Shown here: one piece after another, positions 1-64,000 of the stretch
Position numbering within the stretch: the stretch's first letter is position 1
Layout: each line of letters opens with the position of its first letter
Assembly (NCBI GenBank): GCA_037974965.1
Contig: JBBPFI010000005.1
Location: 620,001-684,000 of the forward strand
DNA: 64,000 bases
From: Dacryopinax spathularia
Taxonomy: Eukaryota > Basidiomycota > Dacrymycetes > Dacrymycetales > Dacrymycetaceae
Direction of reading: 5' to 3'
Position numbers and translations under genes: made by a program
The notes under the pieces: model-generated
Told to the model about the DNA's origin: nothing
Seen by the model: only the letters and a program-made list of their open reading frames with translations
Databases searched by the model: none

Positions 1-2296
1 TACTTCGCGAGCAGAAGAAACAGCAACAAATTGCTGGAGATTATAAGGTCTACGAGGCACGCAAGCGGTTCAGCCATATCCTGCATCGGCCGGAGGTTAC
101 CGGGTCATCGGAGGATGACAAGCTCCTCATACCAAATTACCAAGAGCCAAAACTGGTTGTGCAGTTGCCGAAGAAGATACATCGACTGGAGGAGAGTTTG
201 GTCAAAGAGCTGCAAAAACCCAAGCCCATTGATCTTAGAGAGGTTGTCGCCGAAGAGACTAAGCAAGCTTATCGTAAGCGCAAGTTGGAAGACGAAGACC
301 ATGAGAATCGCGTTGATGTAAGTCTGATCTTCTTTTACCATCAGCCAGGATTGGGCTGATAGACTGCAGGCGCTTGCTCAGCCGAAGATCCCGCGACTCG
401 GTCAGTTCGAGTTCCAGTGGGTTTCTGAGCAGATCCAAACGGATGACCTACCTCCACCCCCTCGCACTGTTGCGCAGCAAGGCACGACTATTGGATTCCG
501 TATTCGTCGAGGTCGCGGCGGTACTGTTCGGTGCGATCGTCTGATTCCGCGCGCTCGCCGGCGACTTGCGCAACAAGGCGATCTATTTACTCGGAAACCA
601 TTGACGCATGAGGAAGAGGGCCGGTCCCTGACTGGCCTGTCGGACATCGATTCTGTCGCGGAAGAAACCCCCGCGTTATCCCCCGATAGTGGCTCAACAT
701 CAACATCAACTTCATTGTCATCACCATCAAACGACGCTAGCCCGCCTTCGGAAATCATTCGCCAGCACTTCGTTGGCAAACATGTTTCAGCCGATCCAGA
801 CTTCGAAGTCCAGGGTGTGCGGATCGTGGATGATTACGATGTCGCGTACGTGCAGTATCTCAATCCGGTGTCTTTGCATACCACTGATGCGTGATGTTAG
901 ATTCTCCCGCCGTCGCGCACGTCTGCATGACCCTGGGAAATCCAATCCCCTGCACGTAAACAACAGCCATCTTCTTGCGGCACAGGTGTTTGTTCGCGAT
1001 GCAAGGACGAAGGAAGTCAAAGTTCCACTCTGGCCATCGCCGAAGGCTGCGAGTGCACCTGTTCGCATATCCGGGCTAAAGGTTGCGATTCCACAACAAC
1101 AATCCGGTGCTCCGGGCCTGCATACGATACGAACCAGTGTTACAGCAAATTCGGCATTACTGCACCAAACTCCTCTGCCGTCGGATGTGCGGGATACGCC
1201 TGGTCAGCCAGCATTTGAGGCAGTTGCCCCTGCGCCTTCAGACCGCGGAACGGCCATCAAGCGACCCCTTTCCACCTCTCACCAGCCCTTCTTGACTCCA
1301 TCTGGCCACGACAGCGCAGGAGACCACCCGGCCCATATCTCTGCACCTCATCCACCTGCAAATCGCGCTGGTTATGCAGTCGTGAAAGGTTCAGACGGAA
1401 AGGAGGTTCAACTGCGCCATCCCAGTGCCACCCAAACGCAAACTCCAGTACCCAACGGGCTGGGTTTGCAACTGGGCCCGATGGATCTCAAGTTGGCCAA
1501 CAACGTACAAAACCCTGCCGGCCTGCTTACGCAACCTCAGCACTACCCCTATTATCCTCAATCAGTGAACCCTACCGGTCGGCCTGACAGTTCTACGTTA
1601 CCAGCCAGCCAGCGAGTACCGCAACCGGGAATGCCTGCTGTACCGCTCTCAGGCGGAATGCCTGTGCACAATTACCCTCTGTACGCGCAAAATGCCGCGG
1701 CGACGGCTGCCTACTACGCGCAGACAATGAATGGTCTCGGTCTTGGACCTGGTCAAGCTCCACAAGGGTCGTCCACGTACCATGGCGATTACGCCCAATA
1801 CTGCAATCAAATGTGGCAAGCCTACCACGCTCTGAATCAAAATTATCCTCAGGCGCCCGCCGGATCTCCGCATCCACTCCCTCAGATGTCATCCGAAGCT
1901 GCTCAGCATTTCCTGCACGGCTTCCGCACAAACCCTCTCGATCCACAGAGTTTCGGTCATTTCCCACCGCCAAATCTGAACCTGCGGATACCGCAGGTGC
2001 GTCAAAAAACCGGTAGCGTCCCGAAGACGACTATTCCCATACATGCTGGGACGCCAGAACGGCATTCGATCCCGACCAACCCTCCCAGTCAGGCGCCTAC
2101 CTATCCCACGCCGCTCACGCGACCTCCGTCGGAACCGCGAGATCTCGAGTCTTCTCCAACTCGTCGCCGCCCGGGTACTGCTTCAAGTACAGAAGATGGT
2201 GTCTCATCACCGGTCTTGCCATCGCCTATGCCTACTACGCCTGTCTCCCAATTGGCTGTCTGTCAAGGCAAGTCTCCCGTGGACTTGGCCCCATGA
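1..2296 (+). CDS. EPL1: Enhancer of polycomb-like protein EPL1, 3' part
   Basis: Partial at the window start. The model is join(<1..317, 370..845, 901..2296), open in frame from base 3. Introns are 318-369 (GTAAGT, branch GGCTGAT, CAG) and 846-900 (GTACGT, branch CACTGAT, TTAG). The second intron removes an apparent frame change near 892. The visible protein runs from a basic helix (LREQKKQQQ) through a block with RGRGGTVRCDR, then DYDVA spliced to FSRRRARLHDP, then a long Pro/Gln/Ala-rich tail. The RGRGG and RRRARLHDP blocks are what I recognise from enhancer-of-polycomb proteins, the scaffold subunit of the NuA4 histone acetyltransferase in the nucleus. The N-terminal EPL1 domain lies outside the window. 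The final Gln/Pro-rich 400 residues are low complexity. Identification is by motif and gene organisation only. Confidence 0.7.
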
Positions 2297-2585
2297 ACCA
2301 TATGGACGATTTCCCACTACAAATCTAAGCGATACCCAAAGAGTAGTACTACTGATTTCCATGCAATTGTACCATATCGAACAAGTCAACTGTTGCCGGA
2401 CTTTGTCGCAAGTCTCCAGCATGCATTTTTGGCATATTGGATATATTTCAGAACGGAGACACGAAACACTGAAGTACTTATTGAAGTCAGTCCCCACGAG
2501 CAGGAACGTATTTGCGAAGAGACTGCCCTCCCTAATTGTGCAGTCCTTAAGACAAGCAGATGGTTAGGGCGCTCGGCCAAAACAA

Positions 2586-3697
2586 TTACTCTGCGCTGAC
2601 TGGCTCAGCAACAGCCGCCTTGTCATCGAGCGCCGGCTTCCCGTTGGTGGTGGCCGCGTTGTCACTCTCGCTGCTTGCCAGCTGCTTGACATTGGCTGTG
2701 ATGGCGTTGCTAGTCGGCCCATTTGCCCAAAGCTGGACCCGATTCTTAGGATCCTTCGCGTCGGCTGTGACGGATTTGATGATGGTCCACATCGAAACGA
2801 GCTTGGACAAGTACACTGCCAAGTTCTTGTCGCCAGCGTACTCGCTGAGCAGGTAGAGCAACTCATCGTCCTGCAGCACATCGTGGTCTACGACTGACGT
2901 GCAGAAGATGTCTGATATCCCATCAGCACAAGGTCCGTTGTAGAGATCTAGATGCTTACAAGCAAGGACGTCGGTCTTCTCTCCCATCACCTTGCTGCTG
3001 ACGAAGTTATAGCGCCAGAGCTACCGCGGACATATGATGAGCTGAAGAAAAAAACTCAAATGAAATTCCAGCACCGACCTTGACGTCAATTCGAATGATG
3101 GCATTGTGTTGCATGAAAATGAAGAACTTCTGCTCTTCATGCTCTCCTGCGTGTTTATTGGCAAGGAAGTTTTTGAGGGCCGTGTTGACTTGAATCTGAG
3201 ATGGTGTCATTTAGTCAATATACTGCACATCGTACAGTTCGTACCTTGAACCCAGATTGAATACTGAATTGTATCGCGTCGGTCTTGTCCGGCGTCCCAA
3301 AAAACGCATCGACGGTGTTGTTAATGGCTGTCTGGAACTAGTAATTGAACTCAGGCCTAGCTTCGGTCTCCGATAAGGCGAATACTTACATCCTCCACTT
3401 TCGCAACATCGACGGAGTACGCTCTCTCCCACCTCAGGGCACGAAAGCCGGGGATCCCGCCACGGTGACTGTTCTTCGGATTCTCAGTCATGAACATCCT
3501 GCAATCAATGGGTTTAGCTAACTTGATCGGTGCGGAGTGAGCCGCGATGACACTCACGCTTCCAACTCGGCCTGATAATTGTCTAGCTTGGCGACCGCGA
3601 GGCGAACGAGAAACGACAGCTGCTCTTCGAGCTCGTTCTTGTTGTCCTGCGTGCTAACCAGGACCTGGTCGCGTGCTTGGGAGATAGCTTGACCCAT
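2586..3697 (-). CDS. Unrecognised fungal protein with N-myristoylation-type start
   Basis: The five-exon model is complement(2586..3020, 3079..3195, 3245..3337, 3390..3498, 3558..3697), 297 aa. The phases close exactly, and introns are 49-59 bases. The start MGQAIS has Gly2 and Ser6, the usual N-myristoylation pattern, so membrane attachment is plausible. The body alternates helical N-terminal segments with a beta-like core (KFFIFMQHNAIIRIDVK, then LWRYNFVSSK after the last intron) and a low-complexity acidic/Ala tail. The last intron boundary was chosen because it restores LWRYNF in frame. I could not place it in a family. The beta-core layout faintly recalls fungal Cyt-like (Pfam Bac_thur_toxin) proteins, but this is too weak to name it. 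It is convergent with EPL1, whose stop lies 290 bases away. Confidence 0.55.
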
Positions 3698-4546
3698 CTT
3701 AGCGTGTCGAATCGGAAGTTACGTTGTGGTAATGTCAGCGGGCGGACGAGGGCTTGGGCGGATGGAATGCTCAAGGACGGCCGGTTGAATGGCGATTTAA
3801 GTGCGATTCGGTTGCCTGCTGAGGAATCGGTTGCCTGCTGAGGAATCCACCGCAATACTAGCCCACTCCACCGGCTACCGGAGGTGATTGGGACCGGTCC
3901 CGGAGTCCTCAGCACGACAAAAAAAAAGGCTTCGACATAGAAGCTTGGCAATGCCAGGTTGCTCGCCACAGGAGCTTGCGCGTGAGTAAACTGGGCTGAG
4001 AGCACGATCTCCCTGACGAAATAGGCAATACCGAGCAAAAGATCCCGCGCTGCTGAACAAAGGAAGCAGTGATCGATAGGCCGCCCGCAGACAATCAACT
4101 CACCATGTTGCGCCACGTGTTGCGGGCGTCGGGGGACATTGCGGGTCTATTCTCTCTTCCTGCTGGTCGGCCATTCAGAGGTGCAGAACGCCGGTAGGGA
4201 AAGATGCAGTAACAGAGGGCACATGACGCAGCCAATGTCCCCGACATGGTCAGCGTTGGGCATGGCACGTCTGAATGGAAATGCACGTCACGTAGCGGGT
4301 TGCAATCCCTTCAATGGAATGTTGTTTGGAACGTCTCTGCATCAGGCATCTGTCTCGTCATCGTAATGATCAATCAAGATGCATTACCGATGAGGACTGA
4401 AGACCCTATCTGGAAGAGGAACAGATTGCTAGACAATGAATTCAAGCCTCGCGGGCCAGCAAACGCCGCCGGTCCTGTCTCGAAACTTCACAAGCCATCT
4501 GTACTTTCCGACGTCCACCCTACGTGATCGAGTCAGCAGATGGGAA
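3698..4546. other. Intergenic, with a short tandem duplication
   Basis: About 850 bases separate the start of the gene at 3697 from the stop of POP1 at 4547. The only structure I see is a 19-base unit (GGTTGCCTGCTGAGGAAT core) present twice in direct tandem at about 3809-3846. No coding exon is convincing here, and it probably holds the promoter of the minus-strand gene ending at 2586. Confidence 0.5.
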
Positions 4547-7295
4547 TCAGGTAGAGTGGCAGACGCACCCATTCTCATCCTCTGCAATCTGGAGAAGTTG
4601 ACGAAGCGCAACTGCGCCGAGAGCATGCCCCTGTCCACGCTGAAGGGAAAAGTTGCCAGACGTGACGTATCCGATGCGTAGGGTGTCATCCGGCTCGGCG
4701 GAACCTAGGTGAACGAGCTCATTCTCATTCTCCTGCAGGGCATTTGCGACAGTAGGACGGCAGAGGGCAGAGCGCCACATCTTGCCTTCTTCTTTCGAGA
4801 CGCGATAAATCGAGGCCAGGTCATCCGGGCAACCGCGGGAACAGGGAATGAGCCGAACGTGGACGAGCGCGCTCTGTAGAAGCGTGTCGGCTGCCGGAAG
4901 TTCAGGCGGAAGGCCGCGTTTCGCCTGTAGCGCCAACAAATGGTCATGGAGAATCGAGGGTGCCGTGGCTCCAGGAGTACGGTGCTGCATCTTCTCTAGG
5001 ACCGTACCAATGTCAGGCAGCCGAAGGATCCAAGGCTCAACTGCCGGGCCCTCAGCAGTCGCCGCAGCGGGCTCTACCTGTACCGGCTCTTGTGGTTGTT
5101 GCGAGTCCGGCACCTCATTTGGCGCATCCGCCATCTCCACCTCTTGCGTGCCGACCGATTCTCTCTGGGTATCCAGCGTTTCGACCCTTTGCGTGCCGAT
5201 GTCCTCGTGAGCATCTGTTTCGTCGAGCGCAGCAGGATTCTTGCTCGAAAGGCCCAACACCTGCCTCCAATCCGCCCTCCAACAGCCTTCTTCCCCAACC
5301 CTCTTCCCTCTCGGCCTCCGCTCCCATTTCTCCCCCTCTTCCTTTCCCCATGCCTCCCAATCCTTCATCCCAGCCGCAGTGGTTACCCAGTCCCGCGGGA
5401 AGAAGGGTACGGAGGCTTCAAACGCCTGCGCATGAATATCTCGCTGACCTGCTAGCAGCGTGCCGGAAGAGAGGAGGGAGGGGAGGAAAGCCATCGCCCA
5501 CCCGGCCGGGAAGAGGAGCGTCCAGCCATGTATCGCCTCGCTGCCCTCGCCTGTCCCCCTTCCTCTTTGGCTTGGAGCTGCTAATGGGGTGGAAGCCCTA
5601 GCGCCAACACTTCTCTGCACCAGAAGGACGGGCACCCGGCCATCCCCTGCACCAGGCTTCAAAGGTGTACCAGGTACAGGTTGCTTAGCTCTCCGAGCGT
5701 CCAGCTCCTGTTTGCGGAACTTTGGTGGTTGACGCGCTTCGGAGCTCCACAGGGTGGAAGAAGCTAGGGAAGCGGATGGGAAGTGGGTGAAGGAGCGGGT
5801 TGAGTTGGGAGGGGCTTTGGCGTTCTTCGGTGGGTAGCTAGGGGCAAGTATCAGAACAATGTAGGGTGTAACTGGAAAGGAGGAAAGAAACGTACGATAA
5901 GCGAGGGTCGTACACCTCAAAACCTAAACACATGCCTCTTGGCACACTTCCAGGACTGTCAAGTCCCTCGAGTTCCCTCCATACCTTATCGGCCCATCAG
6001 CATGGCTGCTCAATTGCTCAGCGAAACGGCAAGACGTACCTCCTTGAACTCCTCCCGTTTCTCCCCTTTCACGAGCTGCAGCGCTCCCCTCAAGACCTGA
6101 GTACTCTTTGGCCCCATAATGTCGAAAGCTAAGATCTCTCCTCGAAGGTCGGTGATATCGAGTGATTCCTCTTTCCCTTCTGTGCGGAGGGCGTCGAGGA
6201 CTAAGGAAGATGCGCGCTGAAGTTCGACCGTGAAGGGATTGAAGGAAGCAGGATGTATGCGGACCCAGAGCTCTCGCGGCGGGTTCTTCGATCGTCCGAG
6301 GGACGACTTGCTGGTTGAACCGGCATCTGCAGGTTGCTTTGCGGGCGAAGGTAGCGGACGCCATAGAACCTGCACCGGTCCTAGTTCTCCCATCGGCCAC
6401 GCTCCACATCTATACGCACCCCCTTCCCAGGACCTTCCACCCGAGAGATACCTCACAGCCCCGGGGCCAGCACCTTCCGCCCCTACCACCTGCGCCAGTA
6501 CGCGCTTGAGCGTATCCTCCCTCCCGCTTAGCTGAAGCGTAGCGGTGTACGAGGCGTCATGTAGGATCGACCCGCTACGGGCAGCGCGCAGCGAAGGGCG
6601 GTAGGACTTTGCCGTTGGTGTGACGGGTAGGCGGTAGCCGTACAAGTTGGACATATGGGTGCGCTTGGCGTGGTACAGGTGGGTTTCGAGCCATGTTTTG
6701 TCTCCTACCAAGGAGACTCAGACATTACCCTCGCACATAGATATGGCAGGGTGGCACGGGACTCACGTTGTCGCCTCGCAAACTCTTCGGCCTTGGATAC
6801 CCTCTTACTCTTTCCTCGCTGTGGCAGCTTTCCCTTCTTCCGCTTCGGCGCGTCCATCTCAGCTTTCGCCTTTTCCCTCAGTCTCTGCGGCAGCCGGCGA
6901 ACATCGTGGCTCGCTGCTCGACGCCTCAGGTGCCTGGGAACGGACTGGAACGCTCGTGTTGTGGAGGCTGCAGCAGCCGAGGCCATCGATGCTTGGAGGG
7001 CGCGGATCTCGAATGCACGTGCAGTGGCGAATTGTTCGACATCGATGGCAGAGGGGAGGGCATTGGTGCCTACATATATGCGCATTTATCAGCCCGTCTT
7101 TCCCATCTTGCACATCCAAGGAGTGGTGGAAGGGGTTGGACACTCACTGGTGCGTGTCCCTTGTCCTGCTCCGGGAGTAGCAACAGCAGAGGAAGACGAG
7201 CTTGCCTCCTGCACGGGAATGGAGCGCGCATCAGCGAGTCGGACGCGTTTGCGTTCTCGGCCCGAGTCCTCCTGCGTTGGTCGTTTGGGTGGCAT
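4547..7295 (-). CDS. POP1: Ribonuclease P/MRP protein subunit POP1
   Basis: The five-exon model is complement(4547..5837, 5896..5984, 6040..6704, 6767..7069, 7148..7295), 831 aa. Introns are 55-78 bases and all phases close. The N terminus is a basic nuclear-type tail. It is followed near residues 60-120 by FATARAFEI and the PRHLRRRAASHDVRRLP signature, the classic POP1 N-terminal block. The middle has LGFEVYDPRL. A POPLD-like segment follows (AGWAMAFLPSLLSSG through GQRDIHAQAFE and a FPRDW block), and the C terminus has GYVTSGNFSLQRGQGHALG. POP1 is the largest protein of RNase P and RNase MRP, binding the catalytic RNA for tRNA 5' and rRNA processing in the nucleus. The length sits close to yeast POP1 (about 875 aa). 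The linker between the POPLD and C-terminal blocks is acidic and repetitive. Confidence 0.85.
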
Positions 7296-7761
7296 TGTCA
7301 GCGACCGGAAGAGAGATAGAGGGTAGCACCGTGCAGGGTATCAAGGTGTTGAGCGCATATATGACGGTGCAAAGGGGATAACCGTCGCCCTCGTTGAGCT
7401 GAGCTTGGAGAGAAAAGACCCACTCCGGATGCTTCGGAGATAGCTTGCGGTCTCCTAACGCCGAGTGGTCACTGGGCGTCGGAAATAGCGGGGGCTTTAC
7501 AGCCGAAGCTTTGTCTATCCCGCTCAGTACGCTCGGGTTCTTGCAGCGAACAACAAACGCATTCTAACGAGGGGTTATCTGTAATGGAACAAAAATACTG
7601 TACTGTACAAAACACCAAACACAAAACGATCGAACAGCAGTATACATAATGAATAAGAAAACTGTTCTTCCAATCTCGAAAAACGCTGTCCTTCTTCGCC
7701 TTCGGTGACGGTCGAAGAAGGTTCGCCATCACATCTCACACCAACCCCTTCCAAAACTCCT
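7296..7761. other. Intergenic between POP1 and the F-box gene
   Basis: This 466-base gap lies upstream of POP1 and downstream of the minus-strand F-box gene. It probably holds the POP1 promoter and the 3' end of the F-box transcript. No conserved reading frame or RNA gene is visible. Confidence 0.5.
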
Positions 7762-9855
7762 TTACGCAGAAGTAGAAGTCACTGGTACTTCTAAATTAGT
7801 CTTCTCCTGGCGATATACGGCCTGCCACTTTTCGATCTCCATCGCGAATGCCCTGGCTCTCAAGCGAGCAGTATCGACTCCCGCGAATGCTTCTTCACCC
7901 GGTCCCCTTCGGCCGTGCATAGCCGGGAACATGTCCGCATGTTGCAGATGGATGGGAGGTTCAGCTTGTGGGGCAGCCGGTCCAGGTTGCTCAACGGCGG
8001 GATCAGTTTGAGCGAGAGTTTGTCCCTGGTTTTCGATGGACTGCACATCCGTCTCGCCCATCGCGGCCACATCCACGTCGGTGGCAGGAAAAGCACCTGG
8101 GATCACCTGCTCCTCCACTGGAACGTCTTCATCTACATGCGCCGCAGCCTCCGGCACCTGCTCGCCCGCATCTAGCCTGCCAAAGGCCCGATGATAGCTC
8201 CAAACCCCATCAGGAACATCCGCCTCCTCATGTGCCCATCTTCCCCATCCAAGCTTGGCATGTGTAAACACCCTCGCGGTCCACCTTGCCGCTTCCGTCA
8301 GTGCGGGAGAGGGCGGAGGAAGGCGAGACCAGGAGATGAGCAGACGCTTGAGGCGGTGTGGAGGAGGAGGAGGCGGGAGAGGCGGGATGGAATGTGAGAG
8401 CGGTAGGTGGGTGGAGGAGGATGAGGACGCGGAAAAGGCTTGCAAAGTGGAGCCGGGCGGGTATGGAAGTGCAAATTCGACTTGGAGGACTTCGAGATTC
8501 GGACACCCGGTTGCGAGCGGCGCCAAGTCGCCGAGGGAGATAAGAGGTGCATGCTGGCGAGAGGCATAGTGATACGAGTAGTCAAAGGTTACGAGCCTGA
8601 GTTCGCGTAGATCGTGTAGGGCTGACAGAGCTGCAATGAGTTCAGGTGTGAGCGCGGGAATCCAGACTGGCTCATAGGAGGTGAGAGTAAGATCGAGAAC
8701 GGTAAGGTTTGTTAGCCGCGAGAAGGGAAGGAAGTTGTATTCTTCGGTCTCTGGCTGTGTTGGAGGAAGTTCGTGCGGGGACAATCCGCCGCGCAGGGAC
8801 AGGACGCACTCCTTCACAAAAGGAGTACGATCCCAGAGCAGCCGCAAAAAGCGTGCGAACAATGTGGGCGTGGTCCATGTGTGTTTGAGGGCGAACCTCT
8901 CTACTCTTGTTTTGGGTGGCAGCGCCGAGAGTAGGTGGAGCGCGGCCGTGAAAGGACCGGAGGCTATCTCGATCTTCTTGATCGCCGGGAAGCGCGTTTC
9001 GCCCGGCTGAGGAGATGGGATATGCTGTATGAGGACAGCAGAGCCAGGACTGGAGTCGGGCAGTGGATGGGCCAGTGTAAGCTGCTCCAGCTCGTCCATC
9101 TTGCCGAGGGTAAGTATATGCTGCACCATGAGCGGTTCGCCTTGCAAGTGAAGTTTGCGAAGTCTCCTCAATCGTGGGAGCGCATCCAACGCATGGAGTT
9201 GTGGCCAATCCTGCGCCTCCGTATGCGTCAGCATCGCCAGCTCCGTCAAGTTTGGTACACGAATCCCAAGCATTTCAATCGCATCCTGCGGCGGTGCGGT
9301 CGCAAGGAATAGGACATGCACAGTGCAGGTCTTCTCTCCGGCAAGCATGAGCACCGGATCTAAGGCTGAGGGATGGGACACGGTGAAAGTGAGCGTTTCC
9401 AAGGCGGGCAAGTGGAGCGTAGAGAGCGACATGAGATCGTGGCTGGTGAGGACATACGGCTCGCGCATATAGTCCGGTTCGTCGGTGAGCGCGAACTCCA
9501 TGGTGGTGAGGTGGGAGAGATAGTGCGCGCGTCGAGCAAGCTGGCGAGGGGTATAAGAGTCCTGCAGACCTGGTCAGTACGTGGCGGGAGTGCACAATTA
9601 CCCCGGACGTACCGCATCGTCCGAACCCAGCCCCAGAGCATCAAAGATCGCTCTCGTAGGTGCTTTTCGCCTCCACAAGTGCCTAACAGCAGGCTCAAAC
9701 CAAGCCCTGCAAATCCGCGCGCATACAGCCAGGTCCGAGGACGGAAGAGGGGCGAGGAGAAGGTCGAGGATGTCCAGTATTTGCAGAGCGCGGTGCGGGC
9801 TGGGTAGCTTCTGGTTCGTACTCGACGTAGATGGGTGGAAACCGTAGGAAGGCAT
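7762..9855 (-). CDS. F-box protein with leucine-rich C-terminal region
   Basis: The two-exon model is complement(7762..9561, 9613..9855), 680 aa. The intron 9562-9612 has GTACGT and CTGCAG ends. I chose the ATG at 9855 because it lies just before the F-box; an in-frame upstream ATG at 9936 would add 27 residues. The first exon carries a typical F-box (HRALQILDILDLLLAPLPS, then DLAVCARICRAWFEPAVRHLW). The long second exon has leucine-patterned segments spaced like LRRs (for example RLRKLHLQG, LTNLTVLDLTLTSYE, LHDLRELRLVTF), then a Pro/Ala-rich tail. F-box proteins are substrate adaptors of SCF ubiquitin ligases. Such F-box/LRR proteins are greatly expanded in agaricomycetes. No substrate can be inferred. 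Confidence 0.8.
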
Positions 9856-11737
9856 ATGGGGAGGGACAAAGGGAGGTGTAAGTGCGATGCAGAGATGGGT
9901 GCATCCGCCGGGGCAGCAGTGGTGATGCGCGTTCATGATGGGATAGACGGGTTGAGCGGGAAGACCGGTGCGCGATACTGTTATAGGTGCAGGCTGGTGG
10001 CCTCAAGGCGCTCCTCAGACGATATCGGATGATGTGATGGTCGTTGCCGTTGGATCGGGAGTATGTAGACGTGCTGGCCACGATCACAACTTGTCGTTCT
10101 TTTGATCCTGATACCGTTGAACTCTCTGACGCTCGGTAGTATTCCAGAGGTTGTCTGATTGGTGATAGCGGGTGTCACTCTCTGATCGAGTTGGATTGAG
10201 GGGCGTGGTGACCTCGTGGTGGAAGAGAAGACGTGGTTACGCAGACCTTCAAAGGAAAAGAGTGGATTACTTGCAAGGCTGCAAGTGGTGAAGTTGTTGG
10301 GCGAAGGTCGCGTTGGGCAGATGAGATGAAGCGCTGGCCAGAGGAGGGGGCGGCGAGCGCTTCTTGTCGGATTTAATGTTGAAGCTCTAGCGCCGACAGC
10401 TCCCCGTCGTCTTGGAGTTGCTCGCCCGTCCAGGCTATCAGACCCAAACGCCGCAATTCAAAGACTTCGGCCCCAGTAAATCTGATTGACGGCTTCCTCT
10501 CTTCAATTCCTGACCTTCGGAAAATCGCTGGATACGTCCAAACTTACAAACTGTGTTGTTGAGCTTATCGCCGACCTCCTCAGACGCCTTTCTCCATCTC
10601 TTGTAAAAAGCACGCAAGCACCGGGCCCTCTCACCTAGGACAATCCCCACTCAGTACGACACCCAATGTATAATGTTTCTTGCACCAAAGGGCCATTTAG
10701 CACTCCATCGTCTTCGCATGGGATGAGAATCGTATTCCCCTGGCGGCGGAGGTGCTCGTTGCATTGAATAGGAGAAAGCTGACAATACGAAGCTATTCAC
10801 AGTCCGCACATACGGAAGTCTTCGTAGAGCGGGTGGTCGTTATCAGCGGAGAGCAAAGAAGGGCGCACCATATTTACCATCATGCGGCTGAAGAGCACCG
10901 TCGGTCTTGAAGCGGGGACGAATTGCGCTAATCGCCGACCGCGATTTGCCATCGGCCGTAAGCAAGGAGGTAACCAATGATGAAAGCCAGCCGGCGTCCC
11001 GCGCTGGCTCTCGCTGGCTGCTGCTGAGCCATGCTGTGGCAGAGTGAGCCTCCTGTACAATGTCACCGCTTTGCCATCCTGTTCTCCTACTGAATCTCTG
11101 GACAAGGACGGTCGGGTCTGAAGGTTGTTTTTTGGCTTATCTCCGATGAGCTTGAACCAGTTCGAGCGGCTGTATGTATACGGTGTCTAGAGGAGTTCCA
11201 TAGCGACCTCTGCACCTCACAGAGACTCTACGTCCAGTATATCCAGCCCGCCAGTGACACTGGCCGAAACCAGTGGACGGCCATCAAATCCCGTGCTTCC
11301 GTAAGGCTGTCTAAGCAGTGGCTGTGAACAATGACATCCATGCTGACCAACGCCTCGATCCCTGACGAAGCCGTGGGAACGCCCGTTCCCCGCTCTCTCT
11401 TCCTGCACCAAATCGATGTGAACGACCTATCCCGGTGCCTCCTCAAACCCCTAAGCGCCTCGTCATTGCTTGTCAACACCTTTGAGACGTTCTGGGCGTT
11501 GCTAAGGGATGGTGGAACGACCTGACGGCTACTTACCAGACGGAAGGGCATAAATATCCAGCTTGCGACGACGAACAAGGGTCAGAACATCCAGAAACGA
11601 CCACTGCTACAGACATCGTGGCTACCACAACCTCACTGTTGAAGCGTCTTACCACTTTCACATCAGCTAAACAACTCTCCACCTCCCTCCGCAACTTCTT
11701 CTACCACCCTACCCACTCAAGCGCCGAATCCGCAACA
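9856..11737. other. Intergenic, no gene supported
   Basis: Nearly 1.9 kb lies between the divergent F-box gene (-) and pirin (+). Only short unconvincing frames occur. It does not carry the CGGCGATAAG motif of the repeat field and reads as promoter/spacer sequence. Confidence 0.5.
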
Positions 11738-12632
11738 ATGCCTTCCGCCTCCGCTACGCCCAGCCCGACTCCTAAGGAGCCCCTCCAGCTTATCCCTCGC
11801 CCGTCCACGTCAAGAGGGCACGCCGACCACGGCTGGCTGAAGACGTTCCATACCTTCTCATTCGCCTCGTACTACTCCCCGCAGCATTCGGGCTTCGGCG
11901 CGCTTCGGGTGATCAACGAGGACCGCGTCCAACCAGGGACAGGATTTGGAACGCACCCGCATTCGGAGTTTGAGATCTTCAGCTATGTAGTTTCCGGTGC
12001 ACTTGAACAGTGAGTACCCTGATCCCTTTCGCATTAGATGCATGTGCTGACACAATAATAGCCGTGACTCAATGGGCAACATCGAGCTTCTAAAGAGGGG
12101 CGATGTGCAGCTCACCTCTGCCGGCACCGGTATCCGACACAGCGAGAAGACGTCGGGTGGCACACCCGTTCACTTCCTTCAAATATGGGCTGAGCCGAAC
12201 AAGTCGAGGCTCCCTCCAAAGTACTACACACGCCACTTCACCGACGCGGAGAAGACGGACAAATGGGCGAGGGTCGTCGCTCCCGTTGGGGCGGAGGGCG
12301 TAAATCTGGAACGGGAGGGCGAGGGACCTGCGCCGGTCCAGAGCGGAGTGACGATGTGGGCCACCATCATGAGCCCTGGCACGACTCTGCCACACACGAT
12401 CCCGACCTCAGGAGCTGGGAAGAACAGGAAGGCGTACATCCACGTCATCCAGACCAGTGGGTACAACGCCGGAGCCGCGAAGGGTGCCACCGTGCGCATC
12501 ACTGGCGGTGGGAAGGAACTCGAGCTGAAGGAGGGTGATGGGGCATATGTGCTCGCTCTTCCTGGCACTGAGATGAAGGTCGAGAACGTCGGAGAGAGTA
12601 ACGCTGAGGTGGTGGTCTTCGATATCGAGTAA
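11738..12632 (+). CDS. Pirin family protein
   Basis: The two-exon model is join(11738..12009, 12062..12632), 280 aa, close to human pirin (290). The 52-base intron (GTGAGT..AATAG) splits the His of LEHRDSMGN. An in-frame upstream stretch to 11618 has no ATG, so 11738 is the start. The N-terminal cupin has [16 protein letters not shown], then the iron ligands His73 and His75 in [12 protein letters not shown], and His117 and Glu119 in RHSEKT, matching the 2-His + His/Glu set of pirins. The second cupin follows, with a typical IQTSGYN and [11 protein letters not shown]. Pirins are Fe-binding bicupins, some with quercetinase activity, others transcriptional cofactors; which applies here cannot be told. 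Confidence 0.92.
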
Positions 12633-14416
12633 TTGCTACCCTAGGCTTGTCTATCCCTATCCTATAAGTATTAAGATAATTCTTCTGCAACTAGTATTAT
12701 AGTGTATTCCATGTATTTTGCTTTGAGGTTGGCAAAACCACTTATGGGAAAGCGGAGGACCACCGTAATTGGTAGTGCGGCGATAAGGGTGAGTGAGTTA
12801 TGTCCGATGCATCCAAAACGTGCGGGGGCTGTTGGATTGTCAAGACGTGCTCCTACCCACAGTGTCCTACTAGCTTCCCGCTCTCTGCTCTCTCCAAAAT
12901 CAGAGGCGTTCTATATTGTAAAACGGTGCGTTCGCACGCAGGGGGTGTCGGTACGGCGTTAACGGCAACCTTGATGTCGGCGTTAGTAGCTCTTTTCTCA
13001 GAGCGTCTTGTTTGACTACTGACAGGTTGGCATGAGATGGTCATCCCAAATGCTCTTTATGCCCTTAAGAATGCACCTCGCACACTCCAAACAAATTGAG
13101 CCGTGAATTGACCTTCCAAGGGTTGGGAATGTGGAGCACTGAAGGTTCGGCGATAAGCTGCGACGCCCTTTATAATTTGCACCGGCTTGAACAGAGGGGG
13201 GAAGGGTGAGATTGACCGTTACGCCTAAGCCTTCTGAGCAGTACAAGCATCGAAAGGAGTGCAACCGAGAGTTTGATGCAGAGGAGTGCGCCGACAACAT
13301 ATCGGAGTTACTGCACCCTTTCGGAAATAAGCATCGCTCTGCATTAAGGGGTGGTGCTACCATTGATACGGCAGCGACCTCATCACCCGTCGCATATGCC
13401 ATGGAGAGAGATGTGCTGTCAACCAAAGGGAGCAAGAGACTTGTTGAAAGAGTTGCGGTTTCGAGCGAAATAGACTTCGAGCGAATCACCAGACGTGACA
13501 CCTCGCTGGACTTCAGGGGAAACGGTAATGATGCGCACTCAATTCACTGGGTCTCGTCACAGTATATGGCTCTACCTCACATTGCTCTGCAATTGGCAGC
13601 CCATAACTGGCTACAGGAAAGCCAACAAGTAACTGCCCTCACGGCGATAAAGTTCTCTGCTTATCTCCGACCTAGCGAGAACCTTACAGTCGTGAGACGG
13701 TCAGCAGTCCACCTCCCGAGCTCTCGATGCTACCTTTCTGATACTGACTCTTTGTCAATTTAAACGCGGCTTCTCATGTAACTGCGGCGTTCTGCAGTGC
13801 ACAAGTCCCCTCGGCTTTAGCGTTCTCGGCGTTTAGAAGCTGTTCTCGAGTCTATGCTGATGTTACTTCCGAATGCTGGTATGACAGTGCTTGTTGGTAC
13901 GACTGTCTGAGGAGACGTATCGTGATGGAGGTAATAGTCGGGGAGCTGTATCGTGAGGGAGGTGAGCGTCGGCATACGGTGAAGTGATCCGGAAACAGGC
14001 GCGAATGACCAGCACCCGGACTTCGGCGATAAGCAGGGAAACCTGTCACCATCCCCCCCGGCTTCAGACTACAGGCATACGGACGACTGGAGTCCAGGGC
14101 TGGATCAGATCGAGGAAGGCAGCTTTTTAGTGTCAATAACGTTGCAAGAGACATGGTAATGCAGGGCCGCGTGCCGCCGAGCCGTTAGATCGGAGATAAG
14201 GGAGTAAGATCGGCGGTAAACCACGCACCCCAAAACCGAACCGACATCCTTCACATGTCTCCTCACGAATTAGGAATGTGCGGACATGCTCTCCCCGCAT
14301 CATCCGTCATACATATCTTCCACATGTTCCTCTTGACGACGGCTGATGGAACCTGCACCTCAACGTGTCAGCCTTTTCCACTTGATTGATTAGCGACGCC
14401 TCTTGCTATCAGCGAC
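12633..14416. repeat. Repeat field with CGGCGATAAG units
   Basis: This is non-coding repetitive sequence. A composite hairpin motif (CGGCGATAAG, 8-10 bases, then TTATGTCCGA) lies at about 12778-12808, and solo CGGCGATAAG copies lie near 13147 and 14025. The stretch 13.2-14.15 kb is a diverged duplicate of 21.39-22.35 kb: shared GGAAATAAGCATCGCTC, similar downstream order, many substitutions and small indels. A third, inverted relative lies near 57.6-57.9 kb. Short open frames here are frame accidents within the repeat. Confidence 0.6.
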
Positions 14417-15412
14417 ATGGCAAGTTCATGGTTGCCCTGCTGGCTGCGGACACCGACATGGGCTGGGGGATCGTGGCCTTCCGCTTTCCTCGGAACGTTT
14501 GAGGTGTTGAGAAGCGTATTCAACAAAGAGATTACCGTGGGAGGAGCACTCCTGGCAGGGATGGGCGTCTCAGCGGTGTCGATCGTGTTGAGCGACATCT
14601 ACAGGAACTATTGGAGTCGTGCGTCTCGCTTGGGTTCCATCATCTGTACCAGCCTCGCTCACTGAGACGAGATGCAGTGCCTGTCCATCTACGTGGTACG
14701 GCCTCCACCTCTCCCACTCTCTACCTGTTCTCAGCCTGCCTACGACTCTTCCGCTACATTCGTGGGCTAGACGGGACATCCACCCAAGGGATCTACGCGT
14801 TCTTACGCGGCAGTCCGACGGAAGAGATATACAGGCGAACGTTCCTCAAGCAGGAGGATGTGCCCGTGAGGCGAGCACCGAGACCGACGTTGGTGCATCA
14901 GGGAATCCCGCATCGGCAGGTACCGCAGGTGATTGACCCGCAGTTGGAGGAGGTGCGCATCGTCCCCATCCTTTCGCGAACGCCGACTGACGAGCATGCA
15001 GAAAGTGGCTAACTCGCTCCGCGCGCAAGCCGACGAACACCGGGAGCTCTGCGCCGGCCCCTCTCGCGTCGAACCTGACTCTCTCGCGCTCTTCCTCCCT
15101 CGCCCCGCACCGGGCGGAGTAGAGCATCACCCAGACCTCGCCCACCCGTCCCGTTTCTCCAGTCCCTACGAATTCGTCCATGTTCATTTCGGCGAAGGGT
15201 CTCTCCACCTCATCCTTTCCCCTCTCGATGCCGCGCTCGCTATTGAGAGAGGATGGGCGGTCAGGTTTCCGCTTGCGGGGGCGAAGGGGAGGTTCTGGAA
15301 TCCTGAGGGCAGGTTGCTCATTTATGCGCCTAGGGACGAGCAGGAGGTGGAAGTTGTCGAGAAGCTTGTACGGGCGGGGTATAACTATTTTGCTGCTGGT
15401 ATGAAAGGGTAA
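14417..15412 (+). CDS. Fungal-luciferase-like (Luz family) protein, copy 1
   Basis: The three-exon model is join(14417..14618, 14678..14952, 15002..15412), 295 aa. Introns are 59 and 49 bases, and the phases close. Residues 1-40 are cytosolic-type with several Trp, 41-59 form one hydrophobic membrane segment, and a basic linker follows. Then comes RTFLKQEDVPVRR with IPHRQVPQVIDPQLEE. The C-terminal domain has VEPDSLALFLP, the FVHVHFGEGSLHLIL block, LAIERGW, a PLAGAKG loop and LIYAPRDEQEVEVVEKLV. This order (N-terminal anchor, His-rich HLxL block, RGW..PLAG, YAPR[ND]E) is that of fungal luciferase Luz (267 aa in Neonothopanus) and its many homologues in non-luminous fungi. Luz oxidises 3-hydroxyhispidin in luminous species. 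Whether this protein has any such activity is unknown, and no hispidin genes are seen nearby. Confidence 0.75.
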
Positions 15413-18400
15413 GAAATGGCCCGTAGCCGCTTGAACTGCTCGTCTCATCGGTCGCATTGGTTGAAGGAGAGACTGAACCTTGTTGTGCTGTTCTATACGA
15501 CGGGTACTTTCGAATGGCTAATTTGCATACATTTCCTATATTCGGGTCATGTCAATGATGGATGGAAACAACCTCGTCGGAGTGCACCTGCCAACTCTCT
15601 ATCTTTTATATATTCGCGTCACCTCTGATTAGCGCCTTTTGAGTAGTGATCGGCTTCAACTCCTGCGGGCCATACTTTAAGCTTGCGTTTCCGAGCTACG
15701 AAGTCACCGGTTGAGGTTGACTGTTTCTCGTTGGTACCTTTTCGCTGCCCTCTTGTCACTCTGGGCAGGTGACAAGCGGAGGCCATCGAGGTGCTTAGTT
15801 GATGCTGGTAGCGAGTGCAGTGCGTGTGCGGCCGTCTATCGCCGAACGCCTAAGACCAGTCGGCGATAAACCTGACCGTCGTCTCTTGCAACAAAACAAA
15901 CCCCATCACTTCCAAATATACCAGCCTTTCTGCCTCTCCTTGAACGCTCTCTCGGACTCCTATGGTGTTTTTCAAGTGCATAGCCACTGAGCCAGCCGGG
16001 GTATTGAAGCGAACTTCTAAATCCAGCCGACCACCAAAAGCCGCTCCTCCTGGAGCTTTCGAACAGCTGCCAAGATGCGCAGCGCACATGCGAGCTCTTC
16101 TGCGGTACTACGAAGTCCGAGTCATGTGTTTTGCTGCGAGAATCCCAGGGCTACTTTGGGTGTGCGATAAAGTCACGGACTTAAGCGGGGACGCGGCGAT
16201 AAGTAGAATCGTGTTATGTCCGAAGGCTGCAGAATGGCACGGTAAGCCGCCATACCACTGTTCAGGAAGGCTACTAGCCACAGCAATTCGCTTACCATTC
16301 ATCCATAGGGGCCTACTTTGGCCAAATGCGACCCTTGGACTATGGCAACCTCTCAGATGGGGCGAGCCAGTTCGGCTTTCGCTTTAAAGTGTATATCGGC
16401 GTTCGTCGCTGCTCCTGGACCGTGTGATGTCGGGCCTGCTCCAGGGGTGATACAAAGTTCGTTTGACCAACAGGCTCTCTTTTAGAAAGAAACCAGCTGC
16501 AGTACGTGCGGTCATACAGAAGGTGAGCGGCTTGCTCTGGTGATAGTGATCACGACGCATTTGGAGATCGGTGATAACGGACAAAGCACTGGCCAACTCG
16601 TGAAGCCCGAACAGCCTCGCCCACTGAATGGCGCCTGGCCAATTACCAGATGGTAGGGCGAGTGCCGTAAGAGAAACCATTCCTTGACGTGCAATGCCGA
16701 CCGAGCTATGGCAGCGAACTTGGGATTCCAGCCAGCCACAAAACTTCGCTGCTACTTAACTGTGCAAAAGCCGAGAAAGCCACGAGGCTGGATCAGCTTC
16801 TTTTGCAGAGTAGCATGCCATGATACACATATCTGCTCTGAGAACCCGCTTGCTATTCCTCGAATGTGAAGAAATAAAGCACTTCGGCGGAGCACGGCGA
16901 TAAGCGGCGCCCCTTATAGCCGAATGCCGCATCGCTGGGCAGCCAAAACATGAGGAGTGCTCTTGGCCGACATAGCTCGCCAATTTACATTCATGTGGAC
17001 TTGCCGAGGCGCTGTTGCGTTAGGTCTCCTGAGACGGCGAGTTCCCTGGTTGGGCAACTTGGTTCGGTTATTCCCAGTCATACCTTCGGTCTTTATTGTC
17101 TTGACTGGCTTTCTGAGACTGCAATGACTGTGTTGTCCATTCTGCCTCATCTCACGGCGAGTCCAGTTTATCAGGGAATGGGTCCTCAATTACTTGTCTA
17201 CGGACTCTGGCTCCTTTATATGAGAGATCCTGACCAACTACCTGCCACCGGGCCAAGGCGGTAAGGGAGTGCGGCGATAAGCCGAATACTCGCCTACAAA
17301 CTTCGCCGGCCCAGTTACCACTTCTCTCCGTATCTGCTGTCCAACGTCTTGCTTGAGCACTCCATAGTGTATGTGGCCGTCGCGATGGCTTCCTGCAAGG
17401 GGTCCAAATAGACTGCAGCGCAAGAAGGCATGGCAGCTTCCATCGGCCAATCCATTCTCCCCCTATCCCCGAACGGGCCCCAAACCGCTCCGCTCCTCAA
17501 CTTCACAGGAACAGCAATGTCGTGCACTTCCAAGCTTCAGGCACTCAACATGTACGGAGCTGGTGTCAGCAGTGTGTATCTTGAAGACTGGACTACTTTT
17601 TGCGAGCAAGGAGTAAAGTACTTGGCCACAAAACGGCGATACTGCAACTTGCTTATGTCCGACGTCTTAATATCTTCAGGCAGCTATAGGTTTCTTTAGG
17701 AAGAAGTAGTTGTCCTTTCATTCCGGAGTAACCCAGCTGGCCCAAGTGCTATGTAATGCCATACGGCGAGCTCCCGGATTGGGAAGGTGACTTTGGCATT
17801 GGCACGAACTCGGCGATAAGCTCTCGAACTTATGTCCGAATCCTATACGATGCTCCACCATGGCGCTGGGAGTGCTCCGAGCCGACACAGTCTTCTTGTG
17901 TACATACATCCGCCAGAATAGCATGCAGGATTGTTAGGGGGTTCCGTTGCATGCTTGAGCAAGTCAGTTCCGCCCTAGCCTTAACATCCCTGTCGGGCTT
18001 TCAGCTTCGGCGTTTAGTGCTGGGTTGCTGCTCTTCGGTCGAGAGATTTGGACTGTTGAAACCTCACTGCGCAGTTGTTATGGGTGATGTGTGCTGGTTA
18101 TGCCTGGAGAGCCGACAGGTACTCCGTAACGGGTGACGACTATTGACCTGACTCGCAAGGGAGGTGCGGATGGCCTCGAACTGCGCATTCGGCGATAAGC
18201 CACAAATGCATGGATGACTGTCTCAAAACGCGAAGTGAGGAGAAGGTAGACACTGTTGGGAGCCGTGACTATAGACTACGCTTCGCTGCTCTTATCCGAT
18301 ACTGTATAAACCGAGCAGCACCGACAATATCGCTGGAGCGACCGGCTTTGAAGCTGAGCGGCGATAACTTGAGTAATGAACTCGTTTGTTAAGGTTAACA

Positions 18401-18540
18401 GTTCGCTTTAGCACCATAATGTTGTCATCTTGTGCAGGATAGTGCGGAAGAGAGTACGCATCGAGCGGGCCAGCTGCTGGTAATGAACCGGAGTTCCAGG
18501 TCGTGAGGTAGGGCGGCTTCTCTTGGCACTCCGCTTCCAC
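15413..18540. repeat. Repeat field, dense CGGCGATAAG units
   Basis: This stretch has no gene. CGGCGATA occurs near 15862, 16194, 16903, 17271, 17634, 17811, 18190 and 18360, several of them 363-379 bases apart. Composite hairpins with TTATGTCCGA lie at 16194 and 17811-17839. 15.64-16.3 kb is a diverged duplicate of 20.15-20.8 kb (shared CAACAAAACAAAC and neighbours). 18,290-18,510, read on the minus strand, is the closest relative in the window of the sequence into which the 15-kb element inserted; the target-site equivalent is 18492-18501. Confidence 0.6.
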
Positions 18541-18911
18541 CGCCTATCGCCGAGCCAGGCCCACCAGTTATCGGCGTTACTGTTTCAGCTCAGGACTGAC
18601 AACCAACCAACTTTACATCGCTTCCCCAGCTACAACTCCTCCGGAAGGAATGCCCCGATTTCTGCGATACAGTACCCAACCGAGCAGTTGAAGCGAAATG
18701 AAGAATTGGCCCAACCGCCAATTCCGCTTCTTAAGTTCTTCCCCACCAAATCAACGCGGATGATGCGCCTCATCCTACTCAGCGTTCTTCTCCGCCTTCT
18801 CGGGCCAATCAGGGCTTCCGATTGGCGAGATGCGTCTACTCTCTGCGATATTCGCCAGTCATCCAGCGAAGCTGAAACATCCATAGAGGCCGACGAGAGC
18901 AAGGGAGAGCG

Positions 18912-19460
18912 CATGGCTGCCCAGTTGCATACAGGCGCCGTCTTGGGGAGGGCCTCGGCTGTGCAAGGACGTGACCCGTATATGCGAGAAGGAGACTACG
19001 GTGGCGACTGCGGTTCTCGCAGGGATGGGGATAGAACCAGCAACACTTCTCGCACAGGATATGTATGAGAACTATCGGGAGCGTGCGCCCACTACTCGCC
19101 CCCTCCTTCACAGCTGCTGATGCATGCCTTAGGAGCTCCACCAGTGCGCTGAAGACCCAGGCCCCAGTTGCTACACATGGCACCGACGCATCAGCATACT
19201 GCTGTAGATGTTAGATCGTGATCTTCAGTCGGTGGGTCGGCACCCTCCCCTCCCCTCACCCTTCTGTGGCGTACAGAGGCTAACAGAGGAGTAGAAACTA
19301 AACTCCTCCTCTGCATATTCATTCTCTCCTCTACGGGCGTCCGAGTTGGCCGATCGAGAGCCCAACGCCCTGATCCTCTTTCAACTCTCCCTCCCGACGC
19401 AGTCAAGGCCGTCCCCGCCCGACGTGCGCGCTTCCGGTTCCGGCGCAGAATATGCAGGCG
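18912..19460 (+). pseudogene. Decayed luciferase-like copy (24.9-kb type)
   Basis: The fragment at about 18990-19083 reads like the membrane-anchor exon of the intact gene at 24.9 kb (GTAVLAG-like ATAVLAGMG, LLAQDMYENY), but the frame before it is broken relative to the Met. Around 19277-19460 the sequence follows the third exon of that gene (ACGGAGGAG-AGAAACT start, ATCGAGCCCAACGC, then the Ser/Gly-rich loop) with an early stop (TAG in GAGGAGTAG) and indels. The exon between them is missing. It is clearly non-functional. Confidence 0.6.
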
Positions 19461-19599
19461 AGACGGCACATCATCGACCGAGGGCATCTTCGGCCCCTAC
19501 GCACCCTCACTAGGAAAGGGATATGCCATCTCACATTCCTGAATGAAAACACTGTGCTGGGCAGTGTAGCTCACACATGCACGCGGGTGCATCCAGATA

Positions 19600-20030
19600 T
19601 TCGGATTGGCTGGTGCCGCAATCGGTCGATCGGCAGCTGGAAGCGGGCATTGTTACTAGTCCTTCCACGAACACAAATCGGCTATCATGCAGAGAGTCGC
19701 GAACTCCGTTCGCATCGGCACCCTTGAACACCGCGAGCTTACCGTCTCTCACTCCTGCGCCGGGCCCGACGCTCTTGCGCTCTCCCGCTCCACCCTTGTC
19801 AGACACAGTAGAGATGCACTCTGACCTCACCCACCCATCGTGTTTCTCAAGCTTGTACGGATTTCTCCACCTCCATTTTGGCGAAGGCATCTCTATGCCT
19901 CAAATTATCCCCCCTGGATACCCGCGCACGATTGAAGGAGGCTGGGCAGAGAGCTTGCTCTTGGCCGGGGCGAAAGGGAGGTTCCAGAATGCTCAGGGAA
20001 GAGTGCTGGCTACGCACCTTGCGTACGCAG
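19600..20030 (+). pseudogene. Decayed luciferase-like copy (14.4-kb type)
   Basis: This runs from a CCGCAatcGGTCGATcgGCAGcTGGA stretch, equivalent to the end of exon 2 of the 14.4-kb gene, through its third exon. Recognisable pieces are GCCCGACGCTCTTGCGCTC, GGATTTCTCCACCTCCATTTTGGCGAAGG and GGGGCGAAAGGGAGGTTCC, equivalent to the PLAGAKGRF loop. Several frame changes prevent a single reading frame, and the final YAPRDE block is lost. It lies directly downstream of the other decayed copy. Confidence 0.6.
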
Positions 20031-20220
20031 CCATGCCCAGCATGGATGCATTGTTCTGCCATTGTACTGCTTTGAAGTGCCTGCCGACTCCCCCCTTTAA
20101 CGCCATACATGCAGAGCACAAGTGGCGGAGCACCATTGAAGTAGCGATCGGCTTTAAGGCCTGTCGGCGGTACCTTGAATTTGCGTGTCGGAACTGTGAA
20201 CTTCCCTGTTGAGGTTAACG

Positions 20221-23200
20221 GTTTCCCGTTAGAGCCTCCTTTTCGCCACCTTGTCCGGACGTGTAGGTGAGAAGCCGAGCCCGTCGAGATGTTTAGATGA
20301 TGGTACGTATTGAGAGGAGTGGGTGGGTTGGGGTCTATCACCGAACACCTGCAACAGGTCGGCGATACGCCTGACCGTTTCAATTCTGGCAACAAAACAA
20401 ACTCTCCACAGCTTCTAGAATCATCCCACTCTATGCGTCTACCGGAACACTCGCTCAGAAGCAGATTGGGTGTTCTCACACCCCGGGCTATTGGACCGAA
20501 CTTGGCTTTCTGGGGGGACCACCAAACACTGCTGCTCCTCAAATCTCCCAACCAACTCGGACGATGCACACCATACATACCGACTCTTGAGCAGTACTCT
20601 CCACTATATCCCCTGTATCTGGCTTAGAGATCCCCAATCAAACGGCAGTCCAATGGAATCAAGCACCTGATGACAACACGGCGATAAGGTTAAGCGCCTT
20701 ATGTCCGAGGTATGCAGAATGCTAGGCGGCCCTAGTACGGTCAAGGAAGGCCCCAGGGAAAGCAGCTGTCCCACGTACCTTTATACTTCTGCATCACTCA
20801 AGGCCCATGGCGATGTCTCGGGATCTGGCAACCTGCCCAGATTGGGCAAGTCAGTCGAGCCGTTGTCGGCTCTAAGGCCGGGCGGCGATAAGCCTGATGC
20901 CGAAGTAGGAGCTCCGCTGTTCAGCTTATCAGCTCCGCATCCGTATCTGCTAGTTCCCACCTTGATTTGAAGGGTGCATTCCACCTTGCAGCAAGTGCGC
21001 ACAGAGATGATGGTCCAAATCGAGTGAGGCGCAGGAGACAAAGATCGACGGAAGCGGTATCGCCGACTTCAACACCCACAGCACCTGTCCCCGACAAGCG
21101 CACGCCAAAGTGCAGCGGGGGTTGCAGAAAGGACACTTATTACACCTCAGCTCCTTATCTAGAGAACAACCTTATCATTCCAGAATATGCTATCATGCAG
21201 AAGACATCCGAGAACAATTGCAGATTTGGGAACATTGCTTGGTTGAGATACTTGTCAAAAGGAAACGAGAGGATAGGAAAGGGAGAAAATATGATTCTTG
21301 TGGTTGAATCAAGAGGTAAGGGAGATAGCCAAAGCCTCAGATCCCCATTCTCACTACTAGCAGAGTTGCAAGGCATGTAGCCCAGGTGCTAATGCAGAGG
21401 AGTGCCCCCCCAAGGTATTAGAGTTACGGGGTTCTTTCGGAAATAAGCATCGCTCAGCATTATGGAGTGATCATATCATTGATGCGAAAACGGCCCCTCA
21501 TCATTCTGCACATATGTTACCTCAGAAGTGTGGTCCCCAGACGTGCAACAGGAAACAGCATGTTGAAGTAGGGAAGGGTTCGGAGCGAAACTAGAATTCG
21601 AAGCAATCACCGGACCTTACACCCAGTTAGACTTCACGAGAAGCGATGATGACGCGCACCCAAGCACACTCGCCAGGGTTAAGTGACTGTTTTTCACTCG
21701 TAGAGCTTGGCGGCGTCCGAGCTTACTGCGAAAAAGCCAACAGTGAGCAACTAGCTTTACAACCATAATCTGAGATGTTTCTCTCCGACATATCCACATT
21801 GTTACAGTCATGAGACGGTTAACCCTTTCACCTCCAGAGCAACTGCGGCTACGTTTCGCGCCACCTCCCAATTGAGAGCATGGCTTCTGGTTTGGCTCCG
21901 ACCTTCTGCGCTGCAAGAGTTAGTTCGGGTTTAGCGTTCACCCTGCCTTCGGCGTTTAGAAGCGGTCTGAGTTTATGTTGTTGTGATTGCTGAAGGCTGA
22001 TATGAAAGTGCATAAAAGAGGGCTGTGTGAGACGTACCCGGATAGAAGTGAGCAGCAACATAGGGTGGATTGACGTGGAAACAGGTGGGAAGGGCAAGCA
22101 CTCGGTCTTCGGTGATAGGCAGTGAAACGTCTGACCACTCTCCCAGGCTTCAGTCTACTGGCCAAGAAGACCATTGCGCTCTACCACTGGAAAATGAAGC
22201 AACTCGCAGTCTGTAAATGGCTGCAAGAGAGACTGGATGCGGAATAGCGTGTCGCCCAGAGGCGGCAATCAAACCATTATGTCGGAGATAGGAGAGTAAG
22301 AGTCGGCCGTAACCCAAGGGATGACGGTATTCAAGCCGAAACGACATCATCGTCCTGCACATGTCCCCTCACAGCTGGGTATGCGTAATTCCCGGCTGGT
22401 ATGGAAGAGTTGGAAAAGGTCAGTTGCGAACCGGACTGGTCCTCTTGTGGCTTAAGTGGGTGTCGAGAGGGGGCTGGGATGTGGTGTCGGGTGCTGGACT
22501 GACTGCACACACCATATGCATGACTTTCCGTATCCATACATGTGGAGGCTGGCTGTGTTTCCCACCATTGGATACTTTTGAATTGCCTGCCAACTCCCTC
22601 TCTTTTATGGGACGTGTGCAAGCACCGGAGGGGAGCCCCGATGGACTAGTGATCGGCTTTAAGGCTTGCGTGAGGTAGGAACTGCGCTGTTGATTTACAC
22701 TGCACCATTAGTACTTGTTTGTCATCAACTTGTCGAACGGTGGACATGCTGGTGCAATACCGATGAGTTGGACAGGGAACGACATCGACGACAGGGTGGG
22801 CAGGTCCGCTATCGCTACTATGCATTCTCTTGCTAACGCCGAACATTTCCCTCTTGCTAACGCCGAACAGTTCCCTCCCTGGACATACCTGTATAGTCAG
22901 CATTTTAACTCACAACCGCCCCGAAGCGCTCTTTTTTGATCATCTGAATGCTCTTCAGTGACCACTGGCTCACTGCCTGGACTTCTATTTAGTGTACACC
23001 CACAGAGCTGATGGGCGGAGATTAGATGTTAACCCGGTCAAAGACACGTCCCCCGTCCGTTCACGAGAAACTCGGATAATATAATCTTTAAACCGTGGTC
23101 GTTCAGATTTACTTTCTCTGGATGCAAACTCCTTTGCCGTCAGTGAAGAAACATCTGGCTGGCCCTCGGCGATAAGCCAACCAACTCTGGTCTATTCGGG

Positions 23201-24862
23201 TGCTATCGCCGAACACTTCCCAAGCTTGTTCGGCGTCACGATTGACCTTCCGTTCGTCCAGATGGCTTGCTCACAGCCCATATAAATCTCCGTGGCCCTT
23301 TCATGCACCGCATGACGTGAGACGCTTTGCGGTGTAATGCCAGCTGGGGCAATTGAAGCACACTTAGAACTCAAGAAAACCACCAAGGCTGCGCTACTCA
23401 ACTCACAACAGAAGCATTGTCACGCACCCCTCTGAAAACCGGCCGAACCTCAGGAGTTTTACTTTGGTGTTCTGCCTTCCTAACAGGGTATGGCTACTGT
23501 TGCAAACATGAAAGTAAAGTATGTGTCGACCGTACGGCGATAAGCCAGCCCCCTTATGTCCGACGTCTCCAAAAGTCTAGGCGGCCATCCTATCGTTAAG
23601 GCGCACTCCAAGCGCAAGTAGCCCTACTTTCACTGCCTCAAGACTGGTGCGGAGCTGCAGTCCTTTGTCTCGCCTTTTGCTGAGCTCCGGGATTGGGCAA
23701 GTCAGTTCGGCATTAGCGGGAAGATTGCTTTCGGCGTTAACTGTTTTTTCTTTGACGTTGTTGTTATGAGTCGTGAAACAAGGAACGCTGGTTCTTGTGA
23801 CGCCTGTCGCTCCCTGGTCAATCCCACCCCTGTCATTGCTATCCAACACCTACTTGATGGGGAAACGAGGTGAGAAGGGCATACGTGTGCACGCATTCGG
23901 CGATAACCACCAAAAGGAGGTTCTGTTTCGAACTTTGAAGTGACAAAGCGGGGACGTTGGAGCTGTCTTGAGGGGCCTATGACCACTCGATACCCCTTAC
24001 ATCGCTGCAATGTGAAGTGCCGACCGCCTCTTCCTCTGTCCTTGGTATACCTGTCCACCGTAGGTAGTCCGTACAAGTAGTCATCGGCTTTAAGGTCGAG
24101 CGACAATACTTGGGTAAGAAAGGTGTGAAGACCACACTCTTCGACGGCCACAGGGCCGCGCTGGACCATGCTCTTCATCTGTTTTGTCCAGAAGAGCGCA
24201 TTGGAGTATGCAGCCAATGAGGTGCCTCCTGGTACTAAATCGGAGGGCTAGGTCCGGGGTCTGTCGGCTTTACGGTACACGCCGAACCCTCCATACCTGT
24301 CGGCTTTACGGTATACCTTTCACGGATAGCGCCGACAAGCCCGTCGGCATTAAGTACAGCTGAGAGGCCAGCTCATCAACGACTGTTTTCGTACTCACAA
24401 TCGACCAACTATACATCACTTGCCGGACTTAAAACTCCTTCCAACGGAGGTCCAGGATGCCGTAATGGCTACTGCGCTATTGTAGGGAAATTAGGATTCG
24501 AACCAACCACCGAGCTCCGCCTTCAATTTCCCCACGAATTAACGCCGATGACGCCCACCCAATGCACTCAAGGGTTCTTCTTCCCCTTCTCCGACCAATC
24601 AGAATCCCCGACTTGCGTCATTCCTCGACTCCCTGCGGTATTCGGGGGCACGACTCAACCTGCCCCGCCGCCCGGGTCAAAGTACGCACGCACGTCATTC
24701 GGTGTATCTTTCTCGCAATGCCATAAAAGGCGCAACGGGGCGTGTTCATGTGTCGGTGTCGGTCTTTGCCTTGCTTTGGGCGGTATCAGGGTTGAAGAAC
24801 GGTGGTCTATTTGTCGACGGTATCAGAACGACCTGGAACATCGATAAAGGGGAGGGAGGACC
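20221..24862. repeat. Repeat field between luciferase-like copies
   Basis: No gene is supported. CGGCGATA lies near 20360, 20679, 20884, 23166, 23535 and 23899; the last three are spaced about 365-370 bases apart. Composite hairpins lie at 20679-20709 and 23535-23563. 21.39-22.35 kb duplicates 13.2-14.15 kb. 22.49-22.56 kb is found inverted at about 36.95 kb. 24.39-24.85 kb is the upstream region of the intact gene at 24,863 and is shared with 18.6 kb and, inverted, 38.6 kb. Confidence 0.55.
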
Positions 24863-25836
24863 ATGGCGAGTGCGTGGCTGCCCAGCTGGGTGCACGCACC
24901 ATCTTGGGCAGTACGGTGTTGGGATGACCTGCGAAGTATATGGGGGAAGGAGATGACACTCGGTACGGCGGTCCTGGCAGGGATTGGGCTAGGAGCCGCG
25001 ACACTTCTCGCCCAAGATCTGTACGAGAACTACTGGAAGCGTACGCACCTCCATCACTTCTCCCCACTTCTCAACGAGGACTAACGCACAAACAGCACCA
25101 CTCTATCAACGCGGTACCCAATCCCGTTCTCCGACCCTTTACATTCGTTCCCTCCTCGTCCGTTTCATCCACTGGGTACGGGGGGACGACGGCACCTCCT
25201 CCGCCCCCATCCGCGAATTCGTACGGCGTCAATCCGAACAGATATACGGACGCCGGTTCCTGACTGAGGCGGATGTGCCGAAGAGGAGGGAGCCAAGGCC
25301 GCAGTTGTTGCATTTGGGTCTGCCGCATAGGCATGTGCCGCAGATGGTCGATCCGGAGCTACAGGAGGTGCGCCCACTTCTCCATTTCGTCCCCTCCGCG
25401 TCAACGACTGACGGAGGAGCAGAAACTGTGTGCTTATATCCGAGAGTTCGCTCTCTCACACCCTGGCCTCCGGGCTGCTCAGTCAGAGATCGAGCCCAAC
25501 GCTCTTGCCCTCTTCCTCCCACCTCCGTCTTCCAGCTCGGCGGCTACGGCCGTCCATCCCGACCTCGTCTCCTCCGGCTCCGGACGAGAGTACCTCCATC
25601 TACACGAGAAAGAATCCTCCATTCATATGAACCTCTCCCCGCTCGACGCCGCACTTGCTATCGACCGGGGCTGGGCTTGCAGATTCCCGCTTGCTGGAAG
25701 TCGGGGCTGGCTGGGGGCGAGGGAACCGCAGGGTAGGGTGTTGATTTACGCGCCGAGGGATGAGGGGGAACTGGAGGTTGTTAAGCGGTTTGTTAGGGCG
25801 GGATATGAGTACTTTACGGTAGATCGGAAGGCGTAA
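24863..25836 (+). CDS. Fungal-luciferase-like (Luz family) protein, copy 2
   Basis: The three-exon model is join(24863..25040, 25096..25367, 25423..25836), 287 aa. Both introns are 55 bases (the first with an ACTAAC branch), and phases are identical to copy 1. A single membrane segment lies at about residues 32-50 (MTLGTAVLAGIGLGAATLLA), followed by YENYWK, RRFLTEADVPKRR and LPHRHVPQMVDPELQE. The catalytic-type domain has IEPNALALFLPPP, HLHEKESSIHMNLSPLDAAL, IDRGWACRFPLAG and LIYAPRDEGELEVVKRFV. Copies 1 and 2 share exon boundaries exactly, so they arose by duplication. It sits at the edge of the repeat field, which also holds its decayed relatives. The function is inferred from family layout only. 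Confidence 0.78.
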
Positions 25837-27055
25837 GTGCCTCAAGACAGGGCAAAGTAGAAGCTGTATATTTTGAATCGATGCGAGTATTTTGTAGCTA
25901 ACAATGTAGTATACAACCAATTGTACGTAATGACAGTTCATATCCACTCTCGTGGCTATCAGCGCTCCTTCACGCTTTGTGAGACCGTCCACCATTGGAT
26001 GAGGTATGCGTGCGCCCGCCTGTCCCGAAGACAATGATCCCCCCAGCGATGGTAGCAGCAGACTCAGCCCGTCAGCCACATCGGAAGCGACTCATGCCAA
26101 ATAATGCACGCCCAGGAAGAAGATAAAGCGTGCCTTGCGCTGGCTCGTCCGTCTGGCAAGGTCACGCCCCGCTCTACATCCAAGCAGTGGGAAGGAAGCA
26201 AGCCTCAGAGTTTCCTCTTCCAGGTTGTCTCAAAGAGCTGCGCATCTAGGGCAGAACGTACCGTGGACCAGAACATCAAGTATCGCTCATTAGTTATACT
26301 TGATGGCGGAAAGTGTTCTGCCTCCAGCGGTACGGTCCGTCCGAGTGCCAGACCGATCGAGGCGACCGCGTCAGATATCACACAGCACCTCTAGAGAGGT
26401 AGAAACACTGAGCACCGAACGGTTGACTGGAAGAAAGATGAGAATGCCAAAGAAGGTGGAATTCCCGACCGGGCGTAGTGTCCAAGTTGGAGTGACATTC
26501 ATGGCAGCAAGTATGCCGCAGCTCAGCACACTCTTCTCGAGGGCAAACGGGCAAGACTCATCACTAACGAACACAGGCAGCGGTTGAGATAGACGACAGA
26601 ACGTGTAATTCCGCTACTCAGGCACGAAGCATGGACCCCAATAATGAAGTTACAAGGGACACCTCCGAGCCTGAGTAAGCAGCCGTGCGTTCAACCATGT
26701 CGCAATGCCAGCGGTCCTTTAGAGCTCAAATCGCATTGCGAAAAGTGCCTGACAAGGCGCCGGAGCTGTTACCGCAGCCTGCAGGGGAAATGCACCTCCT
26801 GGAGACACCTGCACGCGACGAGCAACGCTGAACGACCGGCTCGGTGCTATGTGCCGCGTCTGACGGTGCGTATCCTCTTCTGATCCGTAACCAGGTTACC
26901 AGCAAGTCGCGACAGGGCCCGAAGAGGACGAGGTGCCCGAGCCAGTACCCGTCGCCAGAGGACGCTGTAGGGTTGGGGGGTAGAGAGCGGTTGTGTCCGC
27001 CAGGGACAGGGGCATGCCGCACGCAAGGGCGGCTGCTTCAAGCGACACGCAAATG
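25837..27055. other. Intergenic, no gene supported
   Basis: Sequence downstream of luciferase-like copy 2. It contains only short frames in both strands and no CGGCGATAAG motif. I see no recognisable gene, RNA or mobile element. Confidence 0.4.
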
Positions 27056-28259
27056 CTAGCTGCCTACTAGGGGTTGGCAGCGCATCTGCGTGCAGGAGCG
27101 CCCGTGCGAGAGGCTGCGGATCGTGCAAGGCAGGAGGACGTCGACCAGAGACGGGGGAGGAGGAGGCTCGGATGGTGGTTGGATTATATAGATTTCGGTT
27201 AGGTCCTCGCGGCGGGGAAAAGGTTGATGACACGCTCGAATGTCGCGAAAGGATGTCGTACGACCGCTTGAATCGCAGACTGATCCTCCCACGGCGCCGT
27301 TGAGCCGTAAGGTCCCTCTGGTAAAGCTCTTGAAAAGGTCGATCGACTCAGGAAGCCGCACCGGCGTCTGTTCCCTCTCTTGCAAGGATGGGGAGAAAGA
27401 ATCCGTTTTTGCAAAACGCATTATTCCTGAATCAAAAGAGTTCAGATAGCGCCTCGTGTTCCGCTGCCAAAAATAACCCGCCCTTTCAAGATCGCCCGCG
27501 AATCCCGCGAACCGCCGAGAAGTTGATGATCGTTCGCTTGCGAGTTCTTCGCTTCCTGATGCTCCGTGCAGATCCTTCAGGGGATCATGCGGAGAACGAC
27601 ACTCCTCGACCGAAGCCAGGATTGAAGGGTCACGCACCTGACCGAGACTCGCTCCCAGAGGGGTTCCATTACTGGCATGCTTCACGAGTATTAACGATGC
27701 GGCCATTGATGCCCACCGGGGTGGTGCTCCTCCGTTAGAGACTTGTAAGCACCGGTGAAGGATAACGAGATGTCCAGCCCACATCCTCGTCGGGCACCTT
27801 TGAAGTGACGGCCGCGAGGCGTGGATGTCGTATGCGCGCAGGAGGAGAGCCTGAGAGAACTCATCAGAACCCGCAGAACGCACCAACAAAGATCGGCCCG
27901 ACCACACGCGCGCGCCATCGCTCTCCGAAGCGGGGCCTTGTCCACAACGCAGTTCAGACCAACGAAACTTACGGAAGACTCTGAAAGTCCCTCCACTCGG
28001 GCAGGGGGTTTTCCTCTTTGAGAGAAATACCAAGCTGCGCGGGCCTTGTGCGAGCCTCGTGTCGCCCCTCGACTTTGATGTTCCTAGAGCTCTGATGTCG
28101 CGTCTTCTGATCGTCCATCTGCACTCAGCGCAGGAGAGGCGCGGTCGGTATGCCAAACCCTTCCGCAGCCGGTAAAGGGAGATAAGCACCTAACGCCACG
28201 TGTCACCCATCCTCCCACCTCATGTCGCAATCTGTTTTGGACAAGGTTAACCCGTCTCG

Positions 28260-29500
28260 CTTCGCTCATCGTTCCTTAAATGTTGAATTTTTTTTTCCGT
28301 TTTCATTTTTCTGTAGCCATTCCACTTAAGTCATTAAGTATCCAAGGTAAGTTAGCAAACCATCCAATTGTAATGCAACTCTTCCTTTTAGGTAGATTAT
28401 TTCTTTCAGGTCCATGCTTGCACACCTCCGCTGCGCTCCGGTGGCGCATGGTGGTATTTGTCAAGTATGCAAGGTGAATCAGCTAACTGCGCAAGCATAG
28501 TGGTAGATTACTATTTAGGTAGCTTATGTCTCCCAGGCTCATGCATGCACATGTCTGCTATGCTTTGCTCATGGAAAATCCCCCTACTCTTGGATACAGC
28601 ATTATATGTGGCGTAAATAACTGCCTGTTCTTGGTGATTTATCTTAAGTAACTTCCTCTTTCATGACTCTTCCTCCTTCCGATAATCGACTTCTTGCATC
28701 AGGAAATGCTCTACTCCATGATAGGGGGATTTCCATTCTGATGGAACCTCATTTTCCCTTAATTCTCCACATCTACTGTGTCCTGCAACTTTTCCTCCTT
28801 TTACCTTCATCCACCTATCTCCCAATGAGCTCCCTTTTCCCCAATTCTCCCATCTCCCGTCTCCCATCTCCTGTCTCCAGTCTCCAGTCTCCAGTCTCCA
28901 GTCTCCAGTCTCCAGTCTCCAGTCTCCAGTCTCCAGTCTCCCAAGTTCTGTCTCCCATCTCCCGAGTCCCATGTCCCGAGTCCTGTCTCCTGTCTCCCAT
29001 CTCCCATCTCCCATCTCCCATCTCCCGTAGTCCCTTCCCCATTTCTGGTTCACAGGCTTCAAGCAGAAGGAGGATGTCAAGGCCAACTTGAGAAGGTATC
29101 CCGAGCAAGTGGGCTTCGCCTCTGCACTTTGCGTGCTCCTTTTCCTGTTCCACCATTCCCATCCCAAATTGCTCAATACCATATTACCTACTGCATTTGA
29201 TTACCTACTGCAATTGAATGATTTTATTTTCAACATATCTAGTTTGCACAATATTTTGTATGCTAATTAACTCTATATTACATGTTTTCTCTCTTATTTT
29301 AATAATTTGCGCAAAAACCCTGGTAATAAGGGCCTTGTTAAGATCCCCAAGGACCCCAACCCCTTTTTTCCCTTGGTCCCTAGCCCAGAGCCGCGCGCCG
29401 GGCGCTTTTGCTTCCGCTGCCACGTGGCGCGAAAACGTGGCAAGGCCACGCGCGACTTTTGCACCGCTTTTCGACGCCTAGCTTTAACTTATAGATTATC
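28260..29500. other. AT-rich island of foreign-looking composition
   Basis: From a run of T near 28288 to about 29340 the sequence is much more AT-rich than its surroundings. It then switches at about 29390 to very GC-rich sequence (GCGCGCCGGGCGC). It holds the heptamer satellite listed separately. No open frame looks real; the Thr-Gly-Asp-Trp repeat frame on the minus strand is only the satellite read through. It could be a decayed transposable element or an organellar insertion; I cannot decide. Confidence 0.35.
28848..29030. repeat. Heptamer satellite (CTCCAGT / CTCCCAT)
   Basis: This is a tandem array of 7-base units. CTCCAGT is repeated about ten times at 28874-28940, flanked by CTCCCAT, CTCCTGT and CCCGAGT variants on both sides. 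Since 7 is not a multiple of 3, translation cycles through a 7-residue pattern, producing artificial long frames on both strands. Confidence 0.9.
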
Positions 29501-31419
29501 AGATGAAAACCTTGCGTTATGATTGGTCGACCAGGGCGTGCTCGAGAAACAAAGAGAGTCAGCCGTGTGCGTGCGAACCTCCAGGGGAGGTGGAAATACC
29601 TTACCTTGGGATTGGGAGTGATGCGCGATCCACCGCGTTAGCCGGGTGTCATCCTCATGTCGACTTGTGGGGGTTATCAGACCAAGCCTCCGCACTGCCC
29701 TTGGTGGCCTGCAACCTCCTTTACAGATGAAGGAGCGGAAGAAGAAGAACGAGTGCCTCATTGCGCACAAAGGCTGAGCGCGTGCTGATCCTGCACGGGC
29801 TGGTCGATAGGGTAAAAAGAGGTGCACCTCCACCTTGGCGGGATATGGGAATACCTTCCCTTGGGATTGGATTTGATGGGGGGAGACGGACGAGATAAGA
29901 TTCCAATCTGCACCCCTGCGCCATGAGGCATGAGGCTTGCGGAGACCCGGGTCGAGGCTCGCGGGTTGTAGATTGTAGGCCGGGTCGGATCTTCGGCTTC
30001 CTCGAGGTTTGCCAATCGGCGGTAGGCTGTTGGTCGACAACCCTCTACCCTCCCTAATTGACAGTCTTCAGTAGATAATCAAGCCAGAAGAACATAACCA
30101 GAGAGCGTTGAAAGCGAAGACAACAACTCCCAAACCCAGCATGCACCGCGAGACGGGAGCAGGACGTGCGGGCGTGCCGCGCCGGCCCAGACTGCCCAAG
30201 AACCCGCCCGCCTCGCCCGCCGGAAGATGTCTCATACGTCATCCGAAGCCTCCTAAACTCTGCACAGCCCCTCGTTCTTTTCATCTGCCGGAACCAGTGG
30301 GGGAAAGGCTTGGCACACGCTGCTGACATATTTTGCTTGTCTAACCTGAGAGTTGGTTAAACCTACGAGTACAACTCGCTGTTGCTGTTTGCCGTCGTAA
30401 AGTAGCGTGCAGGAGGCAGGACTTCCTCGGTAGCAGGATAAAGAGAGATAAAGGTTTCCAAGACGCCGGTACGCCATCACGCAGACACAGAAGTCCCCGA
30501 CCCTGAGCCTCATCAGATTGCGCGCCAAGCCAGCCCAGCCCTTCTTCCAAGCTCGCCTTCCATCCACGCAACGATACGCGAGATAGCACGTTTCCCGTCC
30601 CCCCCTCTCTTCCAGCGAGTTCGCGGACGGAGGGGGTGCCTGCCCAGAAGGCACAAGGGCCGTAAGGGGGCGGGGTGATAGCATAATGAATACATGCGTA
30701 ATAACTGTTGTAGGGATGGTGTGATAATGGACTGATGCAAGTCCGAATCCTTGGTAGTTCAAGCGCCCGCCCCGCGTCGCCGGCGTGTCGTCCCACGGAC
30801 TACGGATTTTGTGCTGACGCGAACCAAAACCGAACGGGGACATCACTACTCGCGGCCGTACATATTCCCCTCAAGCTGTCCACAACGGAGCCGTCCTACA
30901 ACCCACGGCCACCGTCGTTGTTGTACATCGCTGTACAACGCTGTCCCGCGTCTCTGTAGCTGACGTTGTACCGCTACCGTGGGCCGTTGTCCCGGTTGTC
31001 CCTCCCCGCCCAGTTGCCAGTGGTCGATCGCCGATCACTCATCCGCGCCGAGCCTTTCGTCCTCCTTATCCGCCACTCCCCCTCCCTCTCCGACTCCGCA
31101 GCTCATCCCCATCCTCATCCCACACAGGACTTCAATCCGCGACCACCACCACGACCGCGACCGACCCACTGGCATATTCGACATATTTGGGATATTGGAT
31201 TGACGCAAACGCAAACGCTGGATGGGCAGACTGTTGGTGTTGAGTGATACGATTGGGACGATTTGCCATCAGCACGGGCCATAGTCGACTCCTTCTCTTG
31301 CTACGCCCGACAACAAAAACACCAACACACTATCTATTACAGCAACGTCACGACCACATCGACCACCACCGCACGTCCCGAGCGCCCTGTCGAAGCCTCC
31401 TTGCAAGCATAGCAAGCAC
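29501..31419. other. Non-coding, with one imperfect direct repeat
   Basis: The segments around 29581-29620 and 29836-29880 share a GGTGGAAATACCTTACCTTGGGATTGG-like block about 255 bases apart. Otherwise only overlapping frames of poor quality are present. No gene is supported between here and the antiporter. Confidence 0.4.
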
Positions 31420-31523
31420 CAACCGAGCTCGATAGACCAGCTCCCCCTTCTCGCACTTTCGCACCCGCCTCCCTCTCCCACCCTACCCCACCACCCCCAC
31501 CACCCCCCAAGAGCTCAGCCAAA
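31420..31523 (+). promoter_or_regulatory. Pyrimidine-rich leader of the antiporter gene
   Basis: A strongly C/T-rich strand (CCCTCTCCCACC, CACCACCCCCACC) runs up to CAAAATG at 31520-31526. Such CT tracts immediately before the start are common in highly transcribed fungal genes and mark the likely transcription start zone. The context CAAAATGA has A at -3, a good start context. Confidence 0.4.
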
Positions 31524-34500
31524 ATGAAATTCGACCCCTTCGAAGTCTCCGTCCCGCACATCGCCTACTCCCTCCTCGGAGGGTTCGTCGTCATCTTCGG
31601 CATGTTCTCCCTCTGGATCAAAGCCCGACTCTACATCTCCGAAGCGGTCTGGGCCACGTTATTCGGGATCATCGTCGGTCCTTACTGTGCGGGCATATTT
31701 GACCCGCGGGCGTGGGCGGGGGATACGGATACGGAGGAGGGGGTCGAGGTGACTAATACTGTTACGCTGGAGGTTATGAGGGTCGTTTTGGCCATTGGTG
31801 TTTTCGCAATCGGGTGCGTCTCCACGTCTCTCGTTCTACCACTGTAAGAGAGGCTGATGCGATTGCGCAGGGTCGAATTGCCCAAAGCGTACCTATGGCG
31901 ACACGTCCGCTCCGTCCTCCTCATCCTCTTCCCCGTCATGGCCTGGGGCTGGATCGTCTGCGCCGGCCTGATCTACGGCCTTGTCCCAGGGCTCAACTTC
32001 CTCTCCTCGCTCATCATCGCCGCCTGCCTCACGCCCACCGACCCGATCCTCGCCTCCGCCGTCGTCGGCGGTAAATGGGCGGACAAGCACGTCCCCGCCC
32101 ACCTGCGGCACCTCCTCGCCGCCGAATCGGGCGTAAACGACGGCCTCGCCTTCCCCTTCCTCTATATCGCGCTCTACCTCTTTCTGGAAGACGGCAACGC
32201 ACGCGTCGCAGTGGGGGAATGGATCTACTGGACGATCCTATACGAAGTCACTCTCGGCTGTGTGATGGGCACCGTCCTCGGCGTAGGGTTCAGACACCTC
32301 ATGCAGTTCTGCGAGCGAAAAGACTTGATCGACCGTACCTCCTATCTGGCGCAATACGTCTCCCTCGCCCTGCTCGCCATAGGCGTAACGACCCTCCTGG
32401 GCACGGACGACCTCCTGTGCGCCTTCTTCGCGGGGACGGGATTTGGATGGAACGGGTTTTTCCAGAAACAGACGGAGGACAGTATGTTCTCTAATGCGAT
32501 GGACCTGCTGTTCAACGTCGCTGCGTTCATATACATAGGCGCATGGCTGCCATTCGCAAGCTACGCGGACACGCGGCTCACGCTCGCCGTCTGGCGCTTG
32601 GTCGTGCTCGGCATCCTCGTGATCCTCGTCCGGAGGATCCCTATCTGCCTGGCGGTGTACACCTGGATACCCGATATAAAGACGTTCCGCGAAGCCCTTT
32701 TCACGGGCCATTTCGGCCCCATGGGCGTAGGAGCGATATTCATCTCCACCCTAGCAGCCACGCAGCTCCCCTCAAAGGGCGCCCTGGGGGATCCGCCATA
32801 TTCACAAGAACAGCTCCTCTCCGGCTCCCTCCAGCCCATCGTATCCTTCATCGTCCTTTGCTCTGTCCTCTCGCATGGGTTGTCTGTGCCGGCATTCTCG
32901 CTGAGCAAGAGAGTGCATAGTCTGGGGCTGACGGTACATACCCGGAGTTGGAGCAGGCAGGCGAGCAGGGATGGGCATGGGCATGTGGAGCCGGAATGGG
33001 CTACGCAGGCTCGGCGTGTCCACCGACCTGAGGACATCGTAATCAACCGCGACTCCGACGCTGTCGATCTGGAAAAGGGGCTGAGGGTGAATGGACGGCA
33101 CGCGGGGGAGATGAATGGAGCTGCGGGAGGAGGGAGAATGCATGGCGCGGGTGGGGACGAGGGCGAGGAGGTGGGGGCGATGGATAGGGAGAATGAGAAG
33201 CCTAGGGTTGGGGGTGCGCATGTGGAGGGGGGGACGGAGGAGGTTGGTGTGGGGAGGGATACTGCCCGGGAAGGGGGTGTGTTGGAGGGACACAGCCCTG
33301 CAGGGACGGGGACGAGCGGTATGACCCGTATTGGGGACGGTGAGGACTTGCCCGCTGCTGAAATGGAAGATGATGAGGCGGACAGGGAAAGGGAGAGACG
33401 CGAGGATGGAAGGGGAGATGAGGGGGATGGGGAAGGAGAAGTGGAGGACGTTAAGGAGGGTGAGCCGAGCGTGAGCACGTGGAGGCAGGGGAATTATATG
33501 GTTATTGAGAGGAATCCGGGGCATGGGGGTGATGTGCGTCGTTTTCCTTTCTCTCCTTCTCTTGTTTTCTCCTCTTCACTCTACTCCGCAATCCGCTTCT
33601 TGGTCTTCCGTCCCACCGCTCCTATCGGCTCCTCCATCTATGTGAAGCGATGCTGACGAACATCATGTGCACAGGTCGAAGTCGAAGTCGTCCGCCGATC
33701 CCGCATCCCCGCGGCCGCCGCCCGCCAAACCTTCCGTGGCCGAACCCTAGAAGAAGCGCGCGCCCTAGGCCGAGAATACGTGGAGAAGCTCGAGCAGAAA
33801 GCGCGGCAGATCAGGGCTGAGCTGCTCCGCGAGGGCAAAATAACGAGCCATCAGGATCAGGCGAAGACGATGTGGGGCGAGAGGACGCTGAGGCGGTTGA
33901 GTGGGGTTAGTGTGGAGAGTTGGAGTAGTGAGGGTGGGGCTGCTCTTGGTGAGCATGAGCATGAGCATGGGCAGGAAGGGGAGGCAGGGCCGAGCGGGTC
34001 GAGGAGGTCACTGCAGCATGACCGGGAGGGACAATCCGCGGAAGGTGATTCAGAGATCGTCCCTGGCCTTCCCGCTGGAGAACCCATCGACGAAAACGCC
34101 GTCGAGGATGACGACATGGAAGAGGTGGTCGAAGAAGCCTCTACGACCGACCCTTCCCCTTCCTCCGCAGCAGCGCCCCTTCCGCGCACAACCCTCAAGT
34201 TCCGCGAACCTTCCTCCCGCCAGTATCGTACTAGGGAGAGAGAACGCAGCCCTGTCTCGCCCGAGACGCCGACGCATGAACCGCATTACCCGCATCATCA
34301 CAGCAGGTTTATCAAGAATGCGAAACGGGCGATCGTGCATGCCGCTCACGGGCACGGGGGCCACGGGACCTCCGCTAGACGCAGTATCCGACGAAGCTTG
34401 TTGTCGGGGTCGAGCAAGAGCAGGAATAAGAGCGTCTCTCCTCCCGCCGACACTGCTGGTCCCTCCAACACAGGGAATCTGACGCTTCCCACCATCACCG

Positions 34501-34952
34501 CCCACCCGGAGAGGAGCCCCTCCTTCACGGGATCGCAGTCGACCGACCGACCCGTCCGGCCAATCCTGACCAGCGCTACATCCTTCTCATCCCTGCGTGA
34601 TTCCCCAGCCCCAAGCACCAACTCTTCCCTCCCCGGCTCGTCCGTCCCGTCCCGTATGCGCACCCCCAGCCCAACGCGTCCTGGCCGAGCCTCCAGCCCG
34701 GGACGAAATGTCCGTTTCACCGACTACTCGTCCTCCAAGAATGGCCCCGCGCAGGAAGGGACGCTCCAAGTCCCCGGCAGCGCTCCGCCGACCATGTCGA
34801 GTTTCGTGCCTGGGACCGCGACGAGCAGTGAGGTGGTGCCGGTGTGGGGTGAAGGAGGGAACGGAGCGGTGAGCTTTGCGGATACGACGGCTGCGAATAC
34901 GGCCGCCAACACTGGCTCAAGAGTGCGCTTCGACTCTTCCACGCGTCTCTAA
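31524..34952 (+). CDS. NHA1: Plasma-membrane Na+/H+ antiporter, NHA1/SOD2 type
   Basis: The three-exon model is join(31524..31813, 31871..33533, 33675..34952), 1076 aa. The introns are 57 and 141 bases, and phases close. The N-terminal half is a CPA1-like transporter with about 12 membrane segments. Key blocks are FAIGVELPKAYLW (restored by the first splice), ACLTPTDPILASAVV near residue 154 and ESGVNDGLAFPFLYIAL near 187, carrying the acidic residues that bind Na+ and H+. ALFTGHFGPMGVGAIF is the NHA signature that marks the end of the transporter domain. The remaining roughly 600 residues form the long hydrophilic, Ser/Glu/Gly-rich cytoplasmic tail typical of fungal NHA1 (yeast 985 aa). It exports Na+, Li+ and K+ in exchange for protons, giving salt tolerance and pH control. 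The tail is low complexity and probably fast evolving. Confidence 0.92.
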
Positions 34953-35179
34953 ACCTCCTGCTATCCGCTTTCATCTTGCCTGCCCCCCCGCCAAACTCGC
35001 TCCCAAAGTCTCTGTCTCGCATCGCCGTGGTACAACTACAAGAATATTTTCTTCCCTCTTTCCAACGTCTCTTCCTTTCGACAAATGACTCGACCAAGCA
35101 GTGTTCGCAGTTCTGCAATTGTTATCGGATGTATTCTGTATGGTATAGCTATGTTGGAATGACGATTGTTGTTCTCTAG

Positions 35180-37060
35180 ACTCTCGATACGGTTCACCTC
35201 TGATGGTGTTTTCTGCAGCTGGACTTTGGGGGCGCGTCGGGGATAGGCGTCCTTAGTGCCGAATGTCGGCGATATCTTGACGGCGATAGCGGGAGAATGA
35301 ATAGGGCCGACGGAAACCGGCCTACGTCCCTACCTCGCACTCCGGTTTAGTACCAGCCACTGTTCCGCTCGATGCATTCTACGTCCATCTGGACAAGACG
35401 GCAGCAAACGGGTGCTAGCGACGAACTGCCAATTCGCACTGACGCATTCATAGCTCCTATGCTCAAGTCATCGCCGGGCGGCCTTAAAGCCGATGACCAC
35501 TGGGACAGCAACAGGTATACAGTACCAGCGACAGAAGAGGATTCGGTAGGCACTTAACAGCCCATCGACTCAGTGCTACATGTCCTCCGTAGTCATAGGC
35601 AACTTGAAGCAGCTTCCCGAGTATAACTCCTTCTCGCGGCCTCGCCCTTATCTCCGAAGTTGCGTACGGGGACGCCTTTCCCACCTGCCTTCAAAATCAA
35701 GCCACTGTTTGCCAGCAGCAACAGAGTGAGTTTTAGGGAGAGAGCTGCTCACAAGGAACCGCCCACCAAAGCTCTATGAAGCATTCCATCACAACGTCGA
35801 AGAATGACCACTTAACGCCGACGCTGAAAACGGTGTTCCGGGTAACGCCGAACTACCTTGCCCACTCTCGTAGCTTGCCTTATGGCCACACAAAGCACTG
35901 CGGTTTAACGAAATTCCTCGCTGGAGGAAAGTGGGAGTATTTCCGCACAAGTATGTCTTAACGAAACCGTGGCTGCCTAAAAATTTACACACGTTGGACA
36001 TTATTCAGTGGCTTTTTCGCCGTTTTGTTGCCGAGCGCTCTATTTCGAGCCTCCGAAAGGTATTGCAGCTTTCAATAGCGCAGCCATATCATCGGCGCTC
36101 AAACGGGCGCGCATTGGAGGTGTGCAACCTCGCTATTCCTGCCAAGTTGAGCCTTGGAACTTGGGAGGCTTTTCGAGTTCATAGTTAGTTCTGATTTGGA
36201 CTCGGTAGGCCTTGTGACATTACACTTGACACCTGGCCACAACACTTCTTGACTGAACATGTTATAGAAAGCCGGCTGGGTTGTGAGTGACAAACGTTCA
36301 CGACCTGAATCTGCACCGCGGTTGGTGTTTGGGAAATGTTCGGCGGTAGGGGGAAATGCAGAGGCCGACCGAAGCTGGCGTGCCTCTCTGCGCTGCACTC
36401 TGTTCGGATCATCATGCAGACCGCGCGACGGCCGCATAATCTATGTACTCTTCAACCACAATGTCCGCCAGCAGGAACCGAGAGAGATTGTAAAACTGAA
36501 CAGGGAAAGCTTCTAGCCAGTACTAGGCTTATCGCCGCACCCCGTTACCGCGGACGGGGTACCAGGCGAAGACGCCCGTAGCTGGTCAGGCTCACATACA
36601 AAGAGGCAGAGTTCCTAGATCTACTGTATGGTCACCGTTTCCGGTGCTGTGAGAGGTAGGATGGGCACTCTAGCCAGACAATGAACGCCGAAGGCATTAT
36701 TTGGGTTAAAACCGAACTAGGTTCCCCAACCGGGGAACCCGCCGTCTCACAAGGCATAATCCCGCCGCTCATCAGACAGTTGGCATGAATTGGGGTTGGG
36801 CACGTATCTTGACGACGAGCACTCTGCTCCGACGAAGTGCTGTGCTTCTTCGCCTCGGAGGAACAGCAAGGAGGTTCTCAGAACAAATATATGGATCATA
36901 GTATGGGACTCTACAAGCGAGAAAAGCGGCGAACGGCGTAATAGGCAGCAAGCCTCCACACTTATGGATACGGAAAGTCATGCATATGGGCGCTTTCTAC
37001 AGTCAGTACAATACCTGGCACCAAATCCCGGCCCTCTCAAAACAACCATTCAAGCCAGAA
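35180..37060. repeat. Repeat field upstream of the 15-kb element
   Basis: No gene is supported. CGGCGATA occurs at about 35271 and 35282, and TTATCGCCG at about 36530. 35,305-35,530 matches the two flanks of the 15-kb element joined together, so it is an unoccupied relative of the insertion site; the equivalent of the duplicated target is ACCTCGCACT at 35332-35341. 36.2-36.55 kb is a diverged duplicate of 54.93-55.23 kb, and 36.7-36.9 kb of 55.43-55.66 kb. About 36.95 kb is found inverted at 22.5 kb. Confidence 0.6.
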
Positions 37061-37099
37061 GAGGATCCGTCCTGTTCGAAACCGACCGTTCTCCAACTG

Positions 37100-37545
37100 G
37101 TCCATACCAGCCGTGAAACTCATACCCAGCCGTGACGAGTCTGCCCACAACCTCAACCTCGGCTTCATCCCTAGGCGCATAGACCAGCACTCTCCCCACA
37201 GTATCCCGGTCCCTCCCTTTCGCCCCGGCCAAGAGGAACCTCTCTACGCAGCCTCCTTCGATCGTGAGCCGTGTCAACAGGGGACAGGATGGGGCATAGA
37301 GACGGCTTCGCCAAAATGGAGGTGGACGAATCCATGCGAATTTGCAAATCCGATGGGTGGGCCGGGTCAGGGTGCTTGTCTACAGCGATGGACGAGGGTC
37401 AAGGAGGAGAGCGCAAGGGAGTCGGGCCCGACGAGGGAGTGAGAGATGGTCGGCCCGCCGTGTTCGAGGAAGGATTGGTGACAATGCCCGCCTCCTCCAG
37501 CTGCCGTTCGACCATCTGCGGCACCTACCCATGTAGAATACCTTG
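37100..37545 (-). pseudogene. Decayed luciferase-like copy (14.4-kb type)
   Basis: On the minus strand the sequence starts with a GTAGGTGCCGCAGATGGTCGA block equivalent to the QVPQVID region, then the loop region. It ends with a clear C-terminal block at about 37197-37105 (LLAGAKG, RVLVYAPRDEAEVEVVGRLV, TAGYEF). Frame changes occur between these blocks, and the His-rich HLxL block is degraded. It is the partner of the decayed copy at 19.6-20.0 kb within the inverted duplication. Confidence 0.65.
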
Positions 37546-37629
37546 ATGGACTCGCGTCCATGTGTGAGCTGCTCTGCCCGGTACGGTGTTCTCATTCAGG
37601 GATGAGAGGCGGTATACGATGTGCTATCT

Positions 37630-38370
37630 GGTCTGCCTATTCTGCGCCAGAACCGGAGGTGCGCAAGTCGGTTGGGACGGAGTTGACTGCGCCGGCAGGG
37701 AGGGAAAGGAGGATCAGAGCGTTGAGGTCGAACTCTGATTGGCCATCTCGGTTGCCCGGAGAGGAGAGAATGGATATGCGGATGAGGAGTTTGGGCTCTA
37801 CTCCTCTGTTAGCGTCTGTACGACAGAAACGGGTAGGAAGGCGAGGGTTGCCGACGCACCGACTGAAGGTCGCCGGTCAAACATCTGCAACAGATGCCGA
37901 TATGGCAGTGTCATCCGCCGCAACTCCGGCCTGGGTCCTCTCCGCACGGGTACAGCCGCCCCAGCTGGGAACCCCGATTGATGGTGCACGAGATCTCGCA
38001 TGGGCGCTCATGAGGTCCCGCCATCTTCCTCTAAATATGTAGGATCAGATGAGGAGGGAGGGGATGTAGAGGCTTGGAGCCGGGGAATGGGAGCCGCGTT
38101 GATAGAGCCCCCGAAGGCGTGGATTAGCAGCCGGGAAGGAAGGGGGGGGGGGGGGGGGGGGGGGGGCGGAGGGGGACAAGGGGGCGCACCTTCCGATGGT
38201 CCATGTACCGATCATGTGGGAGAGGTATTGCTGGTCTTGGCCCCATCCCTTCGAGGACCGCAGGCGCGACGGTGGTCTCCTTCTCCCATATGTGGGTCAA
38301 GTCCTTGCACAGCTGAGGTCCTCAGCCCCCCAAGACGGCGCCTGCACCGAACTTCGCAGCCATGCGCTCT
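37630..38370 (-). pseudogene. Decayed luciferase-like copy (24.9-kb type)
   Basis: Reading the minus strand from about 38370, GAGAGCGCATGGCTGCGAAG matches the start region of the copy at 18.9 kb. It is followed by a broken anchor exon (GGGAGAAGGAGACCACCGTC, CCTGCGGTCCTC, ATGATCGGTAC). Near 37830-37640 come remnants of exon 3 (CTAACAGAGGAGTAGAG with an in-frame stop, CTCAACGCTCTGATCCTC). The 25-base poly-G tract lies inside it. It is non-functional and the partner of the copy at 18.9-19.46 kb. Confidence 0.55.
38142..38166 (+). repeat. Homopolymer of 25 G
   Basis: Uninterrupted run of 25 guanines, flanked by AAGGA on the left and CGGAGGGGG on the right, inside decayed repeat sequence. The exact length may be an assembly estimate. 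Confidence 0.9.
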
Positions 38371-38760
38371 CCACTGCCCTCCCTCGCCCCGTACCGATTT
38401 TTCAGTACATCTGACACAGTCGACGCAGGACGCGAATCGGGAGCTCTGATCTGCCTGAGAAGGAGGAGAAGAACGCTGAGGAGGATGGGGCGCGTCATCC
38501 GCGTTGATTTGGTGGGGAGGAAGCGGAATGGGCGCTTGGGTCAATTATTCATTTCGCTTCAATTGGTCAGGGAGAATTCGGTGCATTAATTTTGCTTCGG
38601 AATGAGTTGTAGCTGGGGAAGCGATGTCAAGTTGGTTGGCTGTGAGTACGGTAGCGGTGGTTGAGGACCTGACCTAGAGCGGTAACGCCGATAACGGATG
38701 GGCCTTGTTCGGCGATAGTGGTTAAAAGCGTAGTGCCGACAGAAGCCGGCTTACCTCATG

Positions 38761-38770
38761 ACCTCGAACT
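38761..38770 (+). repeat. Left target-site duplication of the 15-kb element
   Basis: ACCTCGAACT lies directly before the left inverted repeat. The identical decamer follows the right inverted repeat at 53846-53855. Confidence 0.85.
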
Positions 38771-38804
38771 ATGAGGTTACAAATGGGACAAAACCCTATC
38801 CGCG
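38771..38804 (+). repeat. Left terminal inverted repeat
   Basis: ATGAGGTTAC, then AAATGGGACA and AAACCC. It matches the reverse complement of 53812-53845 with two mismatches in the first 26 bases, after which alignment needs a small gap around CGCG. Confidence 0.85.
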
Positions 38805-38819
38805 CTAGCTCAGCAAGGG

Positions 38820-39120
38820 GGTTCATCGCCGGTTCACTGCCGGTTCACCCTCCACTCACCCTCCACTCACCCTTCACTCCCTATTCACCCTCTGTTCACT
38901 TCTCGTTCACCTCCTACTCACCCTCCATTCCTCCCTCACTCTCCTTTCACTCTCACTTCACTCTCAGCTCACTCTCTGCTCACTCTCTGTTCACTTCCAT
39001 AGTTATCTAGACTATTCACCCTAGTTTCACTCGCTCGCAATGAAAGCGCCAGGTTCACCCCTGGATCATCGCCATTTCACCCTCGCCTCACGCTAGGCTC
39101 ACCCTACAATCACTCTCCCC
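38820..39120 (+). repeat. Left subterminal array of TTCACCC/CTCACCC units
   Basis: About 300 bases are built of irregularly spaced TTCACC(C), CTCACCC and CACTCTC units, for example GGTTCACCCTCCACTCACCC and repeats of CACTCTCNGCTCACTCTC. The opposite end of the element carries the same units in reverse complement. Subterminal repeats of this kind usually bind the element's transposase. Confidence 0.8.
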
Positions 39121-39323
39121 TCATCGCTGCCTCCCCCGAAGATGTACACATTTGGGCGAACCCCGGGGCTCCCGGGTGCGAATGGTATACCTGGCTTCCC
39201 GGGCTGCCCTGGACTCTGTACGCTTTCTCTGGGGTCCTTTTGGGACGGGCTCCCCTGACTGACTCCGCTGATGTAGTGGCCGTCCCCAACTACGGTAATC
39301 GCATTTTCCTCGACCGTCGCCAT
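39099..39323 (-). CDS. Small Gly-X-Pro-patched protein at the left end
   Basis: A single frame of 74 aa from the ATG at 39323, reading outward from the element and divergent from the large gene at 39,547. It carries the patch SPGQPGKPGIPFAPGSPG in the same P-G-X frame as the other element proteins. No family is recognised. Its end overlaps the subterminal array, so it could be a remnant or a frame accident supported only by the patch. Confidence 0.35.
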   Translation of the reverse strand: MATVEENAITVVGDGHYISGVSQGSPSQKDPRESVQSPGQPGKPGIPFAPGSPGVRPNVYIFGGGSDEGRVIVG

Positions 39324-39546
39324 CAATCGAGATTATGGGCGACCGTTTTTTGCCTAGGGGAAGTGCAAGAATCCCGTGACTTTGCCCTCCTTTGTTTACG
39401 CGTCCCATTTTCTCACCGTCACCCCGACAAATCGCTTCCCGTTTACGGCCTTCATCCCTCGTACTCTATCTGCCTCTTCGTACTCAGCATCGAGCGGCCT
39501 TTCTATTCGGGCACACCTCCCACACATCCAACAATCTTCGACAGCC

Positions 39547-42500
39547 ATGGATCCTCCGTATCGCCCTGCATCGTCGGTTCCAGTTCCGCACCGTCCTGCC
39601 TTGGTACAGCCGGTGTTCAATCCCGCCAATAGCCTCGCCCGGATTCCCGGTATACCCATGGCGCCTGCGACTTTTCTTCAGCGCCTAGAGGCACAAGAAG
39701 GCGCAACCGCGAACAGCGATCGGCTCTCTGCCTCTGCTCGTCACCCTCCCGAGCAAAGGTACGGCCGAGGTGGTAGGAGAGGTGGAGCTTTGTCGAGGGC
39801 TGGGGGAACATTGGGTTCTCGCAACGAACGGGGGTTCGGTAACGGGAGTACAGAGGAGGCCGGCGTGCCTGGGATCCCCGGGATCCCAGGGAATACCGGG
39901 CATCCCGGGACAGGCGGAGATCGTCAGAGGGACGCCGGCACCGCACCAGACAGGAACGATCGACGGGCGCAGGTGTACATCATGATCCTCCCTTGCCCTG
40001 TACGTCTCCCTTCTTTTCTCCCATTCACTGCAAACTTGCTCACCATCCTCAGCTGGGTGGCATCGACCGCGTTTTTCCGTTTGTCGACGAGCAAGGATCC
40101 CGTCCTTACACTGGACTTCATGCTGATGGGCTAGCCACCATGCTTGAGCGTTTCAAGCCTCTTGGCCTGGCGTACGAGGTCAATCCGGCTGTCGCATCAT
40201 TCGAAGATCTCAACACGGCTCTGCTGGCCCACATGGAACGGTACGGGCTACATTTTCCCGGTCCTGCAAACGACGCAGACGACGATGCTCGTGTTACCCG
40301 CCCGGCCACAGCGTACAGAGGCAGGCACGCATACACGATCTTCACCCCATTGCTATATCACTTCGTGCGGCCGGCTGACCAAAGAAGCGATATCCCAGGC
40401 CCGTATCAGATCTACAACATGCCGACTGTCACCAAAGTTCACGCGCAGCTCAAGAGCGTGTATCGTCGTTGGCGAGCAAGCGACACTGGACGCCGGTTTG
40501 CAGCCCACTTGGCTTTCATTGGTTCGCTCACTGAACTGCCAATCCAGCCTTCATATTGCTAACAATACGCTCCTTTAGTTCCACGCTATGGCGGTGTTCC
40601 TGGATTTCTGCCCGACAGCCTGCAACGTGGCCCTGGAAGGCATCTGTGCTTCATTCGATGCGCTCTGCATCGTCTGTCCCATAGCGATCCCGATTCCTCT
40701 CATCTTGATGATTCGTGCCTTGGCGCTGATTGCATTGTGCCCCTTCCATCTGAGGGCACGCGAATGATCAATAGGTCCACGCCTTTCCCTGGCTTCCCAG
40801 GAAACCCACCCGCCGTAGCTACGCCCGTCGTCGGTCCTTCGGCAGACTTGGCACCCCAACAACCTGTGCCTACGACCCCTTCGACACGGTTGCCCTCCCC
40901 TTTGTCTCTTTGGGAATCAATGAGAGCAGAAGGCAGAACGCCACAGCAGAACGCTCCATCTCAGCAGTTGGTGCAAGGTGACAGCGCAGAAATCGCTGCA
41001 ACAGGCCCAGCATCGTCCCCTCATCTATCGCCATCGCCGTCTCCCAGAACTCCAAGCGAAACTCGACTGGCTGCATCCCAGGGAGAAACAGGCGCCCCAA
41101 TGGCCCAGGGAAGCCCGGGAATTCAGGGACGCCCGGGAATACAGGGGCGCCCAAGATCCACGTCCCCCTCACCACTGCGTCCTGCATCAGCACGTTCACC
41201 TCCCTGGCCGCTGTCGCCTGGTCGGCGCCGTGTAAGAGCACGCCAGCATTCTCCAGTTCGTTCCTACGTTCTACTCAGTGACGACGACTTCCCTGGCTCC
41301 TCAACGGTTGGCGTTTTCACCGCGGATCCGGATTCGGAGGGAGATGACCATGAGCCCAATTCTCCAGGTATGCCCCACTCGTCTGACTCGGGTATACTTA
41401 TTCATCATCTGTACCAGTTTGGCAGCCTCTCGAGCTCGAAACCGCTTTCACCTCCGCCGAGTCCTTGCGCTGGTCCCGAGAAGCCCGGGCCTTCATGGAT
41501 TCCCCCCCCGGTGAGAATGCTACGCCCTTCGAGGCTTACACCTATCCGGGCCAGCCATCTTCTCACACGGAGACGGCCATCGAAGCGCTTGCCGGCCAGA
41601 TAGCGTCTGACCTTTGGGGATTGCTCGGCAATGCATTCCCCAGCCCATACTCTAGGAGGCCTTCCCCTCCAGACGAGGTCCGACAGGCTCTGAAGTACTT
41701 CTGTGCTTCGCTCACGCCCCCGCATTTCAAGGTGGAGATGTAGGTGAGAGCAAGCTTGGCAGCCGCACTTCGCTGACTTATGCCATAGTTTTGCTCGAGC
41801 TGTGGTACCCGGCGGAGCCCGACGGCTGGTAACTATGGGTATCGGGCCCAGCCGAGTCACCTTTCACAGAGCGATGGAACTCTATTTTGCGAAGAAACGA
41901 CAGTCCTACACCACGACCGTGGATGACTTCATTGGAATCAACCCTTCTCAGGGGTATTCCTACACCGACAGCCTATACTGGACTGGTTTGGGCATTTTGT
42001 CATCTATATGGATCTTATCTTGCCAGACCGCTCCTTTTAACTTGTCTCCCTTTCTTCTCCTCGTGGCTGCTTCGGACGATTTTGAAGGCGGCATGCAACT
42101 TTGCGAAAAAGCCGCATTTATTCGTGCCTTTGCGCCGAGGGCCGCTGACTGGCTCAGCTCTTGGGATCGCCTTGCCAAGGACCATGTGATCGACCCATCT
42201 CCTGCGCAGCGGAGCTGTACATCTCAAGGCAAGTACAAAATGTTGGATTTTGCACATCGCCTGGATGCAATTGATGTGGTGCGTTCCATTCCTCCGTTTC
42301 GGTTGGATCGCACCTGTCTGACTCACTTTAGGACGTCCCCGATGATATCATCAGCTGGAAAATGACAAGAGCGGAACATCGCTCCATTCAAATCCGTCTG
42401 CGTAATCATTTTCTCTTTGGTCATGCTGAAGTCAGCAGTACAGTTCCGCAAATAGCGGCTTTCATGACCGGGCTGCGCCATTTTGAACGGCTTAGAAGGG

Positions 42501-43189
42501 TGAGTCAACTTGTTACCCGTGTCCCTCGCGATCGATTGATATTACACCAGTACTATGTCCACCGGGCGTTCTCGGACTTCCCTACCTTCCTGGCAGTCCT
42601 GTACCGCGATATCACACTGGACCCCGACACGTACTTGATGCAACGAGTTCGTTGGCATTCGGCGAATCCAGATGGGTCATGGCAGACCTGGTTGGATTTA
42701 AAAAACGCAATCTCCCGCTTCATTAGACGCCCGGGCCTCCCGGGACTCACATCATCACCTGGGAGCGACGGGCTACGGGCGGTCTATGCGACCCTGGGAT
42801 CACAAGGAAACCTGCCCCCTGTGGAGTCACCCGATATGCAGCGTCCGAACATTCGAAGACTGCTGCTGGATGTCGCTGTTCTAGGAGTGGAGCGGGCTCC
42901 CTCCTCCCTCCTCTACCGAGTACGTCTTCGCTTTGGATTTACGTCTTGCATGGCTCACCAGGGTGCACAGATTGAGATCGTACCCAACATGGTCGAGATT
43001 CCCGGCATTCAGGGGCCTCAGCTCAGCTCAGAAACCCTCCTCACCGCTCGGGTTTGCTTCTCGTTACTGCGCATCGACTATGGATCAAGGCTCCATGCCC
43101 TAGCTGTGGATGACGATGACGGCGAGGAGTTCGATAGGGTGTTTCTAGCTACTCTGTTGACCTCTGGGAAGAACTTCAACACCGTGTAG
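39547..43189 (+). CDS. 1092-aa element protein with diverged HECT-like C-terminal region
   Basis: The eight-exon model is join(39547..39999, 40053..40521, 40579..41367, 41418..41739, 41789..42278, 42332..42499, 42551..42919, 42971..43189). All phases close; introns are 49-57 bases with good branch points (GCTAAC, GCTGACT). The last two introns (42500-42550, 42920-42970) are 51 bases and lack in-frame stops, so retention is possible. The N-terminal half is Pro/Ser/Arg-rich with several Gly-X-Pro patches (GVPGIPGIPG, FPGFPGNPP, SPGIQGRPG). The second half resembles a HECT ubiquitin ligase. An N-lobe-like stretch has YFAKKRQ, a LYWTGLGILSSIWIL helix and NLSPFLLL. A C-lobe-like end has LLTARVCFSLLRIDY, placing a Cys where HECT has its catalytic TCFN, and the protein finishes a few residues after a final Phe. 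The HECT assignment is inference; the gene itself is well supported. Confidence 0.7.
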
Positions 43190-43280
43190 ATCTTCGATAT
43201 TATTATGCCTAATCCTAATTCCTTCATGCTCGCACTTGGTTAGGCAGGCAAGCTTCGTTCGTTGGCTCCCGCTCTGACCT

Positions 43281-43643
43281 TTTATCAACAAAGTCGCTTG
43301 CTCCTCCAACAGCCCGCCGCCTGCTTACGATGCCTGGAGCACTACTATTGAAAGCGACACTGTGGACATCATACAGAATCCCAATCCTACATCTTGCTCC
43401 ATCTGCCCTTCGAGTCCCAGTCACCCCGGGTCTCTCAGGCATCCCGGGCATCCCGGGCATCCCGGGAAGCCAGGGGTGCACATGGGTGGGGATACCAAAT
43501 CTGTCTACCTTACCAATCCCATCTCGGAGCAGCAAGCCATTGCTGTCGTCGACAAGAAAGTGCGCGTCAATGAAGCTCCGTGGATGGCTCTGGCCAGTAT
43601 CAGCTGCCAAGAAGACGCACCGAGCTCCGTCGATGTGATGTAA
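43281..43643 (+). pseudogene. Truncated copy of the 243-aa element gene
   Basis: The frame 43281-43643 reads SPPPAYDAWSTTIESDTVDII, then NPNPTSCSICPSSPSHPG, a HPGHPGHPGKPG patch, TKSVYLTNPISEQQ and VDKKVRVNEAPWMALASISC. It is nearly identical to residues about 34-145 of the gene at 50867-51598, but it lacks that gene's N-terminal 35 residues and diverges after ISCQ. A stop lies just upstream at 43278. It is either a fragment left by duplication within the element or an exon of an unseen gene. Nothing else of note lies between it and the gene ending at 43954. Confidence 0.5.
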
Positions 43644-43953
43644 CTCGTTCAATTGTTCTGTCCAATGTACTACTACCTACTAACAGCCGATGCAAGGGTG
43701 GGTCGCGAGACGTATAGAGACAAGCTTCCGTATTGTACAACTCAAGAGAGAGAGGGGAGAGTCAAGGTCCAAGAAAAACGGGAATAAGGCGCCTCCAGGA
43801 GACAGAAGATGTCGCAGCGGGAGTTACGAGTATACCGGGTATCTCTGGAACATCTGGATTCACGGGATGAGCTGGTGACCGAGTAGAACCTGGTCAGCGA
43901 GCAAGGTGGACAAGGAGAGAGTCATCAAAACCGCTTCAATCAAAATTTTCGTG

Positions 43954-45731
43954 CTAGCATAGAAATAAGAACACGTCATCAATAAATATTGCATCAGGGC
44001 TTACGATGTCACGCTCCTCCGCATTATAGGCATTGTCGTGGAGAACCCTGTGCGTACGACCCGCATTTTCCAGCATGTTTGACGCGATGCTGCGGAGCGT
44101 AGCATTGAAAATGCGATCATTGCCGAACAGCTTGATAGCAAAGTTGAGCTTGGCATCCGTGGTAACGTCGTGTCTTGTGAGGATGTTGATTGCATCCTTA
44201 AGAACCTCCTGGATGTCCCTGTCGGGGTCACCGTTGGGATCTTCTTCCAGTTCAGGCTCCTACGAGAGGCATGAGCGCGACAACATGGGATACCTGTCAA
44301 CTCTCACCTTGCCCTTGCTACCGGCGAGAAACTTGGCCGTCTCTCGCATCTTTTCCGCCGCTTGCTCCATATTCTGTGCGAGTTTCACAAGGCCTTCACC
44401 TTCCTGTCTCAAGTGCGACGAGAAGATACGAGCATCGCTGAACAGCGTTTCCGCGAACTCCAACTTGACCGAATACCGCAGTCCCGGGCGGGCAAGGCGT
44501 TCAAGGGCTTCCTTCAATATATCAGCGGGATGCTTGCTGATCGGCTTCTTCTTCGGTCGGAACATGGCATCCGGATCCTCCTGTCATATGTGGTGAGTAG
44601 ACTCAAGAAGGAGCATATATGCGCTTACCTCCTCGTCAGACTCTTGAGTACGCCGATCCCGCTTGCCGTTGGACTATATGCGCAGTCAGGAGCACATTCG
44701 CGACCAGTGCAAGCGTCGGTGCATACATTTGTATTGGAGCTCCCGCCACCCTCGTCCCTACCCTTCCCCTTTCCTTTGGTTGAGGTGTCCAGCTTAGGTG
44801 ATTCAAAGCGGACGTTCGGACGGCGAGATTTGCGGGGAGGCGTGTCCGTTTGATCTTCGTCGTCGCTGCCAGCTTGGTGAGGAGCGGGCGTCCCGGGCGT
44901 CCCGGGTTTCCCTGGTTTCCTAGGGCCTGATGACCCCCCTCCTCCTCCTCCGCAACCGCCCTTTCCTCCACGGTTACTCCCAGAGCGGTTTGCATTCGCC
45001 TTCTTCTTCTTCTGCTCCGATTGACGCTTCTTCTGAGCCGCCCTCAACTGACGATCGAGTTTCGCGGACAGTTCGGCTGCCTCCTTGACGCTGCGTTTCC
45101 CCTTGGCGATATCTTCGCGGGCCACCTGGACGGGATCCTCCACAAGGATATCGGTTACATCGTACTGCGGGCCTTTGCCGCGTGGATAACGATGCTTGCC
45201 GGTGACGTTCAGTCCAATGCCTTGCTTGCGACGTGCCTGGACAGCCTCGGCTTGTTCTATCAGTCCCAGTAGTCAGTATATGCGGGCGGGCGGATGGGCG
45301 ACACGCGGCTTACCCCAATGACCACACTTGCACTCCGGGTCATCTTCAAAGCAGCACGCTGGAGGTGTGTTAGTCTATGAGCGAAGCAAGCAAGCTAGCG
45401 AATACATACCGTAGACGGTCCGTCCCATTCTGGTGAAGATCTCCTTAGCGATACGGACGTGCTTACAAACCTCCTTACGGTAGCCATCCGCTTGGCTCAA
45501 GAAGAATTCGCCTTGAAAGTTGTAGACGGTGAGCATGCCGTCGTCGGTGGTGTCGTCGTCGGAGTTGTGCTCGGACGACGACTCGTCTGGGTTGTCTGTG
45601 TCATCGGGAGACCCGGGAGCACCTGGACTCCCGGTGCTCCCTTTGTTGTTGAGGATCTCAATGTCGCTCTCGTCCAACTGAGGCGGCGACGGTGTACGAC
45701 GAGTGTGACGGCGGACAAGTATTCCAGGCAT
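43954..45731 (-). CDS. 506-aa element protein with Cys-rich motif and duplicated helical domain
   Basis: The six-exon model is complement(43954..44259, 44308..44580, 44629..44673, 44727..45256, 45314..45358, 45410..45731). Introns are 48-57 bases, and every phase closes. The order is an acidic N terminus with the patch STGSPGAPGSP; then a tiny exon giving CCFEDDPECKCGHW, a possible metal site; then a basic coiled-coil-like Lys/Arg stretch (QLRAAQKKRQSEQKKKK). A Gly-rich segment with KPGKPGTPGTP follows. Last are two related helical units of about 60 residues: DILKEALERLARPGLR..LKFAE-type with LFSDARIF, and DIQEVLKDAINILTRHDV..LNFAIKLFGNDRIF. The duplicated unit (alpha-helical, [DN][AD]RIF motif) is not one I recognise. 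Function unknown. Confidence 0.7.
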
Positions 45732-46064
45732 TGTGTATGCGCTTGTCTTCGACCAAGTTGACCTCGGGCAGGCTCAGGACTGGTTTGTAGCACGGGATTG
45801 TGAGTGATTATGTTGAGTTGTCAAGTCTGATGTTAAGAATGAGGTAGGACGTCCAAGAAGGTGAAGGTAAGAAAGAGAGATGACTTGCAAGAGAGGAGGA
45901 AGCGCCGGGTTTATGTATGCGGGCGGTTTGCGAGCCACGCGGACATTTCGGAGATTGTGATTGTGACTACAATCGCAATCGCAATCCCAACTCGCCACAA
46001 TGACTCATTCGACTGTCGCGGCACGGTGGAGGCAGTCGCTTGCATGACTGATGGGCGAGAGCAG

Positions 46065-47560
46065 TCAGGCTGTGCTTCTTCCAGCACAAAGATAGCCGGG
46101 GCCAGGTCTATCGAAGAGATCCCAGTGAGCAACGGGATTCCAGAGACGCTCGGGCCGATTGGGGTGCCCGGGGAGCGCAGGACTCGAAGGGCAGATGGAG
46201 CAAGATATAGGATTGGGATTCTGTATGATGTCCACAGCGTCGCTTTCGGCAGAGCTGGGATTGGTAAGGTAGACGGATTTGGTATCCCTACCCTTGTGCT
46301 CCCCTGGCTTCCCAGGATGCCCGGGATGCCCGGGATGCCTGAGAGACCCGGGGTGACTGGGACTCGAAGGGCAGATGGAGCAAGATGTAGGGAGTGGGAC
46401 TTGATGATGGATCGTAGAGAGCAGGGCCTTCCCTTGCCTCCCGTTGGTCGTGCCGAGTGAGATGGAACGGTCTGTAATTAAGTGACACAGTTACAACACG
46501 AGGTTAACTACTGACCAAACTGTCCTACTGGGCGGCGCCACCATTCGGGATGTAGCCTTTGTATGTTCCTCTCCAAGGTCTGGCGTCTCGTCGTCCTTGC
46601 GGCAGCGGCTATGACGCCAGCAGGCGTGCCTTCGCAGATCGCTGAGCGTGCAGCACTAGAGGGAGCGAAACAGTAGCCAACAATTCCGGCCGTGATCAGC
46701 TTCTGCCGGCCGACCTCCGTCATATTGTCCTCGCTATCCCAACAATGACGCCTTTGATGAAACCAATCCCGCTGGAAGTCCCAGAATGCCCGAAGCCGCT
46801 TCAACTTAGTGCGGTAGTTGTCCAGCGTACGTCGGGAAGTTTCTCTCGCGCGTGGCATTTTGGTGAACCAGTGGACCAAGTCATGAGACGTGATCCTCCC
46901 ATCCCAGTCGACGGGGTCAGCGGCGATGTGGACATCTCGTTCCGCTAAGAACGTCATACCCAGTGCGGTAGCTGTCTCGTTGAACAGCTCCAGTCGCCGC
47001 ACGAACCAGATGACGGAGGAGCGGGGCACGAGCTCGCCATCCATGCGCAAGTCTTCAGAGAAGGATGTATGCACATGTGGGAAAGTGCGAGTAAGATACT
47101 GCATACGAGACTGGAAACCAGGCTGACTTGTCAGGCCGGTCGTATCGTGAGTGTTGACTTGCTGAGGCTGACCGTTGCTGTAGCTGGGCTGGTTGCGTGC
47201 TTGGCCGGGACCGTGGGAAGCACGCAATGGTTCCTCGGATTGGACGGCTTCGACCGAGACGTTCCTCTCGTGCGATGGCGTAGAAGGTGAAGGGGTGTGG
47301 GAAGGCGGCAAAACAATATCAAGAGGTCGCGAAGCGGTCGCATGCAAGTCCCGAGCCACTCGGCCCCGGTCCGGAGAAAGTGAAGGACGGGGCGAAGGAG
47401 TGCGAGGTGGGGTGTGCGGCACCATCCCCATGATGCTGCGTCGGGGAGCGGATAATGCTACCAGATATAGCACATATACCTTCCCCACATACCAACTCCT
47501 CGGTACGTTGGGGGGCAACGTCGCGATGAATCGCTGTGTGCGGGGATCGCCATGATCCAT
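46065..47560 (-). CDS. 464-aa element protein, Pro-rich with C-terminal Gly-X-Pro module
   Basis: The three-exon model is complement(46065..46471, 46516..47435, 47493..47560). Introns have GTATGT and GTCAGT donors, and the phases close exactly on the stop at 46065. After a Ser/Pro-rich N terminus (HTPPRTPSPRPSLSPDR) comes a folded-looking central part: SSVIWFVRRLELFNETATALG, HDLVHWFTKMPRA, RRTLDNYRTKLKRLRAFWDF, LHPEWWRRPVGQFG. The last exon adds the module SCSICPSSPSHPG, a HPGHPGHPGKPG patch and TKSVYLTNP. A second, partial repeat of the module follows (VDIIQNPNPISCSICPSSP). The same module is in the genes at 43.3 and 51 kb, so it has been copied between element genes. The central part could be a DNA-binding domain, given its basic helices, but I recognise no family. 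Confidence 0.65.
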
Positions 47561-47904
47561 GGGGAACAGGGAAGCCAAGGAGCCCAGGGAATCCTGAATA
47601 TCCTGGTCGTCCGAGAGGATGTTGCCCAACGTGCCAAGGACCAGGTGCGAATGGAATGAGCTACTGTTGGTGGAAGGGATCCGGGAGGTGGCTAGCGCAA
47701 AGTTGCTGTATCGGGGCGATAAAAACCGGGATAATCCATGGGAAGGAACAGTTGCAGAGGTGCGGAAGATCCTTCGGAGGAGGAGGAGAGGGGATGCATC
47801 TTGAGGCCGATTTGTTTTCATCTTTGCACGGCTGTAAGGGACGCCTTTTGATTGATCTGATTCGAATACGATGACAACCACCGAGAACCGAGTTTCTGTT
47901 TCAC

Positions 47905-48658
47905 TCATGAGTAAAGTGATGACGAATCAAAGGTAGGCATACCTGCTTCTCCTGGACCATGAAGTCGTGTGCCACCGTGCTCAAGCTCTGCCTGATCACC
48001 GCTCCCTGCTGCGAGCGGTGGAGGCTGTACCAGTCCATCAGGTCCTTCTATAAGCTGGACTGGCACAGCAGTATCTTCTGGGGTGGAGCCATCAGGGTTG
48101 ATCTGACCTGCGACAGAACCAGGATCGGCCGGGGGGGAGCCCACCCGGAGAGAGGGTGTCGAGGTCCTCTGGCTGCTTTGGTGGCCGGCGTCGTCGAACG
48201 GGGAGCTGGAGCGCGCCCCTGGACTCCCTGGACTCCCTGGACTCCCTGGCATCTCAGGAGGGAAGGGAGGACCAATACGCTCCCTTGCAAGCCTGACGAC
48301 GGACCCAAGGTACCTGCCTCAGATTCAGTTACGATCCATTCACGGCCTTCGACTTGACTCATACATACAAGTTCATGCTTTCGTAGACGCCTCCTGCAAG
48401 CTCGCTATTGTCATTATGTCCCTCCCTCCCTCCGCCTGTCACATCCCCTCCTTCTCCAAGAGGCTCGATGGCGCCTGTCGCTCGTGCGGTTGATGCACTG
48501 GTGTCGGTCGTCAGGGTCGAGGTGGAGGGAGGAAGTTCGTTGAGTTGGCTCGGTCCGCCCAAAGCGCCGAGGGTTGGGGAAGGGGGATTGCCAGCACTGC
48601 GGCTGGCGCCTCTGATGCGTCGCTGATGCCGTGTCAAGTAGTGAGGTTCCATGGGCAT
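47905..48658 (-). CDS. 231-aa low-complexity element protein
   Basis: The two-exon model is complement(47905..48313, 48369..48658). The 55-base intron has a GTATGT donor, and the join gives NLYLGSVVRLARERIGPPFP. The protein is largely disordered (Ser/Thr/Gly/Pro-rich), with the patch EMPGSPGSPGSPGARSSSP in the middle. No domain is recognised. Upstream on the same strand (48.74-48.80 kb) another patch (PGCPGIPGLQLRG) is open in a different frame and may belong to an unmodelled 5' exon. It lies between the integrase gene and the 464-aa gene, all transcribed leftward. Confidence 0.5.
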
Positions 48659-48885
48659 GAGGCCAAGGATATTGAGGAGAGATACAAAGATTGCTTGGTC
48701 GCCTGGACACGTTGGATTTCAGGGTCTTTTCCAGTGGGCGCTTTCCCCCTCAGCTGCAGGCCAGGGATTCCCGGGCAACCAGGGAAGAACAGATTGACAG
48801 GCATCAACACGAATTACTTTTGCAGGTGCTAGTTACATCGGATCCATAATGGATCAGCTGACAGAGGGAGATACGGGAGATACGT

Positions 48886-50625
48886 TCATCGCGCGAAGGT
48901 ACTACATGCCTGGAGGGCGCGCCTCCATCGTTCAGTCATTGTCAGCAGATCAGAGGACAAGAAAAGACCAGATAATCTGTGTACCAATTCCCCAATCTGC
49001 GAAGCACTTAGCGGACAGGGAAGCGCCGGTGAGTTGATATTTGAAAGCTCCGCTGGGATAGCGTCCATATCCACAGAGCTGGCGGCGAAGCCACTGGGCT
49101 GCGGAAGACTGAGGCCTACCTGCAATGGGTCAACCCCCTCCTCCCTCTCCAAGGGTTCTGGTTCCCCTTCCACCTCAGAGCCGTACAGGGGCGGGTCGAG
49201 ATGATACTCCGGATCGTCTGGGGGGAGCATATCGATACCTCGGGCGCCGAGAGAAACGCAGCCGTCCAGAAAGAGGTCGGCCGGTCGTTGATTACCTTCT
49301 GCGAGGCTCATGGTGTGGTGGTTCCACTGGTTCTGGAAGGTAATGGCGTCGTTCATGATGTCCCTGAGAAACAGCCAGTGGAGGAGCCAGAGGTGGTCCA
49401 GGTTGGAAGAGTTTAGCCCGTGTGAGGCCTCAAGCGTGCGGAAGAAATTGGACCACTTCCTTCCAAAAGAGTTTGTGACATCCACCCACATTCTCTCGAT
49501 TCGAGTGTTATGGACGGATCGTCCCCACAGGTAGGATCCACGATTTCTGCCCCTATGCTCCAACATCCACTCAGCCACCTTTACGTTCTCGCCTCCATGA
49601 TCCCCTCGTACCCTTGAGGGCGTGCCGAACAGGGACATCCCTTCGAGGAAGACTGACAATACAGCTGCGGAGCTGTTTGTAGGGTTAACTCGAATAGCTG
49701 TAACGCAGCGAGAGAATCCGTCCACAAAGGCGTGGATGTATAGTCCCCACTGGACCAGTCCGTGCTGGCCATCGTGGTGCCATAGGGAATTTGGTCCTGC
49801 GACTGAATAAGGACGCCGGGGTATCTGTCGACGATTGAAGGAAAGCGGTTCCGGATCGATGCGGCGGAGAGAAGCTGTCAGTTGTCGCAGGGGCACCCGA
49901 TATCCCAGGGAAACCAGGTAGCCGTTGAGGAGACTACGCCCGTTTTCAGGAAAACGCCGGCGCCAGTCGAGGACCAGCGCGTCGAGTTCTTCTTCTGTCA
50001 CGTCCCGGGGATGACGGCGCCGTCCAGGCCAAAGCAAACGAGTTTCTCCGCTGTCGAGGACGACGTGCTCAACCACGGGTGGACCAGCTTGGGCGAGGCC
50101 GTATTCCAAAAGTCGTCGTCGTACGGTTCGTCTACTGACTTTCAATCGGCGTGCGATAGCAGAGGTGGAGGCCAAGGGAGTTGTTTGGCTCAAGTACACT
50201 TTGTTTATGCTGATTCTAGGTCGACCAGGATGGCCCGTTCCCCCGGGCGACCTGGTGATGACCTGAGGCGCGGCTCTCGGGATAGCATCGTCGAGGCAAC
50301 GAGCACGAGCTTCGTCAAGCTTGGACAACATGTCCATCAGATCGCGCTCAATCCTGGCAACATCGGCCGCACAGAACAGGTGAACTAGCTGAATGCAGCA
50401 TGAGTTCTGGCACTGACAAGAGTATGATCCATCAGCACTGACCTCAGTAGTAGCCTCCCAGAAATGGATGACCAATAGCCGCGTTGCATCCAACCGGCCC
50501 CGATTGCCCACATCGATCCGTAGAGTTGCTATCACTATCTGCTGCAGGCGATCAAAGTGATGCCCAACGGTAGCTGCTGCAAGCTCCGGGCGATGTAGAA
50601 GTGCAGCCGGATTGAAGGTAGCCAT
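48886..50625 (-). CDS. Integrase/transposase with HTH and DDE (rve) core
   Basis: An uninterrupted reading frame of 579 aa. I chose the ATG at 50625 because the frame above it (to 50730) has no Met, although it carries a further patch (GHSGVPGVP) and might be an upstream exon. Near residues 65-85 lies a Cys cluster (CQCQNSCC). Residues 126-137 are SPGGTGHPGRPR, and 153-176 form a helix-turn-helix (STSAIARRLKVSRRTVRRRL). The rve core follows: Asp285 in LWHHDGQHGL, Asp342 in VRGDHGGENV and Glu377 in HNTRIERMW, a D-D-(34)-E spacing. The surrounding GPNSLWHHDG, DGFSRCVT and HNTRIERMWVDV blocks match the integrase-core proteins abundant in mushroom genomes. It should cut and join the element ends in the nucleus. 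All catalytic residues are intact, so it may be active. Confidence 0.88.
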   Translation of the reverse strand: MATFNPAALLHRPELAAATVGHHFDRLQQIVIATLRIDVGNRGRLDATRLLVIHFWEATTEVSADGSYSCQCQNSCCIQLVHLFCAADVARIERDLMDMLSKLDEARARCLDDAIPRAAPQVITRSPGGTGHPGRPRISINKVYLSQTTPLASTSAIARRLKVSRRTVRRRLLEYGLAQAGPPVVEHVVLDSGETRLLWPGRRRHPRDVTEEELDALVLDWRRRFPENGRSLLNGYLVSLGYRVPLRQLTASLRRIDPEPLSFNRRQIPRRPYSVAGPNSLWHHDGQHGLVQWGLYIHAFVDGFSRCVTAIRVNPTNSSAAVLSVFLEGMSLFGTPSRVRGDHGGENVKVAEWMLEHRGRNRGSYLWGRSVHNTRIERMWVDVTNSFGRKWSNFFRTLEASHGLNSSNLDHLWLLHWLFLRDIMNDAITFQNQWNHHTMSLAEGNQRPADLFLDGCVSLGARGIDMLPPDDPEYHLDPPLYGSEVEGEPEPLEREEGVDPLQVGLSLPQPSGFAASSVDMDAIPAELSNINSPALPCPLSASQIGELVHRLSGLFLSSDLLTMTERWRRALQACSTFAR

Positions 50626-50866
50626 AGCTTGCTGTAAGAGCCACGGGACACCAGGGACTCCCGAGTGTCCAAGTGAGGCAACGGAGAAGTAGGTCGGAGC
50701 CAAGTTTCCCTCACCTTGCGGCACGGTCAATATGACACGGGAGAGGCGTTAAGCTGAAGTGCGTGTAACGAAGACCTTGCTTGGCATGGGTATATATTGA
50801 ACACAGCCTACAACTACGTGCTACTTGAGAAGAACGAGAAACTTTCAAAAGGGTGCATGACGTGTA

Positions 50867-51598
50867 CTAAGCGGACGAAGGGAGACATTGGCCCAGCTTC
50901 GCAAGCCCATTCCACACAGCGTTCGCAGCAAGGGCCGGAGCTTGCATCAGATGAACAAGATTCTCGGCTACCTGTACGCCACGAGCGAAGGCTAGCATCC
51001 GCTCCTCCTTGGCCTCATCCGTCTCGATTGACCTCACAGGCGAATGCCGATGCCTCGACTCTTGGCCTGAGAGGCCACCCAACAAGTACTGTGCACAACG
51101 GGCTGGGAGTTTGATTAGGTCGAGGGTGGTGTCGATGACCCGAGCGGTGTTGGTGTAGGACCATTCGTAGAGACGTGCCTTCTCTTCGTCAACCTTCGTT
51201 GCGTCTCCTTGGCAGCTGATACTGGCCAGAGCCATCCACGGAGCTTCATTGACGCGCACTTTCTTGTCGACGACAGCAATGGCTTGCTGCTCCGAGATGG
51301 GATTGGTAAGGTAGACGGATTTGGTATCCCCACCCGTATGCTCCGCGGGCATCCCGGGATGCCCGGGATGCCTGAGAGACCCGGGGTGACTGGGACTCGA
51401 AGGGCAGATGGAGCAAGATGTAGGATTGGGATTCTGTATGATGTCCACAGCGTCGTTTTCGATAGTAGTGCTCGAGGCATCATAAGCAGGTGGGCTGTCG
51501 CAGGGTGATTGGGTCCCACCACCGCCACCATGTTCCGGCGTTGCAAGGGAACATGGCGAGGTGGAAGGGGATAAGTTGTGGGTGGTTTGTATGACCAT
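50867..51598 (-). CDS. 243-aa element protein with Gly-X-Pro module
   Basis: A single frame from the ATG at 51598. The N terminus is Ser/Pro/Gly-rich. Next comes SPPAYDASSTTIENDAVDII, SCSICPSSPSHPG and a short patch HPGHPGMPAEHTGG, then TKSVYLTNPISEQQAIAVVD and NEAPWMALASISC. It ends in amphipathic helices (ARVIDTTLDLIKLPARCAQ, MLAFARGVQVAENLVHLM). The frame is fixed by the shared module in the truncated copy at 43.3 kb and in the last exon of the 464-aa gene. Family and function are unknown. Its stop lies 240 bases beyond the integrase start, on the same strand. Confidence 0.65.
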   Translation of the reverse strand: MVIQTTHNLSPSTSPCSLATPEHGGGGGTQSPCDSPPAYDASSTTIENDAVDIIQNPNPTSCSICPSSPSHPGSLRHPGHPGMPAEHTGGDTKSVYLTNPISEQQAIAVVDKKVRVNEAPWMALASISCQGDATKVDEEKARLYEWSYTNTARVIDTTLDLIKLPARCAQYLLGGLSGQESRHRHSPVRSIETDEAKEERMLAFARGVQVAENLVHLMQAPALAANAVWNGLAKLGQCLPSSA

Positions 51599-51796
51599 TG
51601 TAAGTCGTCACTGCTTTGGATTCTATAAGACAAAGTAATGTTGAGTGTTGGGTTAGGATGGATGGCTACTGACTAGACGTACCAGTCTTAGGAGATAGTG
51701 GTCGTAGTGGAGCAAGGATGCAAAAGCTTCCGATGCAGCTGACACGGTTGAAACAATGCATTTGCGGAGCCGTATGGTCCACGTGGAGTGCTGCAG

Positions 51797-51870
51797 GTTA
51801 GGGTTAGTAGGGTTAGTTAGGGTTAGTTAGGGTTGGCAGGGTTGGCAGGGTTGGCAGGGTTCCCGATAAC
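51797..51870 (+). repeat. Interstitial telomere-like tract
   Basis: GGTTAGGGTTAGTAGGGTT, then two TAGTTAGGGT units, then three or four GGTTGGCA units. TTAGGG is the usual fungal telomere repeat. This short, imperfect tract lies inside the element between the 243-aa gene and the membrane-protein gene, directly upstream of a further PGSPG-type patch near 51.89 kb. Confidence 0.85.
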
Positions 51871-52180
51871 ACCCGATAACCCGGGAAGCCCTGGGAATGA
51901 CGTCAAGACAAGCCCGATTCAAAATCACGCACATGAATTATTTGACTTTATCGATAAGATAGCAGCCCACTGTCTATCTGGCAATGTGCGAGCACGTAGG
52001 ACATGCAGTCGGAGTTTCAGTTCAGGGATTAGGTAATATGCTTTACTGATCTAGCTATCTCTACGCGTACGGCCGAATGCAGAACACCAACAAGCAGGTT
52101 GACAAACCGTAGAGAACATGATCATGCTAACAACCCAGGGAATCACACCAGAGAAGGGAATAAGAGGGAAAGGTATGTGA
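51871..52180. other. Element spacer
   Basis: About 300 bases without a supported gene. An isolated Gly-X-Pro patch near 51.88-51.90 kb is open on the plus strand in a short frame (NPGSPGND) and on the minus strand as FPGLPGLSG. Either may be a lost exon. Confidence 0.4.
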
Positions 52181-53107
52181 CTAGTGCAGGGTGCCCGTAG
52201 CATTAAGGAAAGCGAGCGTGGCAGACGCGGAAGGGATCGAACTCATGCTGGGAATGGGAACGGCCTGCTGCGACTTCACGAGTAGGCTGATGCCTATATA
52301 CAAGTGAGCAAAGACGTACCGCCAGGAAGAGAATGTAAACATACCAAAGCCAATGGCGATGAAGATGGCGATGAAGACGATCGCGAAGAATGTACCGGAC
52401 ATGCAGCGTCCGGCATTTTCGTCCGTACAGGCATCCCCGCAGGCGGCCAGGCAGGCCGCAGCGACATGGAGGCAGTCACGAATGAACTTGTTGAGCTTGG
52501 ACCCGCACCCGTTCATAAACTTACCGACTGCCATACAGATGTCGAGGCAGTCGAATGCCGCCTTCCTGCTGGCGTCTTCGAGTGCCCTGCGTCGGAGATG
52601 TTCGAGCTCGCGACGCTCGGATGCCGTCAAGGCAGTCGTATGATGCCTGGGACGCCCTGGACGCCCTGGACGCCCTGGACGCCCTGGACGCCCAGATCGC
52701 CCTGGACGCTCGAGATCCATATCTTCAGCGGGTGCCGGTGGAACTTGGGCCACGTTATCCGAGTTCTGCACGATGGATCAGCTCGAATTAGCAAAGGATG
52801 GACGGACGATGTGCACCTGGGCAGCGACGCCACGTTCCTCAGCCTCCAACATCTCCTCTTGTTCGTTAGCGTCGCCACCGTCACTCCCGTAGTTGCTGAC
52901 TTCGGAATCAGAGTGCTCCGAGCCATCGCCGTTGTTGGTGGAGTTACGAGGACGCAGGAGTCCTTCTTCGAGGCTTGCAGCTGCCGAATCGGTCGTACGG
53001 TTTCTGAGGGACTGACGCTGAGCGAGTTCCTGGCCGAGCAAGTCGCAATTGAAGGGCTTGCCGGCCTTTTTCGCCGCATCCGAAATACCTTGAAGTAAGC
53101 GAGACAT
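52181..53107 (-). CDS. Cys-rich single-pass membrane protein of the element
   Basis: The three-exon model is complement(52181..52293, 52345..52765, 52817..53107), with 51-base introns 52294-52344 (GTATGT donor; also open in frame, so it might be retained) and 52766-52816 (GTGCAC..GCAG with a GCTGAT branch). The protein has an N-terminal helix (MSRLLQGISDAAKKAGK) and an acidic middle (EQEEMLEAEERG). The longest collagen-like patch of the element follows (RPGRSGRPGRPGRPGRPGRP). Then come a basic helix and a region with about nine Cys (FDCLDICMAVGK, CLHVAAACLAACGDACTD). Next is a membrane segment (GTFFAIVFIAIFIAIGF) and a short tail. The layout, collagen-like stalk then Cys-rich part then anchor, suggests a membrane-bound oligomer, which is unexpected in a transposon. 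Function unknown. Confidence 0.6.
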
Positions 53108-53369
53108 TGTCGAGGTGGATGGCGGATGGATGGAGCAGGAGAAAGAGGCGAGAGAGTAGGAGATGAGACGAGGATGAGGATGGCATCCGCAGATTGTGGT
53201 GACAACGCGCGGGCTGAAGATGATCGGGAGCAATTGGCCGGGAGCAATTTACATGCGGCTTACCGCAGGCTAGGGACCGCTTTCACGTGATCCTCTGGGG
53301 GTCGCATTTCGCTCAGATGATGTTAAAATAATATATATTTAATAAAAAGCTAATCTACATTACTTTCTA

Positions 53370-53612
53370 ATGCTACCAGTACGAGCCCCAGGTGTCCTGG
53401 GGAGCCCGGGAAGCGAGGGATTCCAGCTACAACGAAGAGTACCCGGACGAACCGGTCGACGGGCTATTCACATGCTAAGATCGAACGCGGGCGGGGACTC
53501 TTCTCCACAGGGACCCCTGTTGTATCGGGTCGCAGGCGACGTGCGGAACAGGGGATTAATAAGGTCGGCAGGAGAGGGGATCTCGGTCGGCTGGGGATGC
53601 GAAGCTTGTTGA
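53370..53612 (+). CDS. Small open frame at the right end
   Basis: 80 aa from the ATG at 53370, reading outward toward the right terminus and mirroring the small gene at the left end. It has a weak patch (GVLGSPGSEG) and is otherwise Arg/Gly-rich. Support is only its position and the patch; it may be non-functional. Confidence 0.3.
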   Translation: MLPVRAPGVLGSPGSEGFQLQRRVPGRTGRRAIHMLRSNAGGDSSPQGPLLYRVAGDVRNRGLIRSAGEGISVGWGCEAC

Positions 53613-53647
53613 GCGGTTTGCGCCAGCTCAACAAGGTGAAAAACGCG

Positions 53648-53805
53648 TTCACCGTCCAAGGGTGAACGGAGGGTGAGAATCGGGAGTGAACGGAGGGTGA
53701 AAGCAGGGTGAGAACGGGATGAGAACGGGGTGAAGGGTGAAGTGAGAGTGAATTGAGGGTGAAATAACCCTAAAAACTGTGAATGTAGGGTGAACCGAGG
53801 GTGTG
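53648..53805 (-). repeat. Right subterminal array of GGGTGAA units
   Basis: About 160 bases of GGGTGAACGGA, GGGTGAGAA, GGGTGAAGTGAGAGTGAA and similar units, the reverse complement of the TTCACCC units at the left end, giving inverted symmetry beyond the short terminal repeats. Confidence 0.8.
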
Positions 53806-53811
53806 GCTTGC

Positions 53812-53845
53812 TCGCGTAAGGGTTTTGACCCATATGTAACCTCAT
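53812..53845 (-). repeat. Right terminal inverted repeat
   Basis: Read on the minus strand it begins ATGAGGTTAC, ATATGGGTCA, AAACCC; see the left repeat at 38771. Confidence 0.85.
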
Positions 53846-53855
53846 ACCTCGAACT
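53846..53855 (+). repeat. Right target-site duplication of the 15-kb element
   Basis: ACCTCGAACT, identical to 38761-38770. The sequence that continues to the right (CCTGTTCAGTACCAGCAGCTGG) is the continuation of the unoccupied relatives at 18.5 and 35.3 kb. Confidence 0.85.
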
Positions 53856-56800
53856 CCTGTTCAGTACCAGCAGCTGGCCCACTTGATGCATACTCCTGTC
53901 CACTCCTCTGTACAGCACGTACGGCAACGATATGGTGCGCACGCGAACTGTTAACCTTCACAAACGAGCTCATAGCTCTAGTTATCGCCGCTCGGCCTTG
54001 AACCCGGTCAATACGGCGATAATAACCACTGCTGCTGGGTTTATACAGTATCGGATGAGAGCAGGGCCCCGCAGTCCGTAATCACGGCTCCCTCAGCTGT
54101 CCAAGTACTTAACTGTCCCCTCAGTTCACGTTTTGAGACCGTCGTCGAGGCTTTTGTGGCTTATCGCCGAAAGGCCAGTTCGAGGCAATCTGCACCTCCC
54201 TTGCGAGTCAGGACCTCAGTCGTCCCTCCTAACGGAGTACCTTTCGCTCGGCACTGATGCTTCACCAGCCCGGATAGCGCTCAACCGAAGAGCTGGGACG
54301 AAGCACGATACGCCGAAGCCGAAAGCCCCAAAGGGATGTAACATGTTGAGACTAGGGACGGAACTGACTTGCTCAACCGTGCAACGGTGCTCCAAGTCTT
54401 TCTGGGGTGCTAGCATGGACGGAGGTGGGCACATAGGAAGACTCTGTCGGCTCGCAGCCCTCCCACGGCCGCATGGCGGAGCGCGGAGCTGCTTACATGC
54501 TTCGGACATAAGCGGCTGAGCTTATCGCCGGTTTTCGGCCAAGGCCGAACTCACTTCCCCAGCCGTGGAGCTCGATCCATAGTGATACATCGCACTTGGT
54601 GGAGGTGACGTGTTTCTGAATGAAAGGAGGGCTACTTCCGCTCACAATACACCTTAACGAAACTATAGCTGCCTCAAGATTTCGAGACCTCGGACATAAG
54701 CAAGTTGCTGTATCGTCGTTTTGTGGTCAAGGCCCTTCCTTCCTGCCCCCCCCAAAAGGTTTCGGAGTCTTTAAGATACACCCTGCTGGGGCGCTCTCAT
54801 CAGTGGAATTACAACGCGAAGCTTGCTAGTGCAGGGCACTGTTGTTCTTGTAAAGTTGAGGAGCGGTGCTTGGTAGGTTTTTCGAATTAAAATAGGGCGT
54901 CAATGGGCCACACAACATTAGACATCACCGTGGACTACCATACTTGGTCAAAATACATGTCATAGAAAGCCGGTTTGATTGCGAGTTACAGCCTGAATGT
55001 CGACTGCGCTCTCGTCGGAGTTTGGAAAGTCTTCGGCGATAGGGGGAACGGATTGGCCGATGGAAGGTGCCATGCTTCCTTGCGCTGCAGTCTGTTTGAA
55101 ACATCATGCAGCCAACGCGACAAGCGCATAACGCATAGGGTTCTCAGCCACAACGTGAGCCGTACGGAGAGAAGTGGTTGATCTGAACCGGGAAAGCTTC
55201 TAGGCCAGTGTGGGCTTATCGCCGCACTCCCTTATCGCCGCAATGCCGGCAAGGGGAGATGCGCGTAGCTCGTCGGATCTCGCATACAAAGGGTTGCGAG
55301 TCCATATACAAGCAAGTAGAGAGCCATTCTATGCTACATGGGACTCGGCGTTAGATGAGGCAGAAGGGACGATACAGCCACTGCAGTCTCATAAAGTCCG
55401 GGAAAACAAGAAATGACGAAGTTATTCTTGGCGAATAACCGAACCGAGTTGCCCCACCAGGGGGGAACTCGCTGTGTCATGACACTTGCAGCTCGTCACA
55501 TAGTCGGGATGAGTTCGGGTGAGAGACCCATGCTGGCGACGAGCAGTCCTTATGTTTTGACTGCCCAACTAGGCGTGCTTCGGACATAACGCACTCCCTT
55601 GTCGCCGTCCTCGGACGAAGTGATGTATTTCTTCGGACTAGAGAAACAGCAAGGAGTTCCCACCACCAGTCGGTGGCTGAAAGCATGGAACTCCACAAGA
55701 AAAGGACACTGTGCGCGCGGGTTCGTCGGTTGTGGTGCGCTGCAGATGGAGGGGGGCTATGCGGTCGGGTAGAATTCCACGTTTGCTGCTGTAGGTTGGT
55801 TCGGTTTGCAGCTCCTGGAACTGTTTTAGGTACGTCACTGGTCCCAGAATTTGGTCATTGGCCAGCCACCATACACTAGGCCAGGCTTTTCGGGCTTTAC
55901 AAGTGAGGCATGGTTTTGTCCCTTATCGCCGATATTCAAGTGCTTCGTAATTACTATCAGCAAGGCAAGTCACTAATCTTCTTTGTGGACGCAACTTAGG
56001 GCATCTTCTTGAAAGTCTATGAGCGAGCTTGTTGGCCAAACGAACTTGATATCATCCCTGGAGCAGCTTGACATCACATGGTCGAGGAGCAGCGACAAAT
56101 GCCGATCAAAACATCGAAGGTAAAGCCGAACTGACTCACCCAATCTGGGTCGTTGCCATAGTCCCGGCTGCACTTGGCCTAAGTGGGCGACTAAGTATGA
56201 ATGGAAGTGGGTGAACTGCTGTGGCCAGCCGCGTTCCTTAACAGTGGTATGGCCGCTTCCGTGCCATTCCGCATACTTCGGACATAAGGCGTTTAACCTT
56301 ATCGCCATGTTCCCACCAAGTCCTTGGCTCTGTCACAGGGCAGTAGTAGTCCTGGGAGTCTCCAGCTGAATACATGGATTGGATGTAAAGGGAAGGAACA
56401 CGAGTTGGTCTGTGCAGTACCCATCGTCAGAGTTAGTGTGGACACTGAGGAGGAGCGGTGTTTGTAGTCGGCTGGAATTCCGACTTCGCGTCAGGAGCTC
56501 CCCTCGATAGGTGGCCGAAGCCGGCCATCGGAGGATGAGCAAGCACTCAAGCAGAAGTTCAAAAACTGCTAGCCGTAAAAGCTAATAATGGTTTCTTATG
56601 TGGCCAGAAACGATGGATAGGTGTATCGCCGACAGGTGTCGGTCGTTCGGCGATAGAGGCCCTACCCGCGCACTGCGTTCGGTATGCACCAACGCGCTAC
56701 GCACCTCGATCCCCTCAGCTGGTCATTCGCATATGCTAGCCAGATGGCGACAAGCAGATACTGACGAGGAACCATTAACGACAACCCCGGACGGCATAAC

Positions 56801-59400
56801 TCCCACACCCATCGTCAAGACTCGGCAGCCGGCCCTATCGCCGATCATTAGTCGAACGCCTGGTGCGGATATATCGCATACAAAATAACGAGTCGGCAGG
56901 CAGCTCATAACAAACGGACGATGCAGTGCCCAGCCATACTTGACATGGTCAGAATATAGAAGTACATCCACAATATTCATTGGAAAGTACGCGTGGTATA
57001 GTATAGCACACCGAGCTCTCCAATCTCGCCTTCAACACCGACCCATGAGATGACGTGCATTATCTCCGATGGAATGGTTTCATTGCCGCATCTGGCCAGC
57101 ACTTTATTCTGCATTACCTTCTCTCTTGCAACTAGAGAGAGGCTGAAATGTGCCCTACCCTTCTTTTCAAGTCGTAGAGCTTAACGGCCTTCTTTGCCAG
57201 CATTCTCAAGCCTAGGAGAGTGCTGAGACGTTTCGCTACTTATCACCGAAGTCGTAGCGCTGGTCTTTCCCACCTGTGTCCACGCCAAGTGATCATATGA
57301 AGATGCTTACTCTATGGCGAGACGTCCCCTATCACCTTATTCTATGCAAGCACTCTCATTATACCACCGTTCAGCAAACTCAACAACACGGAGTCGAGAA
57401 CGCTTCCTAAACGCCGAACGAAATGGGAACGCTAAAGCCGCTCGGACTTGTGCAGCGCAGAGCGCCGCAGTTACACGAGAAGGCTCGCTTCACTTGACAA
57501 AGAGTCGGTAGCGCAAAGGCAGCATTGATGGCTCGTCGAGAGGAGCGCTGAACTGTCTCACGACTCTAAGGTTGTCGATACGTCGGAGATAAGTACATGG
57601 GCTTAAGTATCGCCGTGACTGCCATCACTCATTGTTCGCTTTTCTGTAGCTAGTTAGTGAGTTTGGGGTTGCGGAAGGCCAAGCGATACGGGTGAGAATG
57701 TGTCCCTTGACCAGAGCCAATGTGTTCGGGTGTACGTCATCATCGCTTCTTGTGAAGTCCAGCTGGGTGTGGAGTCCAGTAATTCCCTCGAATTCTGCCC
57801 CCCTTCAATATCCATTACTTCAACACCACCGCTATCCTCTTCGTTTTGTGGCGTGCATTACTGAAAGGCATCAGTGAAGGTTGTTCGCGTCGACTTGATA
57901 GAAAGGATGGCACCACTTCTTAGCGCTAAGTGATGCTTATTTCGGAAAGAGCGCGGTAACTCCGATAGCCTGATGGCGCACTGTCCTGCATTTCTATCTG
58001 GATTGCACGCCGTTGGGAGCTACTATTGTTGAGACTAATTAGATCTAAATCTGAGTTATCTCTCTTTTCCCCTCTGTTCAAGCCTTTGAGAGTCGCGAAG
58101 CATGTTGCGGCGATAATCGCCGAAATATCAGCCCAACCCTTGAAAGGTGAGGCTACCGTTCCACAGCTCCGGAGAGTCCGGTGTCCATCCTGGAAGGTAT
58201 AAAGCGACTTCTTGAGGGTAGCAACCTAATCTGCACGGCTCGAACTCGCAAACAGATGCTCCCAGTGAAGAGGTACTTAACGCCGACTTCCACGTTGACA
58301 GTAACGCCGAACCGACATGCCCTGCTTGCGCATTCACAATTCTACAATATGTGACGCCGCCCTCTGGTCTTGCAGACAACAGGAATCAGCAAGTGAGGGG
58401 GACACTGTAGGTAAGGGCACATCTCGATCAACCAACGGGCCCGCGACGTTTTGCATACATCGGACATAACGGATTTACCCTTATCGCCGTACCACCAACT
58501 GTCCTTCGCTTTCCCAGTGGTGATGGCGACCTGCCGGCAAAACACTTGGAGTAAACTATCACACTAGTTACCATCATCGCACTCGCCGGGTAAGGTTAGA
58601 CCACAAGAGTAGTGCAATTACTCGATAGCAAAGAGCACCACCTCGGTGTTTACTCACTATTGAGAAAGCACCACCTCGGCGTTTCCCTCTCTCGGCGATA
58701 CTACCAACCTGATCACTCTCGTTGTCAACGGACTTAAGGTACCGCCGACATCCTGCGCCTCCGATCCTTGCGTTTGATTTGCTCCAGCACGTCTCAGCAT
58801 ACAGTTGGCAACGTCTCTGATCATCCGCTTGAGTACTTACAGTTAACATGCTCACCCGCAGAGCCGCTGGAGTATCTTGCTCGCTCCATGAAAAGCCCGG
58901 CTGGGTTCAGTACTGTATCCTTTCGGAACACATGAGCAGGCTTGGGCGGTCGTTCTCCGCCCATGCCTGAGGTCGAAACGAGACACGACGTGGAGGACTC
59001 CGCTTCCTCCCCCCCTCCAAAATATCGCACTTTCGACTGTTTACTGTTCTCGACTCATATTCCCACTTTATCGGATCAATCAACCTAAGCTGCTAAGCAA
59101 ATCTTCCTCCGATCAAACAAGGCAGCTTATCTCCGACCATCTGATTCATACCGATGATCGCAGCCGACAAACAGCGCCAAAACAAGCGAGCTCCTGCTTT
59201 TTCCTGTCCTGCGCCATTCCCTGCGTTCTATGATCCGGGACTTTGTACTAGGATGGGCAACACGATTTCCTCTTTTCTGCCTCCTTGGCGAGTTGACGGT
59301 CCTATGGGTGGACGGCAGTCTTCCCTATCGCCGATGGGCTCTCCCGCCTACGCACTGGATGCGAAGATGAGCCGTCTTATGCTCTTTCGTATCTGAACGT
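53856..59400. repeat. Repeat field right of the element
   Basis: No gene is supported in this 5.5 kb. TTATCGCCG/CGGCGATA occurs near 53985, 54014, 54160, 54522, 55034, 55215, 55232, 55922, 56300, 56627, 56648, 56837, 57605, 58088, 58480, 58693 and 59327. Inverted composite hairpins (CGGACATAA, spacer, TTATCGCC) lie at 54503-54530, 56279-56306 and 58461-58489, with a diverged one near 55577. Segments duplicate 36.2-36.9 kb and, inverted, 13.4-13.8 and 17.0-18.5 kb. Most units here are in the opposite orientation to those at 12.6-24 kb. Confidence 0.6.
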
Positions 59401-59633
59401 CTGCGCAGACGGAGTACGCACTACATCGGGTTGGGTGGTAGGAGCTGAGTGCTTGGGCAGGCAGGGGAATGAAGGGAGCATGGAGACCCAAACAGAACGG
59501 CGAAACCCGACTACTTCACAAATACAAGGACATCACAATAACCCAATTCAACAGAACCCATCCTCCATTTCCCATCCGGAGAAGGCAGCCACAACGCCCC
59601 GCCTCCCTCCGGCTGCACGCGCTCTATCACTCC

Positions 59634-60644
59634 TCACTCCCCACCCCCATGCGCCCTCCGGATCACCTCGACCGCCTTCTCCCACATCTCATCCCTCAAC
59701 GCCGCTTCTGGCGTCCCATCCCTACACATCCCATCCCATCCATGCCCCACCCCTTCAGCCAGGACATACACCGGCTCCCTTCCCTTCTCCTTCAGCTCAC
59801 GGGCAAACTCCTCCGTCTCAGCAAGAAGATAATCATACTCGCACGCCAACAAAAACGTTCTCCCCTTATCGGGGAACTTCTCAGCCGGTGCGAACCGGGG
59901 TGAGAGCCTTGGGTCGGCGAGGACTGAGCGGGTAAGAGGACGGGGAAGGGCGAGTTGATAGGCTGTGCGGAACCTCTGGCCGTCGCGAGGGGTGATGACG
60001 GTCCCTTTGTCCCTGCCCTTCAGCTTCGTCACCCTCGGAGCGCGTTTCTCGGGGTAGGGGATCGTAAAGTCCACCGAAGGATAAAACGCCACCACACCCT
60101 TAATCACCCCCTGCTCAGCCGTAGCCGTCACCGCGAGCGCCAAGTTCCCGCCCGCGCTAAACCCGCCTATCGTTATTCTCTCCGTATCGAACAAACCCCC
60201 TTCGTTCGCTCGTACCCAGCTCAGAACGCGGTGCAGGTCTTCCCATGCTGCTGGGAAAGGGTGGGCGGGGGAACGGCGGTAGTCGGCGTCTACTACCCAG
60301 CTTTGGGTGGAATGGGAGACGTATTGACACCAGCGGGCTTCGATGCCGTGTAGGTCGAGGGCGAAGCCGCCGCCGTGGATGTTGATATGCACCGGCCTTT
60401 TCCCTTTCGCCCCCGTTGGGGAAGACGAAGAGGAGGAGGGAGGGGAGGGAGGGGCGTGGAGGTAGAGCTTGATGCGCTGTTTGCTACCGGGTGGACCGGT
60501 GATAGAGAGGGGGGTGACGTTTGAGAGGTCGAGCGTGCGCCTGTGGTAGGAGACGAGACGGCGGAGGAGGATGTTGATGAGGCCGTAGCGGAGTCGGAGG
60601 GCGATGTATTGCAGTTGGCGGGAGAGATAGGTGAGGAGGGACAT
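59634..60644 (-). CDS. HSL-family alpha/beta-hydrolase esterase, copy 1
   Basis: A single exon of 336 aa. I chose the ATG at 60644, not the longer in-frame start at 60941, because it aligns with the start of the paralogue at 63864 (MSLLTYL against MSLLTWL). The oxyanion motif HGGG is at 90-93, the nucleophile Ser163 in GFSAGG, Asp271 in CEYDYL and His301 in GVGHGWD, the complete triad of hormone-sensitive-lipase-type carboxylesterases. A hydrophobic N-terminal helix (residues 3-30) could anchor it to a membrane. It probably hydrolyses carboxyl esters; the substrate is unknown. It is divergent from the luciferase-like gene at 61200 and about 60-65% identical by eye to the second esterase, with indels only in the Ser-rich loop at 66-80. 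Confidence 0.9.
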   Translation of the reverse strand: MSLLTYLSRQLQYIALRLRYGLINILLRRLVSYHRRTLDLSNVTPLSITGPPGSKQRIKLYLHAPPSPPSSSSSSPTGAKGKRPVHINIHGGGFALDLHGIEARWCQYVSHSTQSWVVDADYRRSPAHPFPAAWEDLHRVLSWVRANEGGLFDTERITIGGFSAGGNLALAVTATAEQGVIKGVVAFYPSVDFTIPYPEKRAPRVTKLKGRDKGTVITPRDGQRFRTAYQLALPRPLTRSVLADPRLSPRFAPAEKFPDKGRTFLLACEYDYLLAETEEFARELKEKGREPVYVLAEGVGHGWDGMCRDGTPEAALRDEMWEKAVEVIRRAHGGGE

Positions 60645-61199
60645 CGTGGTGGTGGTGGTGGTACAGAGGAGAGGGACGGGGGTATCGTGCGGAGGGCGTG
60701 GGGAGGGTATGATGTGAGGGGGGGGAGAGTGCCGGATGTGGGGAAGTCTGATGGAATGATGGTCCCTCATATCGGGCGTTACATCGGGGGTATGCTCGCG
60801 TCGGCTATAAGGCGCCAATCCCTCGTATCTCCGTGCTAAACTTGCTTCAGCCTCATACCGCCTGCGCCTCTTTGCTTTTCGCTTTCCTACGGTCCCCTCT
60901 GCTCTCTTGTTTTCACCCCGCTCGTTCGGACCGGTACTCACGATCTGGTGCTGCTGCTACGAAGACTAAGGTGTGCAAGGAATGGCGCTTCTAACCACTG
61001 CGCCGCACCGCACAGTCCACTGCCGGCGTGTACAGCTCCGCTCCCGAATGCCCGGCGGCGCGCTCTTCTCCGATGTCGACCTCCTCCGTCTCATACTGTC
61101 TACAAACCCCAGAATACTATAAAGGCATGAATCCAACGTGTCCACCAGTTCTATGCTCGGACTCGGACTTCTCTACTGCAGCGAACTTCTCTGATCATC
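60645..61199 (+). promoter_or_regulatory. Divergent promoter region, esterase / luciferase-like gene
   Basis: 555 bases are shared by two genes starting in opposite directions. A TATA box (TATAAAG) lies at 61118-61124, about 75 bases before the luciferase-like ATG. The esterase side is GT/CA-rich. This arrangement would allow co-regulation. Confidence 0.4.
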
Positions 61200-62235
61200 A
61201 TGCAGCTCCAAGCGCTCTTTCCAGCCTGGAGACCAAGCTCATGGCTCAACACTCTCCGGGCGCTCTGGGAACGTCCTATTACCGTCGGCCACGCTATCAT
61301 GTCTGCTCTCGGAATCTACGCGATCGCCTTCCTGCTACACGACATCTACAGCTACTATATCCGCGGTACGTCCTCCCTCCCCCTCTCCCCCTCTGCTCAT
61401 CTTCCACTCTGCTTCTTCTCTCCCGCACGCACCCATGCTGACCCCATTCAGTTCCATTAGACATACGAGGCACCCTCTCCCGCCATCCCCACTTCTACAT
61501 CCGCGCCGCCCTCATCCGTCTCTACCGCTTCCTCACAGGGAAAGACGGCACCTCCAGCACCGGTCTCCGGCGCTGGGCAGCGCGCGCAAAAAAGAAGGAA
61601 GAGATGTACGGCAGGACGTTTTTGAAAGATGAAGACGTACCGGTTAGGAGACCGCCAAGGCCGGAGCTTATTAATGGTGGGATCCCGCAGCGGCAGGTGC
61701 CGCAAGTTTTAGACCCAGAGCTGGAAGAGGTGCGTCGCAGCATCCCTATGCCCATTCTCCCTTCCCCCCATCTCTCGATCAAGCGGAGACGCTAACAACC
61801 GATATACAGAAATTCGAGTCCCTGTTCAAGCAGTACGCCACCACCCACTGGCTCGACTGCCTCCCTTCCCGCATCGAGCCCAACGCCCTGGCGCTCTTCC
61901 TCCCCCCCACCTCCGGCCCCCGTTCCCCGCACACCCACCGGCCTCATCCGGAATACGCGATCCCCCGTACGAACCGCTTCGCCTCAGTGTACGAACTCGC
62001 ACATATCCACGGCGGAGAAGGAAGTGTCCATCTCATCTTAGCCCCACTTGACGCAGCGCTGGTTATTGATCGGGGGTGGGGGGTGAGGTTTCCGTTGGCG
62101 GGGGCGCCGGGGAGCTGGGGGTATGCACGGGGGAGGGTGCTTGTGTATGCGCCGAGGGATTGGGGGGAGGTTGAGTGCGTCATGCGGTGCGTGGAGGCTG
62201 GGAGGAGGTATTTGACTGCTGTGCCTGAGGATTGA
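61200..62235 (+). CDS. Fungal-luciferase-like (Luz family) protein, copy 3
   Basis: The three-exon model is join(61200..61365, 61452..61729, 61810..62235), 289 aa. Introns are 86 and 80 bases (the second with a GCTAAC branch), with the same phases as copies 1 and 2. A single membrane segment lies at about residues 29-46, then SYYIR, HFYIRAALIRLYRFL, GRTFLKDEDVPVRR, IPQRQVPQVLDPELEE. The C-terminal domain has IEPNALALFLPP, AHIHGGEGSVHLILAPLDAA, IDRGWGVRFPLAG, LVYAPRDWGEVECVM. It matches Luz in order and length. Unlike copies 1 and 2 it lies outside the repeat field, between two esterase genes, and may be the ancestral locus. Activity is unknown. Confidence 0.8.
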
Positions 62236-62880
62236 GCGCTGGATCGGGTGGGGGTGGCAAGCAGGAAGAAGAGGGGTTGCTGACAGTGCCGCTGCAACTG
62301 GTGGGTTGGAGGGGTTGGAATTGACTGCTGTAGGGCGGGCATGGAGGTCGCGGTACGGTGGTTGGAATGGGAATGTGCAGGCGGAGGACTGGAATGTCTG
62401 GGGAGAAACCAGGCCTGCTTGTTGGGGCTGAGGCGGTTCCATTTACACGCATAACGAGACCCGTCCTCACTCTGAGTCTGCTTCAACACCACGCATTCCG
62501 ATTCTTCACCACCTAAGACGGCACAGCAGCTCGTGCAGAAAGCCAACACAAGAGTCCCAAACGAGCGCTGGAGTGCGCTCGCCCGGCTTTGTAAGTCGGG
62601 TGGTGGCAGTTGTACTGTCTCGAGTGATTGAGTCATTCGTGGAATGTGATGCGGTGATGCAATGGAGCGTGCTCTCTCTGCTCTCAGAGTGAGGCACGCC
62701 GATCCCCACGAATCATGTTTGAGCGGAGGGGTGAATCAACGTGGATCATATCATACAGTTCCCGAACCAAAGCTCCAAAATGGTAGAAAGAGGCCAGCGT
62801 TCCCCTCATTCCATCCGTACGAAAAGAAAGACTCCCAACCAGCTTGACACATCCACCTTCCTCCTCCTCGCCACCGCACC
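62236..62880. other. Convergent intergenic region
   Basis: The tail-to-tail spacer between luciferase-like copy 3 and esterase copy 2. Several short frames overlap on both strands, none convincing. It presumably holds both 3' ends. Confidence 0.5.
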
Positions 62881-63864
62881 TCATCCCCCTCCCCCAGCCT
62901 GCGCCCTCTTGATAACCTCGACCGCCCTCCCCCACCACATATCCCTCACCCCTGCCTCCCACGTCCCATCCCTACACATCCCATCCCACCCATGCCCCAC
63001 CCCCTCAACCCTAACGCTCACCGGCTCCCTCCCCTTCCTCTCAAGCTCACTCGCAAACTCCTCCGCTTCCTCCGCGAGGTAGTCGTACTCGCACGTCAGT
63101 ATCATTGTGCGTCCTTTATCGGGGAACTTTTCAGCAGGTGCAAAGCGGGGTGACAGCCTCGGGTCGGAGAGCGTGCTGTAGGGGCCTGGGCGAGGGAGAG
63201 AGAAGAGGTAGGCGTTCCTGAACCGGGTGCCGTCCGGGATGGAGATGACCGTTCCCTTTTCCCTCCCCTTTAGCTTCAAGATGGGCGGAGCGCGTTTCTC
63301 AGCATAAGGAACGGTAAAGTCCACCGCCGGGTAAAACGCCACCACCCCCTTCACCCACCCATCCGGCACAGTACCCGTCAAGGCCAGGGATAAGTTCCCA
63401 CCAGCGCTAAACCCGCCTACGGTCACGCGCTCGGTGTCGAATAAGCCGCCTTCGTTCGCCCGGACCCAGTGGAGGACGTGCAGGACGTCGTCGTACGCTG
63501 CTGGCCATGGGTGCTGTGGTGCCATCCGGTAGTCCGCGTCGACTACCCAGCACGCAGCTTCGCGCGCCACAAGCTGGCAGAACCGGGCGTCGATGCCGTG
63601 TAGGTCGAATGTGAACCCTCCGCCGTGGATGTTGATATGGACCGGCCTTGGGCCCTTCGAGTCCGAGGAGGCGGGAGGTGCGTGGAGGTAGAGCGAGATC
63701 CTGTTCTGCGCCGGGCCGAGGATGCTAAGATGGCGCACGTTGGAGAGGTCGAGCTTTGACCGGTGGCGGCGGACGTAGAGGCGGACGAGGATGTTGCGCA
63801 GGGCGAAGTGGATGCGGAGGTTGAGGTATTGGAGCGAACGGGCGAGCCAGGTGAGGAGGGACAT
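62881..63864 (-). CDS. HSL-family alpha/beta-hydrolase esterase, copy 2
   Basis: A single exon of 327 aa from the ATG at 63864. HGGG is at 80-83, the nucleophile Ser153 in GFSAGG, Asp261 in CEYDYL and His291 in GVGHGWD, so the triad is complete. The N-terminal hydrophobic/basic helix (TWLARSLQYLNLRIHFALRN) could be a membrane anchor. It is a close paralogue of the esterase at 59.6 kb in the same orientation, with the luciferase-like gene between them, as if a tandem pair had been separated or the trio had formed by local duplication. Upstream (63865-64000) there is a GTCGTC repeat and one TATCGCCGA motif near 63970. Confidence 0.9.
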   Translation of the reverse strand: MSLLTWLARSLQYLNLRIHFALRNILVRLYVRRHRSKLDLSNVRHLSILGPAQNRISLYLHAPPASSDSKGPRPVHINIHGGGFTFDLHGIDARFCQLVAREAACWVVDADYRMAPQHPWPAAYDDVLHVLHWVRANEGGLFDTERVTVGGFSAGGNLSLALTGTVPDGWVKGVVAFYPAVDFTVPYAEKRAPPILKLKGREKGTVISIPDGTRFRNAYLFSLPRPGPYSTLSDPRLSPRFAPAEKFPDKGRTMILTCEYDYLAEEAEEFASELERKGREPVSVRVEGVGHGWDGMCRDGTWEAGVRDMWWGRAVEVIKRAQAGGGG

Positions 63865-64000
63865 CTTGTCTGTGACGCGATAGGTGTCGTCGTCGTCGTC
63901 GTCGTCGATGTAGAGCTACATTGTTCCTACGGTATGAGCTCAGGATAGTTGACAATGGGCGCTTGTTCTATCGCCGATCGAGGTCTCGTGATCCCTTTCG

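Follow-up and report, generated by a model that had tools for sequence, protein, structure and literature searches.

The window analysed here is a 64,000-nucleotide stretch of Dacryopinax spathularia DNA (contig JBBPFI010000005.1, positions 620,001 to 684,000). It holds a large element, A, with a transposase gene, companion genes, terminal and subterminal repeats, internal inverted repeats and 9-bp tandem arrays, as well as two sites that align with the joined flanks of A (Table 1).

Table 1. Positions in the window of element A, its parts and the related unoccupied sites.
Feature	Position	Strand	Details
Complete element A	38770..53846	.	15,077 bp, TATGAGG...CCTCATA; six other gene-bearing copies and the short copies share these ends or have related ones
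Left target-site duplication CCTCGAAC	38762..38769	+	8 bp
Right target-site duplication CCTCGAAC	53847..53854	+	8 bp
Left terminal inverted repeat	38770..38797	+	28 bp; 26/28 matched
Right terminal inverted repeat	53819..53846	-	28 bp; 26/28 matched
Left subterminal array, ~11-bp TTCACCC-like repeats	38820..39105	.	22 TCAC[CT] motifs, terminal 350 bp
Right subterminal array, inverted orientation	53659..53763	.	12 TCAC[CT] motifs, terminal 350 bp
DDE transposase	48889..50730	-	PF24764, E 4e-58; D320, D377, E412
g1, two adjacent ORFs, one with hydrophobic stretch	52184..53248	-	ORF pieces, no settled exon model
g2 ORF	50870..51607	-	third-position bias (about 2-fold), mainly 50870-51296
g4, 466-aa orphan protein	46511..47908	-	present in all seven copies A-G
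g5a/g5b conserved ORF pieces	43957..45596	-	no settled exon model
g6, 1,117-aa orphan protein	39547..43189	+	six exons; no Pfam match
g6 exons	39547-39972, 40053-40521, 40579-41367, 41418-41739, 41789-42278, 42332-43189	+	
Internal inverted repeat, arm 1	51157..51504	+	inverted; 91.9% identity with arm 2
Internal inverted repeat, arm 2	43303..43659	-	91.9% identical to arm 1
Third, partial copy of internal inverted repeat	46252..46409	+	
9-bp CCNGG array, one of 19 tracts in A	52656..52687	.	within g1
9-bp CCNGG array	48218..48249	.	outside coding models
9-bp CCCGGGNNN array	46303..46334	.	outside coding models
9-bp CCCGGGNNN array	44892..44915	.	within g5a
9-bp CCCGGGNNN array	43443..43474	.	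in arm 2 of internal inverted repeat
Two adjacent 9-bp tracts	39868..39909	.	within g6
9-bp array near left end	39190..39212	.	inverted counterpart near 53396-53409
Paralogous unoccupied site 1	18249..18787	-	joined flanks of A align
Paralogous unoccupied site 2	35281..35488	+	joined flanks of A align

Boundaries and other copies of the element

Element A has the inverted repeats at both ends that a sequence-only reading of the window had described, with 26 of the 28 terminal bases matching when the TA is counted in. The subterminal inverted arrays it reported are also present at both ends; the host background for the TCAC[CT] motif is 1.25 per 350 bp (both strands). In the 29.2-Mb genome, seven gene-bearing copies (A-G, 12.3-16.9 kb) have related TIRs, and four short copies (M1-M4, 457-488 bp) are built on the TATG..CATA plan, each flanked by an exact duplication of 6-7 bp. 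Exact duplications of 6-8 bp flank six of the seven gene-bearing copies, while that of D is 7 bp with one mismatch. All 11 elements having both ends and a duplication carry TATG...CATA termini, and the duplication is 7 bp in six (including D), 6 bp in four and 8 bp in one. A twelfth, short copy (C5:827560-828006) has AATG at one end and no duplication beyond one base.

The ends recur elsewhere in the genome, as the sequence-only reading had expected. Searching the whole genome with a 27-base TIR pattern, three mismatches being allowed, gave 18 matches against 0 in the control; T precedes all nine left ends among these matches and A follows all nine right ends. ACCTCGAACT flanks element A on both sides and occurs nowhere else in the window (two occurrences in total). 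In E, F, M1 and M4 the boundaries are unambiguous on both sides, and the T and A belong to the element because host bases beside the duplication rule out a longer repeat. Element A therefore spans 38770-53846 and has an 8-bp duplication. It had been called complete, which stands, at 38771-53845, which lies one base too far in on each side. The 10-bp duplication first proposed had counted in the element's own T and A and is ruled out by the comparison of copies, the relatives having 6-8 bp. Element A is an example of how a multi-copy comparison can fix transposon ends.

Two unoccupied sites had also been proposed in the window, and both are uninterrupted and paralogous. The joined flanks of A align straight across the junction with the complement of 18.25-18.79 kb (199/256 identities in the junction-crossing piece) and with 35.28-35.49 kb (148/217 identities). 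For the distant relatives H, I and J, TIR and duplication searches of the stretches around them found no ends. Judging from the positions of the companion genes, those stretches were probably too short, and the distant relatives are possibly over 40 kb.

Transposase and superfamily

A Pfam scan of the A transposase gave PF24764 and rve matches, weak HTH matches N-terminally and no match to a zinc-finger or HHCC domain. The DDE residues are invariant in 16 aligned proteins, three of them from this genome. The rve-type integrase first seen in the sequence is borne out. The protein is conserved between copies from about 50625 downward, with dN/dS of 0.09 for A against B and 0.07 for A against C (A/B, A/C and B/C all 0.07-0.09). 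Transposase matches in other copies contain in-frame stops (two in D, one in E, three in F, two in G), which may be introns or damage. In a tree of 93 PF24764 proteins, the eight transposases of this genome form their own clade (support 1.0), which sits among other fungal PF24764 proteins.

From the ends, the duplications, the unoccupied paralogous sites, the conserved open transposase with its triad and the short derivatives, a route of movement can be proposed. The PF24764 DDE transposase would recognize the 28-bp terminal repeats and probably also the subterminal 11-bp arrays, cut the element out and join it to the target DNA, where a stagger of 6-8 bp would produce the duplication. Short copies, whose ends are of this kind, would be mobilized in trans. 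Because these are too small for the companion genes and lack the 9-bp arrays, neither is needed at the ends; in the gene-bearing copies both may help with expression, the control of copy number or the evasion of silencing.

IS3EU elements have TA..TA termini, usually a 6-bp TSD and a DDE integrase without the HHCC motif (PMC10045372); those of rusts have a 6-bp TSD and TAYGG..CCRTA ends and carry extra genes (PMC12730594). Since its TATG..CATA termini and DDE integrase fit these published descriptions, and the duplications of 6-8 bp in the family come near them, A is very probably a giant DNA transposon of IS3EU type, complete and with its transposase gene open, an assignment made by comparison with the published descriptions. 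We infer that PF24764 is a family covering IS3EU. The earlier reader's proposal of a new giant-transposon superfamily only distantly akin to IS3EU is very unlikely: the 12-17 kb size with orphan companions, the prevalence of 7-bp duplications and the separate clade of the eight transposases would suit it, but the TA..TA termini, the TATG/CATA ends and the 6-bp duplications in four of 11 elements fit published IS3EU, and that clade lies among other fungal PF24764 proteins. The element is complete and large as first described, but very probably not of an undescribed type, and at superfamily level, by published description, a named match exists. A plausible claim of a new superfamily is corrected, and IS3EU-type elements are extended to giant, multi-gene forms.

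Companion genes, internal repeats and 9-bp arrays

Judged from their sequences, the companion genes evolve under purifying selection, and none matches a Pfam family; the giant IS3EU lineage appears new within the literature searched. For g4, dN/dS is 0.15-0.17 (A against B and C), and neither Pfam (over the cut-off) nor PDB (below E 1) gave a match. Residues 560-1117 of g6 brought up no relatives in a database search, and with a profile of the C-terminal part three Calocera viscosa proteins were the only database relatives found. The largest companion gene lies near a transposase at all 15 loci, up to 41 kb apart. By eye the end of g6 had looked HECT-like, but neither Pfam nor a PDB profile search supported this, and no paper joining the terms was found. 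A tyrosine-recombinase reading of g4 was rejected: the only match, to Phage_int_SAM_1, stays below the cut-off (best E 0.033) and appears in two of the seven g4 proteins. Scanned against Pfam, the conserved ORFs and the spliced g6 of A gave no polB, packaging ATPase or capsid gene, and the scanned ORFs of A gave no TET/JBP, alpha-kinase or helicase match. TET/JBP (PF12851) matches at four places in the genome, all of them below the cut-off and outside A-G.

The arms of the internal inverted repeat are 86-98% identical within each of A, B, C, E, F and G, whereas first arms compared between elements are clearly above shuffles in only four of 15 pairs. E carries the g4-g5 block in the opposite orientation, with inverted copies of the arms on either side of it. 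Recombination or gene conversion probably keeps the arms alike and allows the block between them to invert. Recent independent duplications at the same places would also fit, however; arm 1 is missing near 2.3 kb in B, D is without arms, the 20-kb stretches of H and I showed none, and there is one clear inversion only. Repeats alike within an element, scarcely alignable between most, with a matching inversion in one copy, appear to be new within the literature searched. They make this fungal transposon family a testable case of internal inverted repeats that evolve in concert.

Tandem 9-bp CCCGGGNNN arrays run along the gene-bearing copies. A genome-wide search with (CCCGGGNNN)x3 and at most one mismatch placed 23 of its 24 matches in A, B and C (reversed-pattern control, one per strand). 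Fifteen of the 19 tracts in A have an aligned tract in B (mean shift 2.1), positions being conserved despite synonymous divergence above 1.5. The sister element G has a different 9-bp motif (TCGAAG type), with all three exact matches inside G. Allowing one mismatch, seven of 13 matches are in G (control counts 4 and 2), and CGAAG-type arrays are less exclusive than CCCGGG arrays. A CGAAG motif cluster search gave one in G and none in F, its sister, which has no clear array of such kind. D and E have only two and three tracts of three or more units, and the five short copies have no 9-bp tandems.

It is possible, if short of probable, that the arrays have no role at the DNA level, being either low-complexity DNA prone to slippage or collagen-like peptide linkers kept by selection. 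The unit is a multiple of three and reads as Gly-x-Pro in g1, g5a and g6, and there are weak, sub-cut-off Pfam Collagen matches. Yet 10 of the 19 tracts in A lie outside coding models, the arrays are near-exclusive to three elements genome-wide, and their positions have outlasted the synonymous divergence. These same features, with the separate motif of G and the array-free short copies, would suit a more doubtful explanation by analogy with VANC, in which the element encodes a family-specific factor that binds the CCCGGG arrays and protects or marks the element's own DNA. The targets of VANC21 consist of a 9-base motif in tandem arrays, which differ between related families (PMC5735166). Against this reading, nine of the 19 tracts fall within coding models, and several of them encode repeats of Gly-x-Pro type, while most VANC motifs lie in non-coding DNA; the few tracts of D and E, the lack of a clear array in F and the one-mismatch counts for G also weigh against it. 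Arrays of this kind in the giant IS3EU lineage appear new within the literature searched and may be likened to the target arrays of Arabidopsis VANC. We consider unlikely the fuller scheme in which VANC-like self-recognition evolved independently, with 9-bp motifs peculiar to each lineage and a co-evolving element protein acting against silencing in place of the TET/JBP demethylases that other fungal IS3EU elements carry, and in which inverted repeats kept alike by conversion let a gene block flip.

Comparison with known systems

The sequence-only reading had set the element apart from Polinton, KDZ and Starship transposons, rightly so: the transposase is PF24764, and the Pfam scans gave no polymerase, ATPase, capsid or above-cut-off tyrosine recombinase match. 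Polinton/Maverick elements are also large, with an integrase-type enzyme and a 6-bp duplication (PMC10045372), but A has TA..TA termini, and none of their polymerase, ATPase or capsid genes was found in its scanned ORFs. KDZ (Kyakuja-Dileera-Zisupton) elements are likewise fungal DNA transposons with accessory genes; the Zisupton duplication is 8 bp (PMC12730594), a length found here in one of 11 elements. Academ-H, with 9-10 bp duplications (PMC10045372), would have suited the earlier 10-bp boundary, but the corrected duplication is 6-8 bp, the transposase is PF24764 and the scanned ORFs have no helicase match. Ginger1 and Ginger2 differ in their 4-5 bp duplication, and Ginger1 in its HHCC domain, of which there is no match here. 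Starships have a tyrosine recombinase captain; here there is only the sub-cut-off Phage_int_SAM_1 match.

IS3EU, a Repbase superfamily taken with GingerRoot, shares the DDE integrase-type transposase and the TA..TA termini; its duplication is about 6 bp, and 6 bp is the length in four of the 11 elements here. The present elements differ in their 12-17 kb size, in having 7 bp as the commonest duplication, and in their orphan companion genes, 9-bp arrays and internal inverted repeats. Unlike the TET/JBP-bearing IS3EU of rusts and Tuber, A-G have no TET/JBP match inside. The VANDAL transposase is not known to be related to the PF24764 transposase. Like Arabidopsis VANDAL/VANC, the present elements contain a short (9-base) motif in tandem arrays that are specific to a family and differ between related families, but the host is unrelated, the arrays also lie in coding regions and the candidate anti-silencing role is by analogy. 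These arrays offer a testable case of whether fungal elements, like plant VANDALs, use sequence-specific anti-silencing.

Ends and target duplication

We scanned the 29.2-Mb D. spathularia genome (24 contigs; the window is G000:C5:620001-684000) with the ends of the element that the sequence-only reading had placed at 38771..53845. The noted ends, the terminal inverted repeats (TIRs), the subterminal arrays and ACCTCGAACT on either side of this element, A, are all present. The two unoccupied sites were also borne out. With the element removed, the joined flanks align unbroken to two further stretches of the window, with 199/256 and 148/217 identities, and therefore the insertion of A is real, independent of the repeats. 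Large diverged inverted paralogous segments surround the insertion and supply the unoccupied sites.

The 27-base end pattern, with up to three mismatches, has 18 matches in the genome, nine per strand, against 0 for the reversed-pattern control. Ten bound five gene-bearing copies (A to E) and four bound two short copies (M1 and M2). Two are lone ends of the gene-bearing copies F and G, whose other ends were located separately and whose TIRs are slightly different (TATGACGGGACA). The remaining two, on contigs C8 and C1, are one end, unpaired, inside a 99% identical duplicated stretch. A T precedes all nine left ends and an A follows all nine right ends. In E, F, M1 and M4 the adjoining host base is other than T on the one side and other than A on the other, and the duplication is exactly 6, 7, 6, and 6 bp, respectively. 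Element A is thus TATGAGG...CCTCATA with an 8-bp duplication, CCTCGAAC. The 10 bp first reported arose as the target by chance had an A before and a T after the duplication. No gene-bearing partner was found in this genome for a second group of short elements (447-488 bp) with TATGACGAGAC-like ends.

Elements, genes and other features, with target duplications for 11 elements; C with a number denotes a contig
Feature	Position	Length	Target duplication	Remark
A	window 38770-53846	15,077 bp	8 bp	gene-bearing
B	C2		7 bp	gene-bearing
C	C8		7 bp	gene-bearing
D	C8		7 bp	gene-bearing; one mismatch in duplication
E	C3		6 bp	gene-bearing
F	C3		7 bp	gene-bearing
G	C8		7 bp	gene-bearing
M1		457 bp	6 bp	short copy
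M2		471 bp	7 bp	short copy
M3			6 bp	short copy
M4			6 bp	short copy
Twelfth short copy	C5:827560-828006		none	TATGACGAGAC-like ends
Thirteenth candidate end pair	C7:168959-169436			TATGACGAGAC-like ends
Short elements	C8:1528789-1529266, C8:1592767-1593254			TATGACGAGAC-like ends
Transposase ORF of A	window 48889-50730	614 codons		minus strand
Tandem AACCCTAAC-like repeats	window ~51750-51900 (element A 1951-2100)			telomere-like; no third-position bias; also in B and C, short run in E
Inverted arms of B	element B 7.3 and 10.2 kb			
Inverted arm copies of E	element E 5335-5562 and 11899-12115			
Inverted paralogous segments	window 12.7-22.5 kb vs 35.0-38.8 + 53.8-58.6 kb			pieces mostly 72-80% identical
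Sodium/hydrogen exchanger gene	window 31857-33656			PF00999, E 2e-40
Alpha/beta hydrolase genes	window 59634-60941 + 62881-63864			adjoining pair, Abhydrolase_3
TET/JBP-like exon matches	C8:998044, C13:1016521, C8:499943, C8:761543			four, sub-cut-off, outside A-G
~99% identical stretch pairs	C4:523000-542999/C11:391000-410999; C8:347000-356999/C1:2491900-2501899			different contigs; segmental duplications (large) or haplotype copies; contain transposon relatives

Transposase and class

PF24764 (E 4e-58) and rve (E 4e-8) both match the transposase, whose N-terminal part also has weak helix-turn-helix matches. D320, D377, and E412 are invariant across 16 aligned proteins, three from this genome and the others fungal and animal. 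By sequence, the nearest solved structures are HTLV-2 integrase cores (E 0.001). A midpoint-rooted FastTree tree was built from 93 sequences, eight transposases of this genome (without those of D and the distant relative J) and 85 of the 120 listed database proteins. Among the fungal PF24764 proteins, the eight group in a single clade (support 1.0). The animal ones sit apart, in a group (support 0.99) whose 11 members include one fungal (Trichosporon) and four unnamed proteins.

According to extracts of two papers, TA..TA termini are found in every complete IS3EU family, the duplications are usually 6 bp and IS3EU has no HHCC motif (PMC10045372), and rust IS3EU elements have 6-bp duplications and TAYGG..CCRTA ends (PMC12730594). 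The element agrees with IS3EU as published, except that 7 bp is the commonest duplication here. We infer that PF24764 corresponds to IS3EU and have filed A as a probable IS3EU-type transposon, an assignment made through published IS3EU descriptions. The sequence-only reading, which called the type apparently undescribed, had correctly noticed a complete transposon. Its class is probably a known one (IS3EU type); the lineage and internal organisation look new against the main texts of open-licence papers. Among the matches listed there for IS3EU, GingerRoot, basidiomycete giant transposons and anti-silencing, titles and abstract openings hold no description of such elements. None joins HECT with IS3EU, or with a transposon and integrase core domain, and Calocera with transposase returned only polysaccharide-enzyme work, with no such element. 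In the extracts seen, one paper gives no more than IS3EU numbers in Ganoderma (PMC8955403) and a giant-transposon account has no element like A (PMC6431247).

Companion genes and copy number

Beside the transposase lie the companion genes or ORF regions g1, g2, g4, g5a, g5b, and g6. When A, B, and C are aligned, third codon positions in the transposase and all six companions outpace the first and second by a factor of about 1.5 to more than 10, least so in g2 and in the second half of g1. By Nei-Gojobori, with synonymous sites close to saturation, the transposase has a dN/dS of 0.07-0.09 among the three and g4, which is stop-free in A, B, C, and F, one of 0.15-0.17. The g6 model of A codes for 1,117 aa in six exons; its GT-AG introns, 49-80 bp long, were picked by eye to match conserved frames. 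The g6 models of the other copies are rough, with stops in some. No companion ORF of A has an above-cut-off Pfam match, and a PDB search gave no match below E 1 for g4 or the g6 C-terminal part. A profile of the latter found three proteins among 8000 candidates scored, all from Calocera viscosa, which points to a dacrymycete as the host. For two of these, the best listed identities to the D. spathularia genome are at most 62%, so this genome is not that C. viscosa strain.

The transposase search gave 46 genome matches, grouped into 23 loci, and two g6 searches combined gave 15. All 15 g6 loci are less than 42 kb from a transposase locus, and at 13 of them the two genes converge; the remaining two, in the distant relatives I and J, are mutual duplicates (99.4% identical). 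At eight of the 23 transposase loci there is no g6 match. Five distant relatives, their ends not seen, may exceed 30-40 kb since their transposase and g6 are 26-41 kb apart.

The closest gene-bearing pair, C and D, is 83.6% identical over aligned parts. Other alignable pairs are 71-74% alike, except A and F (80.5% over only 128 bp). Because the seven copies all differ and synonymous divergence among the A, B, and C transposases exceeds 1.5, every lineage seems to be maintained in very few copies. The main transposase matches have no stops in A, B, and C, two in D, one in E, three in F, and two in G. Three others lie in an N-terminal piece of B outside its main match. As the search ignores introns, these stops may be introns or damage.

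Internal repeats and arrays

The strongest unexplained observations are the concerted inverted repeats and the near-exclusive 9-bp arrays. Upstream of the transposase, A, C, E, F, and G have one arm of an inverted pair; the second precedes the 3' end of g6, which in A puts it between the g5 and g6 3' ends. B also has a pair; D has no arms, the arm-1 region seemingly being lost. Within an element the arms are 91.9 (A), 86.1 (B), 98.0 (C), 91.5 (E), 95.3 (F), and 96.1% (G) identical. Between elements, first arms are clearly more similar than eight shuffles in only four of 15 pairs (A-B, A-C, B-C, F-G), slightly so in three (A-E, A-F, B-E) and not in eight. In E the g4-g5 block is inverted between inverted arm copies. 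On the simplest reading, the arms would be kept alike by gene conversion or recombination between them; repeated fresh duplication is a possible alternative.

CCCGGG occurs 30, 37, 32, 18, and 20 times in A to E, with 5-7 expected (30 first-order simulations each, highest count 12), once in F, four times in G, and seven times in 38 kb and 0 in 10 kb of flanking host DNA. A to E have 19, 20, 13, 10, and 9 tracts in which two or more CCNGG units recur with a 9-bp spacing, F and G have 0, and 48.8 kb of host DNA holds a single pair. With at most one mismatch, (CCCGGGNNN)x3 is found at 24 genome places, 23 of them in A (5), B (11), and C (7) and one at C6:431012 (reversed-pattern control 1). Nine of A's 19 tracts are in coding models (9,429 of 15,077 bp), several reading Gly-x-Pro, and 10 are outside, a placement using approximate g1, g2, and g5 models. 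Within 25 alignment columns, 15 of the 19 have a B tract (circular-shift mean 2.1; 1/2000 reached 15) and nine a C tract (shift mean 1.4). G instead carries TCGAAGGAN arrays, with 3/3 exact three-unit matches and 7/13 one-mismatch matches within G (control counts 4 and 2). F has an excess of lag-9 similarity, partly from GGA repeats, and no clear single 9-bp motif.

M1 and M2 retain the ends and have 13-14 subterminal TCAC[CT] motifs in each half. CCCGGG is absent from both and occurs once each, with no tandem, in the TATGACG-type short copies M3, M4, and M5. The dispersed arrays are therefore not needed for mobility, and the subterminal arrays may be. A-D have strong subterminal arrays, with 10-22 motifs at each end; those of E-G are weak, with 0-9, the host level being 1.25 per 350 bp.

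The nearest published parallel to the 9-bp arrays lies in the targets of VANC21, where the 9-base motif YAGTATTAY forms tandem arrays differing among related VANDAL families (PMC5735166), a likeness in anatomy only.
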